DNA of 64,000 nt from Syntrophomonadaceae bacterium (GTDB lineage Bacteria > Bacillota > PH28-bin88). The translations under genes and the position numbers were made by a program. Position 1 is the first letter of the stretch; every line of letters starts with the position of its first letter. The notes under the pieces are model-generated. The model did no database searches and was not told the origin of the DNA. It saw only the letters and a list, made by a program, of their open reading frames with translations. Shown piece after piece: positions 1 through 64,000 of the stretch. Where the stretch lies: positions 62,001-126,000 of the forward strand of contig JAGXSE010000037.1 in the NCBI GenBank assembly GCA_018333865.1. The letters run 5' to 3'.

Positions 1-494
1 TGGAATTAATTGAAAAAGTACGCAGCCGAGTAACTGATGCATGTATTACAACTGATATTATCGTTGGCTTTCCTGGAGAAACAGAAAAAGATTTTGCGGA
101 TACCATGGACCTGGTAGAAAGGGCACGCTTTGATGCAGCTTATACATTTATCTTTTCCCCGCGTGAGAATACTCCTGCCGCCAGCATGACAGAACAAGTG
201 GAAGACAGCGTAAAAAGGGAGAGGTTTAATAGCCTGATTAAATTGCAGAATGACATTTCTCTTGAGAAGAATACAAAGCTGGAAGGGCAAACAATTCAGG
301 TTCTGGTTGAGAGCCAGAGCAAAAATAATAAATCTATTCTGACAGGAAGGACCAGGACTAATAAAATAGTAAATTTCGCTGGCTCAAAGGAGTTAATAGG
401 ACAAATAGTACCTGTCTGGATTGCAAAAGCCAAAACCTGGAGTTTAGACGGCCAACTTATCCCTGAAAAACCCTGGAGGGAAAACCATGGTTGA
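1..494 (+). CDS. miaB: tRNA-2-methylthio-N6-dimethylallyladenosine synthase MiaB, C-terminal part
   Basis: This is the 3' end of a radical-SAM methylthiotransferase, cut off by the window edge; the reading frame is open from base 3. About 164 residues remain. They include the family motif DIIVGFPGETEKDF near the end of the radical-SAM domain and a C-terminal TRAM (RNA-binding) region. MiaB adds a methylthio group to i6A37 of tRNAs. The close relative RimO cannot be excluded from this fragment alone, but a position directly before mutS, mutL and miaA favours MiaB, because MiaA makes its substrate. The stop overlaps the mutS start by 8 bases, so the two are probably translationally coupled. Confidence 0.85.
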   Translation, partial: ELIEKVRSRVTDACITTDIIVGFPGETEKDFADTMDLVERARFDAAYTFIFSPRENTPAASMTEQVEDSVKRERFNSLIKLQNDISLEKNTKLEGQTIQVLVESQSKNNKSILTGRTRTNKIVNFAGSKELIGQIVPVWIAKAKTWSLDGQLIPEKPWRENHG

Positions 495-3099
495 AATTAC
501 ACCGATGATGCGCCAATATAAAGAAATCAAGAGCAAACACCTGAACGAGGTTTTATTATTTCGGCTCGGGGATTTTTATGAAATGTTTTTTGATGATGCT
601 ATCACAGCCTCAAAGATATTGGAAATTGCCCTGACATCGAGAGAAGGGGGCGGCTGCCGGGTACCAATGTGTGGCATCCCAGTTCATGCGGCAAATAACT
701 ATATTGCTCGATTATTGGATAACGGTTGCCGGGTAGCCATCTGTGAACAGGTGGAGGACGCCAGCCAGTCCCGTGGTTTGGTCAAGAGAGAAGTAGTTAA
801 AGTTATTACTCCCGGAACAGTAGTTGACTTGGGAATCCTGGAAGAGAAAAGAAATAATTATTTATTAGCAATTGCCGCCATGGATAATTCCTTTGGGGTC
901 GCATATTGCGACATTTCTACCGGAGATTTTTCAGCTATCACAATACCTTTCAGGAGAATTGATCTTCTTACCAGTGAGCTGCACAGGATTCAACCAAAAG
1001 AAGTCCTGGTATTTGGTTTAACAACTAAAGAAAAGGACGAATTGCTAAAGGTGCTTAGGAACGCAAACATAGCCCTGGCTCAGAATAATGAACCTGTGTC
1101 AAAAGAAGAAGTACTATCATTAATATATTCCTGTGATCTATTTTCATCTAATGCTGTGATGACCATTCCCGGCCAGGAATCCGCGGCTTTTGCTGCTGGA
1201 TTAGTCTTGAAATATCTTTTAGCAACTCAAAAACAATTGCCCAAACACTTAAGCAAACTGTTTTTTAACAGGATGGAATCTTGCATGTTGCTTGACCACA
1301 ACACCTTTAGAAATTTAGAGATTACTGAAACCCTAAGATCCAGATCAAAAACAGGCAGCCTTTTAGGAGTTCTTGATTTCACCAAAACATCGATGGGCGG
1401 ACGAAAGCTTCGCCAATGGATAGAGAGGCCCCTGTTAAACTGTGCTGAAATCACACATCGTCTTAGCCTTGTAAAAGAGCTGACAGAAAACATCTTCTTT
1501 CGTAATAACTTGGCAGCGGTATTAAACGATATCTATGATTTGGAAAGGCTAATAGCAAAAGTTTCTTTGGCTACTGCAAATGGAAGAGACCTGGTAGCAT
1601 TAATGACATCCCTACAAAAAGTACCCAGATTGATTGACATAATTGGTAATAGTGCAAGCGAGAAGTTTTCATCTTTTATAAGTAGAATTGATGTATTAGA
1701 AGATATTGCACTTTTAATCGAAGAGACCCTGGTCCAAAATCCCCCTGTTACAATTAGAGAAGGCGGCCTGATTAGATCAGGCTATAATTCCGAGGTTGAT
1801 CACATGCGGGAACTGTCCTCTAAAGCAAAAGAATGGCTGCTTGATCTTGAGCAAAAAGAGAAAAACGCCTCTGGGATTAGATCGCTAAAAATTAGTTACA
1901 ATAGAGTATTTGGCTATTATTTTGAGGTGACCAAGGCAAACCTGAACAGCATACCCACGCATTTCCTGCGCAAGCAGACCCTGGCTAATGCCGAACGATT
2001 TGTGACAAATGAATTAAAAGACTTGGAAAATCAAATTCTAGGTGCTTCAGAACGCCTGGTAATTTTAGAACACCAGCTTTTTTGCGAACTAAGAGATCAT
2101 GTAAGCAGTGCTTGTTTTAGGGTAAAACAAACTGCTCAAGTTGTGGCCGAATTAGATTGTCTATTTAGCCTGGCTGAGGCCGCAGTCAGGAATAACTACG
2201 TCATGCCGGAAGTAAATTCTGAAAAAGCAATTAAAATTCTTGCGGGCCGACACCCGGTGATAGAAAAGACTTTGGTTGACCATGAGTTTGTACCTAATGA
2301 TGTCCTGCTTGACCAATGGAGCAACAATATTTTAATTATTACCGGTCCCAATATGGCAGGAAAATCCACTTTCATGCGACAGACGGCCTTAATAGTATTA
2401 ATGGCTCAAACAGGCAGCTTCGTTCCGGCTAATACTGCATCCATTGGAGTTGTTGACGGGATTTTTACCCGCGTAGGGGCAACTGATGACCTGACGGCAG
2501 GCAAATCCACTTTTATGGTTGAAATGTCTGAAACAGCCGATATTCTGCGATGGGCTACCGCTAACAGTTTGATTTTACTGGATGAAATAGGGCGGGGCAC
2601 GAGTACCTATGATGGAATCAGTATTGCCCAAGCAGTTTTGGAGTATATACATGACAATATCAGGGCAAAGGTGTTATTCTCAACTCATTACCACGAGTTA
2701 ACAGCTCTGGATAATTACTTATCCAGAGTTAAGAACTATTCAATGGCAATTAAAGAACAAGGCCAGGATATCACCTTCTTGCGGAAGGTTACTCCAGGCA
2801 GAGCAAGTCGAAGTTATGGAATTAACGTGGCAAAACTATCTGGCTTGCCTTTGCAAGTGATTCAGCGAGCGAATGACATTTTATTTTTATTAGAAAGTGC
2901 AGAAAAGGAAATCGCTGTCTCCCACAATAATTTTGAAAATGAAATATATATTCAGCCAAAAATATTTTCCGAAGAAGACGCTAGCAGAAATGAAGTTCTG
3001 TCTGAAATTATGACAATTGAAATTCCTCACCTCACACCACTGGAAGCCCTTTGCTTTCTGGATAGGATGCAAAATAAATTAAAAGGGAGAATCCTTTAA
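487..3099 (+). CDS. mutS: DNA mismatch repair protein MutS
   Basis: This is a full-length MutS of 870 residues. The mismatch-reading F-Y-E motif is at residues 30-32 (GDFYEMF). The Walker A motif GPNMAGKST lies near residue 619 and the Walker B/signature LLDEIGRGTST near 696-708. It recognises mismatches in DNA and recruits MutL in an ATP-dependent way. The start ATG sits just after a GGAGGG ribosome site inside the end of miaB. The stop overlaps the mutL start in a TAATG junction. The gene is part of a miaB-mutS-mutL-miaA-hfq run typical of Firmicutes. Confidence 0.98.
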   Translation: MVEITPMMRQYKEIKSKHLNEVLLFRLGDFYEMFFDDAITASKILEIALTSREGGGCRVPMCGIPVHAANNYIARLLDNGCRVAICEQVEDASQSRGLVKREVVKVITPGTVVDLGILEEKRNNYLLAIAAMDNSFGVAYCDISTGDFSAITIPFRRIDLLTSELHRIQPKEVLVFGLTTKEKDELLKVLRNANIALAQNNEPVSKEEVLSLIYSCDLFSSNAVMTIPGQESAAFAAGLVLKYLLATQKQLPKHLSKLFFNRMESCMLLDHNTFRNLEITETLRSRSKTGSLLGVLDFTKTSMGGRKLRQWIERPLLNCAEITHRLSLVKELTENIFFRNNLAAVLNDIYDLERLIAKVSLATANGRDLVALMTSLQKVPRLIDIIGNSASEKFSSFISRIDVLEDIALLIEETLVQNPPVTIREGGLIRSGYNSEVDHMRELSSKAKEWLLDLEQKEKNASGIRSLKISYNRVFGYYFEVTKANLNSIPTHFLRKQTLANAERFVTNELKDLENQILGASERLVILEHQLFCELRDHVSSACFRVKQTAQVVAELDCLFSLAEAAVRNNYVMPEVNSEKAIKILAGRHPVIEKTLVDHEFVPNDVLLDQWSNNILIITGPNMAGKSTFMRQTALIVLMAQTGSFVPANTASIGVVDGIFTRVGATDDLTAGKSTFMVEMSETADILRWATANSLILLDEIGRGTSTYDGISIAQAVLEYIHDNIRAKVLFSTHYHELTALDNYLSRVKNYSMAIKEQGQDITFLRKVTPGRASRSYGINVAKLSGLPLQVIQRANDILFLLESAEKEIAVSHNNFENEIYIQPKIFSEEDASRNEVLSEIMTIEIPHLTPLEALCFLDRMQNKLKGRIL

Positions 3100-4901
3100 T
3101 GCCGCCCATTATTCAGTTGCTTGGAAGGGAAGTAATTGAAAAAGTTGCAGCTGGGGAGGTAATTGAAAGACCAGCATCTGTTATTAAAGAATTAGTTGAG
3201 AACTCCTTGGATGCCAGCAGTACTAGAATATCCGTAGAAATCCAGGGAGGGGGAATTGATCTAATTAAAGTAAGTGATAACGGGATCGGGATCCTTCGTG
3301 ATGAATTGGTTCTTGCCTTTACGCGCCATGCAACAAGTAAAATAACTACACTAGAGGACTTATACCGGTTAAATACCCTGGGGTTTCGCGGTGAGGCATT
3401 ATCCAGTATTGCTGCTGTGGCTAAGGTTCAGGCATCTTCTAGAAGATATGATAAACTTGAGGGATATAAAATATTAATTGAACATCATATTAAAACTGAA
3501 ATCGCTCCTGTAGGTATGCCTATTGGAACAAGCATTATTGCAAAGGATCTCTTTTACAATACTCCTGCCCGAAGAAAATTTTTAAAAAGCCCTAGTCGAG
3601 AAACCAGCATCATTACTGACTTAATTGAACGGTTTGTGCTAACCCATCCCAGCGTCGGCTTCAGCTATATTGCCGATGGGAGGGAAGTGTTGATTACCCC
3701 TGAAGGAAAGACTATGCGAGCAGCTGCCGGCTATGTATATAATCCTGGTCTAGCACAACAACTTATTGAGTTCTATTTTCAGGATGACAAGTTGGAAATA
3801 AGAGGCTTAATATCTCCTCCGTGGAACTGGAAGACAAATAAAAGCTACTATACAGCCGTTGTAAATAAAAGGTATATAAAAAACCGGCTCATTAATCAAG
3901 CAGTAGAGGAAGCTTGGGGTGGTCCAGGAGATACAAGCAAATACCCGGTCTTCATCCTGCACCTTTCGATGCCCCCTGATTTTTTTGACGTTAACGTTCA
4001 TCCCCAAAAAACAGAGATAAAATTTGTTGAAGAAAACAAAGTTTATGATGCTGTCTTCAAGTCGATCAGGTCGGCAATGCAAAATATAAAGCCAGCTAAA
4101 GAAGCAAATGACTTCCGCACTGTTATTTATGAAATCCCTTTTTCAGCTGGAAAACAATCTAAAATAAAGGACGTTAATGGGCCAAGATATGCCCCAAATT
4201 CAAAAGATAACAACGATGACCCCGTAGTTCTCTCGCAGGACTCGTTTTTTTCATCTAGTTTCATCGAAGCTGATAATAACAGCCCTCATGCAAAGAGTAT
4301 GACTAAAACCTTGCCTGGTAATACTATCGAATTATTACAGCCCATTGGACAGCTTCATGGTAGATATCTTTTAGCCGAAGGAGGGGAAGGTTTATATATA
4401 ATTGATCCTCATGCCGCCCATGAACGAATTCTTTATGAAAAATATATCTCTGAAAGCCAACAATCGGGGGCAATTACCTGCCATAATCTTCTTATTCCAG
4501 AAACCGTTACATTGAATACATTAGAAACCCAATTATTAATTGAATCTCTTCCTAAATTATCTCGGCTCGGCTTTACAATTGAATACTTTGGAAATACAAC
4601 TTTTGTTATCAGAGCTGTTCCAACCGGGTTAGATTGCCGTAAAGGAGAAGTCTTTGATTTAATCACCCGGTTGATTACGTCCAAACATCAGATAGCATCT
4701 GAAGATTTTTTTATTGAAGGCCTGAAAATGCTTGCATGTACTCATGCAATTAAACTCGGAAAACCAATAAGCCATGAGGAATGGGTTTATTTTTTAGAGA
4801 AACTAAGTAACTGCAAAGAACCTTACCACTGCCCCCATGGACGTCCTACAATTATATTGCTAAACCACAAAGAATTAACGACACGTTTTTTAAGGCAATA
4901 A
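3099..4901 (+). CDS. mutL: DNA mismatch repair protein MutL (endonuclease type)
   Basis: MutL of 600 residues. The N-terminal GHKL ATPase shows ENSLDAS near residue 31, DNGIGI near 60 and GFRGEAL near 93. The C-terminal half carries DPHAAHERILYE, a match to the metal-binding D-x-H-A-x2-E-x4-E endonuclease motif of nicking MutL proteins, and a late CPHGRP motif. The organism is therefore expected to use MutH-independent mismatch repair, with MutL itself nicking the strand. It starts on the last base of the mutS stop codon (TAATG). The linker around residues 340-410 is the usual variable region. Confidence 0.97.
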   Translation: MPPIIQLLGREVIEKVAAGEVIERPASVIKELVENSLDASSTRISVEIQGGGIDLIKVSDNGIGILRDELVLAFTRHATSKITTLEDLYRLNTLGFRGEALSSIAAVAKVQASSRRYDKLEGYKILIEHHIKTEIAPVGMPIGTSIIAKDLFYNTPARRKFLKSPSRETSIITDLIERFVLTHPSVGFSYIADGREVLITPEGKTMRAAAGYVYNPGLAQQLIEFYFQDDKLEIRGLISPPWNWKTNKSYYTAVVNKRYIKNRLINQAVEEAWGGPGDTSKYPVFILHLSMPPDFFDVNVHPQKTEIKFVEENKVYDAVFKSIRSAMQNIKPAKEANDFRTVIYEIPFSAGKQSKIKDVNGPRYAPNSKDNNDDPVVLSQDSFFSSSFIEADNNSPHAKSMTKTLPGNTIELLQPIGQLHGRYLLAEGGEGLYIIDPHAAHERILYEKYISESQQSGAITCHNLLIPETVTLNTLETQLLIESLPKLSRLGFTIEYFGNTTFVIRAVPTGLDCRKGEVFDLITRLITSKHQIASEDFFIEGLKMLACTHAIKLGKPISHEEWVYFLEKLSNCKEPYHCPHGRPTIILLNHKELTTRFLRQ

Positions 4902-4932
4902 CAAAGATAATAATAAGAGGCAGGAAATACAC

Positions 4933-5904
4933 TTGAAAAACCCCTTAATTATAATAATCGGGCCAACAGCTGTCGGCAAAAGCAGCGTCGGAGTCGAACT
5001 TGCTGCAAAAATTAATGCTGAAATAATTTCCGGAGATTCAATGCAAATTTATAAAGGAATGGATATTGGCACTGCCAAGATAAAAATCAAGGATCAATTT
5101 GCCTCAAACGGTTTTTTTATTCCCCACCATCTAGTCGATATTTTGGAACCCGATCAGCCATTTAGCGTTTCAGACTTCCAACTCTTAGCAAGGCGCCTTA
5201 TCAAGAGTATCCAGAAAAGGGGCAAAAAACCATTAATAGTAGGAGGAACCGGTTTATATATTCAATCAATAATAGACAAATATATTTTCATGCCCCAACA
5301 TGATGAGCTCTTAATAAAAATCAGGAAAGATCTGCAGCAAAAACTGGCTGAAAAGGGCAACCTAGCCCTATACGATGAATTGCAGAAAACTGACCCCATT
5401 GCAGCCGAAAAAATACATATTAATGATGCAAAGCGCATTATTCGGGCATTAGAAACTTTTCACCTAACAGGACACAGGCTATCAGACAACTGGCTTTTAA
5501 AGTCTCCAGGTTATCAAAGCGAGTATAATCCTTTATCTATAATAGGCTTAACCATGAGCAGAGATGAGCTTTATCAAAGAATAAATGCCCGGGTAGATCA
5601 GATGATAACAGATGGGCTGGTAGGGGAGGTGCATGAATTATTAGTAAAAGGATATCATGAAAATTTTAAATCCATGCAATCTATCGGCTATAAAGAAATC
5701 TGCAGTTACCTTAAAGGGGAATACAGTCTTGAGAATGCTATTTCGCAAATCAAGATGGCAACACGACGTTTTGCCAAAAGACAGCTAACCTGGTTTTTAA
5801 AAGATAAGCGGATTAAATGGTTTAATGTCTTAAATTATCGAAGTGTGCCCGAAATTGTTTCTGAAATTGATCAACACCTTGGAGGACAACATCCAACTAT
5901 GTAG
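4933..5904 (+). CDS. miaA: tRNA dimethylallyltransferase MiaA
   Basis: MiaA of 323 residues, which transfers dimethylallyl to A37 of tRNAs reading UNN codons; its product is the substrate of MiaB at the head of this run. The P-loop GPTAVGKSS is at about residues 9-17, followed by the family motifs SGDSMQIYKGMDIGTAK and VGGTGLYIQ. The start is TTG, preceded by GAGGCAGG at suitable spacing; no in-frame ATG lies near enough to be a better choice. It follows mutL by 31 bases and precedes hfq by about 54. Confidence 0.97.
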   Translation: MKNPLIIIIGPTAVGKSSVGVELAAKINAEIISGDSMQIYKGMDIGTAKIKIKDQFASNGFFIPHHLVDILEPDQPFSVSDFQLLARRLIKSIQKRGKKPLIVGGTGLYIQSIIDKYIFMPQHDELLIKIRKDLQQKLAEKGNLALYDELQKTDPIAAEKIHINDAKRIIRALETFHLTGHRLSDNWLLKSPGYQSEYNPLSIIGLTMSRDELYQRINARVDQMITDGLVGEVHELLVKGYHENFKSMQSIGYKEICSYLKGEYSLENAISQIKMATRRFAKRQLTWFLKDKRIKWFNVLNYRSVPEIVSEIDQHLGGQHPTM

Positions 5905-5958
5905 AATAACCCAATAAATAAAAACATTACATAAAAATGAAAGGTACGGAGGGTATAC

Positions 5959-6198
5959 ATGATGACTAATCGTCAACTAAATTTACAAGATGCTTTTCTA
6001 AATCAGGTTCGGAAAGAAAACATTCCCGTTACCCTGTATCTTGTAAATGGGTTTCAGTTAAAAGGCATGGTGAAAGGATTTGATAACTTTACTGTTGTGC
6101 TGGAAGTTGAAGGCAAACAACAAATGGTGTATAAACATGCCATTTCAACTTTAATGCCTTTGAAGGCTGTTAATTTGATGCTTGAGCAAAAGCCATAA
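5959..6198 (+). CDS. hfq: RNA-binding protein Hfq
   Basis: Hfq of 79 residues, close to the usual Firmicute length. The Sm1 motif ([20 protein letters not shown]) and the Sm2 motif YKHAIST are intact, so a hexameric Sm ring that binds small RNAs and A-rich RNA is expected. The ribosome site is the GGAGG just upstream. Either of two consecutive ATG codons could start it. The downstream position after miaA is conserved in many bacteria. A strong terminator follows at 6228-6255, which ends the mismatch-repair/tRNA-modification run. Confidence 0.97.
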
Positions 6199-6227
6199 AT
6201 AAGTATCTGATAACGCTTTTTGTTATT

Positions 6228-6255
6228 AGTTCCCCTCAAAGGGGAACTTTTTTAG
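6228..6255 (+). terminator. Rho-independent terminator after hfq
   Basis: A perfect 9-bp stem AGTTCCCCT / AGGGGAACT with a 3-base CAA loop is followed at once by a run of T. It lies 30 bases after the hfq stop and should end the miaB-hfq transcript. Confidence 0.9.
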
Positions 6256-6338
6256 TATTTTTTTTGCGTATAATGAATAACAAGAGGACCACAATGCCCA
6301 TGATTAAGGGAAAATAGGTCCGGCTAGGGGGCAAGTGT

Positions 6339-7604
6339 TTGAACAGCTACAAAACACTGGAAACACTGGTAGACAGAACAGATCTGGAGATAGAGCCCAA
6401 TCTTGACCCTGTTGACAAGCTGTCATTTGCAAATCATCAGAAGGTATTAAAATGTTTTCAGGATTTAAAAGTCTCCACACTTGATTTTCATGGCTCTACA
6501 GGCTATGGTTATGGCGATTTGGGCAAAGAAAAACTCGATCGGCTTTGGGCTAGAATAGTAGGCAGCGAAGCCGCTCTCGTACGCCCGCAAATAGTCTCAG
6601 GCACCCATGCTATAGCCCTTTGTTTTTACGCGATTTTAAGACCAGGTGATCGGCTTGTTATTGCAACAGGGAAACCGTATGATACCTTATTAAACATAAT
6701 AGGAAAGAGAGAAGACCCCCACAAAAATTCTTTACTGGCAATGGGGATTGATGTTGTAGAGGCAGGCCTTAACCCGGAGGGTACACTCGATCTGGAGGCT
6801 ATCAGACGGGCTTTAACCAAAAAAACTAGAATGATCTTTATTCAACGTTCACGGGGATATTCATGGCGAAATTCAATTTGCATAGAACAGATCGAAGCGC
6901 TGATCTACTTTGCCAAAAAAATTAACTCAAATATAATTACATTGGTGGATAATTGTTACGGGGAGTTTGTGGAACTAGTGGAGCCAACTGGGGTTGGAGC
7001 GGATCTGATTGCTGGCTCTATGATTAAAAACCCTGGAGGCACATTGGCCCCCGGCGGGGGGTACGTTGCCGGGCGAACAGATTACGTCCAACTGGTTGGT
7101 GAAAGGCTGACAGCACCGGGAATAAGCTCTATTGGTTCGTGGGAAGCAGGGTATCGACAATTCTATCAAGGGCTCTTTTTTGCTCCGATGATTGTAGGAC
7201 AAGCAGTAAAAGGGGCAATTTGGACTTCTTCGCTGATGGGTAAAATTGGTTTTCAGGTGTCGCCTCGACCTGAAGAAAAACGTACTGATATTATTCAGGG
7301 AATAATGCTCCAAAATCCTGACGCAGTAATAGCCTTTTGTACTGGGCTGCAAAAAGGCTCCCCAATTGATTCATTCCTCCTGCCGGAACCGTCATCTATG
7401 CCAGGCTACAACGACAAAATTATAATGGCAGGAGGAACTTTTGTGCAAGGTTCTACTTTAGAATTAAGTGCCGACGGCCCAATTCGCCCTCCTTATGCTG
7501 TTTATCTGCAGGGAGGCATTTCTCTCAGCTATATCAAGCTAGGTGTATTATCTGCTATAAAGCATATGATCGAAAAAGATTTGCTCCGTTTAGATCAACA
7601 CTAA
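6339..7604 (+). CDS. ynbB: PLP-dependent methionine gamma-lyase family protein (YnbB-like, 'aluminium resistance protein')
   Basis: A 421-residue fold-type I PLP enzyme of the family often named aluminium resistance protein or methionine gamma-lyase family protein. The probable cofactor lysine is in GSMIKNPGG near residue 229, followed by the glycine-rich APGGGYVAG. The N-terminal STGYGYGDLG and the late MPGYNDKIIMAGGTF stretch are also family-like. In Bacillus the homologue ynbB is near hfq, as here. The true substrate is not established. The start is TTG with AGGGGG seven bases upstream. It converges with lexA. Confidence 0.85.
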   Translation: MNSYKTLETLVDRTDLEIEPNLDPVDKLSFANHQKVLKCFQDLKVSTLDFHGSTGYGYGDLGKEKLDRLWARIVGSEAALVRPQIVSGTHAIALCFYAILRPGDRLVIATGKPYDTLLNIIGKREDPHKNSLLAMGIDVVEAGLNPEGTLDLEAIRRALTKKTRMIFIQRSRGYSWRNSICIEQIEALIYFAKKINSNIITLVDNCYGEFVELVEPTGVGADLIAGSMIKNPGGTLAPGGGYVAGRTDYVQLVGERLTAPGISSIGSWEAGYRQFYQGLFFAPMIVGQAVKGAIWTSSLMGKIGFQVSPRPEEKRTDIIQGIMLQNPDAVIAFCTGLQKGSPIDSFLLPEPSSMPGYNDKIIMAGGTFVQGSTLELSADGPIRPPYAVYLQGGISLSYIKLGVLSAIKHMIEKDLLRLDQH

Positions 7605-7651
7605 TAATACTTGCCTGAGTAAATTTGGCAGATCGGGCGGCCTGTAAAGTA

Positions 7652-8260
7652 TTACAGCAGACGAAAGACACCAATCACCTTTCCCAATATCTTAACGTCT
7701 TTAACGATTATTGGTTGCATATGGCTATTTTCCGGCTGTAGCCGGATATAGTCATTTTCTTTATAAAATGTTTTAATAGTAGCATCTTCGTCCAATAATG
7801 CCGCCACAATATCACCGTTACTTGCATAATTCTGCCTTCTAATGAATAAAAGGTCCCCATCACGAATCCCGGCCTCAATCATACTTTCTCCCTGAACAGA
7901 TAACATAAAAACATCAGTATTTCTGATCAGGCCATAGGGTATCGGAAACACTTCTTCGATATTCTGAGCAGCTAGAATCGGCTCCCCGGCAGTAATTCTG
8001 CCTACCAAGGGGACAGAAACAAACTCTCTCTTAATACAACTCCAATCATCCTCTAATACTTCAATTGCCCTGGGTTTAGTAGGATCCCGGCGAATATAAC
8101 CTTTTTGCTCCAGTTGGGATAAATGGTTATGGACGGTTGAACTTGAGCTTAGTCCAACAGCCTCCCCAATTTCCCGGACTGAAGGAGGGTATCCGCGAAC
8201 CCGTATTTCTCTCTTAATAAAGTCTAATATTGCATTTTGCCGGCCTGTCAAATCATCCAA
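7652..8260 (-). CDS. lexA: SOS repressor LexA
   Basis: LexA of about 203 residues. The N-terminal winged helix reads [20 protein letters not shown]. The Ala-Gly self-cleavage site is in VGRITAGEP, and the latent protease dyad is the Ser in QGESM and the Lys in DATIKTF. A TTG start just before DDLTGRQ is chosen because GAGGGTG precedes it and it gives the normal family length; a longer frame reading back to 8374 would add an N-terminus not found in LexA. It is divergent from yneA, and perfect LexA operators lie in the shared intergenic DNA, so autoregulation is expected. Confidence 0.95.
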
Positions 8261-8302
8261 AATATCACCCTCTATACATAAAACTGAATCTTTATCAATG
8301 GG

Positions 8303-8331
8303 ATTATAGCATATTCTGCCATGATATGCAA
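8303..8331 (-). promoter_or_regulatory. Probable lexA promoter
   Basis: On the minus strand a -35 TTGCAT (8331-8326) and a consensus -10 TATAAT (8308-8303) are separated by exactly 17 bases, about 40 bases before the chosen lexA start. A degenerate LexA half-matching box, AAACATTTGTTC at 8330-8341, overlaps the -35 region. Confidence 0.75.
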
Positions 8332-8360
8332 ACATTTGTTCGTTATTTTCATGAAACCCG

Positions 8361-8389
8361 TTGACGCCGAACAATTGTTCTGTTATCCT
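8361..8389 (+). promoter_or_regulatory. Probable yneA promoter
   Basis: TTGACG (8361-8366) and TATCCT (8384-8389) are 17 bases apart on the plus strand. A perfect LexA box occupies the spacer, so LexA bound there would block RNA polymerase directly. Confidence 0.7.
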
Positions 8390-8408
8390 GTAACCAGAAC
8401 AATTGTTC
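8369..8408. promoter_or_regulatory. Two perfect LexA (SOS) boxes between lexA and yneA
   Basis: Identical palindromes GAACAATTGTTC occur at 8369-8380 and 8397-8408. Both match the Gram-positive SOS operator GAAC-N4-GTTC. They are 28 bases apart, one inside the yneA promoter spacer and one just downstream of the expected transcription start. A weaker third copy (one mismatch in the first half site) is at 8330-8341 over the lexA -35 element. Confidence 0.92.
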
Positions 8409-8425
8409 TGGGGGGATAAAAATAT

Positions 8426-8743
8426 ATGGTAAAGTATACTATCAGAAAAACCAATCTCATCAAGCTTAAAATAATTCTGGTAATATTAGCTTTAGCGGTG
8501 TTTTTGGCAATAGATGCCGCTGCGACCTCAACCAGGAAAGAGGTTTTTGTAGTGGATATGGCTCAGCACACCAAAGTTATAGTGCGTCCAGGAGAGTCTT
8601 TATGGAAGATTGCAAGAACTCATGGCAACCCCAGGCATGATATTAGAAAGGTTATTTATGAAATTCAAAAAATTAATCAGCTGCAGTCTGCAACTATTCA
8701 CCCAGGCCAAATAATCCTGGTTCCACAAGAATTATCTAAATAA
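8426..8743 (+). CDS. yneA: YneA-like SOS cell-division suppressor (membrane anchor plus LysM)
   Basis: A 105-residue protein with a basic N-terminus, one membrane segment at about residues 14-32 ([14 protein letters not shown]) and a C-terminal LysM domain at about residues 52-101 ([15 protein letters not shown] ... [10 protein letters not shown]). Size, architecture and divergence from lexA match Bacillus YneA, which is made during SOS and delays septation from outside the membrane. The two LexA boxes upstream support SOS control. The protein sequence alone would only justify 'LysM membrane protein'; the function rests on context. Confidence 0.8.
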
Positions 8744-8896
8744 TCCAGTGCTCTCAAATATCATTGGCGCACAGATTAAGTCAATTCCAGATAACTACCG
8801 ATAATATATATTATGTTAACTTATTTTGATTGGCCATAAACATATCATCATATTATAGTGAAACTATAAAACCGCCTCAATGTTGGTCCCCTTTTT

Positions 8897-10036
8897 TTAA
8901 TTTTTTTTAATTAAGGAATAATAGCAACCGGCCATCTTTTCAGCGCAAGCTTGAGATGAAATGTCCCGTAAATTCTGAAGAGAGTTATCGCTAAAATTTC
9001 TCCTTAAACCGTGATTATTAAGCAATGTTACAACTGTGTTTTGAAACTCTTCCAGATTCAATTCCGTTAAGATGCCGTCATTACCTGTTTTCACCATCTC
9101 AGAAGCACCGTTAGCCTTAACAGCAACAACTGGTAATCCGGCAGCCTTTGCCTCACCTAAGACTATCCCCTGGGTTTCTGTTAATGAGGCAAAAACAAAC
9201 AAATCTGCCCCGCCGTAAGCCTTGATTACATCCTCCCTCGGCAGGAAACCAACAAACAAGACATGATTACTAATACCAAGATCGCTGGCTAGTTGTTTCA
9301 AATCAGCAGATTTCGGCCCTGTACCAACCAAAACCAGACAGGCTTCTGGAACTTTTTTTATTATCCCTGCAGTTGCTTGAAGCAGAAAATCGACATTTTT
9401 TTCTGCCCCCAAACGTCCTACGTGCAACAATACTTTTTTGTTCTCTCCGATTCCGTATGTTCGTCTTAACCACCCTCGGTCAAGATTCGCAAATTCTTTT
9501 ATTTCAATACCAGTTGGCAAAATTTCAATGGGTTTATACACCCCTCCTTCGGCAAGATAATCACCGACCACTTTTGTTGGGGCAATGACCAAGTCACATA
9601 AATTACAATAATCGAGGGTTATTTTTCTGACAAGTTTTTTGGCAAGGTCCTTGACGATCGGAATATAATGGACATACTGGTCATATAAAGTGTGGTAGGT
9701 AAATACCAGCGGAATCTTGTTCCGCTTGGCATGCCTGGCCCCGAGGCGGCCAAGCAAAAATGGAGAATGGGTGTGGATAACCTCGATACCGGTTTTTTGA
9801 ATAGTTTGTTTTAAGTATAAAGAAAAAGGTATTGCTAAAGTAAAATCTTTGTTTGTAGGTGAGGAAATTGAAAAATATCTGAAGACTTTATCTTCTGGTT
9901 GACATAAAGGATAGTTGGGCGCAAAAGTGTAGACAGTATGTCCTAATGCAGTCAACTCACGAGAATACGTTTCAATTGAACGAACTACTCCACTTGTATA
10001 GGGACGAAAGCTATCCGTAAAAAACCCGATTTTCAA
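8897..10036 (-). CDS. GT4-family glycosyltransferase
   Basis: A 379-residue glycosyltransferase of the GT-B/GT4 type. The N-terminus MKIGFFTDSFRPYTSGV and the sugar-nucleotide-binding E-x7-E motif (ETQGIVLGE) in the C-terminal domain are intact. The pattern is close to diacylglycerol glucosyltransferases and 1,2-linked mannosyltransferases, so a role in making membrane glycolipids is likely but the sugar and acceptor cannot be read from the sequence. The start is TTG behind GGAG. It is downstream of nrdJ's stop on the opposite side and is not obviously part of an operon. Confidence 0.8.
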   Translation of the reverse strand: MKIGFFTDSFRPYTSGVVRSIETYSRELTALGHTVYTFAPNYPLCQPEDKVFRYFSISSPTNKDFTLAIPFSLYLKQTIQKTGIEVIHTHSPFLLGRLGARHAKRNKIPLVFTYHTLYDQYVHYIPIVKDLAKKLVRKITLDYCNLCDLVIAPTKVVGDYLAEGGVYKPIEILPTGIEIKEFANLDRGWLRRTYGIGENKKVLLHVGRLGAEKNVDFLLQATAGIIKKVPEACLVLVGTGPKSADLKQLASDLGISNHVLFVGFLPREDVIKAYGGADLFVFASLTETQGIVLGEAKAAGLPVVAVKANGASEMVKTGNDGILTELNLEEFQNTVVTLLNNHGLRRNFSDNSLQNLRDISSQACAEKMAGCYYSLIKKN

Positions 10037-10108
10037 AGTGAAAACTCCTCCTAGATAACATATCTAACAGACAAATAATATTTCAATTTGTGCAATGGCA
10101 AGTCTCCT

Positions 10109-12406
10109 CTAGCCACACTTGCTAAAACCGCAGGTACATGTCAAACACCCTTCTGAGAAACGAAGATTAGATTTGCATTCAGGACAAAGGCCTCGTTTAA
10201 GCAATTCTTGTTCAGATATACCGGGCCCATGGCCGCAGAATGTTGTGGCTGTTGCACTTAATTCATTAAAGGTTGCAACCAAACTTTCATAAGCCAGATT
10301 CCTTTCCTTGTCTGCCAAAAGTTTTAAATTCTCAGTCAGTATTATCCCAATGATATCCGGGCATGATTTGCCAACAATACTCTTATCAGTGACTTTTCTT
10401 CTAAGAAAATTTGGACAGCTAACTGAAGTAAGTTGATCAATAATGGCTTCTGGTGCTAAATTAGCTCGAAGTGCTAATGAAATTAACCGGCTGACACCTT
10501 CAGTAAAACCGGAGCAGCCACCAGAGGAACCAGTAGTTATAAAGGTTTCAATTAGGCCCTCTCTATCAGCGTTTACTGTAATATACATTTTACCGCAACC
10601 GGTCTTCACCTGTTCAGTAACACCCAACGTCCTCTTCGGTCTTGGCCGGGGGAGGATTTTTGCCCTATTTGCTTCAGGTCCATAATTGGCGTTTTTAGAG
10701 TCTTTGGCAACACCAGCAACAAGGACTTCGGTTTCCCGGCTGCCAGACCGGTAGACGGTAACCCCTTTGCATCCAAGAGCAAAAGCCATTCGATACACCT
10801 TATCAACATCTGCAATAGTTGCATGATAAGGAAAGTTAACTGTTTTTGAAACAGCATTATCACAAAACTCCTGGAATGCTCCTTGCATTTTGATATGCCA
10901 CTCAGGAGCAATTTCCAATGCAGAGACAAATATCTTCTGCACATCTTTTGATAATTCATCGATACCTAAAACTGACCCCTTTTCAGCAACCTGATTAAAC
11001 AGTCTTTTTGCGGTTTCCGGAGAAAAATTATTATAAACATAATTTTCAAAAACTGGATTAACCTCAATTAAGGCAGCTCCATCAAGCACGTTTTTGGTGT
11101 AGGCAAGTGAAAATGCCGGTTCAATTCCGGAAGATGCGCCTGCGATCATGCTAATAGTTCCAGTTGGTGCAATTGTGGTACAAGTTGCATTTCGCATTAA
11201 TGTGCCCTTGTAGACGCTCGACCCGATATTTGGGAAACTGCCCCTCTCTTTTGCCAGATCAGTTGAAGCTTCATGTGCTGCCTGTTGAATATGCCGCATC
11301 ATTTTCCTTGCCAGTTCAATTGCCTCTTCAGAGTTATACGGAATTTCCAACTTAAACAAGGCATCTGCCCAGCCCATCACACCCAAGCCAATTTTGCGGT
11401 TCCCAAAAACCATTTCTTTAATCTTTTCAATCGGGAAAACATTTATTTCTATAACATTATCCAGAAATCTCACTGACCATTTAACAAGATCGGATAATTT
11501 ATCCCATTGGATTGTCTTTCTTTCATCGACTATATTGGCCAAATTGATTGAACCTAGATTGCAGGCCTCGTAACCTAATAGAGGTTGTTCACCACATGGA
11601 TTAGTAGCTTCGATTTCACCCAAACTAGGGGTTGGGTTGCTCTCGTTTAGCCGATCTAAAAAAATTATACCGGGCTCGCCATTTGCCCAGGCTCTTTCCA
11701 CAATCAGGCTAAACACTTCTTTAGCTTTGAGTTTGCCATAAACACTTCCATCAAATGTCAATTGGTAATGCTCATCATTTTCCAATGCAGTCATAAATTC
11801 CTTCGTAATTCCTACGGAAATATTAAAGTTGGTAATATCCATATTATCTGCTTTGCAGGATATAAATTCGAGTATATCAGGATGATCCACACGCAATATC
11901 CCCATATTGGCACCTCTCCTGGTGCCACCCTGTTTAATCGCTTCCGTTGCTGCGTTGAAAACTTTCATAAAGGAAACCGGGCCTGACGCAACTCCTCCAG
12001 TGGATTTTACCGGACTATTTTTTGGCCTAATGCGAGAAAAGGAAAAGCCTGTCCCTCCACCGCTTTTATGAATTAATGCAGCATCTTTTACTGCTGTAAA
12101 AATTTCCTCCATACTATCGTTTACGGGCAGGACAAAGCAAGCAGATAATTGCCCAAGCTCTCGACCAGCATTCATCAGTGTGGGACTGTTAGGTAGAAAA
12201 TCCCATCCTACCATCATGGAGTAGAACTTTTGATATATTAATGACAAGTCATCATCAGAAATATGTGGATTGAATAATCTTTCTGCATTGGTCACCGCAC
12301 AAGCAACCCGAGAAAACATATCTTCCGGTTTCTCAATTACCTTGCCATTTTCTTTTTTCAGGTAGCGCTTCTCTAAAATAGTCCTTGCATTAGGCGATAA
12401 GTTCAA
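10109..12406 (-). CDS. nrdJ: Adenosylcobalamin-dependent (class II) ribonucleotide reductase
   Basis: A 765-residue NrdJ-type reductase that makes deoxyribonucleotides with coenzyme B12 and works without oxygen. The catalytic NPCGEQPL motif is present, as are the substrate-site runs GGGTGFSFSRIRP and APTGTISMIAG. The C-terminus has Cys-rich turns (CPECKSN, CTCGFSKCG) resembling the redox-active and zinc-ribbon tail of the family. The start is TTG with an AGGAGG site eight bases before it. No cobalamin riboswitch was recognised upstream. No other reductase class is seen in the window. Confidence 0.95.
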   Translation of the reverse strand: MNLSPNARTILEKRYLKKENGKVIEKPEDMFSRVACAVTNAERLFNPHISDDDLSLIYQKFYSMMVGWDFLPNSPTLMNAGRELGQLSACFVLPVNDSMEEIFTAVKDAALIHKSGGGTGFSFSRIRPKNSPVKSTGGVASGPVSFMKVFNAATEAIKQGGTRRGANMGILRVDHPDILEFISCKADNMDITNFNISVGITKEFMTALENDEHYQLTFDGSVYGKLKAKEVFSLIVERAWANGEPGIIFLDRLNESNPTPSLGEIEATNPCGEQPLLGYEACNLGSINLANIVDERKTIQWDKLSDLVKWSVRFLDNVIEINVFPIEKIKEMVFGNRKIGLGVMGWADALFKLEIPYNSEEAIELARKMMRHIQQAAHEASTDLAKERGSFPNIGSSVYKGTLMRNATCTTIAPTGTISMIAGASSGIEPAFSLAYTKNVLDGAALIEVNPVFENYVYNNFSPETAKRLFNQVAEKGSVLGIDELSKDVQKIFVSALEIAPEWHIKMQGAFQEFCDNAVSKTVNFPYHATIADVDKVYRMAFALGCKGVTVYRSGSRETEVLVAGVAKDSKNANYGPEANRAKILPRPRPKRTLGVTEQVKTGCGKMYITVNADREGLIETFITTGSSGGCSGFTEGVSRLISLALRANLAPEAIIDQLTSVSCPNFLRRKVTDKSIVGKSCPDIIGIILTENLKLLADKERNLAYESLVATFNELSATATTFCGHGPGISEQELLKRGLCPECKSNLRFSEGCLTCTCGFSKCG

Positions 12407-12546
12407 ACAAGAAACCTCCTCTAACAGCCATAAGTATTATTAGCATATTATTCGCTTCTAACTTTCCTTTTTCCTCTTGTATGGAATATCTTATTATAGA
12501 ATCTGCTTTTTGTTAAGAACCTCCATTGTTTTAACTAATCCGTCTG

Positions 12547-12575
12547 TTGACATAAAGGGCTAACTTGCGTATAAT
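12547..12575 (+). promoter_or_regulatory. Consensus sigma-A promoter for tRNA-Trp
   Basis: TTGACA (12547-12552) and TATAAT (12570-12575) are both perfect hexamers with a 17-base spacer. The tRNA begins 18 bases after the -10, so the primary transcript has a leader of roughly ten bases. Confidence 0.93.
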
Positions 12576-12593
12576 AAATAATGCGTATGGCGC

Positions 12594-12669
12594 AGGGGAG
12601 TAGCTCAATTGGTAGAGTAGCGGACTCCAAATCCGTTGGTTGCGGGTTCGATTCCTGTCTCCCCTGCCA
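12594..12669 (+). tRNA. tRNA-Trp (anticodon CCA)
   Basis: A complete cloverleaf. The acceptor AGGGGAG (12594-12600) pairs with CTCCCCT (12659-12665). The anticodon stem GCGGA/TCCGT holds the loop CTCCAAA with anticodon CCA, and the T arm GCGGG-TTCGATT-CCTGT is intact. The discriminator is G and the 3' CCA is encoded. It reads UGG. Confidence 0.96.
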
Positions 12670-12688
12670 TATCTTATTTTCTACTCAT

Positions 12689-12726
12689 AAAAACACTGCC
12701 AAATTATAAGCAGTGTTTTTTGTTTT
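12689..12726 (+). terminator. Terminator after tRNA-Trp
   Basis: An 11-bp inverted repeat, AAAAACACTGC / GCAGTGTTTTT, with a ten-base AT-rich loop is followed by a T-rich tail. It lies 20 bases after the encoded CCA. Confidence 0.88.
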
Positions 12727-12728
12727 TT

Positions 12729-12762
12729 AAAAAATTAAAGGGGCAACCCATTGGATGCCCCT
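12729..12762 (-). terminator. Terminator after the EF-G-like gene
   Basis: On the minus strand, just after the EF-G-like stop codon, AGGGGCA / TGCCCCT forms a 7-bp stem followed by an AATTTTTT tail (T run at 12734-12729). Confidence 0.88.
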
Positions 12763-12776
12763 AAACAAGCGATTTG

Positions 12777-14822
12777 TTAATTTGCCCTCTCCTGTTTTGC
12801 CGTTTCAATGATTTTATCCGCTATATGGGCAGGCACCTCTTCGTATTGGGCAAATACCATAGAGAAGCTTCCCCGGCCTTGAGTAATGGATTTTAAATCG
12901 ATGGCGTAGCGGTACATTTCAGATAAAGGAACCTGAGCTTTTATAATCTGCTGTTTTCCCTGTGTTTCCATTCCGAGGATTCTCCCTCTTTTCCCATTCA
13001 GGTCACCCATTATATCGCCCATAAATTGCTCAGGAACCCTTATGTCAGCAATCATAATCGGTTCGAGCAAAACTGGCTTGGCTTGCTCCAAGGCTTTCCT
13101 GAAAGCTAGACCCGCAGCTAATTTAAAGGCCATTTCAGAAGAATCAACGGTGTGATAAGAGCCATCGGTAAGCGTGATCTTGATATTGGTTACAGGATAG
13201 CCTGCCAGGATCCCCTCGATCATGGCTTCACGAACGCCTTTTTCAACAGCGGGAATATATTGACGAGGAACTGAGCCACCGAAGATGGTTTCAGCAAATT
13301 CAAATTCCTTACCGGTGAGAGGCGTGGCATCGATAAAGACATGACCATATTGCCCATGGCCCCCGGATTGTTTTTTGTGTTTACCTTCAACTCTGGTAAC
13401 ACTGGATTTTATTGTTTCCCTGTAAGGAACTTTTGGATGAGATCTTTCGACTTCCACCCCAAATTTTCTGGAAAGCCTTTCAATGATAATATCCAGATGA
13501 AGCTCGCCCATCCCTGTTAGCAAGGTTTCCTTTGTCTCGACATTTTTGGCTAACCTGAGGGTTGTATCTTCCTCCAAAAGCCGAGCAATGGCATTGCCAA
13601 GTTTATCTTCATCGCCCTTGCTCTTGGGCCTGATTGCAACAGTAAGGCTTGGTTCGGGGAACTTGATGCCGTCTAAAATTACCGGGTTTTGCTTGGTTGT
13701 TAGTGTATTAGCGGTTGTTGTTTGTTGCAATTTGGTAACAGCACCAATATCTCCAGGTTTCAGCTCAGCTACAGAAGTTTGATTTTTACCTTGCAGAATA
13801 AAAACTTGACCGACTTTCTCATCCGCTTCCTTGTTGGCATTAAAATAAGTTGTGTCTCCTTTGAAAACTCCAGAATAAACTCGCAAATAGCTAACCTTTC
13901 CAACATAAGGGTCAGCCAGGGTCTTAAATATAAGGACTGAAAGAGCACGCTTTTCTAATTCAGCACCAGTAACCCCAGCCATATCAGATGGCGATGGGAG
14001 GAATTCTGCAACAAAATCAAGCAATCCTACGATGCCGATATTCTTTATTGCAGATCCACACAGGACAGGGACAAAATCCCCAGATTTAATAGCTTTTTTA
14101 AGCCCTGCTACTATTTCTTCCTGGGATAACTCCTCTCCTTCCAGGTATTTCATCAGCAGCTCGTCATCGCCTTCAGCAGCAGCTTCAATTAATTCTCCCC
14201 GATAACTAATGGCTTGTTCCAGATATTCTGATGGAATAACATCTTCCTGAGCAGAGCCGTCTGAATTATACTTTAATGACTTCATCTTCAATAAATCGAT
14301 AACCCCAACAAAAGAATCTGCTGCTCCAATGGGCATCTGAACCGGAACAATCTTGCCGGATAGCTTTTCTTTCATACTACCAACTACTTTTGAGAAATTG
14401 GCGTTCTCCCGATCCATTTTATTTATAAAAGCAATTTTAGCCATTCCCTTTTCGGTAGCTTCTTCCCATATAACTTCGGTTTGCACCTCTACTCCAGATA
14501 CACCACAAACAACCATTAGCATTGTTTCGGTTACCCGTAAGGCTCCTTTAACATCGCCAATAAAATCAGCATATCCGGGAGTATCTATAAAGTTAAGTTT
14601 TTTACCTTTCCAGTCACATGGAGCTAATGAAGTATTAATGGTTACCTGCCTCTTTATTTCCTCTGGATGATAATCAGTTACAGTATTGCCATCTTCAACT
14701 CTCCCAATTCGTTTCGTTACACCGGAATTAAACATAATAGTTTCTGCAAGAGAAGTCTTTCCTGCGCCACCATGAGCAACTATGGCCACATTACGAATTT
14801 GTTCTGTTTGGTAAACTTTCAT
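12777..14822 (-). CDS. Elongation factor G-like GTPase (EF-G paralogue)
   Basis: A 681-residue translational GTPase with the full EF-G domain order: GTPase, domain II, III, IV (GGHGQYGHV) and V (PVLLEPI). G1 is AHGGAGKTS instead of the usual AHIDAGKTT. G3 is DTPGYADF instead of DTPGHVDF, so the histidine normally needed for fast GTP hydrolysis is a tyrosine. G4 is the normal NKMD. It is not next to tufA or rpsL. These points mark it as the EF-G-like side family rather than the housekeeping factor; its exact role (alternative translocation, recycling or stress) is not known. A TCCTCC complement gives a good ribosome site. Confidence 0.85.
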   Translation of the reverse strand: MKVYQTEQIRNVAIVAHGGAGKTSLAETIMFNSGVTKRIGRVEDGNTVTDYHPEEIKRQVTINTSLAPCDWKGKKLNFIDTPGYADFIGDVKGALRVTETMLMVVCGVSGVEVQTEVIWEEATEKGMAKIAFINKMDRENANFSKVVGSMKEKLSGKIVPVQMPIGAADSFVGVIDLLKMKSLKYNSDGSAQEDVIPSEYLEQAISYRGELIEAAAEGDDELLMKYLEGEELSQEEIVAGLKKAIKSGDFVPVLCGSAIKNIGIVGLLDFVAEFLPSPSDMAGVTGAELEKRALSVLIFKTLADPYVGKVSYLRVYSGVFKGDTTYFNANKEADEKVGQVFILQGKNQTSVAELKPGDIGAVTKLQQTTTANTLTTKQNPVILDGIKFPEPSLTVAIRPKSKGDEDKLGNAIARLLEEDTTLRLAKNVETKETLLTGMGELHLDIIIERLSRKFGVEVERSHPKVPYRETIKSSVTRVEGKHKKQSGGHGQYGHVFIDATPLTGKEFEFAETIFGGSVPRQYIPAVEKGVREAMIEGILAGYPVTNIKITLTDGSYHTVDSSEMAFKLAAGLAFRKALEQAKPVLLEPIMIADIRVPEQFMGDIMGDLNGKRGRILGMETQGKQQIIKAQVPLSEMYRYAIDLKSITQGRGSFSMVFAQYEEVPAHIADKIIETAKQERAN

Positions 14823-15149
14823 ATACGTCCTCCTTTATGGAATTTTGCTATAGGGCCATATTGTAAATTGCCATACTGTTTATATAATTACCCTTTAATT
14901 TTGAAAATCCTTTTTTTGGCCATGCTTTTGAACAAAATCTTTCACCACAGACTTTATGCAATCGAACTTGTGAAGAAACATGTTAATGAATTTATGATTC
15001 ATCCTGTTTTATTAGTATTTAATTCTTCAGGTCTTATTAACGATTCATGTCCTATCAGTTATTCTAACCAATGTTAAGCCAACTATTCCCGTAATAAGAA
15101 ACAATTACCTCCGCATACCTTTTATCAGGTGCGGAAGGAAGTGAGCATT
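14823..15149. other. Intergenic region between divergent EF-G-like gene and spoVB
   Basis: About 327 AT-rich bases hold the promoters of the two divergent genes. No convincing gene, RNA or repeat was found. A weak imperfect hairpin (CCGCATACC ... GGTGCGG, about 15111-15136) lies just before the spoVB ribosome site. Confidence 0.5.
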
Positions 15150-16691
15150 ATGAAGAAACAGTCATTGATCAAAGGCGCTCTGATATTAGTTGGAGCAGGG
15201 ATCATTAATCGAATCATTGGTTTTGCCTACCGGATTGGAGTGATGCGGACAGTAGGGCCAGAGGGTGTTGGGCTTTACGAAATGGTTTTCCCTTTATATA
15301 CCTTGGCGCTAGTGATAATAACTGCCGGCATTCCCATAGCCTTGGCCAAAACAGTAGCTGAATTGGAGGCAAAAAGACATTTTAAATCTATCTATAAATT
15401 AATGTTTTTCAGCTTATGCTTTATGACTTTCACCAGTGTTTTAGCCATCATAATTATTGTTGTATTGAGACCAGTCTTGTTGCCAAAGTTATTGCCTGAT
15501 CCAAGATCTATCTTCCCTTTTATGACCATGGTACCAGCTCTGATTCTTGTAGCCCTTAGCTCAATTCTTCGTGGCTATTTTCAAGGACTTCAACAAATGA
15601 CCCCTTCAGCGGTAAGCCAGATCTGTGAACAGGTGGTGCGCACAACTCTTGGAATAACACTAGCCTATAAACTTCTACCTTATGGTCCAGCCTATGCGGC
15701 AACAGGACTGGCTGCAGGTATGGTTATCGGAGAAACGGTTGGGTTGATCTCGTTATTGGTTTTTTATAGGTTTAGCTCATTACGCAGGAAAATCGATTCT
15801 AACGCCAGCACTGAGGAAAATTTTCATTCTTTGATACGCAAAATCATGACTTTGTCTTTTCCTATCACATCGGCAAGGATAGTGACTGCATCTATTATGA
15901 GCATTCAAGCTATATTAATTCCCAGGAGACTGCAGGCCGCAGGTTTATCAGTAAGTGAATCAACTACTGTCTTTGGCGAATTTACTGGAATTGCTCTTTC
16001 TCTAATCAGCCTCCCTACATTGTTTAGCAATTCAATGGCAATAAGCCTTGTTCCTGCAATATCAGAGGGCTTGGCGAAAGGCCAAAATCAAGCGGTCCAA
16101 CGCCGGATTCAAGTAGCTTTGTCAGCTACAATCATTACCGGTCTGCCCTGGGCAATTCTTTATTTTTTACTGCCGCGTGAAATATCCCAGATGATCTTTG
16201 GCGTTAACGGAGCCGCCCAAACTTTGCAGCTTCTGGCTATGGGTTGTGTATTTCTGTATATCCAGCAAACAACAATTGGCATACTTCAGGGCTTAGGTAG
16301 AGTAGATATTGCCTTGAAGCATATCGTGCTAGGAGCTATACTTAACCTGGGTCTTGTCTACCATTTGACCGGGATAGAATCTCTGTCTATTCGCGGCACA
16401 GCGATTGCCTACAGTGCAACTTGGTTCTCAGTTTCAATGCTAAATCTTTATCGGCTGTTGGAATTAAAACAAATCAGTCTGGACATTAAAGAAATGGTCG
16501 TTGCGCCTGTAATCGGTTCAGTTGGCATGACTATCGCAATTATTCTAACTTGGTGGCAGCTGCAGCAGTCTTTTTTCCCCCCCGCATTTTGCACGTTAGT
16601 TTCAATTGTTGGCGGTCTAGCAATTTACTTTGGATTGGTTTATTTTAATTCTGACACCTTAAGGTCTTATGCCAAGATTCGAAAACTTTAA
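15150..16691 (+). CDS. spoVB: Stage V sporulation protein B-like polysaccharide/lipid flippase
   Basis: A 513-residue integral membrane protein of the MOP superfamily, with about a dozen or more hydrophobic segments beginning at residue 10 (IKGALILVGAGIINRIIGFAYR). The start RIGVMRTVGPEGVGLYEMVFP pattern is typical of SpoVB/YtgP relatives. SpoVB acts in spore cortex synthesis and is related to MurJ and other lipid-linked precursor flippases, so it could also serve peptidoglycan or capsule export. The ATG at 15150 is preferred over an upstream GTG because AGGAAGTGA precedes it at proper distance. Confidence 0.85.
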   Translation: MKKQSLIKGALILVGAGIINRIIGFAYRIGVMRTVGPEGVGLYEMVFPLYTLALVIITAGIPIALAKTVAELEAKRHFKSIYKLMFFSLCFMTFTSVLAIIIIVVLRPVLLPKLLPDPRSIFPFMTMVPALILVALSSILRGYFQGLQQMTPSAVSQICEQVVRTTLGITLAYKLLPYGPAYAATGLAAGMVIGETVGLISLLVFYRFSSLRRKIDSNASTEENFHSLIRKIMTLSFPITSARIVTASIMSIQAILIPRRLQAAGLSVSESTTVFGEFTGIALSLISLPTLFSNSMAISLVPAISEGLAKGQNQAVQRRIQVALSATIITGLPWAILYFLLPREISQMIFGVNGAAQTLQLLAMGCVFLYIQQTTIGILQGLGRVDIALKHIVLGAILNLGLVYHLTGIESLSIRGTAIAYSATWFSVSMLNLYRLLELKQISLDIKEMVVAPVIGSVGMTIAIILTWWQLQQSFFPPAFCTLVSIVGGLAIYFGLVYFNSDTLRSYAKIRKL

Positions 16692-16695
16692 AGCT

Positions 16696-17460
16696 TTATG
16701 GCAGATTAATTTTCATTGATTTTAGCCTATCAATTATTTGGTAATTTGTTAAGTCAAAATGAATAGGAGTAATAGAAATCCGTCCTGCCTTAATAGCAGC
16801 AACGTCTGTCCCTTCCTCCTGATTGGAATCAACAATTTCTCCTGCCAACCAATAATAAACCTTTCCCCTAGGATCTTCCCGCTTATGAACGGTGTTATCA
16901 TATCGATGGTTACCAAGCTTGGTTATTTCGACTCCTTGAATATTTTCTTTTTTCCGATCAGGTATATTGACATTTAATAAGATATCAGAAGGTAGCTCTC
17001 TCTCAAATAGTTTAGAGCACAAATGACTGGTAAACTCAGCTGCGACCGAAAAACAATAATCATCGCCAGTGACGAGCGATACTGCAATGGATGGACAACC
17101 TAAGATTGATGCCTCAATTGCCGCAGAAACTGTACCGGAGTATAATACATCTGTTCCAAGGTTAGCCCCAAAATTTATCCCGGAAACTACAAGGTCAGGT
17201 TTATTTTTCTTTACGAGAGCATCTATAGCTATTTTTACACAATCAGCAGGGGTTCCAGAAACTGACCAGCCAACAGTTCCATCATGGTAATTATATGTTT
17301 TTACGCGCAACGGTTTATGGACTGTAATCCCATGGCCGGAAGCGCTCCTCTCTCTTTCTGGAGCAATAACGGTAACTTGAGCAATTTTAATCAATTCTTG
17401 ACGAAGAATTGTGATGCCCTCAGCAGCGATTCCATCATCATTTGTCAACAGAATATGCAT
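16696..17460 (-). CDS. surE: 5'/3'-nucleotidase SurE
   Basis: SurE of 254 residues, a metal-dependent nucleoside monophosphate phosphatase. The metal-binding NDDG is near residues 7-10, followed by APERERSASGHGIT and the VSGINFGANLG motif. The ATG at 17460 follows GGAGGCG closely and starts directly at MHILLTNDDG, the usual family N-terminus. It converges with spoVB, with only four bases between the stops. Confidence 0.96.
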   Translation of the reverse strand: MHILLTNDDGIAAEGITILRQELIKIAQVTVIAPERERSASGHGITVHKPLRVKTYNYHDGTVGWSVSGTPADCVKIAIDALVKKNKPDLVVSGINFGANLGTDVLYSGTVSAAIEASILGCPSIAVSLVTGDDYCFSVAAEFTSHLCSKLFERELPSDILLNVNIPDRKKENIQGVEITKLGNHRYDNTVHKREDPRGKVYYWLAGEIVDSNQEEGTDVAAIKAGRISITPIHFDLTNYQIIDRLKSMKINLP

Positions 17461-17482
17461 ATGCGCCTCCACTTTCTAGTCA

Positions 17483-17659
17483 TTACGTTTCGTATATAGA
17501 AACAACCATTTTATTTTCAGTTTTATGCTTACTTAATCCAACAATAATGTTTTTATCTTTTAAATTTTTATTTAAAAAGTCAACAACCTTATAAAGGTGT
17601 TCCCACTCTGGAACAGATTTTGTGGCAATAAGTTCCAGTTTGCCTTCATAATTACTCAT
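17483..17659 (-). CDS. YpmA-like small protein (DUF4264)
   Basis: A 58-residue soluble protein resembling the YpmA/DUF4264 family, which is of unknown function. It has a predicted beta-alpha-beta-beta pattern (KLELIATKSV ... LYKVVDFLNKNL ... IIVGLSK ... MVVSIYET). The ATG at 17659 is chosen because GGAGG lies seven bases before it. It is immediately upstream of surE with 22 bases between, probably cotranscribed. Confidence 0.65.
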   Translation of the reverse strand: MSNYEGKLELIATKSVPEWEHLYKVVDFLNKNLKDKNIIVGLSKHKTENKMVVSIYET

Positions 17660-17744
17660 CAGTTTAACCTCCATGTAAATTTTTCGCTTATTATTGTACC
17701 ATTATATTGGTGATACTTACACTTATTTGAATAATTTCACCAAT

Positions 17745-17770
17745 AAAAAACGCCTGGATTTTCAACAGGC
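17745..17770 (-). terminator. Terminator after the TPR gene
   Basis: On the minus strand GCCTG ... CAGGC (17770-17752) is followed by GTTTTTT. The stem is short (5 bp) but the T run is good. It lies between the TPR gene and the ypmA-like gene. Confidence 0.65.
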
Positions 17771-17801
17771 AAGATAAGCTTTTTTAATTCTTTTGCCACG
17801 T

Positions 17802-18428
17802 CTATACTAAACCCCAAGCCTGATTGTAGTAAGAAAGAGCCTCAGTTTCCTCCATTAATTCTTCGTGAATTTGTCCTAATAAATATAAGCCTACTGAATT
17901 ATTTGGAGAAATCTTCATCGCTGTTTGCAGAACTGATTTTGCTTCCTTACAGTCCCGCAAATAAATCAGACATTGTGCCTTATTGAATAACAAGAATAAG
18001 TTATGTTCTTCCTGGCTGATGGCTTTGTTCAGACATCTCAAAGCAAGTTGGTACCTGCCAGATTCCATCAAACAAGACGCCAAATTATTTATCATTGTTG
18101 TGTCCTTTGGTTTTTTTATAAAAACCTGATCAAAATAGAAAATTGCTTTGGACCAATTCTTGTTTTTTGCATGAGCAATGGCCATATTCGATAAAATTGT
18201 TTCGTCGTCTCTGAGAATTGTTTCTGCTTTTTGCAAACAAAAAAGAGCTTTATTCAGTTCCTTCATCTTTATAAGATAACAAGCGATGTTATTTAACATG
18301 TCAACATTCTCCGGTTGCTGCTTAAGTACTAAATCAAACCATTCAATAGCCTTTCTAAAGTTATTTTGCTCGTAAGCTGTAACACCAATATTAAAAATTA
18401 TATTTAAATCTCGCATGTGCTTTCTCAT
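17802..18428 (-). CDS. Tetratricopeptide-repeat protein
   Basis: About 208 residues with five or six consecutive TPR units, for example GVTAYEQNNFRKAIEWFDLV, NLASCLMESGRYQLALRCL and YLLGQIHEELMEETEALSYY. No signal peptide, membrane segment or enzymatic domain is visible, so a cytosolic protein-protein scaffold is likely. No partner is indicated by the neighbours (Fur-family regulator upstream, ypmA/surE downstream). The ATG at 18428 is the best start, although its distance from GGGGAGG (about 12 bases) is long. Confidence 0.75.
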   Translation of the reverse strand: MRKHMRDLNIIFNIGVTAYEQNNFRKAIEWFDLVLKQQPENVDMLNNIACYLIKMKELNKALFCLQKAETILRDDETILSNMAIAHAKNKNWSKAIFYFDQVFIKKPKDTTMINNLASCLMESGRYQLALRCLNKAISQEEHNLFLLFNKAQCLIYLRDCKEAKSVLQTAMKISPNNSVGLYLLGQIHEELMEETEALSYYNQAWGLV

Positions 18429-18529
18429 AACTTTGTGATACCTCCCCTTCAAGGTCTTAATATCAGTTCGAGTATTATTTTCGGCGAGTTTTTACTCAAA
18501 CCCTTTCATCAGCAGGAGGCGATCGCATG

Positions 18530-18569
18530 ACAAATCCCCCAACAAACTGACAGTTTATTGGGGGATTGT
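18530..18569. other. Stem-loop downstream of the Fur-family gene
   Basis: A near-perfect inverted repeat of about 19 bp (ACAAATCCCCCAACAAACTG with CAGTTTATTGGGGGATTGT, one mismatch) lies 15 bases after the stop. There is no T run on the minus strand, so it may be a Rho-assisted or mRNA-stabilising end rather than a classic terminator. Confidence 0.6.
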
Positions 18570-18584
18570 AAAAAGGCTATTTGA

Positions 18585-19016
18585 TTAATGACAATCTTTG
18601 CAATGGCCGTAAATTTTCAATTGGTGATCAAGGATTTCAAAGCCCCTTTTCTTCGCAATAGCCGTCTCTAGAGTCTCTAGAAGATCATCCTCAAATTCTG
18701 CAACTTTCCCGCAACGAAGACAAATTAAATGATGATGATGATGCTCATCTTGATCATTAAATTCATAACGGCTTCTGCCATCATTAAAGTTCATTTTCTG
18801 CAGGATTTCCAGGTCTGCCAGCAAATCAAGGGTCCGGTAAATTGTCGCCAATCCGATTTCGGGGTTTGTAGTTTTTACCAGGCTGTATATATCTTCAGCG
18901 CTTAAATGTTGAGAGGGGTTCTCCATAATAGCCTTTAAAATAACCTGGCGCTGCGGCGTAATTTTATATTCCCGATCATGCAATTTCCGAAAAATCCATT
19001 CTAGTTTTTGAGCCAC
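18585..19016 (-). CDS. Fur-family metal-responsive repressor (Fur, Zur or PerR)
   Basis: About 143 residues with the family winged helix (SAEDIYSLVKTTNPEIGLATIYRTLDLLADLEIL), the His-rich metal site (EHHHHHLIC) and both structural zinc Cys pairs (CLRCGK and CKDCH). It represses metal uptake or peroxide genes when metal-bound; which metal cannot be decided here. A GTG at 19016 is preferred because AAGGAG is eight bases before it; the GTG at 19025 almost touches that site. A palindrome lies in its upstream DNA. Confidence 0.93.
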   Translation of the reverse strand: MAQKLEWIFRKLHDREYKITPQRQVILKAIMENPSQHLSAEDIYSLVKTTNPEIGLATIYRTLDLLADLEILQKMNFNDGRSRYEFNDQDEHHHHHLICLRCGKVAEFEDDLLETLETAIAKKRGFEILDHQLKIYGHCKDCH

Positions 19017-19058
19017 ATTTGACACTCCTTGAACAGATAATAATTTTTAAATATATTG

Positions 19059-19071
19059 TAATACAGTATTA
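19059..19071. promoter_or_regulatory. Palindrome TAATAC-A-GTATTA upstream of the Fur-family gene
   Basis: A perfect 6-1-6 inverted repeat lies about 45 bases before the start, within the likely promoter. The geometry resembles the 6-1-6/7-1-7 operators of Fur-family proteins, but the bases differ from the Bacillus Fur, Zur and PerR consensus. Confidence 0.5.
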
Positions 19072-19248
19072 GCAAAAATGCAAAATAGCAACAAATTATG
19101 TAAATTGATAAGGTTTCTGCTTAGGCATTCAATTATTTCGACAGGTGGCAAAAGATACCTTCACGGCAAAAAAGAGATTCAATAATATTTTTTTTTGGCT
19201 TGCATACAGATACAATAAGAAATTAGCAATGAAAGGAGGCAGGCCAGG

Positions 19249-19641
19249 ATGCCAAAAATGGCCAGCTCTGCTGGTGATGGGGGTTTTATTGTACCAATAA
19301 TGCATGGAATCACTAAATCTATTATCTTAACTATTGCTTTGTCTTTGCTTTTTGGGATTATTTTTTATTTTACAAATCTATCTGAAAACCTTAGCCCCCC
19401 AATATCTTCTGCCATTTTGGTTTTATGTGCCTTTTTAGGGGGAGCAACTGCTGCTAAAACCAAACAATCACGTGGTCTGTTGGTTGGTTTATTAACAAGT
19501 GCTGTATACTTTCTGCTACTGACCATCTTTTCACTGGCTGTATTAAAAACACCGTTTTATGGGTCAGGGCTGTTACAAAAAGGCGTATTATGCCTGTTTG
19601 CGGGCGGACTGGGAGGTATTTTTGGGTTAACAAAGAGTTGA
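19249..19641 (+). CDS. TIGR04086/YrzE-like small membrane protein
   Basis: A 130-residue protein with four hydrophobic segments (about residues 23-43, 52-70, 77-99 and 107-127), a common Firmicute family of unknown function with the GG-rich end LFAGGLGGIFGL. A strong AAAGGAGG site lies upstream of its ATG. It is a single gene divergent from the Fur-family regulator. No function can be assigned. Confidence 0.7.
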   Translation: MPKMASSAGDGGFIVPIMHGITKSIILTIALSLLFGIIFYFTNLSENLSPPISSAILVLCAFLGGATAAKTKQSRGLLVGLLTSAVYFLLLTIFSLAVLKTPFYGSGLLQKGVLCLFAGGLGGIFGLTKS

Positions 19642-19720
19642 ACAAACAATGCCGCCGCCTGCACCACAACTGCTGTTTTTCATACTCTATTAGTGACGCA
19701 GATGGCATAGGTGTCTATGA

Positions 19721-19751
19721 TAAAAAAGAGAGTAGAAAACTCTACTCTCTT
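19721..19751 (-). terminator. Terminator overlapping the spoVM-like stop codon
   Basis: On the minus strand AAGAGAGTAGA / TCTACTCTCTT gives an 11-bp stem with a four-base loop, followed by TTTTTTA. The first stem bases are the stop codon of the spoVM-like gene, so it ends that transcript and possibly the whole upstream minus-strand run. Confidence 0.9.
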
Positions 19752-19818
19752 ACTGATTGAGTACCTTCCTAAGTAACGCCTTTAAAAAGCCTGGCAGCGG
19801 GATAAAGTAAACCCTCAT
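19750..19818 (-). CDS. spoVM: SpoVM-like sporulation micropeptide (22 residues)
   Basis: A 22-codon gene: ATG at 19818 with GGAG eight bases upstream, stop TAA at 19750. The peptide begins MRVYFIPLPGFL and ends LLRKVLNQ. Known SpoVM of Bacillus is a 26-residue amphipathic helix beginning MKFYTIKLPKFL; the Y, I, LP, FL, the later R and L align without gaps. SpoVM recognises the convex forespore membrane and anchors the spore coat through SpoIVA. The terminator fused to its stop supports a real transcription unit. It is downstream of a PlsY-like gene, not next to rpmB as in Bacillus. Confidence 0.75.
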   Translation of the reverse strand: MRVYFIPLPGFLKALLRKVLNQ

Positions 19819-19864
19819 CAATATCACTCCTTAAGATATCCTTCTGCACGATCCATAATATGAC

Positions 19865-20497
19865 TTATTGCCTAAAGTAGTTACAGTTGTTTGATAATAA
19901 AATATTCGCCTCAAATGTTTTCGTATTGCCGAGATTTAAAATTTTTAAATCCTTCCAATAGAAAACAGCTAATAATAGACCGAAAAACGTACCGTAAACA
20001 ATGTAAGGCGGTCCATAACCCAAAAAAAGAAAACAGAAAGGTAAAAACAAACTTGTAACCAGGCCACTTACACCAAATTTCTTAAAAATGATGATTAAGC
20101 TTAACCACAAAGCTGAACAAACCCTCACAACGTCAGGTGCGGTTAGAAGTAAGGATCCCAAACAGGTTAAGATTAATGTCCCGTCCCTATTTCGCCCGCT
20201 ATAGGAGATGGATGCACCCAAAGAAGTAACTAAGGCCGCAGCAAGCATAAAACTTTCCCCAGCTCTAAGATGATTCATTAAAGTGATTGGCAAAATTCCT
20301 TTTAGTATTGAGCCAATGCTTAACATAAGAAATCCCTCAAAGCCGAAGTCTAGAATTGATTGTCTTAACCTGTTAATTGAATATTCCCCTCTAAAGCCTT
20401 TTCCATATCCAAATACTCTTACAATTAGCCAGCCAATTGGCAATAAGCCCCAAGTCAAGCAGCCAAAGAAAAAAGCAACACTTTCTAATGTACTCAA
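19865..20497 (-). CDS. Degenerate PlsY-like membrane protein
   Basis: A 210-residue protein with five or six membrane segments. The spacing recalls PlsY, the acyl-phosphate:glycerol-3-phosphate acyltransferase (GLLPIGWLIVRVFG at the start, SILKGILPI in the middle, and a late FGLLLAVFYWKDL). The catalytic motifs are lost: where PlsY has GSGN-x-GATN this protein has RGEYSINRL, and the GHxGGKG loop is replaced by GRNRDGT. It is probably not an active acyltransferase. The TTG start has GAGAGGAG upstream. It lies between fumB and the spoVM-like gene. Confidence 0.5.
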   Translation of the reverse strand: MSTLESVAFFFGCLTWGLLPIGWLIVRVFGYGKGFRGEYSINRLRQSILDFGFEGFLMLSIGSILKGILPITLMNHLRAGESFMLAAALVTSLGASISYSGRNRDGTLILTCLGSLLLTAPDVVRVCSALWLSLIIIFKKFGVSGLVTSLFLPFCFLFLGYGPPYIVYGTFFGLLLAVFYWKDLKILNLGNTKTFEANILLSNNCNYFRQ

Positions 20498-20563
20498 CGG
20501 ACTGCTCCTCTCCCTTAATAGGATGCTGGTCCCTATACATTATGAAAGATTGCGGCAGAATAT

Positions 20564-21130
20564 TCACTTCACTGAAGTATCAGCGTATATATTAATGCCT
20601 TCCTGATAAAGGTCGCCGCCGTAGCAATCATTGACGACAAAGAGCGGAAAATTCTCTACCACAAGGCGATGGACAGCCTCCGGGCCTAGATCCTGATATG
20701 CGACAACTTCGGCCTTTACAATTCTTTTGGCGATTAAGGCAGCTGCTCCTCCAACTGCAGTAAAATAAACTGCTTTACATCGAACAATGGCGTCCTTAAC
20801 TTCTTTTGAGCGTTTCCCCTTTCCAATCATTCCCTTTAAACCGGCAACCTCAAGCAATTTAGGTGTATACATGTCCATGCGATAGCTGGTAGTAGGGCCT
20901 GCCGAACCAATTACTTGTCCTGGTTTCGCTGGGCTTGGTCCCACATAATAGATTACTTGTCCGCACAGATCAACCGGAAGCTTTTCGCCTCTTTCCAATA
21001 ATTCTGCAAGCCGTGCATGGGCTGCATCTCTTGCCGTAAAAATGACACCATTTAATAGCACTTGATCTCCCGAACGAAGTTTTTCCAAACTATCATTCGT
21101 TAATGGAGTGGTTATGTTTATAATGCTAAT
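20564..21130 (-). CDS. fumB: Fumarate hydratase class I, beta subunit
   Basis: The C-terminal half of a two-subunit Fe-S fumarase, interconverting fumarate and malate. Family motifs are TARDAAHARL, YYVGPSPAKPGQVIGSAGPTTSYRMD (quoted in part: VGPSPAKPGQ, GPTTSYRMD) and GKG near KGMIGKGKRS. The start is uncertain. An ATG at 21181 has no ribosome site and overlaps fumA by 32 bases. An ATT at 21130 follows GAGAGGGGGCGG at normal spacing and gives the usual N-terminus just before ITTPLTNDSLEKL. The ATT is adopted here (about 188 residues). The name follows the two-subunit enzyme (also called FumB or TtdB-like). Confidence 0.88.
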   Translation of the reverse strand: MSIINITTPLTNDSLEKLRSGDQVLLNGVIFTARDAAHARLAELLERGEKLPVDLCGQVIYYVGPSPAKPGQVIGSAGPTTSYRMDMYTPKLLEVAGLKGMIGKGKRSKEVKDAIVRCKAVYFTAVGGAAALIAKRIVKAEVVAYQDLGPEAVHRLVVENFPLFVVNDCYGGDLYQEGINIYADTSVK

Positions 21131-21149
21131 GGTTTTCCGCCCCCTCTCT

Positions 21150-21992
21150 TTACAATATAATCTCGCTGTGTCTCGAGGCATGGCAATTAATGTTTACTGC
21201 CACAGGTAAACTTGCGATGTGACATGGATAGACTTCAATATTTACGCCTAATGCAGTGGTTAAACCTCCTAGGCCTTGCGGCCCGATGCCCAATTTATTA
21301 ATCTCCTTTAGAAGTTCATGCTCCAGTTTCGCAATATGAGGCAAATGGCTTGGCTGGCCTAATGTTCTAAGGAGAGCTTTTTTGGCCAATAAAGCGCACA
21401 TCTCAAAATTGCCACCTATGCCTATGCCGACTATAACCGGTGGACAAGGGTTAGAACTTGCCTCTTTCACAGTCTCTAATACAAAACTCTTGATCCCACT
21501 TACTCCATCTGAAGGGGCCATCATTCTAATTCTACTCATGTTTTCACTCCCAGCGCCTTTAGGAGCAACAGTAATCTTCAAATTCTCCCCCGGAACAATA
21601 CGAGTATGAATCACAGCAGGTGTATTATCATCCGTATTCTTTCGAAGTAGAGGGTCGCTAACCATTGACTTGCGAAGGTAGCCTTCAATATATCCTTTCT
21701 TGACTCCATCGTTGATTGCGTCATAAAGGTAACCGCCTTCAATTGCAACATCTTGTCCTAATTCCAAAAATACAACTGCAACACCAGTATCTTGGCACAT
21801 AGGCACTTCTTCCGCCCTGGCAATTTCTGCATTATCTATTAATTGTTTTAATATATCCCGACCCGTTGGAGAAGCCTCGGTTGTTATCGCAGTCTGCAAA
21901 CTGCGCAAAACATCCTCCCCCAAAATATAATTTGATTCTTTGCATAATTCTGCTACTTCTCGAACAATCTGTTCGTATGAAATTACCCGCAT
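21150..21992 (-). CDS. fumA: Fumarate hydratase class I, alpha subunit
   Basis: 280 residues. The cysteines expected to hold the labile 4Fe-4S cluster lie in PMCQDTGVAV, SNPCPPVIVGIGIGG and FEMCALLAKKA. Together with the next gene it makes fumarase for the methylmalonyl-CoA route (succinate-fumarate-malate). The ATG at 21992 follows GAGAGGAGG by eight bases. A tartrate dehydratase is a possible alternative for the family, but the neighbours (methylmalonyl-CoA genes and SucCD) argue for fumarase. Confidence 0.93.
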   Translation of the reverse strand: MRVISYEQIVREVAELCKESNYILGEDVLRSLQTAITTEASPTGRDILKQLIDNAEIARAEEVPMCQDTGVAVVFLELGQDVAIEGGYLYDAINDGVKKGYIEGYLRKSMVSDPLLRKNTDDNTPAVIHTRIVPGENLKITVAPKGAGSENMSRIRMMAPSDGVSGIKSFVLETVKEASSNPCPPVIVGIGIGGNFEMCALLAKKALLRTLGQPSHLPHIAKLEHELLKEINKLGIGPQGLGGLTTALGVNIEVYPCHIASLPVAVNINCHASRHSEIIL

Positions 21993-22023
21993 CAATCAAA
22001 CCTCCTCTCGATTAAGATGTTAT

Positions 22024-22058
22024 GTTAAGCCGTTACTTGGAAAAAGCAACGGCTTAAC
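22024..22058. other. Perfect 11-bp stem-loop between mmdB and fumA
   Basis: GTTAAGCCGTT and AACGGCTTAAC form a perfect stem with a 13-base loop. No T run follows on the minus strand. It lies about 12 bases after the mmdB stop and 32 before fumA, so it could partly stop transcription, protect the upstream mRNA or be a processing site. Confidence 0.75.
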
Positions 22059-22069
22059 AGCTTTAGATT

Positions 22070-23188
22070 TTAAGAAAGAAACGAAATTAACACTCCTGCT
22101 GCAATAGCTGAGCCGATCACTCCAGCAACATTTGGGCCCATAGCATGCATTAACAGGTAGTTTCTCCTGTTTTCTTGTTGGCCAACAATTTGGGATACCC
22201 TTGCCGCCATTGGCACTGCGGATACTCCAGCTGAACCTATTAAAGGGTTAACTTTTCCTTTGGTAATAATATACATGAGCTTACCCATTAAAACCCCTCC
22301 AGCAGTCCCAAAAGAAAAGGCAACCAGACCTAAAACAATAATCATTATCGTTTCGATCCGCAAAAAATTTTCTGCACTAGCCGTCGCTCCAACTGTTACG
22401 GCAAGAAAAATAGTAACAATGTTTATCAATTCGTTTTGAGAAGTTTGGGCCAGTCTATCTACAACTCCGCTCTCACGCAATAAGTTCCCCAGCATCAGCA
22501 TTCCTAATAAAGGAGCTGCTGGTGGAACGAACAAAGAAGCAAGTACTGTTACAATGATGGGAAAGAGAATCTTTTCCGTCCGGGAGACTGGCCTTAACTG
22601 CTCCATAACTACTTGGCGCTCTTTTTTTGTTGTTAAAGCCCGCATGATAGGCGGCTGTATAATTGGCACCAAAGCCATATAGGAATATGCCGCTACTGCT
22701 ACTGGACCAAGCATATGTGGAGCTAGTTTGCTTGCAACATAAAGTGCTGTCGGCCCATCTGCGCCTCCGATTATTGCAATGGATGCTGCCTCTAGCGGGT
22801 CAAAAAAAGGAAGGGCGATAGCTCCTAAAAACGTAGCGAAAATGCCTAACTGGGCAGCAGCACCTAAAAAAAGAGTGCTGGGATTAGCCAACAAAGGCCC
22901 GAAGTCAGTCATTGCACCAATCCCTAAGAAAATCAATGGCGGATAAATACCTAACTTTACTCCCTGGTATAACCAGTATAACAACCCGCCTGGCTCCATT
23001 AATCCAGTAAGGGGCAGGTTAGCAAGCATCATCCCAAAAGCAATTGGCAATAGCAGTAATGGCTCATATTTTTTAACAATTGCTAAAAAAATAAAGAACC
23101 CAGACACAGCCAGCATCAAGATCTGGCCCCAAGTGATGGCCTTAAAACCCATGCTATCAAACAAATTCAATAAGCTTTCTATTATCAA
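22070..23188 (-). CDS. mmdB: Sodium-translocating methylmalonyl-CoA/oxaloacetate decarboxylase, beta subunit
   Basis: A 372-residue, strongly hydrophobic protein of the OadB/GcdB/MmdB family with about nine or more membrane segments. The conserved ion-site regions are readable: [32 protein letters not shown] and the C-terminal [11 protein letters not shown]. It carries out carboxybiotin decarboxylation coupled to Na+ movement. The TTG start has AGGGGGG seven bases before it. Its neighbours (mmdA, mce, mutase) identify the substrate as methylmalonyl-CoA; in propionate oxidation the pump could run in reverse at the cost of a Na+ gradient. Confidence 0.93.
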
Positions 23189-23289
23189 TGATTGTCCCCC
23201 CTATGCAGAAATTGAGTTGCCAGAAATTATCCGGGAAAATATTTAGAGTGGGGGTAGTCCATTCTGAGCGTCAAGCCTAATGGCAAAAG

Positions 23290-23451
23290 TCATCGCGAAT
23301 CCAAGATAGTATCTTTCCCTGCTGTCGATTCTTTTTCACCAAAGAGGTGTTTTAACATAATAATGACAACAACCAGGAGGCCTAAGACCAGGAAAACTGT
23401 TAACAAGCCTATCATCATTAAATTTAGCCCGAAATTCCAGACATCTGACAT
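23290..23451 (-). CDS. OadG/MmdD-type small subunit of the sodium-pump decarboxylase
   Basis: A 53-codon gene between mmdA and mmdB. ATG at 23451 follows a perfect AAGGAGGTG site; stop TGA at 23290. The product starts MSDVWNFGLNLMMIGLLTVF, has one membrane helix at about residues 10-33 and a short polar tail (KHLFGEKEST). The order carboxyltransferase, single-helix subunit, beta subunit is that of known Na+ pumps, where this small subunit holds the complex together. The tail is short and lacks the Pro/Ala-rich linker and zinc-binding end of enterobacterial OadG. Confidence 0.82.
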   Translation of the reverse strand: MSDVWNFGLNLMMIGLLTVFLVLGLLVVVIIMLKHLFGEKESTAGKDTILDSR

Positions 23452-23486
23452 GTTTTGTTCACCTCCTTAAGCCTTGATACTGAAAT

Positions 23487-25037
23487 TTACAAAGGTATAT
23501 TGCCATGTTTTTTTGCCGGCCGTCCCTCCTTTTTGCTTGAAATAGCTGCAAGTGCAGTGGCAACCGTTTCCCGAGTATCCTTTGGATCAAGTATTATATC
23601 TACTAATCCACGTGCAGCAGCACGATAAGGATTTAAAAATTTATCCCTGTATTGATTAATTTTTTGCTGACGGACTTCCTCGGGGTTTTCAGCATTATTA
23701 ATTTCATTACGGAAAATAATATTGGCAGCGCCTTCTGGTCCCATCACTGCAATTTCGGATGTTGGCCAGGCAATAACCTGATCAGCGCCCAGGGAACGGG
23801 CGCACATTGCCAGATAGGCGCCCCCATAGGCTTTTCGAAGGATGATGGTAATTTTAGGTACATTTGCCTCGGAATATGCATATAGCAGTTTTGCCCCATG
23901 GCGGATAATTCCGCCGTATTCCTGCTCAGTACCGGGCAAATAACCGGGAGTGTCTACTAGAGTTATTAACGGGATATTAAAACAATCACAAAACCTAATA
24001 AATCTGGCACCTTTATCCGAGGCATTAATGTCTAGACAGCCCGCCATAATTCGCGGCTGGTTAGCAATAACACCGACAGTTTGGCCCCCAATTCTGGCAA
24101 ATCCTATTACAATATTAGTCGCCCAACCCTTGTGAATTTCAAAGAAGTCCCCCAGATCCACAATTCTCTTAATAACTTCCTTGACATCATAGGACTTATT
24201 TGGCTCTGCCGGTACTACATTCCGCAGGTTTATGTCTGCACGTGAAATAGGATCTCCAGATACCACTACCGGGGGTAATTCTGAACTGTTAAGTGGTAAA
24301 AATCCTAAAAGTTTCTTAATTTGAGCAAAACAATCTGTTTCATTCCCTGCCTGGAAATGAGCAACACCACTTATTGTGTTGTGGGTACGGGCTCCTCCGA
24401 GCCGTTCAGAAGAAACCTCTTCTCCGGTAACTGATTTAATTACTTGCGGGCCGGTTATAAACATTTGACTCGTTTTTTCAACCATAAAAACCCAGTCTGT
24501 AAGAGCTGGGGAATAAACAGCCCCCCCGGCACAAGGTCCGATAATTACAGATATTTGGGGTATCACGCCTGAGGCCAAGGTATTTCGTTTGAAAATCTCG
24601 CCGTATCCATTTAATGCATCAACACCCTCTTGGATCCGGGCTCCCCCAGAATCATTAATGCCAATTAATGGCTTGCCTGTTTTTACAGCCAAATCCATGA
24701 TATTACATATCTTTGCAGCATGCATTTCGCCCAAAGTCCCGCCGATAACTGTGAAATCCTGGGCGAATATGCAGATCCCGCGGCCGTTGACAGTACCGTA
24801 CCCTGTAACAACTCCTTCACCTGGTGCGTCGACCTGGTTCATGCCAAAATCGGTGGCCCGATGGGTTACAAATTGGCCTATTTCAACAAAACTGCCTTCA
24901 TCAAGCAGCAAACTTATTCTTTCTCGAGCAGTTAGTTTCCCGGCTTCATGTTGTTTTTCAATCTTTTCTGAACCACCACCATGCAAAACTTTCCTGCGCT
25001 GCTCTTCTAGCTCCTTCAGCTTAAGCTCCATTGACAA
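23487..25037 (-). CDS. mmdA: Methylmalonyl-CoA decarboxylase/propionyl-CoA carboxylase-type carboxyltransferase (alpha subunit)
   Basis: A 516-residue acyl-CoA carboxyltransferase with two crotonase-like halves. The N half has GGARIQEGVDALNGYGEIF and GPCAGGAVYSPALTDW; the C half has LVDTPGYLPGTEQEYGGIIRHGAK and KAYGGAYLAM. It transfers the carboxyl group between methylmalonyl-CoA and biotin. No biotin-carrier gene is visible here, so the biotin protein must be encoded elsewhere. The TTG start lies eight bases after GGAGG. Downstream is the small OadG-type subunit and then mmdB. Confidence 0.95.
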   Translation of the reverse strand: MSMELKLKELEEQRRKVLHGGGSEKIEKQHEAGKLTARERISLLLDEGSFVEIGQFVTHRATDFGMNQVDAPGEGVVTGYGTVNGRGICIFAQDFTVIGGTLGEMHAAKICNIMDLAVKTGKPLIGINDSGGARIQEGVDALNGYGEIFKRNTLASGVIPQISVIIGPCAGGAVYSPALTDWVFMVEKTSQMFITGPQVIKSVTGEEVSSERLGGARTHNTISGVAHFQAGNETDCFAQIKKLLGFLPLNSSELPPVVVSGDPISRADINLRNVVPAEPNKSYDVKEVIKRIVDLGDFFEIHKGWATNIVIGFARIGGQTVGVIANQPRIMAGCLDINASDKGARFIRFCDCFNIPLITLVDTPGYLPGTEQEYGGIIRHGAKLLYAYSEANVPKITIILRKAYGGAYLAMCARSLGADQVIAWPTSEIAVMGPEGAANIIFRNEINNAENPEEVRQQKINQYRDKFLNPYRAAARGLVDIILDPKDTRETVATALAAISSKKEGRPAKKHGNIPL

Positions 25038-25049
25038 CAGCCATTCCTC

Positions 25050-25457
25050 CTAATTACTTCTCTCGCAAATTTCAATCAGTGTTCCAAAAGTTGCCTTCGG
25101 ATGAATAAAAGCTATTTTCGCGCCTCCCGCACCATATCGGGGGACTTCATCAATCAGGCGGATACCTTTTTCCTTAAGTTCATTTATTGTTCCCTGTACG
25201 TTTTCGACTCGCAAGGCTATATGTTGCAGACCCTCGCCCCTGACCTCAATAAACTTCGCAATCGGGCCATCGACTTCGGTCGATTCTAACAACTCAATTT
25301 CGCTGTCGCCCGTTGGCAAAAATGCAACTCTCACTTTTTGTTCTTTTACTTCTTCAATTTCGGAAACCCGCATACCTAATACTTCTTCATAAAAATGCTT
25401 GGCCGCATTTAAATCCTTAACTGCAATTCCAATATGATCAATTTTTATTACTTTCAT
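25050..25457 (-). CDS. mce: Methylmalonyl-CoA epimerase
   Basis: A 135-residue VOC-superfamily protein that interconverts (R)- and (S)-methylmalonyl-CoA. The N-terminal [11 protein letters not shown], the central [13 protein letters not shown] and the C-terminal TLIEICE supply the expected metal ligands (His, Gln, His, Glu). The ATG at 25457 is favoured over a GTG that lies inside the GGGAG ribosome site. It is in the usual place between the mutase and the decarboxylase. Confidence 0.95.
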
Positions 25458-25462
25458 TTCGG

Positions 25463-25870
25463 TCACTCCCGATTACTTTGTACTGTTTTTTTAATAAAGT
25501 CAACAATGGCAGTAGTAGGCGTACCAGGACCAAAGATTTCTGCTATGCCTGCCTGTTTTAATAATGAAGTATCTTCGTTGGGAATTACTCCCCCAGCAAT
25601 TACGATGATGTCTTCTGCACCCTTATCCCTCAGAAGGTTTACTACCGGGGGTAACAGATGCATGTGAGCCCCTGATAAACTGCTAATACCTATAACCTGA
25701 ACATCCTCTTGAATAGCCGTTTCAGCAATTAGCTCCGGGGTTTGGCGCAACCCAGTATATATTACCTCCATTCCTGCATCCCGAAGGGATTGGGCAATAA
25801 CTTTTGCTCCTCGATCATGTCCATCAAGTCCAGCTTTAGCGACTAATACCCTGATCGGTCTAAGCGACAT
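25463..25870 (-). CDS. mcmA2: Methylmalonyl-CoA mutase, cobalamin-binding subunit
   Basis: 135 residues forming the B12-binding domain as a separate protein. The base-off cobalamin motif D-x-H-x2-G is AGLDGHDRG near residue 15, with the later SLSGAH and GGVIP elements. It works with the large subunit encoded immediately upstream, as in two-subunit mutases of archaea and of Pelotomaculum-type bacteria. Its stop lies six bases before the epimerase ATG. Confidence 0.95.
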
Positions 25871-25885
25871 GATAATCCTCCCTAA

Positions 25886-27565
25886 CTATAAAGATATGCT
25901 TTGCTTATACTCACCGAAAACGTCCCTCAGAACTCCACAAATTTCACCGAGTGTTGCATAAGAATTTACTGTCTCTAATATAATTGGCATCAAATTCGCG
26001 TTGGTATAAGCAGCAGTCCTGAGCTTTTTCAATGTGCTTTTTACAGCTTCGTTATCACGCCTCTTTTTTAGTTCTTTCAGCTTTTCGACTTGCCGTTCGC
26101 CTACTTTTGGGTCTAGTCTTAACAACCCTTTTGGAGGTTCCTCTTTGGTTTGGAAACTGTTGACACCTATTACTATGGTTTGAAGAGATTCTACTTCCTT
26201 CTGATGATTATATGCGCTGTCTTGAATTTCTTTTTGGATAAAGCCTAACTCAATCGCCCTGGGTGCTCCACCGAGCTCGTCAATCTTAACAATATATTCC
26301 ATGACTTTCTGTTCAATTTCATCGGTCAAGGCTTCTAGATAATAGGAACCACCCATTGGGTCAATGGTATCTGCCGCACCGATTTCATAGCCAATCACTT
26401 GTTGAGTACGAAGAGCAATCAAGACAGATTCCTCATTTGGCAAAGCCAGGGCTTCGTCCTTCGAGTTAGTATGAAGTGATTGGGTACCCCCTAAAACAGC
26501 GCTTAAGGCTTGGAAAGCAACACGAATTATGTTAACATTCGGCTGTTGTGCAGTTAGAGTAGAGCCTCCTGTTTGGGTGTGGAATCTTAGCATAAGTGAT
26601 TTGGCGTCCTTAGCCCCAAACCTTTCTCGCATGATCTTGGCCCAAATCCTTCTGGCTGCCCTGAATTTAGCTATTTCCTCAAAGAAATTGGTGTGGGCGT
26701 TAAAGAAGAAAGACAGGCGGGGTGCAAATTCATCCACCTCAAGGCCCGCATCAATAGCGGCTTTAACATACGCAATCCCATCAGCCAAAGTAAAGGCTAC
26801 TTCCTGTACAGCCGTTGATCCGGCTTCACGAATGTGGTACCCACTAATGCTGATTGTATTCCATTGAGGAATATGATCTTTGCAAAAACTAAAAACATCT
26901 GTTACTAACCGCATGGAAGGCTCTGGCGGGAATATATACGTACCCCGAGCAACATATTCTTTTAAAATATCATTCTGGATGGTGCCGCTAAGATCTTTAA
27001 TATTAACCCCCTGCTTTTCTGCTACTGCAATATACATGGCAAGCAAAATGGCTGCAGGTGCATTAATGGTCATTGAAGTGCTGACTTTATCCAATGGTAT
27101 GCCTTCGAATAGATTCTCCATATCTTGCAGGGAGTCTATCGCTACCCCTACTTTGCCAACTTCCCCCATAGCCAGGTCATGGTCAGAATCATACCCTATC
27201 TGTGTGGGCAGATCAAAGGCAACACTTAACCCGGTTTGTCCTTGCTGAAGCAAATATTTAAAACGAGTATTTGTTTCCTCGGCAGACCCAAAACCGGCGT
27301 ACTGGCGCATGGTCCATAGCCTTCCACGATACATTGTGCTTTGCACGCCGCGGGTAAAGGGATACTCTCCAGGAAAACCTAATTTCTGATTATATTGGTT
27401 TATTGCTGTGTCAAGGGGGGTATAAAGTCTCTTGACATTTATTTTTGAAGAAGTTTTAAATTCTTTTAATCTTTCCGGGTATTTTTCACAGCTTTTATCA
27501 ACACTACCTTCCCATTTTTTAAATCCCACTACAGTTTCTCTATTTATTCCCTCATTACTATTCAC
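25886..27565 (-). CDS. mcmA1: Methylmalonyl-CoA mutase, catalytic subunit
   Basis: About 559 residues containing only the catalytic TIM barrel; the B12 domain is the next gene. Family motifs are [19 protein letters not shown] region (TRGVQSTMY), [18 protein letters not shown] (quoted in part), [12 protein letters not shown] and [13 protein letters not shown]. It rearranges succinyl-CoA and methylmalonyl-CoA through an adenosyl radical. The GTG at 27565 is chosen because a GGAGGTG site precedes it by seven bases. It is followed by mcmA2, mce and the Na+ pump. Confidence 0.95.
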
Positions 27566-27602
27566 AGCGAAGCACCTCCGCGATAATGACATGTTATTAT
27601 AA

Positions 27603-28469
27603 CTACGACAACGATTTTATAATGTCTGGAACTTGGAAGGGCAGCTCAGCTACATACACCCCTGCTGATTGTAGTGCCTTTATTTTTCCAGCATAAGTCC
27701 CCTTTCCTTTTTCAATAATTGCTCCTGCATGACCCATCCTCTTTCCGGGAGGCGCACTTTTGCCGGCAATGTAGGCAATTACGGGCTTGGTAAGGTTAGC
27801 CCTAATATACTCAGCAGCCTGCTCCTCACTGCTTCCGCCAATTTCACCAATCATTACGATAGCCTTTGTCTGATCATCCTTTTCAAAATTTTCAAGTACG
27901 TCTATAAAATTTAAGCCCACAATCCGGTCTCCTCCCAAACCTACCACCGTACTTGTACCCATTCCCCACTCTTTCAAATTCGCAACTATTTCATAGCTGA
28001 GAGTGCCGCTACGGGCTACAACGCCAATATTTCCGGGAATAAAGAACTGATTAGGCATAATCCCCATCTTCGATTTACCGGAAGAGACTAACCCAAAGGT
28101 ATTAGGGCCAATAATAGTTGCGTTTCGAGATTTGGCAAAAGCCATCATATACATGGCGTCATGTAATGGGATATGCTCTGAAATACAAACCACAAGCTTT
28201 ACCCCTGCATCTATTGCTTCCATGGCAGCATCCATTGCGGAGGGAGCCGGGATGAATAAAATGCTGGCGTCAATTTCTTCCTCTTTCACTGCGGCAGAAA
28301 CAGTATCAAATACAGGAATCCCTTCGACCGTTGTGCCTCCCTTGCCGGGAGAAACACCTGCGACTATCCTTGTCCCATAATCAAGCATCTGTCTGGTGTG
28401 GAATGCGCCCTGTTTACCCGATATGCCTTGGACCAATACTTTTGTTGTTTCGTTTATGTAAATTGCCAT
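27603..28469 (-). CDS. sucD: Succinyl-CoA ligase, alpha subunit
   Basis: 288 residues. The CoA-binding Rossmann start is [20 protein letters not shown] (short form [10 protein letters not shown]) and the phosphorylated active-site histidine is in [13 protein letters not shown]. It interconverts succinate and succinyl-CoA with formation or use of ATP. It lies 63 bases after sucC and upstream of the mutase genes, which consume or supply succinyl-CoA. Confidence 0.96.
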
Positions 28470-28532
28470 TTGCCGATAGCACCTCCGCAGAATTAGTTGA
28501 AAGTCTTGGGTTGCAATTCATTACTACAAGTT

Positions 28533-29639
28533 TTAATGACGGGTTAAATCCACAATTTTTATAACGGCTTCCTTCATACTTTTATAGGCTTCAATGCCTA
28601 CCTCCTGGAGCAACTTAACCCCCTGCTCCTCATTTGTACCTACCAACCTGATTACGACCGGCACCGGTATCTCAATTGTTTCCCTCACCTTTAAAAAAGC
28701 TTTAGCCACATCATCACAGCGGGTGATTCCTCCAAATACATTTATCAAAATGGCCTTGGGGGTTGCTGACAAAAGAATTTCCAAGGCTTTTGCGGTTTTT
28801 TCGATCCCGGCTCCTCCACCCGCATCCAAAAAATTTGCTGGCGACCCACCAAAAAACTGCAAGGTGTCTAAAGTAGCCATGGTAATACCTGCCCCATTAG
28901 CCATCACCGCAATATCCCCATCTAGCTCAACATATGCAAGTCCAAGGGCATGGGCGTTTTGTTCAGCATCTGTTCTTTCCTCTACATAAGGGAGATTTTT
29001 TTGGCGGTATAGAGCGTCGTCATCAATGGTTATTTTGGCATCTGCAGCAATTAACTTGTCCCTAGAAATAATTAATGGGTTTATTTCAACTAACTCAGCA
29101 TCTAAATCATGAAAAAGATTATATAGGTTTACTACAATAGTAACAAAATGATTTACCAAAGAGCCGGGCAAGCCCATTTTACGAGCAAGTTCCCTGGCGA
29201 CATAAGGCTGAATGCCGACAAATACGTCAATAGGATATTTAAAAATTAAATTCTCGGGCACTTCTTCAATGTCCATACCTCCCTGGGAGGATGCGAGTAA
29301 AATTGGGGCCTTCAAAGAAGTATCTATTGTAATTGCAAGGTATAATTCCTTATCAATCTGGATCTTTTCTTCCACCAGAACTGCCTCAATCCTTAAACCG
29401 TTTAATCCGGCTGCAAACATGTTTTTTACAAGAAGCTCTGCCTCATCCGAGTTATTGGTAAATTTGATGCCGCCACTTTTCCCTCGTTTTCCCGATAGGA
29501 CTTGCGATTTAAGAACAACGCTGCCTAATTCGTCAACAATAGGGCCTATTCTATCGCCTGGGAAAACCACTTTGCCAATTGGCACAGGAATACCATACTT
29601 GCGAAATATTTCCTTGCCTAGATATTCATAGTATTTCAT
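28533..29639 (-). CDS. sucC: Succinyl-CoA ligase (ADP-forming), beta subunit
   Basis: A 368-residue ATP-grasp protein. Family landmarks are KSQVLSGKRGKSGGIKF, AELVEINPLII and FLDAGGGAGIEKTAKAL, with INVFGGITRCDDVA near the C-terminus. It pairs with SucD. It is the first metabolic gene of the methylmalonyl-CoA cluster and directly follows a PAS-domain regulator gene (33 bases), which fits local control of the cluster. Confidence 0.96.
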   Translation of the reverse strand: MKYYEYLGKEIFRKYGIPVPIGKVVFPGDRIGPIVDELGSVVLKSQVLSGKRGKSGGIKFTNNSDEAELLVKNMFAAGLNGLRIEAVLVEEKIQIDKELYLAITIDTSLKAPILLASSQGGMDIEEVPENLIFKYPIDVFVGIQPYVARELARKMGLPGSLVNHFVTIVVNLYNLFHDLDAELVEINPLIISRDKLIAADAKITIDDDALYRQKNLPYVEERTDAEQNAHALGLAYVELDGDIAVMANGAGITMATLDTLQFFGGSPANFLDAGGGAGIEKTAKALEILLSATPKAILINVFGGITRCDDVAKAFLKVRETIEIPVPVVIRLVGTNEEQGVKLLQEVGIEAYKSMKEAVIKIVDLTRH

Positions 29640-29671
29640 TTTAATCCCCCATTCTACAACATTATTTAAAA

Positions 29672-30667
29672 TTAGCTTTTTAGAAACTGGCAGTTATTAC
29701 GATCTGTCATCGTCATCCTGTCAATATCCTGGTACTTCCGCAATTTGTTATAGAGGGTAGCCAGAGAAATGTTTAAAGCCCGAGCAGCATTCTTTTTACC
29801 GCTAAGATTCGAACCGTATTTTGAAAGGGCGGTTTTAATCATGATCTCTTCCATTTTTTCTAAAGAGAGAAATTGAAACTGATTAGCTTCGAGTGATTGT
29901 CCAACAAAATCCGAATTTGCATATTTACTGGCACTTATTTGATCGATTTTAGCGTTGAGATTTTGAATAATACTAGAGCTCTTCTTGAGTTCTTCCAGCA
30001 ATTTCATTAAATCATTAACAGGTTGAAAAGCTACAACCGCACCGTCTAATTGCCCATTATTGATAATTGGAGAAGCATTGGAAATGACTTCAACTTCCGA
30101 TCCCCCAACTTTTGTACGGTGATTAATAATTGCTTGCTTGACACGCAGGGATTGAGCCAGGGCTCCGTTAGGGGACACCTCAAAGATACTTTTCCCAATC
30201 CGTTCCTCTTCTCTAATACCTGTTACCCTAGTAAAGGCAGGATTGACATATTTTATCCTCCCTGAACTGTCGGCAACTTCAATCGCCTCCTGGATGGCGT
30301 TTAATATTGCAGTTAACTCACCTTTTAATTTCTTAAAATGTTCTCTGTCCCTAAAAATTCGCAACAACACTTCAATGGCATGATGTCCTAAAACCTCAAG
30401 ACGAGGGTTTATTTCTTCTATTTTATTTTTAATAGCTTCTGTCAGATTTTCAAACGTAATGATCATGTCTATGTTTGGCAAGGAAATCAGATTCTCTGCC
30501 TGATTTAAAGTGTAGCAGCGGCACTGGGGTAAAATTTCTGGCGGAAGATGCAAATTGTCACCCGCTATTGCAGCTACCTCTACTTCCGGCAAAAGTAAAA
30601 GCAACTCACATATTTGGCTAATCTCACAACCATTGCCGATTATGCCAACCCTAATGATCCTCATCAT
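29672..30667 (-). CDS. PAS-domain regulator with Fis-type DNA-binding end but no AAA+ domain
   Basis: About 331 residues. The N-terminal 110 residues look like a Rossmann-type sensing domain (RVGIIGNGCEISQICELLLL). A PAS domain follows at about residues 120-235 (AIQEAIEVADSSGRIKYVNPAFTRVTG, in part). The C-terminus is a Fis/HTH_8 helix-turn-helix (SGKKNAARALNISLATLYNKLRKY, in part). The sigma-54-interacting AAA+ ATPase normally between these is absent. Pelotomaculum thermopropionicum has a PAS regulator (mmcA) at its methylmalonyl-CoA operon, so it likely controls sucC onward. An ATG at 30667 fits a GGA-x8 spacing. Confidence 0.75.
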   Translation of the reverse strand: MMRIIRVGIIGNGCEISQICELLLLLPEVEVAAIAGDNLHLPPEILPQCRCYTLNQAENLISLPNIDMIITFENLTEAIKNKIEEINPRLEVLGHHAIEVLLRIFRDREHFKKLKGELTAILNAIQEAIEVADSSGRIKYVNPAFTRVTGIREEERIGKSIFEVSPNGALAQSLRVKQAIINHRTKVGGSEVEVISNASPIINNGQLDGAVVAFQPVNDLMKLLEELKKSSSIIQNLNAKIDQISASKYANSDFVGQSLEANQFQFLSLEKMEEIMIKTALSKYGSNLSGKKNAARALNISLATLYNKLRKYQDIDRMTMTDRNNCQFLKS

Positions 30668-30671
30668 CCTA

Positions 30672-31928
30672 TCATTCCCAGCTAGAAAGGTATTTCTTTT
30701 GATCTGTCGTAAGTTCATCTATCCTAATCCCTAATGCCTGAAGGCGCATTTTGGCTATTTTTTCGTCGATTTCTTCTGGAACAGGGTAAACTCCTGGTGC
30801 CAAACCTTTATTCTCACACAAATATGTCAGGGACAAGGCTTGCAACCCAAAACTCAAATCCATAATTTCTATTGGATGTCCGTCACCAGAAGCCAGGTTT
30901 ACCAGACGACCCTCGGCCAACAAAAATACACTGCGGCCTCCTGACAAATCAAAGCGCTGCACATTAGGCCTTACAACTTCGTGCCTTAAAGCAACACTAA
31001 ACAGATCGGGCTTAGAAATTTCCACATCAAAATGACCAGCATTGCATAAAACAGCGCCATTTTTAATCTTATCAAAATGACGTCTATCAATAACATTAGC
31101 ATTTCCTGTAACGGTCACAACAAAATCAGCAAACACCATTGCCTCAACTCCTGGCATTACTTCAAAGCCATCCATCAAAGCTTCGTTTGCTCTGATTGGA
31201 TCAACTTCGCATACAATTACTCTTGCCCCTAACCCTTTAGCTCTTAAAGCTACCCCCTTCCCACACCAGCCATAGCCTATAACAACCGCTGTCTTTCCTG
31301 CCACTGAAAGATTAGTTGCTCGCATAATTCCTTCCCAAACTGACTGCCCTGTACCGTACCTGTTATCGAATAAGAATTTGCACTTTGCATCATTAACAGC
31401 GATCATAGGAAACTTTAATGCTTGATCATGTGCCATAGCCCTTAATCGTTTTACTCCGGTTGTCGTTTCTTCACAACCCCCAATAACCTTATTCAGCAAA
31501 GCAGGTCTTTTTTGATGAAGTAAATACACTAAGTCTCCGCCATCGTCAATAATTAGGTTTGGACCATTCTGGATAGTCTGCATAATATGCTCAGAATATT
31601 CCTCTTCAGTGGCCCTATGCCAGGCATGCGCAGCTATTCCGCCTGATACCAGGGCCGCAACAACATCGTCCTGGGTTGACAAAGGGTTGCTGCCACAAAC
31701 CGTTACCTTACCCCCACCAGCTTTGATTACTTCCGCTAAATATGCAGTCTTGGCCTCTATATGTAGACACATTGCGACCTCTAATCCCGCAAAAGGCTGA
31801 GCATGAAGATAATCCATCTCTATTCTTCGTAAAATAGGCATAAAATTCTTGACCCACTCAATTTTTACCCGGCCTTTTGGCGCAAGACCGATGTCTTTGA
31901 TTGAACTATTTTTTAAAATACTATTCAA
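30672..31928 (-). CDS. ahcY: S-adenosylhomocysteine hydrolase
   Basis: A 418-residue NAD-dependent enzyme splitting S-adenosylhomocysteine into adenosine and homocysteine. The NAD-binding run is VIGYGWCGKGVALRAKGLGA and the catalytic DNRYGTGQSVWEGI contains the expected residues; the C-terminus is of the shorter, thermophile/archaeal-like form. The TTG start lies six bases after GGAGGG. Its stop is four bases before the regulator ATG, so the two are likely coupled, though the metabolic link between methyl cycle and methylmalonyl-CoA genes is not obvious. Confidence 0.95.
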   Translation of the reverse strand: MNSILKNSSIKDIGLAPKGRVKIEWVKNFMPILRRIEMDYLHAQPFAGLEVAMCLHIEAKTAYLAEVIKAGGGKVTVCGSNPLSTQDDVVAALVSGGIAAHAWHRATEEEYSEHIMQTIQNGPNLIIDDGGDLVYLLHQKRPALLNKVIGGCEETTTGVKRLRAMAHDQALKFPMIAVNDAKCKFLFDNRYGTGQSVWEGIMRATNLSVAGKTAVVIGYGWCGKGVALRAKGLGARVIVCEVDPIRANEALMDGFEVMPGVEAMVFADFVVTVTGNANVIDRRHFDKIKNGAVLCNAGHFDVEISKPDLFSVALRHEVVRPNVQRFDLSGGRSVFLLAEGRLVNLASGDGHPIEIMDLSFGLQALSLTYLCENKGLAPGVYPVPEEIDEKIAKMRLQALGIRIDELTTDQKKYLSSWE

Positions 31929-32017
31929 TACATACCCTCCAAACTTCCAAATGTTATAATTCTACCTTAATTGTGCAAATCCTCTTTTTTACTCCTAATT
32001 AAAGTTAGTAAACAGGG

Positions 32018-32038
32018 CTAATAATTGCTAATTATTAG
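32018..32038. repeat. AT-rich perfect palindrome downstream of the DUF3786 gene
   Basis: CTAATAATT-GCT-AATTATTAG is a 9-3-9 inverted repeat in the 130-base gap between ahcY and the DUF3786 gene. It may be a weak transcription end for the latter or an operator for ahcY. Confidence 0.5.
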
Positions 32039-32058
32039 AAGGTTTTGTTGATGCAATT

Positions 32059-32679
32059 CTATTTTTTGTAATGCTGCGACTGCTTGTTTAACTCTTTACT
32101 TATAATACCGCAAATAACTGCATAATCTTCGGTAGGCAAATAGTAGGCTGCCGAAGCGTCAAATAAAATTGCAGCACTAGACGGAAATTCTTCGTTGCCC
32201 AACCATAAGATATAGTTAATTGGAATATTGGGGAAAACAGGTATAATCATGCTCATGTCTCCGCCTTGCCCTCTCATTCCCCCGAGTTTTTCTGCAGCAA
32301 ATCTAAATTCCTCCGGACGAGTGCCGAAAAATCTTATAAACGGGTAAATTGCCCTTTGGGTAAAAGGGCCATTGTAAATGTTGCCACCAGGCAATTCTTT
32401 GAAGGAAATCCACCTGTTATGCAGGGGCACCCCTGATGCATGAGCCAGATAATGCAGCAGAAGAATTCTAACCACTGGGTTTACATCCAGTCCGTTTTCG
32501 TGTTTAGTTTCGAAAGAAGGATTTTTAATAAAATAGTTTTGACCAAGAAACCTTAGCTTGATGGAGTCTACACCCACCTGTTCAGCTCCAGCATTAAACA
32601 ACAAGAGATCTAAATCCTTTCCGGCCAAATTATTTAGAGCCTTTTCCAAAGTGACATTAATATTGTAATCTGCTGGCAA
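32059..32679 (-). CDS. DUF3786-domain protein
   Basis: About 206 residues resembling the DUF3786 family of anaerobes, function unknown. Readable family features are the central LDVNPVVRILLLHYL, GVPLHNRWISFKELPGG and the C-terminal ILFDASAAYYLPTEDYAVICG. No membrane segment or Cys cluster is seen. The TTG at 32679 is chosen because AAGGGGGG lies seven bases upstream; a longer frame to 32733 would run through the tRNA-Arg promoter. It is divergent from tRNA-Arg. Confidence 0.7.
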   Translation of the reverse strand: MPADYNINVTLEKALNNLAGKDLDLLLFNAGAEQVGVDSIKLRFLGQNYFIKNPSFETKHENGLDVNPVVRILLLHYLAHASGVPLHNRWISFKELPGGNIYNGPFTQRAIYPFIRFFGTRPEEFRFAAEKLGGMRGQGGDMSMIIPVFPNIPINYILWLGNEEFPSSAAILFDASAAYYLPTEDYAVICGIISKELNKQSQHYKK

Positions 32680-32711
32680 AACTATACCCCCCTTAAAAAA
32701 TGTTATCACAA

Positions 32712-32740
32712 TTGACATTATCAAGCTTTCCATATATAAT
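32712..32740 (+). promoter_or_regulatory. Consensus sigma-A promoter for tRNA-Arg
   Basis: TTGACA (32712-32717) and TATAAT (32735-32740), both perfect, are separated by 17 bases. The tRNA starts 13 bases after the -10. Confidence 0.93.
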
Positions 32741-32752
32741 TATTAAGTACTG

Positions 32753-32828
32753 GCGCCCGTAGCTCAGGGGATAGAGTGACGGAATCCGAGTCCGGAGGTC
32801 GCAGGTTCGATTCCTGCCGGGCGCACCA
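32753..32828 (+). tRNA. tRNA-Arg (anticodon CCG)
   Basis: Acceptor GCGCCCG (32753-32759) pairs with CGGGCGC (32818-32824). The T arm GCAGG-TTCGATT-CCTGC is perfect. The anticodon loop ATCCGAG carries CCG, read as arginine codon CGG. The anticodon stem has four pairs and an A-G mismatch at its outer end (A79/G95 of 32779/32795). Discriminator A and CCA are encoded. Confidence 0.92.
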
Positions 32829-32870
32829 TCTTTAATATATCCTTATTATAATCTTGGTATATCACAGTTT

Positions 32871-32909
32871 AAACCCTCAACCCGTTGGCTGAGGGTTTTA
32901 AATTTTTTA
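32871..32909. terminator. Terminator between tRNA-Arg and the dnaD-like gene
   Basis: AAACCCTCA / TGAGGGTTT forms a 9-bp stem with a ten-base loop. It is followed by AATTTTTT on the plus strand. It lies between convergent genes and may serve both. Confidence 0.82.
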
Positions 32910-32930
32910 TACTTTCTTTCAAAAAAAGCT

Positions 32931-33818
32931 TCATGAAAGTTTTAGATTTTGCTGTTTAATACAGGTGCAAGGCCTTGCTTCTTCGTTATGAATTAACAAA
33001 CCTCTCCCCCCACAAATGGAACATAATTCTGAAACCTCTTGTTTCTGAATAATAACCATAGCGTCTTTTTTAGAGACAACATTTCTTTTTGAATTTTTCA
33101 TGATGCGCATTTGCTCTTTTCGTTGCAGAAATTGTTCTTCATATATGACTGCTTCTTTAACAGTTTTTATCCCATTCTTGTTCCAATCCCGCAAAATAGA
33201 ATCTATGTATTTAAAATTAAGTACGCCTCGCAATACAGATCTTTTCAACGCTTCGCAAATTATCTCCTCTGAAATCCCTTCCGCGCGATTCCATTCGTCA
33301 ATTTTTGCAGCCTCAATTGGAGATAATAACCTTCCGAACTCTTTCTCAAACATCTTGTAAAGGTTAGATAAAATTACTCCGCTTTCTGGATCTGACGGGG
33401 CATTCCACTGAGCACCCGGGGCCATTTGCTGGGCATTATAGTGTCTGGCTTTTTCACAGGCCCACAACTCAGACAGCTTTTCAAATAATCCATCGAGACA
33501 AAAAGCACTTTCCCAGCAACCTCTTTTTTCATTAAATCTTGGGGCGACAGACAGAAATTCTTTCTCCATCAGCTCAGCCAATGTTACTTTAACTTGTTCT
33601 GCATCTATTGTCATACCCCGCTGAATGTGCTCAGGTGAAGGGAAATGATTATTTTCGACCTGGGCATATCTTAGAAGATGAATAAGCACCATTATTTCCA
33701 GTTCAGATAGTCCGAGCTCCTTGTAGAAGCGCAGCAAAATATCTGGAATACTTATAAATCCCCGGACTACCATATCGGCGGCAAAGGCAGACGTGAAATC
33801 TTTTTTGCTATTTGGCAT
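32931..33818 (-). CDS. DnaD-like replication initiation/primosome protein
   Basis: 295 residues. The N-terminal winged helix (ELGLSELEIMVLIHLLRYAQ, in part) and the C-terminal DnaD/DnaB2 domain (YKMFEKEFGRLLSPIEAAKIDEW ... FKYIDSILRDWNKNGIKT, in part) are recognisable. The C-terminal end adds a small Cys-rich segment (CSICGGRG ... CTC) that could bind zinc and is not part of classical DnaD. DnaD family proteins help load the replicative helicase. It is separate from dnaC or dnaI here, so it may be an accessory copy. Confidence 0.8.
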   Translation of the reverse strand: MPNSKKDFTSAFAADMVVRGFISIPDILLRFYKELGLSELEIMVLIHLLRYAQVENNHFPSPEHIQRGMTIDAEQVKVTLAELMEKEFLSVAPRFNEKRGCWESAFCLDGLFEKLSELWACEKARHYNAQQMAPGAQWNAPSDPESGVILSNLYKMFEKEFGRLLSPIEAAKIDEWNRAEGISEEIICEALKRSVLRGVLNFKYIDSILRDWNKNGIKTVKEAVIYEEQFLQRKEQMRIMKNSKRNVVSKKDAMVIIQKQEVSELCSICGGRGLLIHNEEARPCTCIKQQNLKLS

Positions 33819-33846
33819 AGAACCCCTTCTTTACATTGATTCACTA

Positions 33847-35187
33847 TCAGATATCAGCAAAAAATTGTTCGACCTTGGAAACAGCCTCCGGCAAGGCAAA
33901 AACAATTATAAGGTCTCCCGCCAGCAGAACATCGGAACCAGATGGAATTATTACTTTATTAGCACGCACAATAGCTCCGATCAAGGCACTCCTGGGAAAC
34001 TTATAAGACTGAAGCGGTTTCCCTAGAATTGCCAAATGATCGGGCACAATTATTTCCATTGTTTCGGCTCCGCCACCCTGCCACAAAGAAACTGACACAA
34101 TACCCCCCTTTCTAATATATTTTAAAATTGCGCTTGCTACAAGGGTTCTGGGACTTATCGCCACATCTATTCCGACTCTTTCAACCAATGAAATATAATC
34201 AGATCTTCTTATTTGGGCGATGGTTTTTTTTGCGCCAAGCTCCTTTGCCAGGAGAGATACCAGAAGGTTAACCTTGTCATCGTCAGTTACAGCCACAAAC
34301 AGGTCTGACTTGCCGACATTCTCTTGTTCCAACAGATGAATATCCGTTCCGTCCCCATTGAGCACCATCACTTTGTTGAGCTGATTAGTTATCTCCATGC
34401 ACTTGTTTACGTCTTTTTCTAGCAGTTTTATCGATAAATTTTTCCGTTCTAAAAGTTTCGCCAGATAAAAACCTAAACGGCCCCCCCCAAGGATAAAAAC
34501 CGATTGAATTTTTGCCCTTTCACTTCCTAAGAGTTTTTCGATTTCCTTCATTAACCTTGTTTCAGCAACGATAAAAATGTGATCATAAGGTAGCAACAAA
34601 TCGTCCCCCCGGGGGACCATAATTTTTCCTGATCTGAGAATCGCAGCGATTAAATAAGGGTATGAAAAATTAAGATCTCTTAATTTTTTGTTGACAATAG
34701 GATTGTTTGGCATTAGGGACAATTCTAAAAGCATAACCTTGCCATCAGCATAATATTCTACTGCTAATGCTTCCGGAACTTCCACCAATTCTGCTATTGC
34801 CTTAGCAGCAACTTTTTCTGGGTTGATTACCAAGTCAATCCCTAGAGAAGCCGCTTGGGCCATTGTCGCCGTATCAATATATTCTGGGTTTCTTACACGA
34901 GCAATGGTACGGGGTACACCCATGTTTTTGGCAACTAAACAAGCAACCATATTTAATTCGTCCTGCTCGGTTACAGCTACAAGCAAATCAGCTTCTCTAA
35001 TCTTTGCGTTCTCTAATACGTTAACGCTAGCGCCATTGCCGAATATTGTCTGGACATCCAAATTCTCTTCTACAATTCTTTGTCTCTCTTCATCCCGCTC
35101 AATTACGATAACATCATGGCTTTCTTGCGACAGCATTTGAGCAATATTGAAGCCGACTTTTCCAGCTCCAACAATAACAACACGCAT
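33847..35187 (-). CDS. trkA: Trk potassium-uptake regulatory protein TrkA
   Basis: About 446 residues made of two RCK units in tandem. Each begins with a Rossmann NAD-binding glycine run: MRVVIVGAGKVGFNIA and FILGGGRLGFYLAKLL; each ends with a TrkA-C domain. It is the cytosolic ring that gates a TrkH/KtrB potassium channel in response to NAD(H) or ATP; the channel gene is not in the window. The ATG at 35187 directly precedes the Rossmann fold and follows AGGTGA. Confidence 0.93.
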   Translation of the reverse strand: MRVVIVGAGKVGFNIAQMLSQESHDVIVIERDEERQRIVEENLDVQTIFGNGASVNVLENAKIREADLLVAVTEQDELNMVACLVAKNMGVPRTIARVRNPEYIDTATMAQAASLGIDLVINPEKVAAKAIAELVEVPEALAVEYYADGKVMLLELSLMPNNPIVNKKLRDLNFSYPYLIAAILRSGKIMVPRGDDLLLPYDHIFIVAETRLMKEIEKLLGSERAKIQSVFILGGGRLGFYLAKLLERKNLSIKLLEKDVNKCMEITNQLNKVMVLNGDGTDIHLLEQENVGKSDLFVAVTDDDKVNLLVSLLAKELGAKKTIAQIRRSDYISLVERVGIDVAISPRTLVASAILKYIRKGGIVSVSLWQGGGAETMEIIVPDHLAILGKPLQSYKFPRSALIGAIVRANKVIIPSGSDVLLAGDLIIVFALPEAVSKVEQFFADI

Positions 35188-35322
35188 TAATAATTCACCT
35201 CTATAAAATTTCAACATTACTTTTGGAAGATAACAATCGAAAAAGTATCTGTTTTTTATATTTGCAGGTTATATTATAATTATCATTAACTAAAAAAACT
35301 AGTGTCCAAACCAGGAGGAAAC

Positions 35323-36165
35323 ATGGAAGTCATTGCATTAGTAGGTGCTACTGGAACTGGAAAAAGTCATAGGGCCCTCCTCATTGCCCAGGAAAATGTT
35401 GCGGATACTATTATTGATGACGGACTCTTAATACAGGGCAGCCGAATTATTGCCGGAATTTCATCTAAACGGCAGTTTACAAAAGTTGGTGCGATAAAAA
35501 CAGCCCTCTTTTCTTCAGATGATCATGTGTTAGAAGTAAAGAATGCACTAGCTCAAATAAAGCCAAAACGAATCCTGGTTCTGGGCACCTCTATAGGAAT
35601 GGTAAACACCATTGCCAAAAGGCTAGAAATTCCTTTACCGTCATTATACCTAAAAATCGAAGACATCGCCAGCCAAAAAGATATTGCCAAAGCCCGTTAT
35701 GTAAGGGAACATTTCGGCAAACATGTCGTTCCGGCGCCAACAGTTGAAGTCAAGCCAAGATTTTCCGGAACCATGATTGAGCCTATGGAAACCTGGTTTC
35801 GAAATCGAAAAAGTTCAGGGAATCCAAGCCTGCAGAAGGTTTTTGTAGAACAATCTGTTGTGCGGCCATCTTTTACTTTTTTGGGCAAGTTTTATATTAC
35901 TAATAATGTATTATCCAGCATAGTATCCTATGTGGGCTCCAAGATTTATGGAATTCATAAAGTCTACAAGGTCCATATTAACAATGAAACCTCTGGCCTT
36001 ATTCTTCTAATTGAGGTTTCAGTTAACCACGGAATCGTCATCCGGGAAGCTGCCTGTTCCCTTCAAAAAGAAACAGTTAAACATGTAGAAATGATGACCT
36101 CCTTGCATATCAAAAAGGTCGATATCCTGGTGAAAAGCGTATATTTAAATAGCTGCCAGTCCTAA
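35323..36165 (+). CDS. P-loop protein with C-terminal Asp23/Gls24-like domain
   Basis: 280 residues of unknown function. It opens with a Walker A motif GATGTGKS at about residues 8-15 and continues with a short P-loop NTPase-like region (ALAQIKPKRILVLGTSIG). The last ~90 residues resemble the Asp23/Gls24 fold: repeated beta-type VHINNETSGLILLIEVSVN followed by a helix and VKHVEMMTSLHIKKVDILVK (quoted in part). Asp23 proteins sit at membranes and in envelope stress. The ATG at 35323 follows AGGAGG. It is a lone plus-strand gene, divergent from trkA. Confidence 0.6.
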   Translation: MEVIALVGATGTGKSHRALLIAQENVADTIIDDGLLIQGSRIIAGISSKRQFTKVGAIKTALFSSDDHVLEVKNALAQIKPKRILVLGTSIGMVNTIAKRLEIPLPSLYLKIEDIASQKDIAKARYVREHFGKHVVPAPTVEVKPRFSGTMIEPMETWFRNRKSSGNPSLQKVFVEQSVVRPSFTFLGKFYITNNVLSSIVSYVGSKIYGIHKVYKVHINNETSGLILLIEVSVNHGIVIREAACSLQKETVKHVEMMTSLHIKKVDILVKSVYLNSCQS

Positions 36166-36408
36166 AAATATTACGTCAAGGCATTCTACAACATCTCAGA
36201 CCTGTCCCTCAAATCCGTCTTTAAATAATTTGAGCAGCAAGACAACCTGCTGCCCCATAAACGAAATCAGCATATTAAATAAAAAGAGCGCAAATTCATT
36301 ATGCCCTTTTCGACGAACATCGAGGCATTCCTGCTATTATTCTTCTAGAACGAATTGATATCACCCATTTAATTTGCATCGTAATGCCTCTAACCCTGAT
36401 ATGATTTT

Positions 36409-37158
36409 TTATCTCTTTTTTATTTTCCGGCAAAGATTCTTTTCATCCTGAAGATCTTTTTCCTCTAACCAGATTAATGTCATCCCCTCATTTTCCGCAT
36501 AGTAATGCAATCTGGCGTAACTCTTTGTCAGCCTTCCAGGTCGCATCAATATAAGTTTATGGTCTGGCAAGTAGTAATCTACATTATTACCCCTGTATTT
36601 CCAATTAGCCATAATTAAGCTACCTGGGAAACATTTCTGCAATCTAGTTGACAGCCAATCCGGAATAGCAATGGGATTATTCTGTCTTATTTCCTCCAGC
36701 GGAGGAGGCAGGCAATCTGAGATATCTGATTGAAGAAGTGATTCAACTGCTACAGGGATATTTGAAGAAGGCTCCTGATCTTTTTGAAGGTATCCTTCTG
36801 GGCATTCCTGGCTATTTTTGCCGTCAGTGTATTTTTCATCTTTTTTTTGGTTGTAGAGCAACAAACCCTCCTTAATAATAGCATCCAAATCGCTCCAGAA
36901 ACTCCCAAAGCTATCCATTACCCGTTTATTGGGCAGCCTTTGAGCGGTAAGCTGTTGCAGTAGATTATACAAGTAGTTTTCTCTTCCCGGCAGCACTTCC
37001 ATCAATAATGAGCTGATCTCAAACACGGTATTAGCACTTTGTCTGACATGATGCACTCTGACATCGTCTTCCAGCAGACTTGCAGACATGCAGGATTGGA
37101 CCAGGTGATCTGTTAAATTGATTATCCGGCGCTCAATTTCTTTTTCTCTGTCATGCAA
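36409..37158 (-). CDS. Hypothetical protein, 249 residues
   Basis: I do not recognise this protein. The N-terminal ~100 residues are probably helical (ERRIINLTDHLVQSCMSASL; LYNLLQQLTAQRL). A charged, low-complexity linker at about 105-160 follows. The C-terminal part (IPDWLSTRLQKCFPGSLIMAN ... YYLPDHKLILMRPG, in part) looks like a small mixed fold with W, Y and P conserved-looking positions, of the kind seen in DUF-type nuclease or binding domains, but no catalytic motif is clear. It lies between the Wood-Ljungdahl terminator and a convergent gene. Confidence 0.55.
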   Translation of the reverse strand: MHDREKEIERRIINLTDHLVQSCMSASLLEDDVRVHHVRQSANTVFEISSLLMEVLPGRENYLYNLLQQLTAQRLPNKRVMDSFGSFWSDLDAIIKEGLLLYNQKKDEKYTDGKNSQECPEGYLQKDQEPSSNIPVAVESLLQSDISDCLPPPLEEIRQNNPIAIPDWLSTRLQKCFPGSLIMANWKYRGNNVDYYLPDHKLILMRPGRLTKSYARLHYYAENEGMTLIWLEEKDLQDEKNLCRKIKKR

Positions 37159-37226
37159 TCCTCAACACCCCCTTGGCGTGTTATTACCAGAATATGCTTC
37201 CACGGGCATGTTAAGAACAGAATGGA

Positions 37227-37267
37227 AAAAGAAAAACCCAGGCTTAATTTTTCTCCAAGCCGTGGGT
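37227..37267 (-). terminator. Terminator of the Wood-Ljungdahl run
   Basis: After the metF stop, ACCCA-C-GGCTT pairs with AAGCC-TGGGT (one bulged base), followed by TTTTTCTTTTT. It closes the continuous minus-strand gene run that begins at 63653. Confidence 0.85.
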
Positions 37268-37288
37268 CATGCAATTAGACTAAGCTAA

Positions 37289-38212
37289 TTAACTAGGCCT
37301 GGGAAACAAGCCTGCTTCTTTAACAATAGTTGGCACTATTTCTTCCCAAGCTACTGCCATAATATGAATCCCTGCAATTCCCTCCATCTGCCTTAAATAC
37401 TTTATCTGCTCAACAGCAATTTTTACACCTTCCTCTTTGGGACTTGCAGCGGTTTTCATCCGGTCAACAATCTCATTTGGAACCAGCATCCCTGATACTG
37501 ACTCCTGCATATACTTGGCGGCTTTTGCAGATTTAAGGGGCATGATCCCGGCCATTATTTTTGTTCGCTTGTGAAGCCCTCTTTGCCGGACTAATTCCAT
37601 CCACCTTTCGAAACGCTCCATATCCAGGATGCATTGGGTTTGAATGAAATCTGCTCCGGCATTGATCTTTTTCTCCATTCTAATAACGCGCCATTCAAAG
37701 GGATCTGCGAAGGGGTTGGCCACAGCTCCGATATAGAACCTGGGCTCATGCTCTTTTAGAGCCTCGCCACAAATAAACTTCTTTTTATCACGCAAATCTT
37801 TGACCGCTTTTATTAGTTGAATTGAATCAATGTCATGCACATTCCTGGCCGTTGGGTGGTTTCCAAAGGATTGGTGGTCGCCGGAAAGACACAATACATT
37901 CTTTACACCCAAACTATAAGCGCCCAAAAGATCGCTTTGGATACCGATCCGGTTACGGTCCCGGCAGGTCATCTGGATAATCGGCTCGCCTCCGCCAGCA
38001 ATGACATGCACCGCTGACGCAATGCTGGAAATGCGCACAATAGCGGTCTGGTTGTCAGTTAAATTCATGGCATCAACAAAGTCTTTCATTTCTTCCGTAT
38101 GGTGGCGAACTAGATGTCCGTTAGTGTTTTTCGGAGGACCAATTTCACCAGTAACTACGAATTCTCCAGCAGAAAAAAGCCTTTCTAATTTACTTTCAGT
38201 TACTAATGTCAT
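37289..38212 (-). CDS. metF: 5,10-methylenetetrahydrofolate reductase, catalytic subunit
   Basis: A 307-residue FAD-dependent MetF barrel. Motifs are EIGPPKNTNG, NLTDNQTAIVRISS, CRDRNRIGIQSDLLGAYSLG and a late GADFIQTQCILDMERF (short forms quoted). It reduces methylene- to methyl-tetrahydrofolate, the last methyl-branch step before the CODH/ACS genes. It is the acetogen type that works with MetV and an HdrABC-MvhD module. ATG overlaps the metV stop by four bases. Confidence 0.96.
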   Translation of the reverse strand: MTLVTESKLERLFSAGEFVVTGEIGPPKNTNGHLVRHHTEEMKDFVDAMNLTDNQTAIVRISSIASAVHVIAGGGEPIIQMTCRDRNRIGIQSDLLGAYSLGVKNVLCLSGDHQSFGNHPTARNVHDIDSIQLIKAVKDLRDKKKFICGEALKEHEPRFYIGAVANPFADPFEWRVIRMEKKINAGADFIQTQCILDMERFERWMELVRQRGLHKRTKIMAGIMPLKSAKAAKYMQESVSGMLVPNEIVDRMKTAASPKEEGVKIAVEQIKYLRQMEGIAGIHIMAVAWEEIVPTIVKEAGLFPRPS

Positions 38213-38880
38213 GAAATCTTCACATCCTCCTTCACCACTTTGCGTGGCCCGCCGTCCCTTGATTTAGACCAGTCTTTTGGCGGTTCAATCTCTAACAGCA
38301 AGTCAAGCCGCCCCATTTTAACCATTCGATCGTATATAAGTTGCCACGCACAAAGAGTGTCCTTATTAATCTCACATTTTCCATTCTGAGAACCACCGCA
38401 AGGACCGTTTAATATGCTCTTGGAGCACCGAATGATGGGACAAATGCCCCCGGTTTTATGCAGAATACATTCACCACAAAGACCACACTTTTCATCCCAC
38501 ACTCCATGCTCTGTAGCTCCACCAGCAAACTTGGTGTTTAGCGCAGGTACTACCCATTTATCGAAGCGCTCCGCACAGTATTGAACACCTACACCACAGG
38601 CGAGGGATAAAATACATTCAATTTCAGGGCTGATCATTTTTTCCAGCATATCCATATATTCCGGATCGCATTGCCGTGTCAATGTAATCTCTTGGGTCTC
38701 CAGGGGATTGCCTTCAATTTGTCGTTTCATTCTCAGAGCTGAGGCAAGGATCCCAGTTTCCTTCTCTCCGCCGGCTAAGCAAACAGTAACACATCCACCG
38801 CAACCAACCAACAACACCTTTTTAGCGTCTGCCAATAATTCTGCAATCTCTGATAAGGCTTTGGGTTCAGCCACTATCAT
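38209..38880 (-). CDS. metV: Methylenetetrahydrofolate reductase zinc/Fe-S subunit MetV
   Basis: A 223-residue partner of MetF. Near the N-terminus there is a cysteine loop (VGCGGCVTVCLAGGEKE). The C-terminal half is Cys-rich: CGLCGECIL, GICPIIRCSK and LNGPCGG, the family pattern for metal or Fe-S binding. MetV-type proteins connect MetF to electron-transfer proteins. It overlaps both mvhD and metF by four bases, showing tight coupling of the MetVF unit. Confidence 0.93.
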   Translation of the reverse strand: MIVAEPKALSEIAELLADAKKVLLVGCGGCVTVCLAGGEKETGILASALRMKRQIEGNPLETQEITLTRQCDPEYMDMLEKMISPEIECILSLACGVGVQYCAERFDKWVVPALNTKFAGGATEHGVWDEKCGLCGECILHKTGGICPIIRCSKSILNGPCGGSQNGKCEINKDTLCAWQLIYDRMVKMGRLDLLLEIEPPKDWSKSRDGGPRKVVKEDVKIS

Positions 38881-39308
38881 TTTTCTTCACCTGCCTTCGT
38901 ATTTGAGAGGGGGCTTGGCCCCAATTTTTTAATCCTCTCGGTCATTTCCGTAGCAATTTCGGCAAACCTGGGGCCCATAGAACCTGATAAGTTAAACATT
39001 TCCAACCGGTTTCCGCCAACACCTATTTCTTCAAGCAGTTTTTTAACGTGGGCTACCCGGCGCCGAGCCCGGATGTTTCCTTTTAAGAAATGGCAATCTC
39101 CCTCAAGACAACCGGCAACATAAACCCCATCTGCACCTTTCTCAAAGGCCTCCATGATCACACGGGCATCGATCTTGCCTGAACATGGCAGTTCAACCAT
39201 CCGTATGTTTGGCGGATACTGCAAACGCATGGACCCTGCCAGATCAGCAGCTGAATAGGCACAGTAATAACAGCAAAAGGCAATGATTTTGGGCGAAAAA
39301 TCATGCAT
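38877..39308 (-). CDS. mvhD: MvhD-type electron-transfer subunit (2Fe-2S)
   Basis: 143 residues. Cysteines expected to hold the 2Fe-2S cluster are in FCCYYCAYSAADL, ELPCSGKID and GCLEGDCHFL. In methanogens and acetogens MvhD bridges electrons into HdrA. A longer reading into the HdrA coding region is rejected: the ATG at 39308 has a perfect GGAGGTG site and starts just one base after the hdrA stop. Confidence 0.94.
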   Translation of the reverse strand: MHDFSPKIIAFCCYYCAYSAADLAGSMRLQYPPNIRMVELPCSGKIDARVIMEAFEKGADGVYVAGCLEGDCHFLKGNIRARRRVAHVKKLLEEIGVGGNRLEMFNLSGSMGPRFAEIATEMTERIKKLGPSPLSNTKAGEEK

Positions 39309-39309
39309 G

Positions 39310-42300
39310 TTACAACACCTCCGCAAATAGTCCATCAACCTTGGCCTGTAACTGGTCATCCTTGTAGTGTTGCAACTGGATTGCTTTGCCTGGACACTCA
39401 GCAGCACAGGTACCACACCCATGACATTGGACAGCATTGATCTCGGCCTTAAATCTGGCGTTAATGCTTGGAACTCCGTATGCACAGACACGCACACAGG
39501 TTAAACAAGCGGCACATTTATCTTCATCTACTACTGCAATTACCCCGCCAACCATCAGGTTTTTCTGGGACAAAACTGTACAGGCTCTGGCTACTGCACC
39601 TTGGGCCTGGTATATTGACTCTGCCACAAACTTTGGCGAATGAGCTCCGCCACAAAGGAACAAGCCCGCAGAGGGAAAATCAATTGGGCCAAGTTTAGCA
39701 TGGGTCTCGACAAAAAAACCATCTTCATTTATCGGCAATTTTAAAGCGCTGGCAAATTTATTTATCCCCTCAGGTGCTACTGTTGCGGATGCTAACACAA
39801 CCTGGTCTGGCCATAAGATGATATTTTTTTCGGAGGATGCATCAAAAATTTCAACTTCTAAAATGCCTATTTCCTTACTACGAAGCTTTGGCTCCTGTTC
39901 AGGTGTATAATGAATAAACATTACACCCTTTTCTCTGGCTTCCTTGTAGTACTTCTCCATAAAACCATAGGTTCTAATGTCCTGGTAAAGAATATAGACC
40001 TCTATTTCCGGGTTCTGCCTCTTGATCTCCAAAGCATTTTTTATGCTTTGGGCACAACAGGTCCTGCTGCAGTACTTTCTTTGTTCATCCCTGGAACCGA
40101 CACACTGAATCATTACAATCTGCTTCATGCCAGCTCCATTCCATTTTCCGTCAAAGAGAAGTTGTTCCATTTTGGTGTTGGTTAAAACCCGGTCGTCTTG
40201 CCCAGCAAAATACTTTTCCGGTACGAATTCATCAATCCCAGTCGCAATTATCAACACACCATGCTCAAGCTTTTGCATTCTCCGAACATGCTCTTTGCCA
40301 GATTCTCCGATAGAAATGGTAGTAGTAAAGTGCCCCTGATGTCCGGTAAAATCATCCAGCCGGGCATTGGTAAGGACTGTGATATTCTTGTCGGACATCA
40401 CTTTGTTGATCGTGTCCGTCAAGAGGGACTGCAGATTCTCTCCGGATAATGTCCTGCGAAGGTTAGATAAATATCCGCCCAGATGGGCCTTTTTTTCCAC
40501 GATGTAGGCCTGATAACCTTGTTTTGACATGTTCAAGGCTGCGGTCATACCTGAAATACCGCCCCCAACTACCAGTGCCTTTGGCACTACCGGAACTGGA
40601 TGCAAGTGAAGTGCTTCATGGGTCTTTACTTTCGCAACCGCCATTTTCAAAAGATCTTTTGCCTTCACAGTTGCCAGCTCAGGCTCATTGCGGTGAACCC
40701 ATGAGCATTGATCCCTAATATTGGCCATCTCAAAGTAGAACTGGTTCAGCCCGGCCTCTCGCAAGGCCTCTCTGAATAGTGGCTGATGGGTGCGGATAGT
40801 GCAAGAGGCAACTACAACACGGTTCAAATTGTTTTCCAAAATGGTATCTTTAATCTTTTTCAAACTATCCTGTGAACAGGTGTAAAGGTTTTCCTCAGCG
40901 TGATATACACCAGGCAATTCCTTAGCAAAAGCCAACACTTCGGGCACATTTACCACCGAAGCGATATTTATTCCACAATGACAGATAAACACTCCCACAC
41001 GAGGTTCTTCCTTGCTTACATCCCGTTCAGGCGGGTATACTTTTCCCCGGGCAATAGAACCTCTTGCCGGGGACAATAAACCCCCAGCCAGAGCCGCAGC
41101 TGCGCTTGCATTCATCACGGTTTCCGGTATGTCTCTGGGACCCTGGAAGACCCCAGCCACAAACACTCCTTCTCTGGTGCTTCTGGCAGGATCCAAGGGG
41201 TGAGTTACAGCAAAACCGTATGCGTCTAGTTCTATACCAAAAGTATTTGCCAGTTCTCGTGCTTTTGCAGGGGGTTTAACGCCAATCGCCAGAATAACCA
41301 GCTCAAATTCCTCAGTAATCAGGTTGCCATTAGCAATGTAGCGAATAGACAGGTTCTTAGTTACCGGATCCTCTTTAATGGAAGAGATCATGCTTCGCAC
41401 ATAACGGACACCATGATTCTTCGCTGCATCAACATATTTATCAAAATTCTTTCCGTACGAGCGCATGTCAAGATAAAAAATAGCAGGCTCAATACGGCTG
41501 TCATGCTCCCTGGCAATTATTGCTTCTTTTGTAGAATACATACAACAAATAGAGGAGCAATACTCGCTTCCGTCTCTGGCACAATCCCGTGAACCAACGC
41601 ACTGAATGAAGGCAATTTTCTTTGGTGGTTTGCTGTCTGAAGGCCTTTCCACATGGCCCTGAGTAGGACCTGTTGAACTGAGCAGCCGTTCAAATTCCAT
41701 GCTGGTCATCACATTTTCGTAAATACCGTAGCCTAGCTCACCGCTGAGTTTCGCATCGTACAACTCATAGCCAGGCACCAAGACGGCTGCACCAACAGAA
41801 ATATCCAGAGTTTGATCTTGTTGGTCGTGGTGAACAGCTAATTTCTTGCAAACCATTACACATTGTAAACACTCGGAACATATTCCGCAGTTTAAACAGC
41901 GCTTTGCTTCTTCGATCGCCTGTTCCGGAGAATAGCCTAAATATACCTCTTGAAAATCCTTAATGCGCTCATTAATTGGGGCCAAAGCTTGATGTTTCCG
42001 TCGTTTTGCCAACACCAACTGATTATTGGGGGCCCCAAGATGCTCCGCAGATTTTCTCTTCTCCCTACCTTCATCCATGCTGGTATTAGTTAAATAGCGC
42101 TTAATTGATTCAGCTGCTTCATGGGCAGAAGCAACAGCCTCTACCACAGATTTGGGTCCATGGGCGATATCTCCGCAAACAAATATTCCAGGCGATCCGG
42201 TCATTAATGTTACTGGGTCAGCTTGAATAATACCGCTCCGGCTAACCTCAATTCCCTCTTCACCAGTTAAAAGGGAAAGGTCTGCAGATTGGCCGATGGC

Positions 42301-43791
42301 AATAATGATCATATCGGCAAGGAGACTTTTGTTAATGCACTCATTATACTTGGGATTAAATCTGCCCTCATGATCAAAGACAGAAATACACTGTTTAAGT
42401 TCGATCCCGGTTACCCTGCCCTCTCCCATAAAGGATACTGGTCCCCAGGAATTATGGATTAATATCCCTTCCTCCAAAGCTTCCTCAACTTCCCATTTGT
42501 GGGCTGGCATGTCATCTCTCGTTTCCAGGCAGGCCAGGTGCACTTCCTCTGCCCCTAAACGCAAAGCAGTCCTGGCAACATCGATTGCAACATTCCCGCC
42601 ACCGATAACCACTACTTTTTGTCCCACGGCAGGACTGTTGCCAAGTGCAGCGTCTCTTAAAAACTGCATTCCAGGTACGATTCCGGCTAGCTCCATGCCT
42701 GGCAACTGCAACATCCTGCTGTTTTGGAAGCCTACCGCGATCAGGATTGCTTCATAGCCCTGTTCCCTTAGTTGCTGAATAGTAAAGTCTTTTCCGATCC
42801 TGGTATTAGGTTCAAAATTGATCTGGCCCGCCTTGATGAGATATTCTGTTTCCTGTCGCACTACTTCTAATGGAAGCCTGTAGCGCGGAATTCCAGCCCG
42901 CAACAAGCCACCCGCTTCAGGCAAGGCCTCAAAAACAGTTACCTGAAAACCTTCTAAGGCCAGGTCCTGAGCAGCAGTAAGACCGCCAGGTCCGCCTCCG
43001 ATAATGGCGATTTTTCCTTCCCGGGATGGTATCCCCCCTTCGGGGGTTTTAACTTCACCGGTCCAACCGAAATCAGCTGCCGCTCGTTTTAACCAAGCAA
43101 TTGCAACAGGGTCGTCATACTGGTTACGATTACACTCAGTCTCACATGGATGATGACAGATTCTGCCACAAATGTGGGCAAAGGGCATTCTCCGGCGAAT
43201 AACCTCCAGTGCCTCAGAGAACTTGCCCTGGGAGATCATAGCTACATAGCCCTGAGCATTAGTCTCAGCCGGACAGGCACTCCGGCAGGGAGGAATGCCC
43301 CTCTTCTCAATCAGGTATTTGTTTGGGACTGCTTGTGGGAATTGCTTGAATACAGCTTTCCTATTTCCCATGCCTTCATTAAATTCATTCGGGACTTCAA
43401 CTGGGCAAGCAGTTTCGCAATCGCCACAGGCTGTGCACTCATTGATGTCAATGAATCTGGCCCTTTTTTTAATTCTTACAGCATAATTTCCTTCCACGCC
43501 TGCAAATTTTTCAACCTCTGAACATGTATGAAGTTCAATATTGGGATGACTCAAGGTGTCTGTCATTTTGGGACCCAATAAGCACATGGCACATTCATTA
43601 GTTGGAAAGGTTTTATCTAGTTGAGTCATCTTGCCACCAATAGATGGTTCATCAGTAACCATGTGCACCAGATACCCAGCGTTGGCCAAATCCAAAGCTG
43701 ACTGCATCCCGGCAATACCGCTGCCCACAACCAGTACTGATCCTACTGACTTTTGTTCACAGTTTTTATTTTCGTTATCGCACACACACAC
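39310..43791 (-). CDS. hdrA: Giant heterodisulfide reductase-like flavoprotein (HdrA-GltD-HdrA fusion)
   Basis: 1493 residues in one open frame. Residues ~15-160 are the first HdrA FAD/ferredoxin part (VLVVGSGIAGMQSA; CTACGDCETACP near 118). Residues ~165-570 form an inserted GltD/NfnB-like module with its own Cys-rich start (PPCRSACPAETN) and two dinucleotide folds (GKIAIIGGGPGG near 259; VVVIGGGNVAID). Residues ~630-915 resume HdrA (IAFIQCVGSRDC). From ~925 a second HdrA follows (VGVFICHCGIN; ALVVGGGISGM near 1069), ending in two 4Fe-4S motifs (CAACLTCVRVC, CHGCGTCAAECP). It is the flavin core joining HdrBC, MvhD and MetVF; the GltD part suggests NAD(P)H binding. Confidence 0.93.
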   Translation of the reverse strand: MCVCDNENKNCEQKSVGSVLVVGSGIAGMQSALDLANAGYLVHMVTDEPSIGGKMTQLDKTFPTNECAMCLLGPKMTDTLSHPNIELHTCSEVEKFAGVEGNYAVRIKKRARFIDINECTACGDCETACPVEVPNEFNEGMGNRKAVFKQFPQAVPNKYLIEKRGIPPCRSACPAETNAQGYVAMISQGKFSEALEVIRRRMPFAHICGRICHHPCETECNRNQYDDPVAIAWLKRAAADFGWTGEVKTPEGGIPSREGKIAIIGGGPGGLTAAQDLALEGFQVTVFEALPEAGGLLRAGIPRYRLPLEVVRQETEYLIKAGQINFEPNTRIGKDFTIQQLREQGYEAILIAVGFQNSRMLQLPGMELAGIVPGMQFLRDAALGNSPAVGQKVVVIGGGNVAIDVARTALRLGAEEVHLACLETRDDMPAHKWEVEEALEEGILIHNSWGPVSFMGEGRVTGIELKQCISVFDHEGRFNPKYNECINKSLLADMIIIAIGQSADLSLLTGEEGIEVSRSGIIQADPVTLMTGSPGIFVCGDIAHGPKSVVEAVASAHEAAESIKRYLTNTSMDEGREKRKSAEHLGAPNNQLVLAKRRKHQALAPINERIKDFQEVYLGYSPEQAIEEAKRCLNCGICSECLQCVMVCKKLAVHHDQQDQTLDISVGAAVLVPGYELYDAKLSGELGYGIYENVMTSMEFERLLSSTGPTQGHVERPSDSKPPKKIAFIQCVGSRDCARDGSEYCSSICCMYSTKEAIIAREHDSRIEPAIFYLDMRSYGKNFDKYVDAAKNHGVRYVRSMISSIKEDPVTKNLSIRYIANGNLITEEFELVILAIGVKPPAKARELANTFGIELDAYGFAVTHPLDPARSTREGVFVAGVFQGPRDIPETVMNASAAAALAGGLLSPARGSIARGKVYPPERDVSKEEPRVGVFICHCGINIASVVNVPEVLAFAKELPGVYHAEENLYTCSQDSLKKIKDTILENNLNRVVVASCTIRTHQPLFREALREAGLNQFYFEMANIRDQCSWVHRNEPELATVKAKDLLKMAVAKVKTHEALHLHPVPVVPKALVVGGGISGMTAALNMSKQGYQAYIVEKKAHLGGYLSNLRRTLSGENLQSLLTDTINKVMSDKNITVLTNARLDDFTGHQGHFTTTISIGESGKEHVRRMQKLEHGVLIIATGIDEFVPEKYFAGQDDRVLTNTKMEQLLFDGKWNGAGMKQIVMIQCVGSRDEQRKYCSRTCCAQSIKNALEIKRQNPEIEVYILYQDIRTYGFMEKYYKEAREKGVMFIHYTPEQEPKLRSKEIGILEVEIFDASSEKNIILWPDQVVLASATVAPEGINKFASALKLPINEDGFFVETHAKLGPIDFPSAGLFLCGGAHSPKFVAESIYQAQGAVARACTVLSQKNLMVGGVIAVVDEDKCAACLTCVRVCAYGVPSINARFKAEINAVQCHGCGTCAAECPGKAIQLQHYKDDQLQAKVDGLFAEVL

Positions 43792-43847
43792 TCACTACCT
43801 TTCCTTCGAGGATAAGGTGATACCTTTGGCATTTTTCCTCAAGCCGT

Positions 43848-44717
43848 TTACGATCCACTCAAGAGATTAAGGGCCTTAACAAGTGGCAAAGGATCAACAA
43901 TATGCTTATTAAGCCACTGTCGGCTATCTGGTAATCCCATTGCCAGACCAACCAATTCAGTAATGAAAAACACGGGCAAGCCACCAGCTTCCTGTCGCAT
44001 ATCAAGATTGGTGAAGCAAAGGGGACAAGCGACAACTAATGAATTAGCACCAGCCCGGCGAGCCGAATTTGCTATTTCTCCACAAAGCTTGACTACTAAT
44101 TCTGTCCGGGAAATGGATAGGCTTGCTCCACAACAATCTGTTTTATGAGACCAGGATACCGGCTCAGCGCCTAATACAGACATCAGGCGATCCATAATTA
44201 CTGGTTGTTCAGGATTTTCTTCAAAAGAAACAACTTTTGGCGGTCTGGTGAGCAAGCAGCCATAATATAGAGCAGGTTTCAGTCCTGTTAACGGGTTCTT
44301 AATTTTCCCCTTAATAAGTTTCATAGCTTCAGAAGCATATAGGACTTCCAAGACATGACGCACCCTGATCGTTCCGTGGTAAACTTGCCCCATGATTTCT
44401 TGCATTTTAGAATTAAGATGCTGACCGTTAGATTCATCTGACTTGATCAAATGATCCACACTTTTTAGCAAATTATAACAAGCAGCACAAGGAGCAATAA
44501 TGTCGTGGCCTTGCTTTTCGGCCAAAATAAGATTCCGGAGAGGCAGAGCCTCCGCCAGGAAATCATTTGTCGAATGGGCTGAGGTAGCGCCACAGCAGCT
44601 CCAATCGTCAATATCGGCTAACTCAATTCCAAGTATTCGGAAAACGGCCATGGTAGACAAGTTATACCCCTGTGCCATTGATTCCAGCGAGCAACCGGGA
44701 TAATAAGCATATTTCAT
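43848..44717 (-). CDS. hdrB: Heterodisulfide reductase-like subunit HdrB
   Basis: 289 residues with two intact CCG domains: YYPGCSLE ... WSCCGATSAH ... APCAACYN and YYGCLLTRP ... DCCGASLS ... ACPLCFTN. In methanogen HdrB these bind the paired noncubane 4Fe-4S clusters at the disulfide site. In the acetogen MetVF-HdrABC-MvhD arrangement the physiological acceptor is not settled. It overlaps hdrC by four bases. Confidence 0.95.
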   Translation of the reverse strand: MKYAYYPGCSLESMAQGYNLSTMAVFRILGIELADIDDWSCCGATSAHSTNDFLAEALPLRNLILAEKQGHDIIAPCAACYNLLKSVDHLIKSDESNGQHLNSKMQEIMGQVYHGTIRVRHVLEVLYASEAMKLIKGKIKNPLTGLKPALYYGCLLTRPPKVVSFEENPEQPVIMDRLMSVLGAEPVSWSHKTDCCGASLSISRTELVVKLCGEIANSARRAGANSLVVACPLCFTNLDMRQEAGGLPVFFITELVGLAMGLPDSRQWLNKHIVDPLPLVKALNLLSGS

Positions 44718-45289
44718 CGGCCTTTCTCCTTTGCGATATGAAAGATTTTTTGTATTTCCTGTCTCCTCTTAATTCCGTGGGGTATTAACTTCAAGATTCC
44801 TTTGGTGAACATCTTTAGTCCCAATGAAGAATCTTGCATATAGGTCCTGGTCTTAAGCTTATAACGCACCATCATCCCCAGTTCATATACCCGACCGAAA
44901 CTTTGCACCGAATCAAGAAAAGCGCCGTGAAATGCCGGGATATTTTTATCTGCTGGGGTGCTTGTTTCTAAAGACATTTTTTTAAGAATATCATTGATCC
45001 TTGAGATATCAATGTCATTAGGGCAGCGTGAATGACAGGTTTTACAGGACACGCAAACCCACATGGTATTAGACATGATTAGTTCATCTTTCAATCCTAA
45101 CTGAATATAACGGACAACCTGACTTGGGTGAACATCCATCGCAAATTCCATTGGACATCCGCCTGAGCATTTAGTGCACTGAAAACAACGGCTGATAGGT
45201 ACTGCGCACTTTTCCTCCATTTCTGCCAAAAAAGAATAAGAAGGCATCACCTTGATGGGTCTTGCCTCACAGGCCCCAGGGTATTCCAA
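44714..45289 (-). CDS. hdrC: Heterodisulfide reductase-like subunit HdrC
   Basis: About 191 residues with two ferredoxin motifs, CFQCTKCSGGCPM and CVSCKTCHSRCPN, followed by a helical tail, the normal HdrC layout passing electrons between HdrA and HdrB. The start is ambiguous: a TTG at 45289 has AGAGGTGA at workable spacing, whereas a GTG at 45298 touches that site. The ~90-base gap before it, from the end of acsE1, is the largest inside the cluster and includes a TATAAA that could serve as an internal promoter. Confidence 0.92.
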   Translation of the reverse strand: MEYPGACEARPIKVMPSYSFLAEMEEKCAVPISRCFQCTKCSGGCPMEFAMDVHPSQVVRYIQLGLKDELIMSNTMWVCVSCKTCHSRCPNDIDISRINDILKKMSLETSTPADKNIPAFHGAFLDSVQSFGRVYELGMMVRYKLKTRTYMQDSSLGLKMFTKGILKLIPHGIKRRQEIQKIFHIAKEKGR

Positions 45290-45380
45290 AAGCCTCACCT
45301 CTTTTCCTGAAAATAAAATAAAATAACATTAGCAATTAAAACACAATTATTTATAAGCCTTGCTGTGATAAAATTTTAAC

Positions 45381-47170
<1,790 letters not shown>

Positions 47171-47237
47171 TGCCTCCACTCCTTTTCTAACTGGCAAAAA
47201 ACCATGCCCGACGAATGTATAGCAATTGCCTTGCTCT

Positions 47238-47990
47238 TTATAAACCGCATTTTTTTAAGATTTCTTCTATTGCACCAACTGCGGAAGATTCCGCAGGCAA
47301 ATAAAACAAGGCTTTATTAGAAACATCGTATTCAACAACAAGGGGATCCAATGGCACAGCGCCGATTAATTCAATACCTGTTGCTTTGATTTCGTCCGCC
47401 AATTTTTCGATGCTATCAGCAACAGTCTTGGTAATTACCAAATAAATTTTTTCCACCTTTATTTCCATGTTCAAAACCAGCTGATAAACCCGCCCGGCCG
47501 AGCGTACACCTCGGACCGAAGAATCGCTGATAATGAACAGGTGATTAACTGCAGGGATAGTGCGTCGGCTGATGTGCTCTAAACCAGCTTCGTTATCCGC
47601 AATTAAAAAATCATAATTGTTGCCTAACACCTCTACCTGCTTGCGCAGCAAATCATTAGGGTAACAATAACACCCTGGGCCTTGGGGCCCTCCCATAACA
47701 AGCAAGTCAAAATGCTCTGCTTCTACTAAAGCTTGAAAAAGTTTATACTCAATAAATTTATCTTTTGTCATCCCTGCAGGTACTGCTTTTGGATTCTTGA
47801 CATCATCCAAAATATCGGCAATGGATGCAGTCACTTTTACCCCAAGAGCTTCATTAAGATTTGAGTTAGGATCAGCATCTACAGCCAATACGCTGCCTTT
47901 TTGCGAATTAACCAAATAACGGATAACAAGAGCGGCAAATGTGGTCTTGCCTGTTCCGCCTTTTCCTGCTACTGCAATGGTGACTGGCAA
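47238..47990 (-). CDS. cooC: CODH/ACS nickel-insertion ATPase CooC/AcsF
   Basis: A 250-residue MinD-type ATPase with the deviant Walker [10 protein letters not shown] at residues ~9-17 and the CxC metal motif in GPGCYCYPN. CooC proteins help put nickel into CODH or ACS. The start is TTG behind AAAGGAGAT. It is the only maturation ATPase in the cluster, although two CODH and two ACS genes are present. Confidence 0.94.
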
Positions 47991-48005
47991 AAAACCATCT
48001 CCTTT

Positions 48006-49922
48006 CTAATTTGTGTTTATAACTTTAACCGATGGAAAAAGATTCAAGTCTGTATGGGGCAGGAACATGGCTGCTACAAACTCCTCCATAAAATTGTTGT
48101 CTGAAGATAGTTCGATATAGGTCATCATTTTGCCAATTCTCTCTGTCTCTTGAAAAGCCTCTCTTGATAACAGAGATAGTTGGGCCCCTTTTACTGAGGT
48201 ATTCCCAACAAATTCATATTTATCGTGACTGATATCAGGCAACAAACCGATTTCTATTGCATCTTCAATGTTGAGATAATTGCCAAAACCTCCGGCAATC
48301 ATAATTTTGTCAACCTGTGAGAGATCCATCTGTACAGCTTTGAGGAGACTCTGGATGCCTGCAAAAATAGCTCCTTTTGACCTGATTACATTTTTGATAT
48401 CACCCTCGGTTAAGACAATGTCTTTGCCGCACTCAGTTTCTTGTGCCCATACCAGAACAAATTCCATACCTTCACTGTTTTTTCTTAATCTTGAAGTCTT
48501 TGCATCACTGTTAAACTTTCCAGTCCGGTCGATTAAACCGGCCTGTCGCAGTTTGGCAATGCTATCGATCAAACCAGAGCCACAAATACCCATGGGTTGT
48601 CGGTCGCCAATAGTCTTGATAAATACTTCCAAAGTATTCCGATCAATCAGAACTCTTTCAATGGCCCCCTTCATTGCCCTCATGCCAAAGGTTATGCCGC
48701 CCCCTTCAAAAGCAGGTCCTGCGGAACATGCACAACACATCAGCCAATCCTTGTTGCCTAACACAATTTCCCCGTTTGTACCGATGTCAATGAACAAAAC
48801 TGTTTCTTCCCTCTTAGCCATTTCAGTCGCCAATACGCCTGAGACAATATCACCGCCAACATAGCTTGCAACGGAGGGCATACAAAAGACCCGGGCATTC
48901 TCATTAAGATCCAGGCCAATTTCAGCAGCAGTTACCGGCAAATAATCAGTAATTACAGGAACATAAGGATCCAGGCGAATATATTTTGGCGAGAGGCCTA
49001 AGAAAAAATGTTCCATGGTGGTATTCCCAGCCACTACTGCTACATAGAGATCCTTCTTGCATGCGTTGTTACGGCTAAAAATTTTTTCCAGCAAATTATT
49101 AATAGTGTTGATCACTGCCTGATGCAGCTTTTGCAACCCATTAGTTTCGGAGGTGGCAAAAATCATCCGGGATATAACGTCATCTCCGTATAGAGCCTGC
49201 TTATTATAGGTTCCCGTTTGGTCAACAACCTGGCCGGTAACCATATCGACCAGCCATAAAACTACTGTAGTAGTGCCAATATCTATAGCTAAGCCGTAGG
49301 CTGGAGTTTCAGAGTGCCCAGGTTCGATGCGGACTATTTCGGATGTGGAGCCATTTAGAGAAACCAGGGTGACTGTGATTCTCCAGTCTCCTTGCCGTAA
49401 CGTCTCGGTTAACATCCTCATGCCGGCTAAACTGATCGTGATATCTTTTTCCACTCTGTATTTTTTGATTTCGTTTTTCACGCGAACCCAGTCACTGGTA
49501 TTTTCTTCTCTTGTCGGGGGCTTCAGCTCTAAAAAAAGTTTTGTGCATAATGGTTTAAAGGCAAAGCCTTTTGTCAAGTCATATTTTTTTTCTGCTAAGA
49601 GTACAGGGCTTTTCCCCAATAACACTTGATGTTCAACCAGGCGGGAATCTTTCGGGACTTCAATAACTAAATTACCTGCAACCCTGGCCTGGCATGCTAT
49701 CACATAGCCTTGCTCTCTCAGTTTTAATGATATTCTGCTCTCATTCCGGTAGTCGATTTTTCCTTGTTTCAGTTTTACTGCACAACGGCCACAAGTACCG
49801 ATAGCACCGCAAGTGCTCTTAAGCTCAATCCCTGCTAGCGCAGCAGCTTGAAGTATTGTGGTGCCAGGCTCTACCAATACCGCAACATCATCGGGATAAA
49901 ACGCAACAAAATACTTGTTCAA
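48006..49922 (-). CDS. Reductive activator of the corrinoid protein (RACo, ASKHA family)
   Basis: 638 residues. The N-terminal 2Fe-2S ferredoxin domain has CGAIGTCGRC with a later CQA; the C-terminal ASKHA ATPase has AIDIGTTTVVLWLVD and IDIGTNGEIVLGN. This is the acetogen activator that uses ATP to return oxidised Co(II) corrinoid to Co(I). It starts with TTG after GGAGTGA. Its position between acsC1 and cooC is the normal one. Confidence 0.94.
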   Translation of the reverse strand: MNKYFVAFYPDDVAVLVEPGTTILQAAALAGIELKSTCGAIGTCGRCAVKLKQGKIDYRNESRISLKLREQGYVIACQARVAGNLVIEVPKDSRLVEHQVLLGKSPVLLAEKKYDLTKGFAFKPLCTKLFLELKPPTREENTSDWVRVKNEIKKYRVEKDITISLAGMRMLTETLRQGDWRITVTLVSLNGSTSEIVRIEPGHSETPAYGLAIDIGTTTVVLWLVDMVTGQVVDQTGTYNKQALYGDDVISRMIFATSETNGLQKLHQAVINTINNLLEKIFSRNNACKKDLYVAVVAGNTTMEHFFLGLSPKYIRLDPYVPVITDYLPVTAAEIGLDLNENARVFCMPSVASYVGGDIVSGVLATEMAKREETVLFIDIGTNGEIVLGNKDWLMCCACSAGPAFEGGGITFGMRAMKGAIERVLIDRNTLEVFIKTIGDRQPMGICGSGLIDSIAKLRQAGLIDRTGKFNSDAKTSRLRKNSEGMEFVLVWAQETECGKDIVLTEGDIKNVIRSKGAIFAGIQSLLKAVQMDLSQVDKIMIAGGFGNYLNIEDAIEIGLLPDISHDKYEFVGNTSVKGAQLSLLSREAFQETERIGKMMTYIELSSDNNFMEEFVAAMFLPHTDLNLFPSVKVINTN

Positions 49923-49956
49923 CTAAGATCACTCCAGCATTATTTACCACAATAAG

Positions 49957-51309
49957 TCAGGATGCAAACTGGTTTTTTGCAAAGGGTACTATGCCGGAAG
50001 CTTCTCTTGGCCCTACTATAACATTCCAGCCGGTAACCTCCTCCAGTTTACCCTTTAAAACAGCTACGGAACCAGGAATAATAAGCTTCCTATGCGATAC
50101 CTTGCCTTCAACCTCAAGTTTTTTCATCACGCTAGCTATTTTATCTGCATCAAACTTTCCATCAGCATAAGCAGTTAACACTGAAAGTCCATCGGTATCT
50201 ACGGATATGATATAACTCGGAATCCTGCTTGTCTCGACTTCTCCCTCAACTAAAAAATACGTCAAAGAAAAATTTGTGGTAACATAAACAGGAGACTCTG
50301 CATTAACCGCACCAATTGCATGAAGTTTTTGTTCTACCTTGATCGGTACTTGCGGATCAGTATAAAGGTTTTGTCTCCAGGTCAGCAAGGGTAAAAGTTG
50401 TTCACTGGCAAATGTTTTTATAAATACCAGACTGGCATATTTGGCAATAAAATTTGCTGCTTGCACAGCTTCTGCCAAGGGATCGCTTTCTGTGGTAAAG
50501 GCGATGAGCGGATAACCAAAGTTGCGAAATCGCTTAGTGATCGCTAAACGCCTGATTTGGGTAAAATGGGCAATTGCCTTTGAAGTCTCGCGGACACCAG
50601 GATCTATTACTAATTGTTTATGGCCCAGGGCAACTATCTTTTCAACCAGTTCCGATAGCGCATCCAGGCCATTGGCAACTACAGCCAGCGGGCAGTTGTT
50701 GGTTTTAGCAAGGCCTGTCATTTTTTCGTAGTTTAAATTGTTGGCAGCATATAATAAAGGTTTTTGCAGCCCAGCTACTTCTAAAGCTGCGGCCATATTT
50801 TCAACGTCGTCCGAGATTAAGACTAAAGGCTTGCCAGAGAGAGATGCAACTTTAACAGCTTTGACAAAAGATCCCTGATCACCGGAGGTGTTTTTAATTG
50901 CAATAAACTGTGTTTTATACTCCAATCCGACTCTTTGCCATGATTGATTTGCGATAGCGGAGATTCTTTCTTCCAGGGCATGATCGTTATCGTCCAGCTG
51001 GATAGCGATAGCTGTTTCCTGATAAAATTTCTTGTCATGACGGAAAAGCTCGGTTTCGCCACCTAGTTCATAAGCTGCAGCACCATTACCAATTGTAATT
51101 TTAGCAATCGGAGGGGCGGAAGCCGATGCCAAAACTGCTCTTGCTTCATCTGTAACGTAAGGGCAGGAATCCAAGGAGGCCTTTCCACTGGCCAGATTCA
51201 TGGCAAAGGCTAGGCAGGTAGGTGGACCACATTCGCCACAATTTTTTTTAGGAAGCTGTTTATAGATTTCCAACCCAGTTAAACCCATTGCTCCTATTAT
51301 TCCTTTCAT
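49957..51309 (-). CDS. acsC: Corrinoid/iron-sulfur protein large subunit (copy 1)
   Basis: 450 residues. The N-terminal 4Fe-4S motif is CGECGPPTCLAFAMNLASGKASLDSCPY (key Cys at about 24, 27, 32 and 49); the central barrel and the C-terminal B12-binding end (GPREASGIVPFAKNQ) match acetogen AcsC closely. ATG at 51309 has no clear ribosome site; the next ATG (MGLTGLEIYKQLPKK) is seven codons on and has AGGAG only two bases before it. A hairpin precedes the gene. Confidence 0.94.
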   Translation of the reverse strand: MKGIIGAMGLTGLEIYKQLPKKNCGECGPPTCLAFAMNLASGKASLDSCPYVTDEARAVLASASAPPIAKITIGNGAAAYELGGETELFRHDKKFYQETAIAIQLDDNDHALEERISAIANQSWQRVGLEYKTQFIAIKNTSGDQGSFVKAVKVASLSGKPLVLISDDVENMAAALEVAGLQKPLLYAANNLNYEKMTGLAKTNNCPLAVVANGLDALSELVEKIVALGHKQLVIDPGVRETSKAIAHFTQIRRLAITKRFRNFGYPLIAFTTESDPLAEAVQAANFIAKYASLVFIKTFASEQLLPLLTWRQNLYTDPQVPIKVEQKLHAIGAVNAESPVYVTTNFSLTYFLVEGEVETSRIPSYIISVDTDGLSVLTAYADGKFDADKIASVMKKLEVEGKVSHRKLIIPGSVAVLKGKLEEVTGWNVIVGPREASGIVPFAKNQFAS

Positions 51310-51320
51310 GACACTTATTA

Positions 51321-51365
51321 GAGGTTGAGCCCTCAGGATTAAATTTAAAAGCTCTCTAAAACCTC
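51321..51365. other. Two-part inverted repeat between acsB and acsC1
   Basis: GAGGTTGAGC (51321-51330) can pair with GCTC (51351-51354) and AACCTC (51360-51365), with a five-base internal bulge, in the 59-base gap before acsC1. No T run follows. It could set the relative expression of the genes on either side or mark a processing site. Confidence 0.5.
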
Positions 51366-51368
51366 AAA

Positions 51369-53552
51369 TTAGATTAAGGGATCCATATTGAAAGCTGGGT
51401 GTCCTTTCTCCTCTAAAAACGGAAGAATTTCTTCGACTGTTACACCGATGGTTTCATCCGCAATTTTATCAATAAATTCTTCCCCTAAACCTTCTTCAAT
51501 ACTGCGACGGATAAAATCCTCATGCAAAAACTCTTTTAATGACTTGGGCATCCAGACAATTCGCCCCAGACCACCGTCAGCCTTAAGAAACTTGCGGGAT
51601 AGGAGGTAGGAGCGACCAATTCCCATGAAACCAGGTGTCTGCACACCGCCACCGACCAATCCGGCCAGGGTAGAGAAGGTCATTCCGGACGGCGTATTGC
51701 CGGCATAATCACGGGTTGTAATCATGAGCCCATTCGCCTCCGGTACAATAGCCAGAATTGCTTCAAAACAGCCGCAAGAAGTCATTGGCTTGTCCATCAA
51801 TGTATACAGGTTAACCTCTTCTACGTTGCGGTTGGAAGTCTCGGCAACATAATCGTTAACCTCCTGCCACATCCCGCGCTCAAGGTCAATTGGCTTATTT
51901 TTTCTAACCGGTCTGTTTGGGCCGTTCGGGTCGATTTCATAAGAAGCCCTGGCATCGAGCCAGCTGACCGCACCACAAAGGCCCACCCGCTCAGGGGAAA
52001 CAATACAGACATGGTTTGGCGCGAACGACTGGCACAGAGTACAGGAATACAGGACATCTACCACTTCATCGGTTAAGCCCTTAAGGCGAGCATCTCTGGC
52101 TTTATAACGATCCCTGGCCACAGTGAGCATCTGTTCCACTTTTTCCCTGTCTGTTAACAGGATCACCTCTACCCGGTCCACAATAGCCGGGAAGTCGTTT
52201 TTGAACTTGGCTACCAGTATTTCACCTAGATGGCGGAGGTTAAATCCTTTGGTTCTGGCTTCCTTGGAAATACGGAGCCAGCACAGATCCCGCTGCGCTA
52301 CGTGCCAGAGTCCCTCGCCGTAGTTGACAAAATAGTGAATGCGTCTTTCCAGCACGCTCTCAAAATCTTCCTGCATTTTGCGGCCAAAGATTTTAACAAT
52401 AATGCCTAAGGGCAATTTCCCGCCTTCAGGTAGTTCATCAAGGTCTGGTCCAAGCAAGGTAACCCTGCCGTCTGTAATCTCCCCCTCCTGTACCATTTGC
52501 ACCAACTCAAAGGCCGGCGTGCGTCCCCCGCCAAATTCCACGAACATTTCATCCTTACGGATGGTTTCACCTTCGAAGGATGGGCCATAGTTTACCGGGA
52601 TGGGTATTTCTACAATTTTAAGCTTGATGCCCCGCAGTTCCAGACAATAACTTACGATATTCTCGTAATCGGGATGAGACACATACCAACCAGGAATTTC
52701 TTCTTCCAGTTTTGTATCACAGATGACAGGAAATCCGAGGAAAATGGCCGCAAAATGGGCAGCAACCTGAACATCATCGATTCCCCCAAGGTGTAAAACG
52801 AAAGCATTTACCCGCCGATGCTGGTAGCTTCGATGTTCTTCACGCAGACCGGGAGCAATGCCGCCAAAAGCCATGCCGGCCCGCAGCGCATAGTTTACAG
52901 CATGAATAACCTGGGTAAAATTGCCCAGAGGAAAAGCTATATAGTCCACACCCAGCTTCATGTTCTGCTCCAGCAGCTGTTCGATTACCTCATTAACGAG
53001 GAAAATCATCATTCCTTTTGACTGCAGTTCCTGAATAATCTTAGCGGCAGCTTCGCTGGTGCGGGCTTTCCCGATGATAATAGCCTGCCCTGGAATGGTC
53101 CAATCTACTAGTTGAATGCCGAATTTACGCAAGAAAGGGTCACCCAAAAATCCAGTCCAGGGTGACACGTGAGGCTTGGCACCACGAAGATAACGCAAGG
53201 CCTCGACAATCTCGGCGGCATAGGCTGTCGCCTCACCACATAAAAGAGCGTTAGATAAATTCAGTTCCTCTTTCAGTTGGGAGCGCATCCTGTTTAAAAT
53301 TGGCGGCAACTCGCCTAGACGGGTGACTTTCTCACCCGAAAGACATGTGATTACCGGCAAAAAATACGCCGTATCCGGAAAAGACACCGGCTCGTTTTGC
53401 CCATAGCAGCGAATGGCTTGGCTTAGCAAAATCTCCGCATAACCGGTAGCGATAATTGCCCCGTTTAAGGCGCGGCCAAACAGTTTGTGGGGAGATTTTC
53501 CCAAGGTAGAGAGTGCGTCACTGTAAATTTCCTCAAAGGCAGTCGTTGGCAT
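51369..53552 (-). CDS. acsB: CO dehydrogenase/acetyl-CoA synthase, beta subunit (full bacterial form)
   Basis: 727 residues, the usual bacterial length, including the ~310-residue N-terminal CODH-contacting domain missing in archaeal CdhC. The A-cluster cysteines are in CTLCQSFAPNHVC near residue 503, GLCGAVSW, and TSCGCFEA near 592. It joins methyl, CO and CoA to acetyl-CoA at a Ni-Ni-4Fe4S centre. ATG at 53552 follows GAAGGGAG; seven upstream residues in frame are not conserved. Confidence 0.97.
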   Translation of the reverse strand: MPTTAFEEIYSDALSTLGKSPHKLFGRALNGAIIATGYAEILLSQAIRCYGQNEPVSFPDTAYFLPVITCLSGEKVTRLGELPPILNRMRSQLKEELNLSNALLCGEATAYAAEIVEALRYLRGAKPHVSPWTGFLGDPFLRKFGIQLVDWTIPGQAIIIGKARTSEAAAKIIQELQSKGMMIFLVNEVIEQLLEQNMKLGVDYIAFPLGNFTQVIHAVNYALRAGMAFGGIAPGLREEHRSYQHRRVNAFVLHLGGIDDVQVAAHFAAIFLGFPVICDTKLEEEIPGWYVSHPDYENIVSYCLELRGIKLKIVEIPIPVNYGPSFEGETIRKDEMFVEFGGGRTPAFELVQMVQEGEITDGRVTLLGPDLDELPEGGKLPLGIIVKIFGRKMQEDFESVLERRIHYFVNYGEGLWHVAQRDLCWLRISKEARTKGFNLRHLGEILVAKFKNDFPAIVDRVEVILLTDREKVEQMLTVARDRYKARDARLKGLTDEVVDVLYSCTLCQSFAPNHVCIVSPERVGLCGAVSWLDARASYEIDPNGPNRPVRKNKPIDLERGMWQEVNDYVAETSNRNVEEVNLYTLMDKPMTSCGCFEAILAIVPEANGLMITTRDYAGNTPSGMTFSTLAGLVGGGVQTPGFMGIGRSYLLSRKFLKADGGLGRIVWMPKSLKEFLHEDFIRRSIEEGLGEEFIDKIADETIGVTVEEILPFLEEKGHPAFNMDPLI

Positions 53553-53579
53553 ACTTTTTCTCCCTTCGCCCAATTTCCG

Positions 53580-56276
53580 CTACCAGGTAGCCGTAAGTGA
53601 TGTGCCGAATTTTTGAGCAGCCTCTCCATGAATCCTCAGTTTCCATGAGCGTGCCTGCAACGCAGCCATAATTTCTTCTGCCGCCCGCAGCGGATCTGTT
53701 TCCCAGATAAAATGGCCGCCGAAGACGTCCTGCGCAATGTCCAGCAAAAGACCATTGACCAGGCCGCTACCGAGAACCGGAGGAATAACACCGACATGGA
53801 CAGGCAGGCCCATGGCTACATTCCAGGAACCTATAGACAGGGATTTCTCCGTCATTGCTTCCGGCGCACTGGCAGCAAATGGGATTTTGGGAGTATCGAC
53901 ACCCAGATCATTAGCAATGGCTGTAGCCAGGTCGGCAGCTCTGGTGTTGTCTACACAGGAGCCCATATGAAACACAAGCGGCAGGCCGCCCTGAAGTTTT
54001 TGGGCATTAGCCTCCTCCAAGCGCCGCAGGAAGGCTTTCAGCCCCTCTCCGGCATAAATCTCAACTGCCTCAGGGGTGAGCAGTCCAAGCTTTGCAAAGG
54101 CTCCGGCGGCACAGCCGGTAGCCAATAAAAAGACATCTTTCTTAGCTAACGATTTGGCTATAGTAATATAACTGTTGTCCTGAGTAGTCTTTAAATTGTT
54201 GCATCCAGCAAACAGCACCACACCGCGCAGTTCTCCGCACTTCAACGCTTCAGTCAGCACACTAACCGGAGCAGCGGGGTTCAGCGCTGAAAACAGGTCG
54301 TAAAGGGTTTCCAGGCTGAATCCGGCGACCACCTTGGATTTGACTGCCGGAATAAAGCAAGGCGTACCTGCTCGTTCCCGGTAAGCTGCAATCGCCAGGC
54401 GGATTACATCCTTGGCTTTAAGCAGTGCATTTTCTGTGGTAAAGTCTAAATAATGGGAGCCTGGGATACGGGCATTTTTAGCTGTCGTGACTATCCGTGT
54501 CTTGAAGCACTCGGCAACTGCCTGAACGCTGGGCATAATACACTGTACATCCACCACCATCACATCTAAGGCCCCAGTCATAATCGGCAGCTCCTGGGAC
54601 ATAAAATTGGTTGCCAGCGGTACACCCTGGCGCATCAAGACCTCGTTACCGGTACAGCAGACACCCATTAACTGGATACCATTGGCTCCGGCCTCTTCCG
54701 CCTCTTTTTCCAGCTCCCGCGCTGCCCGGACAATCATTTCCGACAAGAGCGGGTTATGACCATGAACAGCAATGTTAACCTTTGTCTGATCTATCACACC
54801 CAGGTTAGCCTCAGTATAGACCGGAACGGGAACACCAAAGAGCACATCAGAAAGGTCAGTCCCTACATGCATTCCGGCAAAATCAGCCAGTGCCGCCTCC
54901 AGTGTTTTAAAAACCAGGCTGACCGGATCTGCATCCATCCCCAAGTGGGTCTGGCTCATGGCGGTGGCGATAGTGTCAAAAATGCTGGTCGGCAAAATAT
55001 CTGTCTCCCGGAACTTTTTGACGCGGTCAGGTGTAACTACCTTCTCCACCCACTGCAGGTAGCCATCGCTCAGACGGCCGTATTCCGCCAGGCCGCAATC
55101 CACCACATCGCGCAAAATATCTATATTATCGCGCCCTAGTGTCGAAATGCCCAGCCTTTCTGCTATGGCCAATAATTTTTGCGGACTGGAGATTTTGTAA
55201 TCTCCAGATCTCCCCTCCGCCACTGACTTCAAAGTGAGCAGGATATGCTTGGCATGATCCGAATGGGCTGCCGTACCACCAAGAACGGAACGAAGCAAAT
55301 TACGAGCTACAATGGTGTAAGCGGTAGCGCCGCAGACGCCTTTAGGGGCGGCGGATGTGATCTGGCACGGCCCCTGGATACAAATACGGCAACAAATGCC
55401 AGTATCACCGTAGCGGCACTGGGGCTGTTGCGCCAAATAGCGATCATAGGCGGTAGCGACCGGTAATTTCCTAGCCAACATCCCTTGCACTGCAGGGTCG
55501 GCAGACCTTTGCCGGTCCTCTGCCAGGCTGGTGGCCGTCGCAACTGCTTCCCGGTGCAGCTCGCCCGCGAAGTGCAGGATCGTGTCTTTAAGTTCCCGGT
55601 CCATCTTCATGCTGCCGGTACAGGGATAATTGTGCCATTTGTTGCCAACTATTTCCGCCAGTTTCTCGTCATCCGGCACCCCAGCCAGGTTGCGGGCAAC
55701 AAAATAGGCCGCTCCGCATGGAGAACTTTGCACAACTCTCGCTTCCTGGATTACCCCGTCCAGCTTTTTGATGCTGAATTGGGGATAACCGATCCGAAAA
55801 TAGCGGATAAACTTGTTAACCTCCGGATGCACTGCATTTTCCCGCAACGCGCAAAATGGTTTGGGGAAAACAATCTCCAAACTAGTTCCACGGGCCTTTT
55901 GCTCTACCTGACGGCGTGCGCCACCTTGTAACCAAAGCGGATCCTCTAGCGGTACAACCAGTGCTTTAACACCAGCCTGGACACAAAGCTCCGGCAAGGA
56001 AAGCAAAATGTCTTGATGCAGGTTGATAGCCAGTACAGTATGCACGCCGTTTAAAGCAGAAACAGGCGGCAGGTACTGGATCGGGTCTTCTTCCAGCATC
56101 ACCGGCAGATTATTGGGCTGTTCCCAGACCAAGACAATGTCCCGGGAATAATTCAAGTCGTACTGCCGACGACATTCGGTGCAGTCGGTACAACCGGTGC
56201 AAAATTTTTCCACATCCTGCAGGTGGCTATGAATTTTTTGGCCGAAGGACCCGCTATATAAAATAGCTATTTTCAC
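53580..56276 (-). CDS. acsA: CODH catalytic subunit (AcsA/CooS) fused to an N-terminal DUF166-like domain
   Basis: 898 residues. Residues ~1-235 are a DUF166-like domain: start MKIAILYSGSFG, Cys at 26, 29, 32 and 35 (CTGCTDCTEC), SSPCGAAY near 185 and YPCTGSM near 217, leading into DTILHFAGELHREAV. From ~240 a complete bacterial CODH follows: D/B cluster CRYGDTGICCRICIQGPC near 285-303, and C-cluster ligands in HGHNPLL, GVCCTGN, DVQCIMPS, FAGCNNLK, ATGCAAGA and MGSCVDN. All six are present, so CO/CO2 chemistry is expected. GTG at 56276 behind AAGGAGG is chosen. No stop separates the two domains. Confidence 0.92.
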   Translation of the reverse strand: MKIAILYSGSFGQKIHSHLQDVEKFCTGCTDCTECRRQYDLNYSRDIVLVWEQPNNLPVMLEEDPIQYLPPVSALNGVHTVLAINLHQDILLSLPELCVQAGVKALVVPLEDPLWLQGGARRQVEQKARGTSLEIVFPKPFCALRENAVHPEVNKFIRYFRIGYPQFSIKKLDGVIQEARVVQSSPCGAAYFVARNLAGVPDDEKLAEIVGNKWHNYPCTGSMKMDRELKDTILHFAGELHREAVATATSLAEDRQRSADPAVQGMLARKLPVATAYDRYLAQQPQCRYGDTGICCRICIQGPCQITSAAPKGVCGATAYTIVARNLLRSVLGGTAAHSDHAKHILLTLKSVAEGRSGDYKISSPQKLLAIAERLGISTLGRDNIDILRDVVDCGLAEYGRLSDGYLQWVEKVVTPDRVKKFRETDILPTSIFDTIATAMSQTHLGMDADPVSLVFKTLEAALADFAGMHVGTDLSDVLFGVPVPVYTEANLGVIDQTKVNIAVHGHNPLLSEMIVRAARELEKEAEEAGANGIQLMGVCCTGNEVLMRQGVPLATNFMSQELPIMTGALDVMVVDVQCIMPSVQAVAECFKTRIVTTAKNARIPGSHYLDFTTENALLKAKDVIRLAIAAYRERAGTPCFIPAVKSKVVAGFSLETLYDLFSALNPAAPVSVLTEALKCGELRGVVLFAGCNNLKTTQDNSYITIAKSLAKKDVFLLATGCAAGAFAKLGLLTPEAVEIYAGEGLKAFLRRLEEANAQKLQGGLPLVFHMGSCVDNTRAADLATAIANDLGVDTPKIPFAASAPEAMTEKSLSIGSWNVAMGLPVHVGVIPPVLGSGLVNGLLLDIAQDVFGGHFIWETDPLRAAEEIMAALQARSWKLRIHGEAAQKFGTSLTATW

Positions 56277-56344
56277 TTTGGCTGCCTCCTTGTTACTGTC
56301 CACGCCGTCAGATCTAAGCAATCATTCAACTGGTTTCACAAACC

Positions 56345-57709
56345 TTAAGCTACGCTATTGCGACGTTTTTTCAGCTCATGCAAATATTTGGGCAGGTCAG
56401 TCGCCTCTCTTGGGCCAACAAGAATTTCCCAGCCAGGCAACTCATCTTCCAGGTCACCCTTAAGGCGAGCCACATACCCAGGGAGGATCAGCTGCTTATG
56501 AGTCACCTTATCGGCTAAGGATTGTTTCTTGACCATTTCAGCAATTGTCTCCGGAACGAACTTGCCGGTAGACCAGGCTGCCAGCACACATAAGCCTCCC
56601 GTATCCTGGCAAAGCAAATATACAGGCAGCTTGCTGTTTTCCGTCTCACCAGCCACAGCGTAATATGTCAGGGCAAAGTTGGTCGTGACCAGCACAGCAG
56701 CACTTTCATCTGCCTCGTTAAAGGAATAGACCTTGCTTTCAACAGTTGGCGCCACTCTCGGATCAGTATAAATATCCTGGCGTACTGTCAATAATGTCTC
56801 GAAACCCGCTGGCGAAACATCATCCAGGACAATAATACCAGCATACCTTGCTATACCTGCGGAAGCTAACAGCAGTTGGGTGTCTATATCGGAGGTAACT
56901 GCTGGTCCATAAAAGAGGGTCGGATAACCTAAGGTTCTAAACTTATGCAATAAAGAAGCACGACGGATGATTGTTTGATCCCGAACCAGGTCCGGCAGGG
57001 TGCGGGAACCAGGTTCCAGCACCAGGTTTTCCAGACCCATTTCCTTCAGTTTTCCTGACAGGTCAGCCAGGGTTTCCAGGCTTTTAGCCCTGGCGCAGAC
57101 AGCGGCGCTCTTATCGAGATTAGGCACAACTTGCGTATAGTTCTCAGCGGTAACACAGACCAGCGGGTTCCTGTTCTTACTTGCTTCGTAGGCGGCAAGC
57201 AAACAGCCGGGCTCATCAGCCATCAGGATCAGGCCGGCGTCAGTTTCCGCCAAGGTTCTTTCCACCAGTTTATGGTACCGGCTGCTGTCTCCACTGGTGC
57301 AGTGTAAAGCCACCAGATCAAAGCGGGATATTTTGTCAAGCCTATCATACTGCCAGGCCAGTTTGGCCAGCTTGTTGCCCCAGATCTCTTCGCTTTCTCC
57401 GTCAGCGATCTGCAAGGCAAGTCCGGGCGGTTGTAAAAAGGTTTTTTGGTGGCGGTACATTACCTCTTCTGCACCGATGACCACTTGCCTGGGTCCCTGG
57501 CCAATTTTAACCTGCCTGATCGGTGGTTGGAGCATGTCTTCTATTTGTGCCTTTGAATCTAACGAAAGATAGGAACACTTTTCCAGCGCAATACCAGCAT
57601 TAGCCAATTTCATGGCAAAAGCAAAACAGGTGGCTAAACCGCATTCCTTGCAGTTTTTCTTGCCGTTTTCCGGTAATAACTTCTGAATATCCGAAGCTTT
57701 TACAGGCAT
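56345..57709 (-). CDS. acsC2: Corrinoid/iron-sulfur protein large subunit (copy 2)
   Basis: 454 residues, a diverged paralogue of the acsC1 product. The 4Fe-4S motif reads CKECGLATCFAFAMKLA with a fourth Cys in EKCSYL; the barrel and the C-terminal LVGPREATDLPKY are kept. It lies between cdhC and the fused CODH gene and is therefore likely to serve the archaeal-type complex (role of CdhE). ATG follows GAAAGGAG. Whether it descends from AcsC duplication or from a CdhE lineage needs a tree. Confidence 0.9.
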   Translation of the reverse strand: MPVKASDIQKLLPENGKKNCKECGLATCFAFAMKLANAGIALEKCSYLSLDSKAQIEDMLQPPIRQVKIGQGPRQVVIGAEEVMYRHQKTFLQPPGLALQIADGESEEIWGNKLAKLAWQYDRLDKISRFDLVALHCTSGDSSRYHKLVERTLAETDAGLILMADEPGCLLAAYEASKNRNPLVCVTAENYTQVVPNLDKSAAVCARAKSLETLADLSGKLKEMGLENLVLEPGSRTLPDLVRDQTIIRRASLLHKFRTLGYPTLFYGPAVTSDIDTQLLLASAGIARYAGIIVLDDVSPAGFETLLTVRQDIYTDPRVAPTVESKVYSFNEADESAAVLVTTNFALTYYAVAGETENSKLPVYLLCQDTGGLCVLAAWSTGKFVPETIAEMVKKQSLADKVTHKQLILPGYVARLKGDLEDELPGWEILVGPREATDLPKYLHELKKRRNSVA

Positions 57710-57735
57710 ATAAACACTCCTTTCAAGCAGGGTTA

Positions 57736-58923
57736 TTAAAGCCGCCCAGCGTTCTGCATGAATTCGGTCAGTTCATCTACGTTTTGCACATCTTTTTCAG
57801 TAGCGATTTTATCGGCCAGCTCTGCCGGAATACTATCTTTTGCTGATTCTTTTAACGTAGAGGTCATCCAGGCAACCCGGTTAAAGCCGCCATCAGCAAT
57901 CAAAAATTTGGGTGACCTGAGATACTGAATGCCGATTCCGACATAGCCTTCATTTTGCTTGCCACCACTAGCCAGACCAGCCAGGGTAGAAAATGGATCG
58001 CCGATTACAGTTGACCCGACAAAGTCCCTGGAGACAATGCCAAAGCCATCAACTTCGGGGATGTAAAATACAATTGCCTCGAAACAGCCACAGGAAGTAT
58101 GCGGATAGGAAAGGGCACTGTGGAGGCTAAATTGGGTTGTTTCTCCCATAGAACGCTCAGTTACCACCTTGTTAACATTGTCATAAGAGATATTCTCAGG
58201 GTCGACGAGGTTGCCCTTGGGCACAGCAAACTGAGCACCCTCGGGGTCAACCTTGGTGGCAGCGCGACCGTCGAGCCAGTTAATGGCGCCACAGAGTGAA
58301 ATACGCTCTGGCGTGATAATGCAGACATGGGTGGGAGCAAAGCTTTGACAGAGGACACAACCGTAGAATTCCTCCACGTCCTCCTCCCGCATGCCCTGAA
58401 TTCTGTCATCCCGCTCTTTATATACCTGCATGGCTCCTGCCAGCAACTCCTGAACCTTAACCTGGTCGGTAACAAATTCCACCGACATTTTTTCAATCAC
58501 CGGCAGTTCTGCAGTAAAGAGATCGATGAGAATCCGCCCTACATGTTCCAGTGAGTTTAAGCCTTTTTTATAGGCATTTTTATGGATGCGGATCCAGATA
58601 TCGTAGCGCTGTGCCATATGAAAGACGCCTTCCAGGTAATTGATATATTGATGGATACGCCGCTCCAACACCGCTTCCAGATCTTTTTCCAGCGCTTCCC
58701 CAGCCACGTCTATCTTAATAAAAATAGGGCTGGAGGTGCCTTCCGGCAAATCTTTAATATCGGGCCCGGTAATGATAATTTGATCGTGCTCTACCTCATC
58801 GAGGCCCTTGACAGTGACCAGTTCACCCTTTTGGGCCACCTCCGGGCCACCAAACTCTACCTGGAATTCATTTTTGCGAATTCTTTCCCCTTCATACTGC
58901 GGACCAACGTCTACCACGTACAT
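57736..58923 (-). CDS. cdhC: Acetyl-CoA synthase beta subunit of archaeal type (CdhC)
   Basis: 395 residues, starting directly at VDVGPQYEGERIRKNEFQVEFGG and thus lacking the N-terminal CODH-binding domain of bacterial AcsB. This is the normal archaeal CdhC build, not a truncation, because a good GGGAGG site and ATG sit exactly at that point. A-cluster cysteines are in CVLCQSFAPTHVC (near 185), SLCGAINW and TSCGCFEA. It presumably works with CdhA/CdhB and the second corrinoid protein. Confidence 0.94.
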   Translation of the reverse strand: MYVVDVGPQYEGERIRKNEFQVEFGGPEVAQKGELVTVKGLDEVEHDQIIITGPDIKDLPEGTSSPIFIKIDVAGEALEKDLEAVLERRIHQYINYLEGVFHMAQRYDIWIRIHKNAYKKGLNSLEHVGRILIDLFTAELPVIEKMSVEFVTDQVKVQELLAGAMQVYKERDDRIQGMREEDVEEFYGCVLCQSFAPTHVCIITPERISLCGAINWLDGRAATKVDPEGAQFAVPKGNLVDPENISYDNVNKVVTERSMGETTQFSLHSALSYPHTSCGCFEAIVFYIPEVDGFGIVSRDFVGSTVIGDPFSTLAGLASGGKQNEGYVGIGIQYLRSPKFLIADGGFNRVAWMTSTLKESAKDSIPAELADKIATEKDVQNVDELTEFMQNAGRL

Positions 58924-58960
58924 GTTACCTTACCTCCCTTAAGTATATTTTTTAAATTAT

Positions 58961-59521
58961 TTACTCAGTGGTGCCAAGTGCACTTACCAACTCTGACAAA
59001 TACTCCTGCCACTTTTCCCTCTTCACAAGCACCGGTACGGCAAAGTCAGCATTGGGGTGGCTGCGGCGGCAAATTGCGAAGGTTTTCAAGTGGGGGGCAA
59101 AGTGTTTCAGGGTGGCCAGCCCGCGTTCAGCCAGATCGCACCTCACACCGGTAAACAGCACCAAGTCATGGTAGCCCTTACCGCGAACACCAGCCCATTC
59201 CTTGTCCTTTAAGAAATGGATGATCTCAATGATGTCATAGGTTGAATCGGGACGAACTCCCAGTTCCAGCATCTTTCTCTTGACATGAGCCGTGGCACAT
59301 ATGGGAATATTGCGTGACTTGGCAATTTCAAGCGCATAATCAATCAGCAATCTGTCACCTACAGGCGAATCGATAACTTCCGGGCCAAAAATATACAATG
59401 GATTTTTAGCCTTTTCAATTATTTTTGCCGCCTCACCCGGCAAAGCAACTACCTTGGCTGCTTTGGTGCCAGTTAAAACATTGACTTTGTAGTAAGGCAA
59501 GGTCATTAACTCTGTGGTCAT
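58961..59521 (-). CDS. cdhB: CODH epsilon subunit of archaeal type (CdhB)
   Basis: 186 residues with a DHS-like Rossmann fold as in methanogen CdhB: AKNPLYIFGPEVIDS near residue 40, a central strand-rich core and the end RREKW-type VPVLVKREKWQEYL. CdhB binds the CdhA dimer and has no counterpart in the bacterial AcsA/AcsB enzyme. ATG follows GGGAGGGATC. Its place between cdhA and cdhC matches archaeal operons. Confidence 0.92.
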   Translation of the reverse strand: MTTELMTLPYYKVNVLTGTKAAKVVALPGEAAKIIEKAKNPLYIFGPEVIDSPVGDRLLIDYALEIAKSRNIPICATAHVKRKMLELGVRPDSTYDIIEIIHFLKDKEWAGVRGKGYHDLVLFTGVRCDLAERGLATLKHFAPHLKTFAICRRSHPNADFAVPVLVKREKWQEYLSELVSALGTTE

Positions 59522-59540
59522 ACAAGATCCCTCCCGATTC

Positions 59541-61847
59541 TTATTTTATAGTCGCCTCAATGGGAACTTTTGTCTCATAAGTGCCGATAATTGTCGGCAA
59601 GGAAAGGACAGGCTTAGGCTGCCAACCTACTTCCTTCAAGTATGCCAGCACTTCCCGCTTGTAAACAATGGGGATCTCTTTTTCTGTGCGGACGAAGTTC
59701 TGCAAGTCATCGGGAAGGGCACCAATAACCTGCTTGTATGCGGAAATGTAACTATTCAGCTTGATGGCCCGGCCTGGTGGCGTGTCATTGCGGCGGAAGC
59801 ACTGCTTGATGATGGTGACCAGCGCTCTCTCCTTTGTTTCCGTAACCAGCATCATGTGTTCCGGTGTAGGCTCGCCGGTGTCAACCCTTTGCTTGGTCCG
59901 GCCGTCAATTACCGTCCAGTCACCCATTTCTTTTTTACTCATAAACAGGCGGCGGTACTTGGAGCCGTGCGGACCAAGAACAACCGGAATGCCCCAGCGC
60001 ACTGCCCCGGTTCCAATGGCCAGAGCCTTTTGGGAATAAGGACCCCAAACCACACCACAGGCTCCAACGCGGTTTAAAATATAGTCGGACATCAATTCAA
60101 AGTTGGCCCGATTCGGCAAGGTGGCAAATATATTAGCGATTTTGATCGCAGCCCCCACGACATGGGCATTAGCAACACAGGAACCGACGTTGACGATACA
60201 GCCGGCATCAAATTCGGGTGTGTATTTTTCATAAATAGTCTTGCCGTCTGCATCTTTTCTCATGGCTGCAGCCATAGCCGCACAGCCGGAAAGGGTGACG
60301 ATATACTTGCGCCGAGCCAGCTCTTCTGCTAACCAGGCTACATCATCAATATCGCCAGGGAAATTGGAACAGCCGGCAAAAAGTACAACCCCGGGGATAG
60401 TGCCTAGAACAATAGGCGATCCGACCTTCCTGATTTCCACGTCATGAATCGGGCCACGGCCAGAGCGCATTTTATAGGTGTCCCAGGTAGCAGCCGCTTG
60501 CATTATACGCAGGATTGGGATTTGGTGTACACATGCCTCTTCGCACTTGGCGCAACCATGGCAACGCAGGAACACTTCGCCTAACTTAGCAAAATTACCT
60601 TGTCTGGCCTGATTTACACCTGAACTTACAGGCAAAAGGTTAGGACAGGCTCTATTGCATGCTTCACAAGTTCCTGGGCATTTTCCAGCCAGAACTGATG
60701 CCTCCGTTTGGTTTAAAAGTTGCTTTTTGACGCTGCGATTGGGAGCCAGGGCAAGGGCGGCCCGCACGATTACTTCAGCCGCTTTTTCCGGATCTAAGAT
60801 CAAATACTGTTTTTGTTTTTCCAGCACTTCGCGTAGAATATCATCAGCTTCTCTGGCTGAGGCGTTTTCCAGTCCATAGCATATCTTATCTGAACAAGCA
60901 ATCATTGCCGCTCCGGCTTCTCTTGCCATCTGCGGAATATCTGTAACTACACACTGCTCATCAGTAACCACCACATCAGCAAGGCCTGCTTTTAAGAAAA
61001 AGCGCTGCCGCGAGAGCGGGCCAATCACTTTGGCACCACTGGCATACCGGGTCACGTCATGGGCTGTGCAACATAGTCCCCCCACCTCCACTTGATCATA
61101 GAGGTTGTGTTTTTGCAGATAATCGATAATCGCATTAGCCGTAACAGCATTGTGCCCCACAACTACAATGGTGGGCTTCGTTCTGTCTATGGCGCCCCAA
61201 CCCAGATCAACTAACGGTGTGTCTGCTACAGAAGTAGGCAAACCGTACCCAACAATTTGGGCAATATCGGCCGCTTCCAGCGCTACATGATCCAGCATAC
61301 CGGCATGAAAGGCCTTGGATTCAAAATCCCGGTAATTACCTTCTTGCCCCATATGGGTAGAAGATACCAGATGAATCATTTCCCGCTCAACGTATTCAAT
61401 AGCCTTGCGCAGGTCGCCAAGGTTTTCTGGTTTAAGGCCCATCACTGTCCTGATAATCGGGGCCTCTACGTTAACCTGGCTGCCGAGGTCAATTTTACGG
61501 TCTTCACCATATTTTTCAATCAGGTGATCGATCATGTGCCGGCCATGGGCGCCATGTGCCGCCGTGCCCATCAAAGAACAAATCAGGATCCACCTGGCCT
61601 GCTGCGAGGCAATGTCTATGCCGCAGGCGCCTTTTTTGTCTCCTGTCAAGTCGCATTTGCCATAGGTGCAAAGACAGCATAAGTCGCAAAACGGAGCATA
61701 AAAAGGCTCATACGTGTCAAGGAGGCGAAAGTCCCAATTGCGCAGGTCTGTCAGTGTGGGCATCGGTGTCGGACCAATCGGCTCCCAGGTGTCGTCTGCC
61801 TTGATTATTGTTTTAATTTCTGCTTCTCTCATATTGCTTTTTAACAT
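59541..61847 (-). CDS. cdhA: CODH catalytic alpha subunit of archaeal type (CdhA)
   Basis: 768 residues, far longer than bacterial CooS (~640). N-terminal cluster cysteines are at 54, 57, 58, 60 and 65 (CDLCCLCTYGKC). Two extra ferredoxin motifs typical of archaeal CdhA are present near 389 (CPGTCEACNRACP) and 429 (CHGCAKCEEACVH). C-cluster candidates are VVGHNAV, GLCCTAHD, TDEQCVVT, FAGCSNFP, LSGCAAMA and VGSCVANAH. It oxidises CO or reduces CO2 within the alpha2-epsilon2 unit with CdhB. ATG follows GAGGGAGG. Confidence 0.95.
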   Translation of the reverse strand: MLKSNMREAEIKTIIKADDTWEPIGPTPMPTLTDLRNWDFRLLDTYEPFYAPFCDLCCLCTYGKCDLTGDKKGACGIDIASQQARWILICSLMGTAAHGAHGRHMIDHLIEKYGEDRKIDLGSQVNVEAPIIRTVMGLKPENLGDLRKAIEYVEREMIHLVSSTHMGQEGNYRDFESKAFHAGMLDHVALEAADIAQIVGYGLPTSVADTPLVDLGWGAIDRTKPTIVVVGHNAVTANAIIDYLQKHNLYDQVEVGGLCCTAHDVTRYASGAKVIGPLSRQRFFLKAGLADVVVTDEQCVVTDIPQMAREAGAAMIACSDKICYGLENASAREADDILREVLEKQKQYLILDPEKAAEVIVRAALALAPNRSVKKQLLNQTEASVLAGKCPGTCEACNRACPNLLPVSSGVNQARQGNFAKLGEVFLRCHGCAKCEEACVHQIPILRIMQAAATWDTYKMRSGRGPIHDVEIRKVGSPIVLGTIPGVVLFAGCSNFPGDIDDVAWLAEELARRKYIVTLSGCAAMAAAMRKDADGKTIYEKYTPEFDAGCIVNVGSCVANAHVVGAAIKIANIFATLPNRANFELMSDYILNRVGACGVVWGPYSQKALAIGTGAVRWGIPVVLGPHGSKYRRLFMSKKEMGDWTVIDGRTKQRVDTGEPTPEHMMLVTETKERALVTIIKQCFRRNDTPPGRAIKLNSYISAYKQVIGALPDDLQNFVRTEKEIPIVYKREVLAYLKEVGWQPKPVLSLPTIIGTYETKVPIEATIK

Positions 61848-61872
61848 TTCTTATTTCCTCCCTCTCCAGAAC

Positions 61873-62754
61873 TTAGTTGACCAAGGCTCTAACGCGCTGC
61901 AGACTTTCCGGATGACGTAAGGTTACGATGTCTGCACCGGCAATTAACAGGGTAAATGCAGTAAGTGCTTCCCAAAGAATACCTTTATCTGCATCCTGGG
62001 TTGCTTCCTTGGTTTTCCATGCCTCCTTCCCCACCCTGGCAATCAATGGCGACTGCAAGGTTTTATCGTCATGTACGATCGCCGAGAGGCGAATGCGTTC
62101 CATGGTGGAATAAGCATAATCCAGTCCGTAGCCGGCAGCACAAGTCAGGGGATCAATAACTATCCTGTCTAGCGGGAATATCTTGCTGAGCCTGATGTTT
62201 AAATCTTTGGCCAAATTGATATCCATGGGAATCTGAGCGATAATTGCGTGCCCGTGTTCGAGGGCCACAGGTGCTATTTCCTGATAATTCTCCTTCAGTA
62301 CCGGACCAATTAATAAGTTCATCCCGCTGCAGGTTGCGGCCACCACCGGCAGAACGGCAGCATCTTTTTCTTTCTCGCCCAAGCCAAAAACTACCAGCGG
62401 TACGTCAACTGCTTCGGCAACTTTTTTTACGCCGGCAGCAATCTCTATTGCCGGCAGATCCTTTTCCATGCTGTTCAGATTCAGAAAAATCATCTCTGCC
62501 CCAAAGACTTCCACACATTTTTTAGCCCAGGCAACCGGAGACGATTTAACATCCGCGTAAAGATCCTGCAGACACAGTGTCCAGTCAGCCGGTTCGCTGT
62601 CAGTTATTTCCAGAGCAAGCTTTAGTTTAGCCGGTCTTCCTTCAAAAAAATGAAAAGGCAAGGTATTTTGTCCGCCAACTCCTATTTTTTTGACTTCTGG
62701 CCCCAGTACCAGTTCCTTGATTTCGCCAGGGTATTTTTCTATAAACTTTTCCAT
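61873..62754 (-). CDS. acsD2: Corrinoid/iron-sulfur protein small subunit (copy 2, diverged)
   Basis: 293 residues, a shorter and divergent AcsD/CdhD barrel. Shared marks are [45 protein letters not shown] and YGLDYAYSTMERIRL; the GGTRSH loop and the end NIDQLMVSN of copy 1 are missing. It lies between acsE2 and cdhA and probably pairs with the acsC2 product. Confidence 0.9.
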   Translation of the reverse strand: MEKFIEKYPGEIKELVLGPEVKKIGVGGQNTLPFHFFEGRPAKLKLALEITDSEPADWTLCLQDLYADVKSSPVAWAKKCVEVFGAEMIFLNLNSMEKDLPAIEIAAGVKKVAEAVDVPLVVFGLGEKEKDAAVLPVVAATCSGMNLLIGPVLKENYQEIAPVALEHGHAIIAQIPMDINLAKDLNIRLSKIFPLDRIVIDPLTCAAGYGLDYAYSTMERIRLSAIVHDDKTLQSPLIARVGKEAWKTKEATQDADKGILWEALTAFTLLIAGADIVTLRHPESLQRVRALVN

Positions 62755-62774
62755 ATTTTCAGCCTCCCCGCGTT

Positions 62775-63653
62775 TTAAACTTCCAGCCAGGACGGAGAAT
62801 ACAGCTCTCGCCCCATGATGACCCTGGCTGTCTTATAGTAGTCCCTTTCGACTGGAGACATGACGGTCATGTCCAAGTCTTCGCCATCTATTACCTGGTG
62901 GATAATAGATACGATTTCCTGTTTTTTGCCGGAATTCAGTTCGATCAGATCCTGATCAAAACTATCCACAATAGCAGAATACAAACCAGCTTGCTCAAAA
63001 ACAACCATCACTACTTGGTTTAGGATATGACGCAAGTGTCGCGGAGTGCCGTTTGATACGTTGGAAAGTCCAATCACAGACTTGACGCCAGGAGCGATAT
63101 CCGGCAGCATTTTGATGAGTTCCACTGACTCTAAAATGTCCTGCTGGCCAACTCCTACAGGCATCAGAATTGGGTCAACCCAGATGTCTTCCGTCGGAAT
63201 GCCGAGACTGTGGGCATAATCGATTGTTTCCATGATGGACTCAGCCCGGGAAGCAGCATCAGAGGGGATGCCGGCATCGTTGAGCACCGAAATTACCACA
63301 TTGGCATTATATTTTTTGGCCAGCGGTAGCATCCGTTCTTTACTGTCCTTAGTACCATTTGCAGAATTAATCAGCGGTCTTTGCCGGCAAATAGCCAGGC
63401 CAGCTTCCATAGCAACAGGATTAGTAGTATCAAGGGAAAACGGAAGGTCGACAACTTCCTGAATAGCATTAACAAGCCAGCTCATGGTTTCGGTCGGATT
63501 TTTGCGCGCAGGACCGATGTTCAAATCAATATATTGCACACCGCACTCAGCCTGCTTGCTGGCCAACTCCTGCAGAGGACGCGCATCTCTGCCAATAAGA
63601 GCTTCCGAAACGACCTTGGAGAGAATCTGAATGTTTTCTCCAATTAGAATCAT
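62775..63653 (-). CDS. acsE2: Methyltetrahydrofolate:corrinoid protein methyltransferase (copy 2)
   Basis: 292 residues, about 30 more than copy 1 because of an extended C-terminus (VSIIHQVIDGEDLDMTVMSP region). Motifs: MILIGENIQIL start, YIDLNIGPARKN, PFSLDTTNPVAMEAG, INSANGTKDSKERM, WVDPILMPVGVGQQD. Starts with a normal ATG behind AGGGGG. It is the first gene of the 26-kb run and should load methyl groups on the second corrinoid protein. Relationship to MtvA/MtgA-type methyltransferases is possible for such diverged copies. Confidence 0.88.
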   Translation of the reverse strand: MILIGENIQILSKVVSEALIGRDARPLQELASKQAECGVQYIDLNIGPARKNPTETMSWLVNAIQEVVDLPFSLDTTNPVAMEAGLAICRQRPLINSANGTKDSKERMLPLAKKYNANVVISVLNDAGIPSDAASRAESIMETIDYAHSLGIPTEDIWVDPILMPVGVGQQDILESVELIKMLPDIAPGVKSVIGLSNVSNGTPRHLRHILNQVVMVVFEQAGLYSAIVDSFDQDLIELNSGKKQEIVSIIHQVIDGEDLDMTVMSPVERDYYKTARVIMGRELYSPSWLEV

Positions 63654-63688
63654 GTTTCTTCCCCCTTAGTTTCAATTTAATTATCCAC

Positions 63689-63703
63689 TCGCGCTGTGCG
63701 CGA
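63689..63703. promoter_or_regulatory. GC-rich palindrome upstream of acsE2
   Basis: TCGCGC-TGT-GCGCGA is a perfect 6-3-6 inverted repeat 36-50 bases before the acsE2 ATG, standing out in AT-rich surroundings. It may be a protein-binding site or a short leader hairpin. Confidence 0.5.
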
Positions 63704-63854
63704 AAACGGCTCAACAGTGCTTTTCCGTCCCGTGCAATAGTTCGATATTCTGATAGCATAATTGCATGGTAACGCAGATTAAAGAAAATAGTTTTTTGTG
63801 CAGGTACCCTAATGCAAAGAAAGAAATTTTGAGAAATATGCATGTTCTTCTGAC

Positions 63855-63884
63855 ATTTGCAAAAATTTAATTGTATATTTGCAA
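63855..63884. repeat. Direct repeat ATTTGCAA x2, 22-base period
   Basis: Identical octamers at 63855-63862 and 63877-63884 are 22 bases apart, about two helical turns, so both would face the same side of the DNA. It is upstream of the acsE2 run; a regulatory role is inference. Confidence 0.4.
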
Positions 63885-64000
63885 TTTAACTTTTTGTATT
63901 CTATATTTCCTTAATTTCTCCTGCAAAAGATCCGCGAACAAAGAATATTTTAAACACTGACTGGTGGATTTTTCTCCTTATTCAGCTAAAAATAGAGGGT

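Follow-up and report, generated by a model that had tools for sequence, protein, structure and literature searches.

The window, a 64,000-nucleotide stretch of Syntrophomonadaceae DNA, encodes the HdrA of the known Moorella form of the Hdr-type (type IV) methylene-THF reductase. It carries the features of that form: the hdrCBA-mvhD-metVF arrangement, a GltD module within the N-terminal HdrA, a second HdrA without an inserted ferredoxin, and all four Glu and Lys residues described for the Moorella protein (here E701, K755, E1209 and K1251). We put at roughly 75% the probability that, in this HdrABC-MvhD-MetVF complex, NADH enters at the GltD module and the flavin of the first HdrA (HdrA-1) is the branch point. 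In the acetyl-CoA pathway of Moorella-like acetogens, few points are less well understood than the electron donor of type IV methylene-THF reductases and their third redox partner.

Gene cluster and architecture of the fused HdrA

The 1493-residue frame originally predicted at positions 39310-43791 is real, lies on the minus strand (43791 to 39310) and is uninterrupted, with a GTG start codon and AAGGAAAGG just upstream. It belongs to a minus-strand gene cluster ordered hdrC-hdrB-hdrA-mvhD-metV-metF, which bears out the proposed link to MetVF, MvhD and HdrBC. On the upstream side, hdrB (43848..44717) encodes two CCG domains and hdrC (44714..45298) a 4Fe-4S dicluster protein, with the acsE methyltransferase gene (45381..46139) upstream of hdrC. 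The ATG of mvhD (FlpD, PF02662; 38877..39308) is at 39308, just past the hdrA stop, preceded by GGAGG; metV (PF12225; 38209..38880) and metF (PF02219; 37289..38212) follow. Relatives have the same gene order, with MvhD unlabelled in their neighbour tables, where an overlap filter hid some metV and metF frames.

Domain searches and fold matches of an AlphaFold2 model agree with the predicted domain order: half of an HdrA, a GltD/NfnB-type NAD(P)H:FAD module, the remainder of HdrA-1, and a second HdrA (HdrA-2). The FAD-binding start of HdrA-1 (residues 15-163; 43303..43749, minus strand, as are all features below) contains the motif GSGIAG, a conserved C67xxC70 and the first cluster of the inserted ferredoxin (C119, C122, C125 and C129). 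Between this cluster and the second one of the same ferredoxin (C638, C641, C644 and C648) lies the GltD/NfnB/StnC-like insert (residues 164-637; 41881..43302), delimited at about 164-637 by domain search (Fer4_20/Pyr_redox_2) and thus about 474 residues long rather than the 400 first estimated. The insert has two Rossmann folds with FAD (GGGPGG, 265-270) and NAD(P) (GGGNVA, 397-402) motifs, as well as eight cysteines for two Fer4_20-type clusters (169, 173, 208, 212, 216, 220, 632 and 635). HdrA-1 resumes as a TrxR-like part (residues 638-920; 41032..41880) that has a cluster at C731/745/749/750, lacks a C-terminal ferredoxin and bears the bifurcating-flavin signature residues E701 (Moorella E696; 41689..41691) and K755 (Moorella K750; 41527..41529). 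HdrA-2 consists of an N-terminal domain (residues 922-1070; 40582..41028; C937, C939, C972 and C997), a TrxR-like FAD domain (residues 1071-1417; 39541..40581) with GGGISG, C1230/1241/1245/1246, E1209 and K1251, and a C-terminal 2x[4Fe-4S] ferredoxin domain (residues 1418-1493; 39313..39540). No inserted ferredoxin was found in HdrA-2, which has no Cys between residues 1029 and 1230.

A second HdrA ending in two 4Fe-4S motifs had been anticipated and is present, but the protein is not a tandem of two complete HdrAs. Each lacks parts present in the other, HdrA-1 being without the HdrA N-terminal domain and the C-terminal ferredoxin, and the two are complementary partial copies. The three FAD-type motifs and the many clusters expected of one chain are in place, the latter counted as nine [4Fe-4S] Cys sets. 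That the GltD module is a genuine insertion is confirmed by fold, because in the model of residues 1-921 (mean pLDDT 80.2) the stretch 163-648 superposes on NfnABC/StnC with Z 46-48 and rmsd 2.0-2.2, and the remaining discontinuous part (15-910) matches residues 150-576 of methanogen HdrA (Z about 44).

Comparison with known HdrA proteins

The architecture had been put forward as new. However, the same fused form has already been published for the HdrA of Moorella thermoacetica (162.8 kDa), with three FAD sites and one NAD(P)H site, the pairs E696/K750 and E1204/K1246, and a role as NADH-oxidising subunit (Kremp 2022, PMC9430772), and full-length homologues of the window protein occur in many Bacillota. 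Taken alone, the window protein is one more example of a known fused HdrA; the original prediction holds for architecture, motifs, operon link and entry site, and fails on novelty. The insert had also been proposed to supply a missing entry point for NADH electrons; as Moorella HdrA oxidises NADH, this place is already filled, and the missing piece is a third redox partner. Recombinant Moorella HdrA contained two FAD, not three, and is reportedly NAD-specific. Oppinger 2022 likewise assigns Moorella NADH oxidation to HdrA. The M. thermoacetica protein shares with the window protein its operon, domain order, Glu/Lys pairs in both flavin domains and CLE site, with 67% identity to L024; sequence divergence is the only difference seen, and Kremp predicts eight clusters compared with our nine Cys sets.

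The window protein is not of the short Sporomusa type. Sporomusa ovata HdrA (942 aa, 101 kDa) is also metVF-linked, with two TrxR-like domains and a second HdrA lacking an inserted ferredoxin, but it has neither the GltD insert nor the additional ferredoxin domain that are present in our 1493 residues, and its NADH activity is weak (0.5 versus 190 U/mg for Moorella). In archaea, type III HdrAs carry GltD inserted at the ferredoxin, a placement found by modelling, and type II HdrAs have two TrxR domains (Du 2025, PMC12054007); the window protein combines both, with GGGNVA rather than GXGXXG as its GltD motif. The large subunit of StnC/NfnABC (8oh5, 9bov, 9n5u) shares the GltD module with its C-terminal EAxRCLxC piece. 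StnC also has a Lys, K170, where the window protein has K235, but it differs in its fused NuoG-like domain, its StnAB partners and its binding of NADPH (YRR). Methanogen HdrA (5odc, 8rvu) resembles both HdrA parts in fold and sequence, whereas it is only about 650 aa long, with one TrxR-like domain and neither GltD nor duplication.

Conserved residues and the nucleotide site

The alignment comprised 51 rows, 43 of them distinct (L038 was assigned to group B manually). The same fused frame recurs in all 43 distinct sequences, the others being 44-75% identical to the window HdrA, which refutes a fusion of separate genes by sequencing or assembly; nothing was found in favour of that explanation, and its chance is negligible. 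E701 and K755 are both present in 51/51 rows (43/43 distinct), whereas both members of the HdrA-2 Glu/Lys pair are kept in only 33 of the 43. Within the GltD module, the GGG motif, K235 (43087..43089) and the final Ala of GGGNVA are each found in 51/51 rows, and R305 is conserved at the position of NfnB R201 and StnC R239. K235 aligns with StnC K170, a ligand of cluster C7, and stands in all rows in place of the Glu ligand at the FAD-proximal cluster that is a feature of bifurcating NfnB.

The nucleotide-binding residues, whose loss had been named as one of the findings that would undo the prediction, are intact and of NAD type as in Moorella, with C-L-E at residues 421-423 (42523..42531), the 2'-site that reads YRR in the NADPH enzymes StnC and NfnB. 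A built-in NAD(P)H site is therefore credible, and sequence makes the module a plausible entry site for NADH. Counting against NADH is the rule that GXGXXG goes with NAD preference and GXGXXA with NADP preference (Du 2025, PMC12054007), by which GGGNVA in the window points to NADP; Moorella HdrA also has GGGNVA, yet oxidises NADH.

Proposed electron path and alternatives

We propose that NADH would give up its electrons to the FAD of the GltD insert, from which they would pass singly through the two GltD clusters and then the two split-ferredoxin clusters to the HdrA-1 FAD. This flavin, carrying the invariant E701/K755, would be the branch point, either bifurcating or confurcating, and would feed HdrA-2, then HdrBC and/or MvhD, MetV and finally the MetF flavin, which would reduce methylene-THF. 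The GltD flavin is predicted to serve for electron input rather than as the branch point, since a Lys as in StnC, instead of the Glu of NfnB, occupies its cluster position. The scheme would also require a third redox partner; it is probably not ferredoxin, because GltD occupies the ferredoxin docking site of methanogen HdrA and HdrA-2 has no inserted ferredoxin domain. Against the scheme, we found no report of NADH-dependent methylene-THF reduction by a type IV complex in the literature searched, and with H2 as donor no co-reduction of NAD(P)+ or ferredoxin was seen in S. ovata; the two FAD of recombinant Moorella HdrA and the incomplete conservation of the HdrA-2 Glu/Lys pair also count against it.

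Confurcation, in which NADH would join menaquinol, or some other donor of higher potential, in reducing methylene-THF in the same complex, is a tentative alternative, proposed for Moorella by Rosenbaum et al. 2026 (PMC13040438). A MenA match above cut-off was obtained in the genome of the window and T. phaeum has quinone-linked MTHFR activity, but no membrane-anchor family was detected among the operon proteins scanned. MenA, moreover, is uninformative on MTHFR and a weak guide, as the same search gave no match in G015, the genome with the HdrA closest to the M. thermoacetica protein. It is unlikely that HdrA is simply a long wire in a plain NADH:methylene-THF reductase with no branch point: that reaction is exergonic by itself and the Acetobacterium enzyme is non-bifurcating, but a Moorella complex preparation did not reduce methylene-THF with NADH alone, and E701/K755 are invariant. 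Bifurcation at the GltD FAD itself, as in NfnB, seems very improbable; the module has the same fold as NfnL (Z about 37) and keeps R305, but K235 replaces the NfnB Glu ligand as in StnC, where this flavin is reportedly non-bifurcating, and no NfnA partner was present among the operon proteins scanned.

Distribution and probable exchange of the GltD cassette

Across 398 genomes of the phylum, at least 37 of 52 long-HdrA places adjoin metV, and these are spread over at least 35 of the 146 genomes with metV; these counts are lower bounds, made by hand from MetV and HdrA lists with the best two HdrA candidates per genome scored. A separate class-level search covered three genomes. Universality of the fused length in metVF clusters had been named as evidence against novelty; the long form is common, which largely agrees, yet its length is not universal. 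At seven or more sampled loci (L081 and L084-L089), a short HdrA without GltD (frame of about 990-1040 aa) adjoins metV or metF; L081 has both forms.

Judged from the HdrA core tree, GltD-bearing HdrAs do not form one clade: a single origin is rejected (8 changes, AU p 1.9e-57), with the caution that this tree was built by a quick method and contains long branches. In the Thermincola-type branch of the MetVF-linked clade, the GltD cassette appears to derive from another lineage and has an NADP-type signature, and exchange between relatives has probably changed the accepted fuel molecule. The careful GltD tree omitted 10 of 59 rows whose branches were long or whose placement was unsure (L004, L005, L007, L016, L038, L062, L063, L064, L066 and L075). 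Convergence at the nucleotide site is an unlikely cause of the conflict between trees, because the drop in identity spans the whole GltD module. As far as we searched, both the multiple grouping and the foreign Thermincola-type cassette go beyond what is in print.

We give even odds to a broader reading, that the gap between the HdrA ferredoxin clusters acts as a socket into which different electron-input cassettes can be plugged, which GltD would have entered or left repeatedly, and that the whole Thermincola-type cassette (about residues 165-635) was replaced by one from another HdrA lineage, with a change from NADH-fed (CLE) to NADPH-fed (YRR) or the reverse. The natural enzymes fall into two sets that share the HdrA body but differ in nucleotide site, which offers a direct test: swapping cassettes or the three residues could probe both donor specificity and the electron route between GltD and the branch flavin. 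Point switches at the nucleotide site seem to occur too, since YRR occurs in L032 and L016, whose GltDs nevertheless cluster with those of the CLE type (in the case of L016, on a long branch).

Gene context and architecture of the window HdrA

The hdrA reading frame occupies 39310–43791 on the minus strand, with a GTG start at 43791, a plausible ribosome-binding site just before it, and an unbroken run of 1493 codons. Directly past its stop lies mvhD (ATG at 39308), followed downstream by metV and then metF, and acsE, hdrC and hdrB are upstream, all on the minus strand. Farther upstream lie acsD, an AcsF-like ATPase, a 638-residue protein, acsC and acsB; we take the 638-residue protein, upstream of acsE, to be AcsV from its position and size. 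A 249-residue protein after metF (36409–37158, minus) had no Pfam or NCBIfam match, and homologues (24–37%) stand in the same place at other loci, those of Moorella and Thermanaeromonas among them.

Searches against solved structures placed pieces of methanogen HdrA in order at residues 19–162, 636–892, 922–1101 and 1355–1490, and a GltD/NfnB/StnC piece at about 161–647; NCBIfam and Pfam domain calls agree with this split. The GltD module enters the HdrA inserted ferredoxin between its two cluster motifs (C119/122/125/129 and C638/641/644/648). The HdrA N-terminal domain and C-terminal ferredoxin are missing from the first HdrA part and present in the second, which has no inserted ferredoxin. 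Relative to NfnB the GltD piece is permuted, in that a 28-residue stretch preceding the NfnB cluster region is C-terminal in the window module (NERIKDFQEVYLGYSPEQAIEEAKRCLNC), as it is in StnC. An AlphaFold2 model of residues 1–921, computed from 24 aligned sequences (mean pLDDT 80.2, pTM 0.74), matched NfnABC (9bov) over 163–646 (Z 47.8, rmsd 2.0 over 471), StnC (8oh5) over 164–648 (Z 46.5) and HdrA (8rvu) over 15–910 (Z 43.8, rmsd 2.4 over 417).

The reading frame, domain searches and fold matches bear out the original prediction of a 1493-residue HdrA with a GltD insert and a second HdrA appended. Its novelty does not hold, because the architecture is already described for M. thermoacetica HdrA by Kremp et al. 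2022 (PMC9430772), and the window HdrA belongs to a known kind. Du et al. 2025 (PMC12054007) describe repeated GltD insertion in archaeal HdrA.

Nucleotide site, clusters and flavins

At the YRR position of the NADPH enzymes StnC and NfnB, the window reads C421-L422-E423, the same CLE as in M. thermoacetica HdrA. Oppinger et al. 2022 (PMC8760232) assign NADH oxidation to HdrA and report no coupling of NADH to methylene-THF by the complex. The residues and the Moorella work thus uphold the predicted built-in NADH entry as real, but not as new. Against the NAD-type reading stands a rule used by Du et al. 2025 (GXGXXG denotes NAD), which would make all 51 long homologues NADP-type, Moorella included. 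The MetVF-linked clade (27 distinct rows) has LE in 18 and RR in nine, and the remaining 16 long rows have LE in four and RR in 12. One genome (G150, locus L074) carries two long HdrAs on one contig, with YRR in one and CLE in the other.

Conservation was assessed across 51 long homologues, of which 43 are distinct at 97%. The cysteine sets assigned to nine [4Fe-4S] clusters are near-invariant (C208 occurs in 46 of 51 rows, and one row is gapped at the C-terminus), whereas eight clusters are predicted for Moorella HdrA by Kremp et al. The GGG of the GltD dinucleotide motif is present in all 51. So is K235, which aligns with StnC K170 at a position where NfnB has Glu, and the GltD FAD would therefore more likely be an input flavin than an NfnB-like bifurcating one. 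E701 and K755 (Moorella E696/K750) are likewise invariant. E1209 and K1251, by contrast, are kept in 46 and 40 rows, and together in 33 of the 43 distinct rows, so that the first flavin domain, beside the GltD insert, is the branch-point candidate that stays constant. The HdrA of S. ovata likewise has the pair in its N-terminal flavin domain alone (PMC9430772). Buckel and Thauer 2018 (PMC5861303) give two FAD for HdrA.

Menaquinol is proposed as co-reductant in M. thermoacetica in a 2026 paper (PMC13040438), and could possibly be the further redox partner supposed for type IV methylene-THF reductase besides NADH and methylene-THF. The window's genome had MenA and RnfC matches above cut-offs and no [NiFe]-hydrogenase match, a result that is compatible with menaquinol and decides nothing.

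A likely exchange of the GltD cassette

A quick tree built on the shared HdrA core (63 rows) unites the 27 distinct long HdrAs that are MetVF-linked with one short metV-adjacent HdrA in a clade of 28 (support 100). A single clade of all GltD-bearing rows was rejected on this tree (8 changes, AU p 1.9e-57). The GltD-module tree splits the 27: seven loci leave (L019–L022, L027 and L028, mostly Thermincola or near, and L047) and, in the careful GltD tree, group with ten GltDs whose HdrAs do not belong to the MetVF clade (97/88 across all seventeen; 100/100 for the seven themselves). Forcing the 27 GltDs into one group was rejected on the GltD tree (AU p 2.4e-6), and the reverse grouping imposed on the HdrA core tree was rejected as well (AU p 8e-7).

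A model-free identity check compared six of the seven rows (without L047) with four Desulfosporosinus-type, nine Moorella-type and four outside HdrAs. Against the Desulfosporosinus and Moorella types, the six share 68–73% identity on both insert flanks (residues 15–163 and 638–920) but only 41–43% within the insert, where those two types share 58% with each other; against the outside HdrAs they share 48–53% outside the insert and 53% within. This drop, confined to the insert, fits an exchange of the GltD cassette between about residues 165 and 635, which we regard as likely rather than proven, since the tests were made after the pattern had been seen and long branches are present. An accompanying change of donor is less certain than the exchange. 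In the passages of open-access papers that the literature searches covered, neither a GltD exchange nor an NADP-type version was mentioned for MetVF-linked HdrAs.

Distribution of long HdrAs

Scanning named genome contigs yielded 32 loci, including Moorella, Thermanaeromonas, Anaerospora, Desulfosporosinus and Thermincola. A Candidatus Hydrothermota MAG, also among them, encodes a long GltD-bearing HdrA (L038, 9001–13422; 44%) with neither metV nor metF in view. MetV matches occurred in 146 of 398 phylum genomes. Counting by hand in the same genomes, with broken and contig-edge copies included and the best two HdrA candidates per genome, gave 52 long-HdrA places, at least 37 of which, spread over at least 35 genomes, had a MetV match within 2 kb. 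Among the 15 places without one, the HdrA reaches the contig end in two, and in one it is broken and on another contig than metV.

All but two metV-adjacent long HdrAs share at least 53% identity with the window HdrA over the match, and a 45–49% group lies mostly away from metV. Within that group, three loci (L071, L072, L074) have the order hdrC-hdrB-hdrA(long)-hdrA(short), and in L078 the long HdrA adjoins FlpD, NAD-binding proteins that we presume to be Flx-like, and Fer4_22 proteins. Three metVF clusters apparently also carry Flx-like NAD-binding and Fer4_22 proteins and an HdrC-CCG fusion, beside a long GltD-bearing HdrA (L081, L082) or a short one (L085); neighbours were identified by Pfam in L085 and L078 and by gene order and size in L081 and L082.

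Other CODH/ACS genes in the window

A 913-residue CO dehydrogenase (AcsA/CooS) with an N-terminal DUF166 fusion is encoded at 53580–56321 (minus). Among the matches listed from 299 phylum genomes, only one genome, of another family (G209), matched the whole fusion (83% identity over 10–913); the others begin no earlier than about residue 226. The genome with the nearest HdrA relative (G002) has just 55% identity in this gene, which points to transfer. Beside the bacterial AcsB set lies a second, archaeal-looking CODH/ACS set (56345–63653, minus), comprising CdhE-like, CdhC-like (without the N-terminal domain), CdhB/epsilon, CdhA-like, CdhD and AcsE-like members.

Follow-up and report, generated by a model that had tools for sequence, protein, structure and literature searches.

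Fusion of a DUF166 domain to a CODH catalytic subunit suggests a partnership between DUF166 proteins and the CODH/ACS machinery

We identified a gene encoding a complete DUF166 domain joined to a complete CODH catalytic subunit (CooS/AcsA), the enzyme that supplies carbon monoxide for making acetyl-CoA, within a 64,000-nucleotide stretch of a Syntrophomonadaceae genome (contig JAGXSE010000037.1, hereafter the window). The Wood-Ljungdahl pathway, which many regard as the most ancient way of fixing carbon, has CODH/ACS as its central enzyme, and the building and upkeep of the nickel-iron clusters in CODH/ACS are only partly understood. The fusion is of value mainly because it ties DUF166, a functionally uncharacterised family, to CODH/ACS in both Bacteria and Archaea. 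We favour, at about an even chance of its being right, the reading that DUF166 is a maturation or reductive-activation factor acting on the CODH catalytic subunit. More tentatively, we propose that Bacteria and Archaea widely share DUF166 as an overlooked subunit or accessory factor of CODH/ACS. It would bind the CODH catalytic subunit and assemble or reactivate the metal clusters of that subunit, and of the sequence evidence for such a partnership the fusion is the most direct.

The fusion gene lies on the minus strand, which an earlier sequence-only reading of the window had not named, and is free of internal stops from its GTG to its stop codon (Table 1). That reading had described a well-placed ribosome-binding site, a full N-terminal DUF166 domain and a CooS with all cluster ligands, and each of these was borne out. 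The DUF166 profile PF02593 matches residues 5-248 over profile positions 2-218 of 221 with 166.7 bits against a curated cut-off of 24.4 bits, and the CooS profile TIGR01702 matches residues 260-881 over positions 3-620 of 621, its curated cut-off being 478 bits. The motifs that had been picked out by eye (C-x2-C-x2-C-x2-C at residues 26-35, SSPCGAAY, YPCTGSM and HREAV) are all present. AlphaFold2 predicts one confident domain for DUF166 alone, and for the whole fusion two domains separated by a short linker at approximately residues 252-260 (pLDDT 86.6, pTM 0.75).

Table 1 Features of the fusion gene and of the surrounding CODH/ACS operon, in window positions
Feature	Positions	Strand	Basis
acsE-type methyltetrahydrofolate:corrinoid methyltransferase	62775..63653	minus	NF005719 E=1e-67, below its cut-off
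acsD/cdhD	61873..62754	minus	NF003376 343 bits
cdhA, archaeal-type CODH alpha	59541..61847	minus	TIGR00314 1024 bits
cdhB, epsilon subunit	58961..59521	minus	TIGR00315 118 bits
cdhC, archaeal-type acetyl-CoA synthase beta	57736..58923	minus	NF003379 613 bits
acsC/cdhE, hybrid cluster, directly upstream of fusion	56345..57709	minus	NF003195 467 bits
AAGGAGG ribosome-binding site	56285..56291	minus	8 nt ahead of GTG; sequence reading
DUF166-CooS (AcsA) fusion gene	53580..56276	minus	single open frame; 898 aa; GTG start
DUF166 domain, residues 1-251	55524..56276	minus	PF02593 E=7.9e-49; AF2 pLDDT 93.4, pTM 0.90
C26-x2-C29-x2-C32-x2-C35 motif	56172..56201	minus	specific to one DUF166 branch
Invariant C142	55851..55853	minus	apparent selenocysteine beside C142 in Desulfobacterota DUF166
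Invariant C187 (SSPCGAAY)	55716..55718	minus	family alignment
Invariant C219 (YPCTGSM)	55620..55622	minus	family alignment
Short linker, residues 252-260 (~9 residues)	55497..55523	minus	AF2 of whole fusion; Pfam/NCBIfam limits
CooS/AcsA catalytic part, residues 261-898	53580..55496	minus	TIGR01702 716 bits; 7zkj E=6e-235; all cluster ligand motifs present
acsB, bacterial acetyl-CoA synthase, next downstream of fusion	51369..53549	minus	NF040764 1064 bits
acsC (CdhE-type corrinoid subunit), bacterial cluster	49957..51309	minus	NF003195 573 bits
RACo/AcsV-type corrinoid activator	48006..49922	minus	sequence character; homologues in the same place in related operons
Further AcsD-type match	~46361-47092		profile match

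Among the best PDB matches, the closest relatives of the CooS half are the CODH subunits of CODH/ACS-type enzymes, 7zkj (probably from C. hydrogenoformans) and 1mjg (Moorella). The C-cluster ligand motifs VHGHNP, GVCCTG, VQCIMP, FAGCNN, TGCAAG and GSCVDN align with these structures, and the alignment with 7zkj places ligands for clusters B, C and D. An identity as archaeal CdhA was rejected (TIGR00314, 72.5 bits against a cut-off of 781). The protein shares with bacterial AcsA/CooS the whole CooS fold, the B-, C- and D-cluster ligand motifs and an operon with acsB, acsC and RACo, but where solved AcsA chains have about 28 residues before the first conserved helix it carries the additional DUF166 domain of 251 residues. 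The source genome holds a single DUF166 copy, and its three further CooS genes, located elsewhere, are without the domain.

Gene order in the window is acsE-acsD-cdhA-cdhB-cdhC-acsC-[DUF166-CooS]-acsB-acsC-RACo-like, so that the fusion stands at the joint between a hybrid archaeal/bacterial operon (acsE-acsD-cdhABC-acsC) and a bacterial one (acsA-acsB-acsC), both contained in one apparent operon at 48006-63653. The block upstream of the fusion has the make-up of the hybrid CODH/ACS (acsED-cdhABC-acsC) published for serpentinite acetogens (PMC6305446, PMC7325909, PMC9751293), and PMC9751293 states that the Firmicutes lineages also have bacterial AcsABCDE. DUF166 is unnamed in these three papers, and the passages of them that were searched describe no fused AcsA. 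Elsewhere in the searched literature DUF166 was named in only two papers, each time as an entry in a selenoprotein table and without mention of CODH, and a literature search on MJ0757/MTH774 returned nothing useful. While the hybrid operon is already published, no description of the DUF166-CooS fusion turned up in the literature searched, in keeping with the sequence-only reading, which had known of no such CODH.

Scanning 84,980 species, each represented by one genome, recovered the continuous DUF166-CooS frame in four further genomes, three CROMO bins labelled Clostridium or Dethiobacter (L014, L015, L017) and the Bacillota genome HKB214 (L019), giving a total of five, all of Dethiobacter type. 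These homologs are 83-87 % identical over the protein, with dN/dS of approximately 0.02-0.08 in DUF166 and 0.04-0.06 in CooS and synonymous sites near saturation, so by sequence comparison the fusion is under strong purifying selection. Recurrence of the same frame in four further genomes together with low dN/dS shows that the fusion is real and no sequencing error; an artefact, a frameshift and chance read-through at the join were rejected on the same grounds.

Three related loci represent natural deletions of the CooS half. On one contig, read directly, L016 has a stop directly after DUF166 and CooS is reduced to its last 75 residues further downstream. L020 likewise has a stop after DUF166, followed by a few linker-like residues (RFADP); CooS is gone and a CooC-like ATPase is the next gene. 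In L018, on a contig labelled Candidatus Hakubella S34, the CooS frame stops early and a DDE transposase gene adjoins (L018:2695-3267). DUF166 was found in only one of 40 genomes of Hakubella's class, on a 3.7-kb contig, which may reflect transfer or bin contamination. DUF166 itself is intact at all three loci (dN/dS of approximately 0.03-0.14 against relatives) and adjoins the hybrid cdhABC operon in L016 and L020, the L018 contig being too short to tell. All five intact-fusion genomes have a full AcsB, and the genomes of L016, L018 and L020 have AcsB fragments or none; these are draft environmental genomes, and in that of L020 (G156, only 1.2 Mb) the absence may reflect incompleteness. CooS and AcsB appear from these sequences to have been lost together and DUF166 kept. 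Since DUF166 is intact where CooS is deleted or interrupted, it is more than a component of its own CooS, and the deletions suggest that the whole CODH/ACS operon, and not that CooS alone, is what it serves. The genomic tie to CODH proposed in the sequence-only reading stands, but not a use limited to the fused subunit; the further suggestion of that reading, that the domain supplies electrons to the fused CODH, assembles it or gates it, is a conjecture.

Outside the fusion genomes stand-alone DUF166 is the rule, and the species-wide scan placed the family in Bacillota, Desulfobacterota, Chloroflexota, Spirochaetota, Actinomycetota and several archaeal phyla. Its gene is found in a number of Wood-Ljungdahl contexts. 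In Tepidanaerobacteraceae/Thermosediminibacteraceae the order is fhs-DUF166-fchA-folD, and cooS and acs genes lie close by. Spirochaetota/Fibrobacterota have RACo-cooC-acsD-acsE-DUF166, and Anaerolineae have fhs-DUF166-cooS-acsB. In Archaea, DUF166 follows cdhD-cdhE in Hecatellales, and in Bathyarchaeota the order is cdhABC-cdhD-cdhE-cooC, DUF166, a corrinoid protein, a second DUF166 and an AcsV-type activator. Two such bathyarchaeal loci, in which the paired DUF166 genes flank the corrinoid-binding protein beside an AcsV/RamA-type activator gene, are L064:9866-12243 and L080:5696-8175. In three Desulfobacterota-type genomes (L124, L126, L127) DUF166 lies inside the hybrid operon next to cdhB; where the cdhA junction is covered (L124 and L126), cdhA precedes it and cdhB follows, and the DUF166 start codon shares an ATGA with the stop codon of cdhA. 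Another Desulfobacterota locus (L125) reads acsB-acsD-acsC-RACo-cooC and then DUF166.

CooC is the Ni-insertion ATPase of CODH. It is an accessory gene of the same operons, and a CooC-like ATPase directly adjoins DUF166 in Dethiobacter (L020), Desulfobacterota (L110, L111, L125) and Bathyarchaeota (L064). CooC belongs to an unrelated P-loop ATPase family, however, and a profile search matched DUF166 to no such family. SufC-SufB lie directly upstream of DUF166 at six deltaproteobacterial loci (L048, L050, L051, L053, L054, L128). In five Methanobacteriaceae members DUF166 is extended at its C-terminus by a 4Fe-4S ferredoxin-type domain, assigned by Pfam in L046, L049, L056 and L060 and by cysteine count in L047. 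Many loci have other neighbours, including the ribonucleotide reductase NrdJ, the cobalt-precorrin methyltransferase CbiF, arsenic-type genes and a P-type ATPase: ArsP-like and ArsC/flavodoxin-like genes accompany DUF166 in L048, and a CbiF-type precorrin methyltransferase gene follows it in L046. Among the closest outside relatives of the window domain (43-44 % identity) are those of Oleimmundimicrobium-type Actinomycetota (L021, L022), where DUF166 follows a gene of about 700 codons that in L021 encodes a B12-dependent ribonucleotide reductase.

DUF166 and CODH/ACS tend to co-occur. Among 198 Desulfobacterota-type genomes, ACS was present in 33 of the 38 with DUF166 and in 94 of the 160 without (p = 6e-4, kinship ignored), and DUF166 lay within 6 kb of ACS in five genomes as against about 0.13 expected by chance, kinship again being ignored. 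In the window's phylum (151 genomes) CdhD/AcsC was found in six of seven genomes with DUF166 and 42 of 144 without (p = 0.004, likewise ignoring kinship). Five of the 38 Desulfobacterota, and genome G001 (84 % complete), have DUF166 without CODH/ACS; because of such genomes, and of the many loci with other neighbours, the chemistry of DUF166 must be broader than CODH.

C142, C187 and C219 are invariant in all 66 aligned DUF166 members, the window protein included, and D231 and H235 are nearly so. The four-cysteine motif at residues 26-35, which the sequence-only reading had pointed out, is not the core site of the family; it occurs in only one of two deep branches of the family and is degraded within that branch; as a marker of Wood-Ljungdahl context it was not significant (Fisher p = 0.11). 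Seven Desulfobacterota members (L112, L114, L115, L118-L121) have an in-frame TGA directly before the first invariant cysteine (PPT/I-U-C), apparently encoding selenocysteine, and cysteine versions of this site have TCC. The fusion is no member of the DfsP selenoprotein subfamily (NF041372, 39.6 bits against a cut-off of 200), nor has it a DfsP-type selenocysteine site, since its frame contains no TGA and F141 stands beside the first invariant cysteine. It shares with PF02593 a full-length match, the three invariant cysteines and common P/G and D/H positions, and differs from the other members sampled, which stand alone or are ferredoxin-fused, in being fused to an enzyme and in lacking selenocysteine. 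The sequence-only reading had characterised DUF166 as small Fe-S or seleno proteins of methanogens and some anaerobes; the thiol richness and the apparent selenocysteine of relatives agree with this, but the family is not mainly methanogenic.

The pattern of cysteine conservation suggests an Fe-S cluster. A profile search of the PDB with DUF166 found no related solved structure, and a fold search found weak partial Rossmann-type matches only (TM approximately 0.35 at best) and no pterin-enzyme fold. An older annotation of the family, presumably as a putative thymidylate synthase, was rejected: DUF166 and Prismane are the only families that match the fusion, and the genome encodes ThyX as a separate gene and lacks ThyA.

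The gene product would be a two-domain CODH in which DUF166 precedes an AcsA/CooS subunit partnering AcsB. Within the CODH/ACS (Wood-Ljungdahl) machinery DUF166 may serve as an accessory protein whose target, and presumably binding partner, is the CODH catalytic subunit; most lineages would encode it separately in the same operon, and in the window it is a tethered domain. The CooS fusion, the cdhA overlap and the repeated proximity of CooC point to that subunit as the partner, although CooC is in any case frequent in CODH/ACS clusters. SufBC neighbours, selenocysteine and the invariant thiols suggest that the chemistry involves metals or redox reactions. C142, C187 and C219, probably with H235, could provide a thiolate or Fe-S/metal site on a scaffold of Rossmann-like fold, through which the domain would mature, repair or reductively activate the metal clusters of CODH. 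For an accessory role we counted the five-genome fusion, the cdhA overlap, the operon contexts, co-occurrence, the deletions, the invariant cysteines, apparent selenocysteine and the ferredoxin fusions; against it we counted DUF166 without CODH/ACS, the other neighbours, and the lack of a solved relative or a convincing fold match.

Several of these observations would also fit an electron-transfer subunit whose metal/thiol site works between the D-cluster of CODH and a donor, with the fusion making the transfer intramolecular. The ferredoxin-type fusions of Methanobacteriaceae, the extra four-cysteine motif in the window domain's own branch, the apparent selenocysteine beside C142 and the position between cdhA and cdhB are all in its favour. 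This main rival is nevertheless somewhat unlikely in our estimation: the extra site is lost or degraded in many members, SufBC or CooC adjoin DUF166 elsewhere, and in one large lineage the gene lies between fhs and fchA with no CODH gene directly adjoining. The fhs-DUF166-fchA-folD operons speak for a pterin or corrinoid enzyme or sensor of one-carbon metabolism in the Wood-Ljungdahl pathway, for which the fusion would only co-regulate or co-localise DUF166 with CODH. The corrinoid-binding protein and AcsV-type activator of Bathyarchaeota, the ribonucleotide reductase and CbiF neighbours, and the older thymidylate synthase annotation tend the same way. We consider such a role improbable, as direct fusion to CooS and overlap with cdhA point to the CODH subunit as partner, no pterin-enzyme fold was matched, and with ThyX in the source genome DUF166 is not needed for dTMP.

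The fusion might instead be a near-neutral accident, a stop codon having been lost between neighbouring operon genes, with DUF166 working separately and the tether meaningless. L016 and L020, in which DUF166 ends at a stop and survives on its own, agree with this, as does the prevalence of the stand-alone form elsewhere. Retention of the fused form over divergence that reaches synonymous saturation, in five genomes or more, and the independent coupling to cdhA in Desulfobacterota, leave little room for it, and we hold it to be quite improbable. A maturation or reductive-activation factor of the CODH catalytic subunit remains our preferred reading.

Taken with the overlapping gene and the conserved operon contexts, the fusion provides DUF166 with a first testable partner and site of action. 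Many bacteria and archaea that are unrelated to each other have the same domain beside CODH/ACS, which suggests a helper of ancient carbon fixation that had gone unrecognised; Thermosediminibacter, Thermovorax, Fervidicola and relatives are cultured anaerobes with a relevant DUF166 context.

A separate observation concerns CdhC/ACS-like proteins of five Desulfobacterota-type genomes (L132 in G234, L133 in G267, L134 in G348, L135 in G198 and L136 in G341), whose genes contain two in-frame TGA codons. The pair falls on both cysteines of the A-cluster Cys-Gly-Cys (YPMTSUGUFE compared to YPHTSCGCFE in the CdhC of the window), apparently making these proteins a Sec-Gly-Sec homolog of acetyl-CoA synthase, which was not found in the two selenoproteome reviews searched. 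Four further cysteines (CxxC...C...C) are kept in all five.
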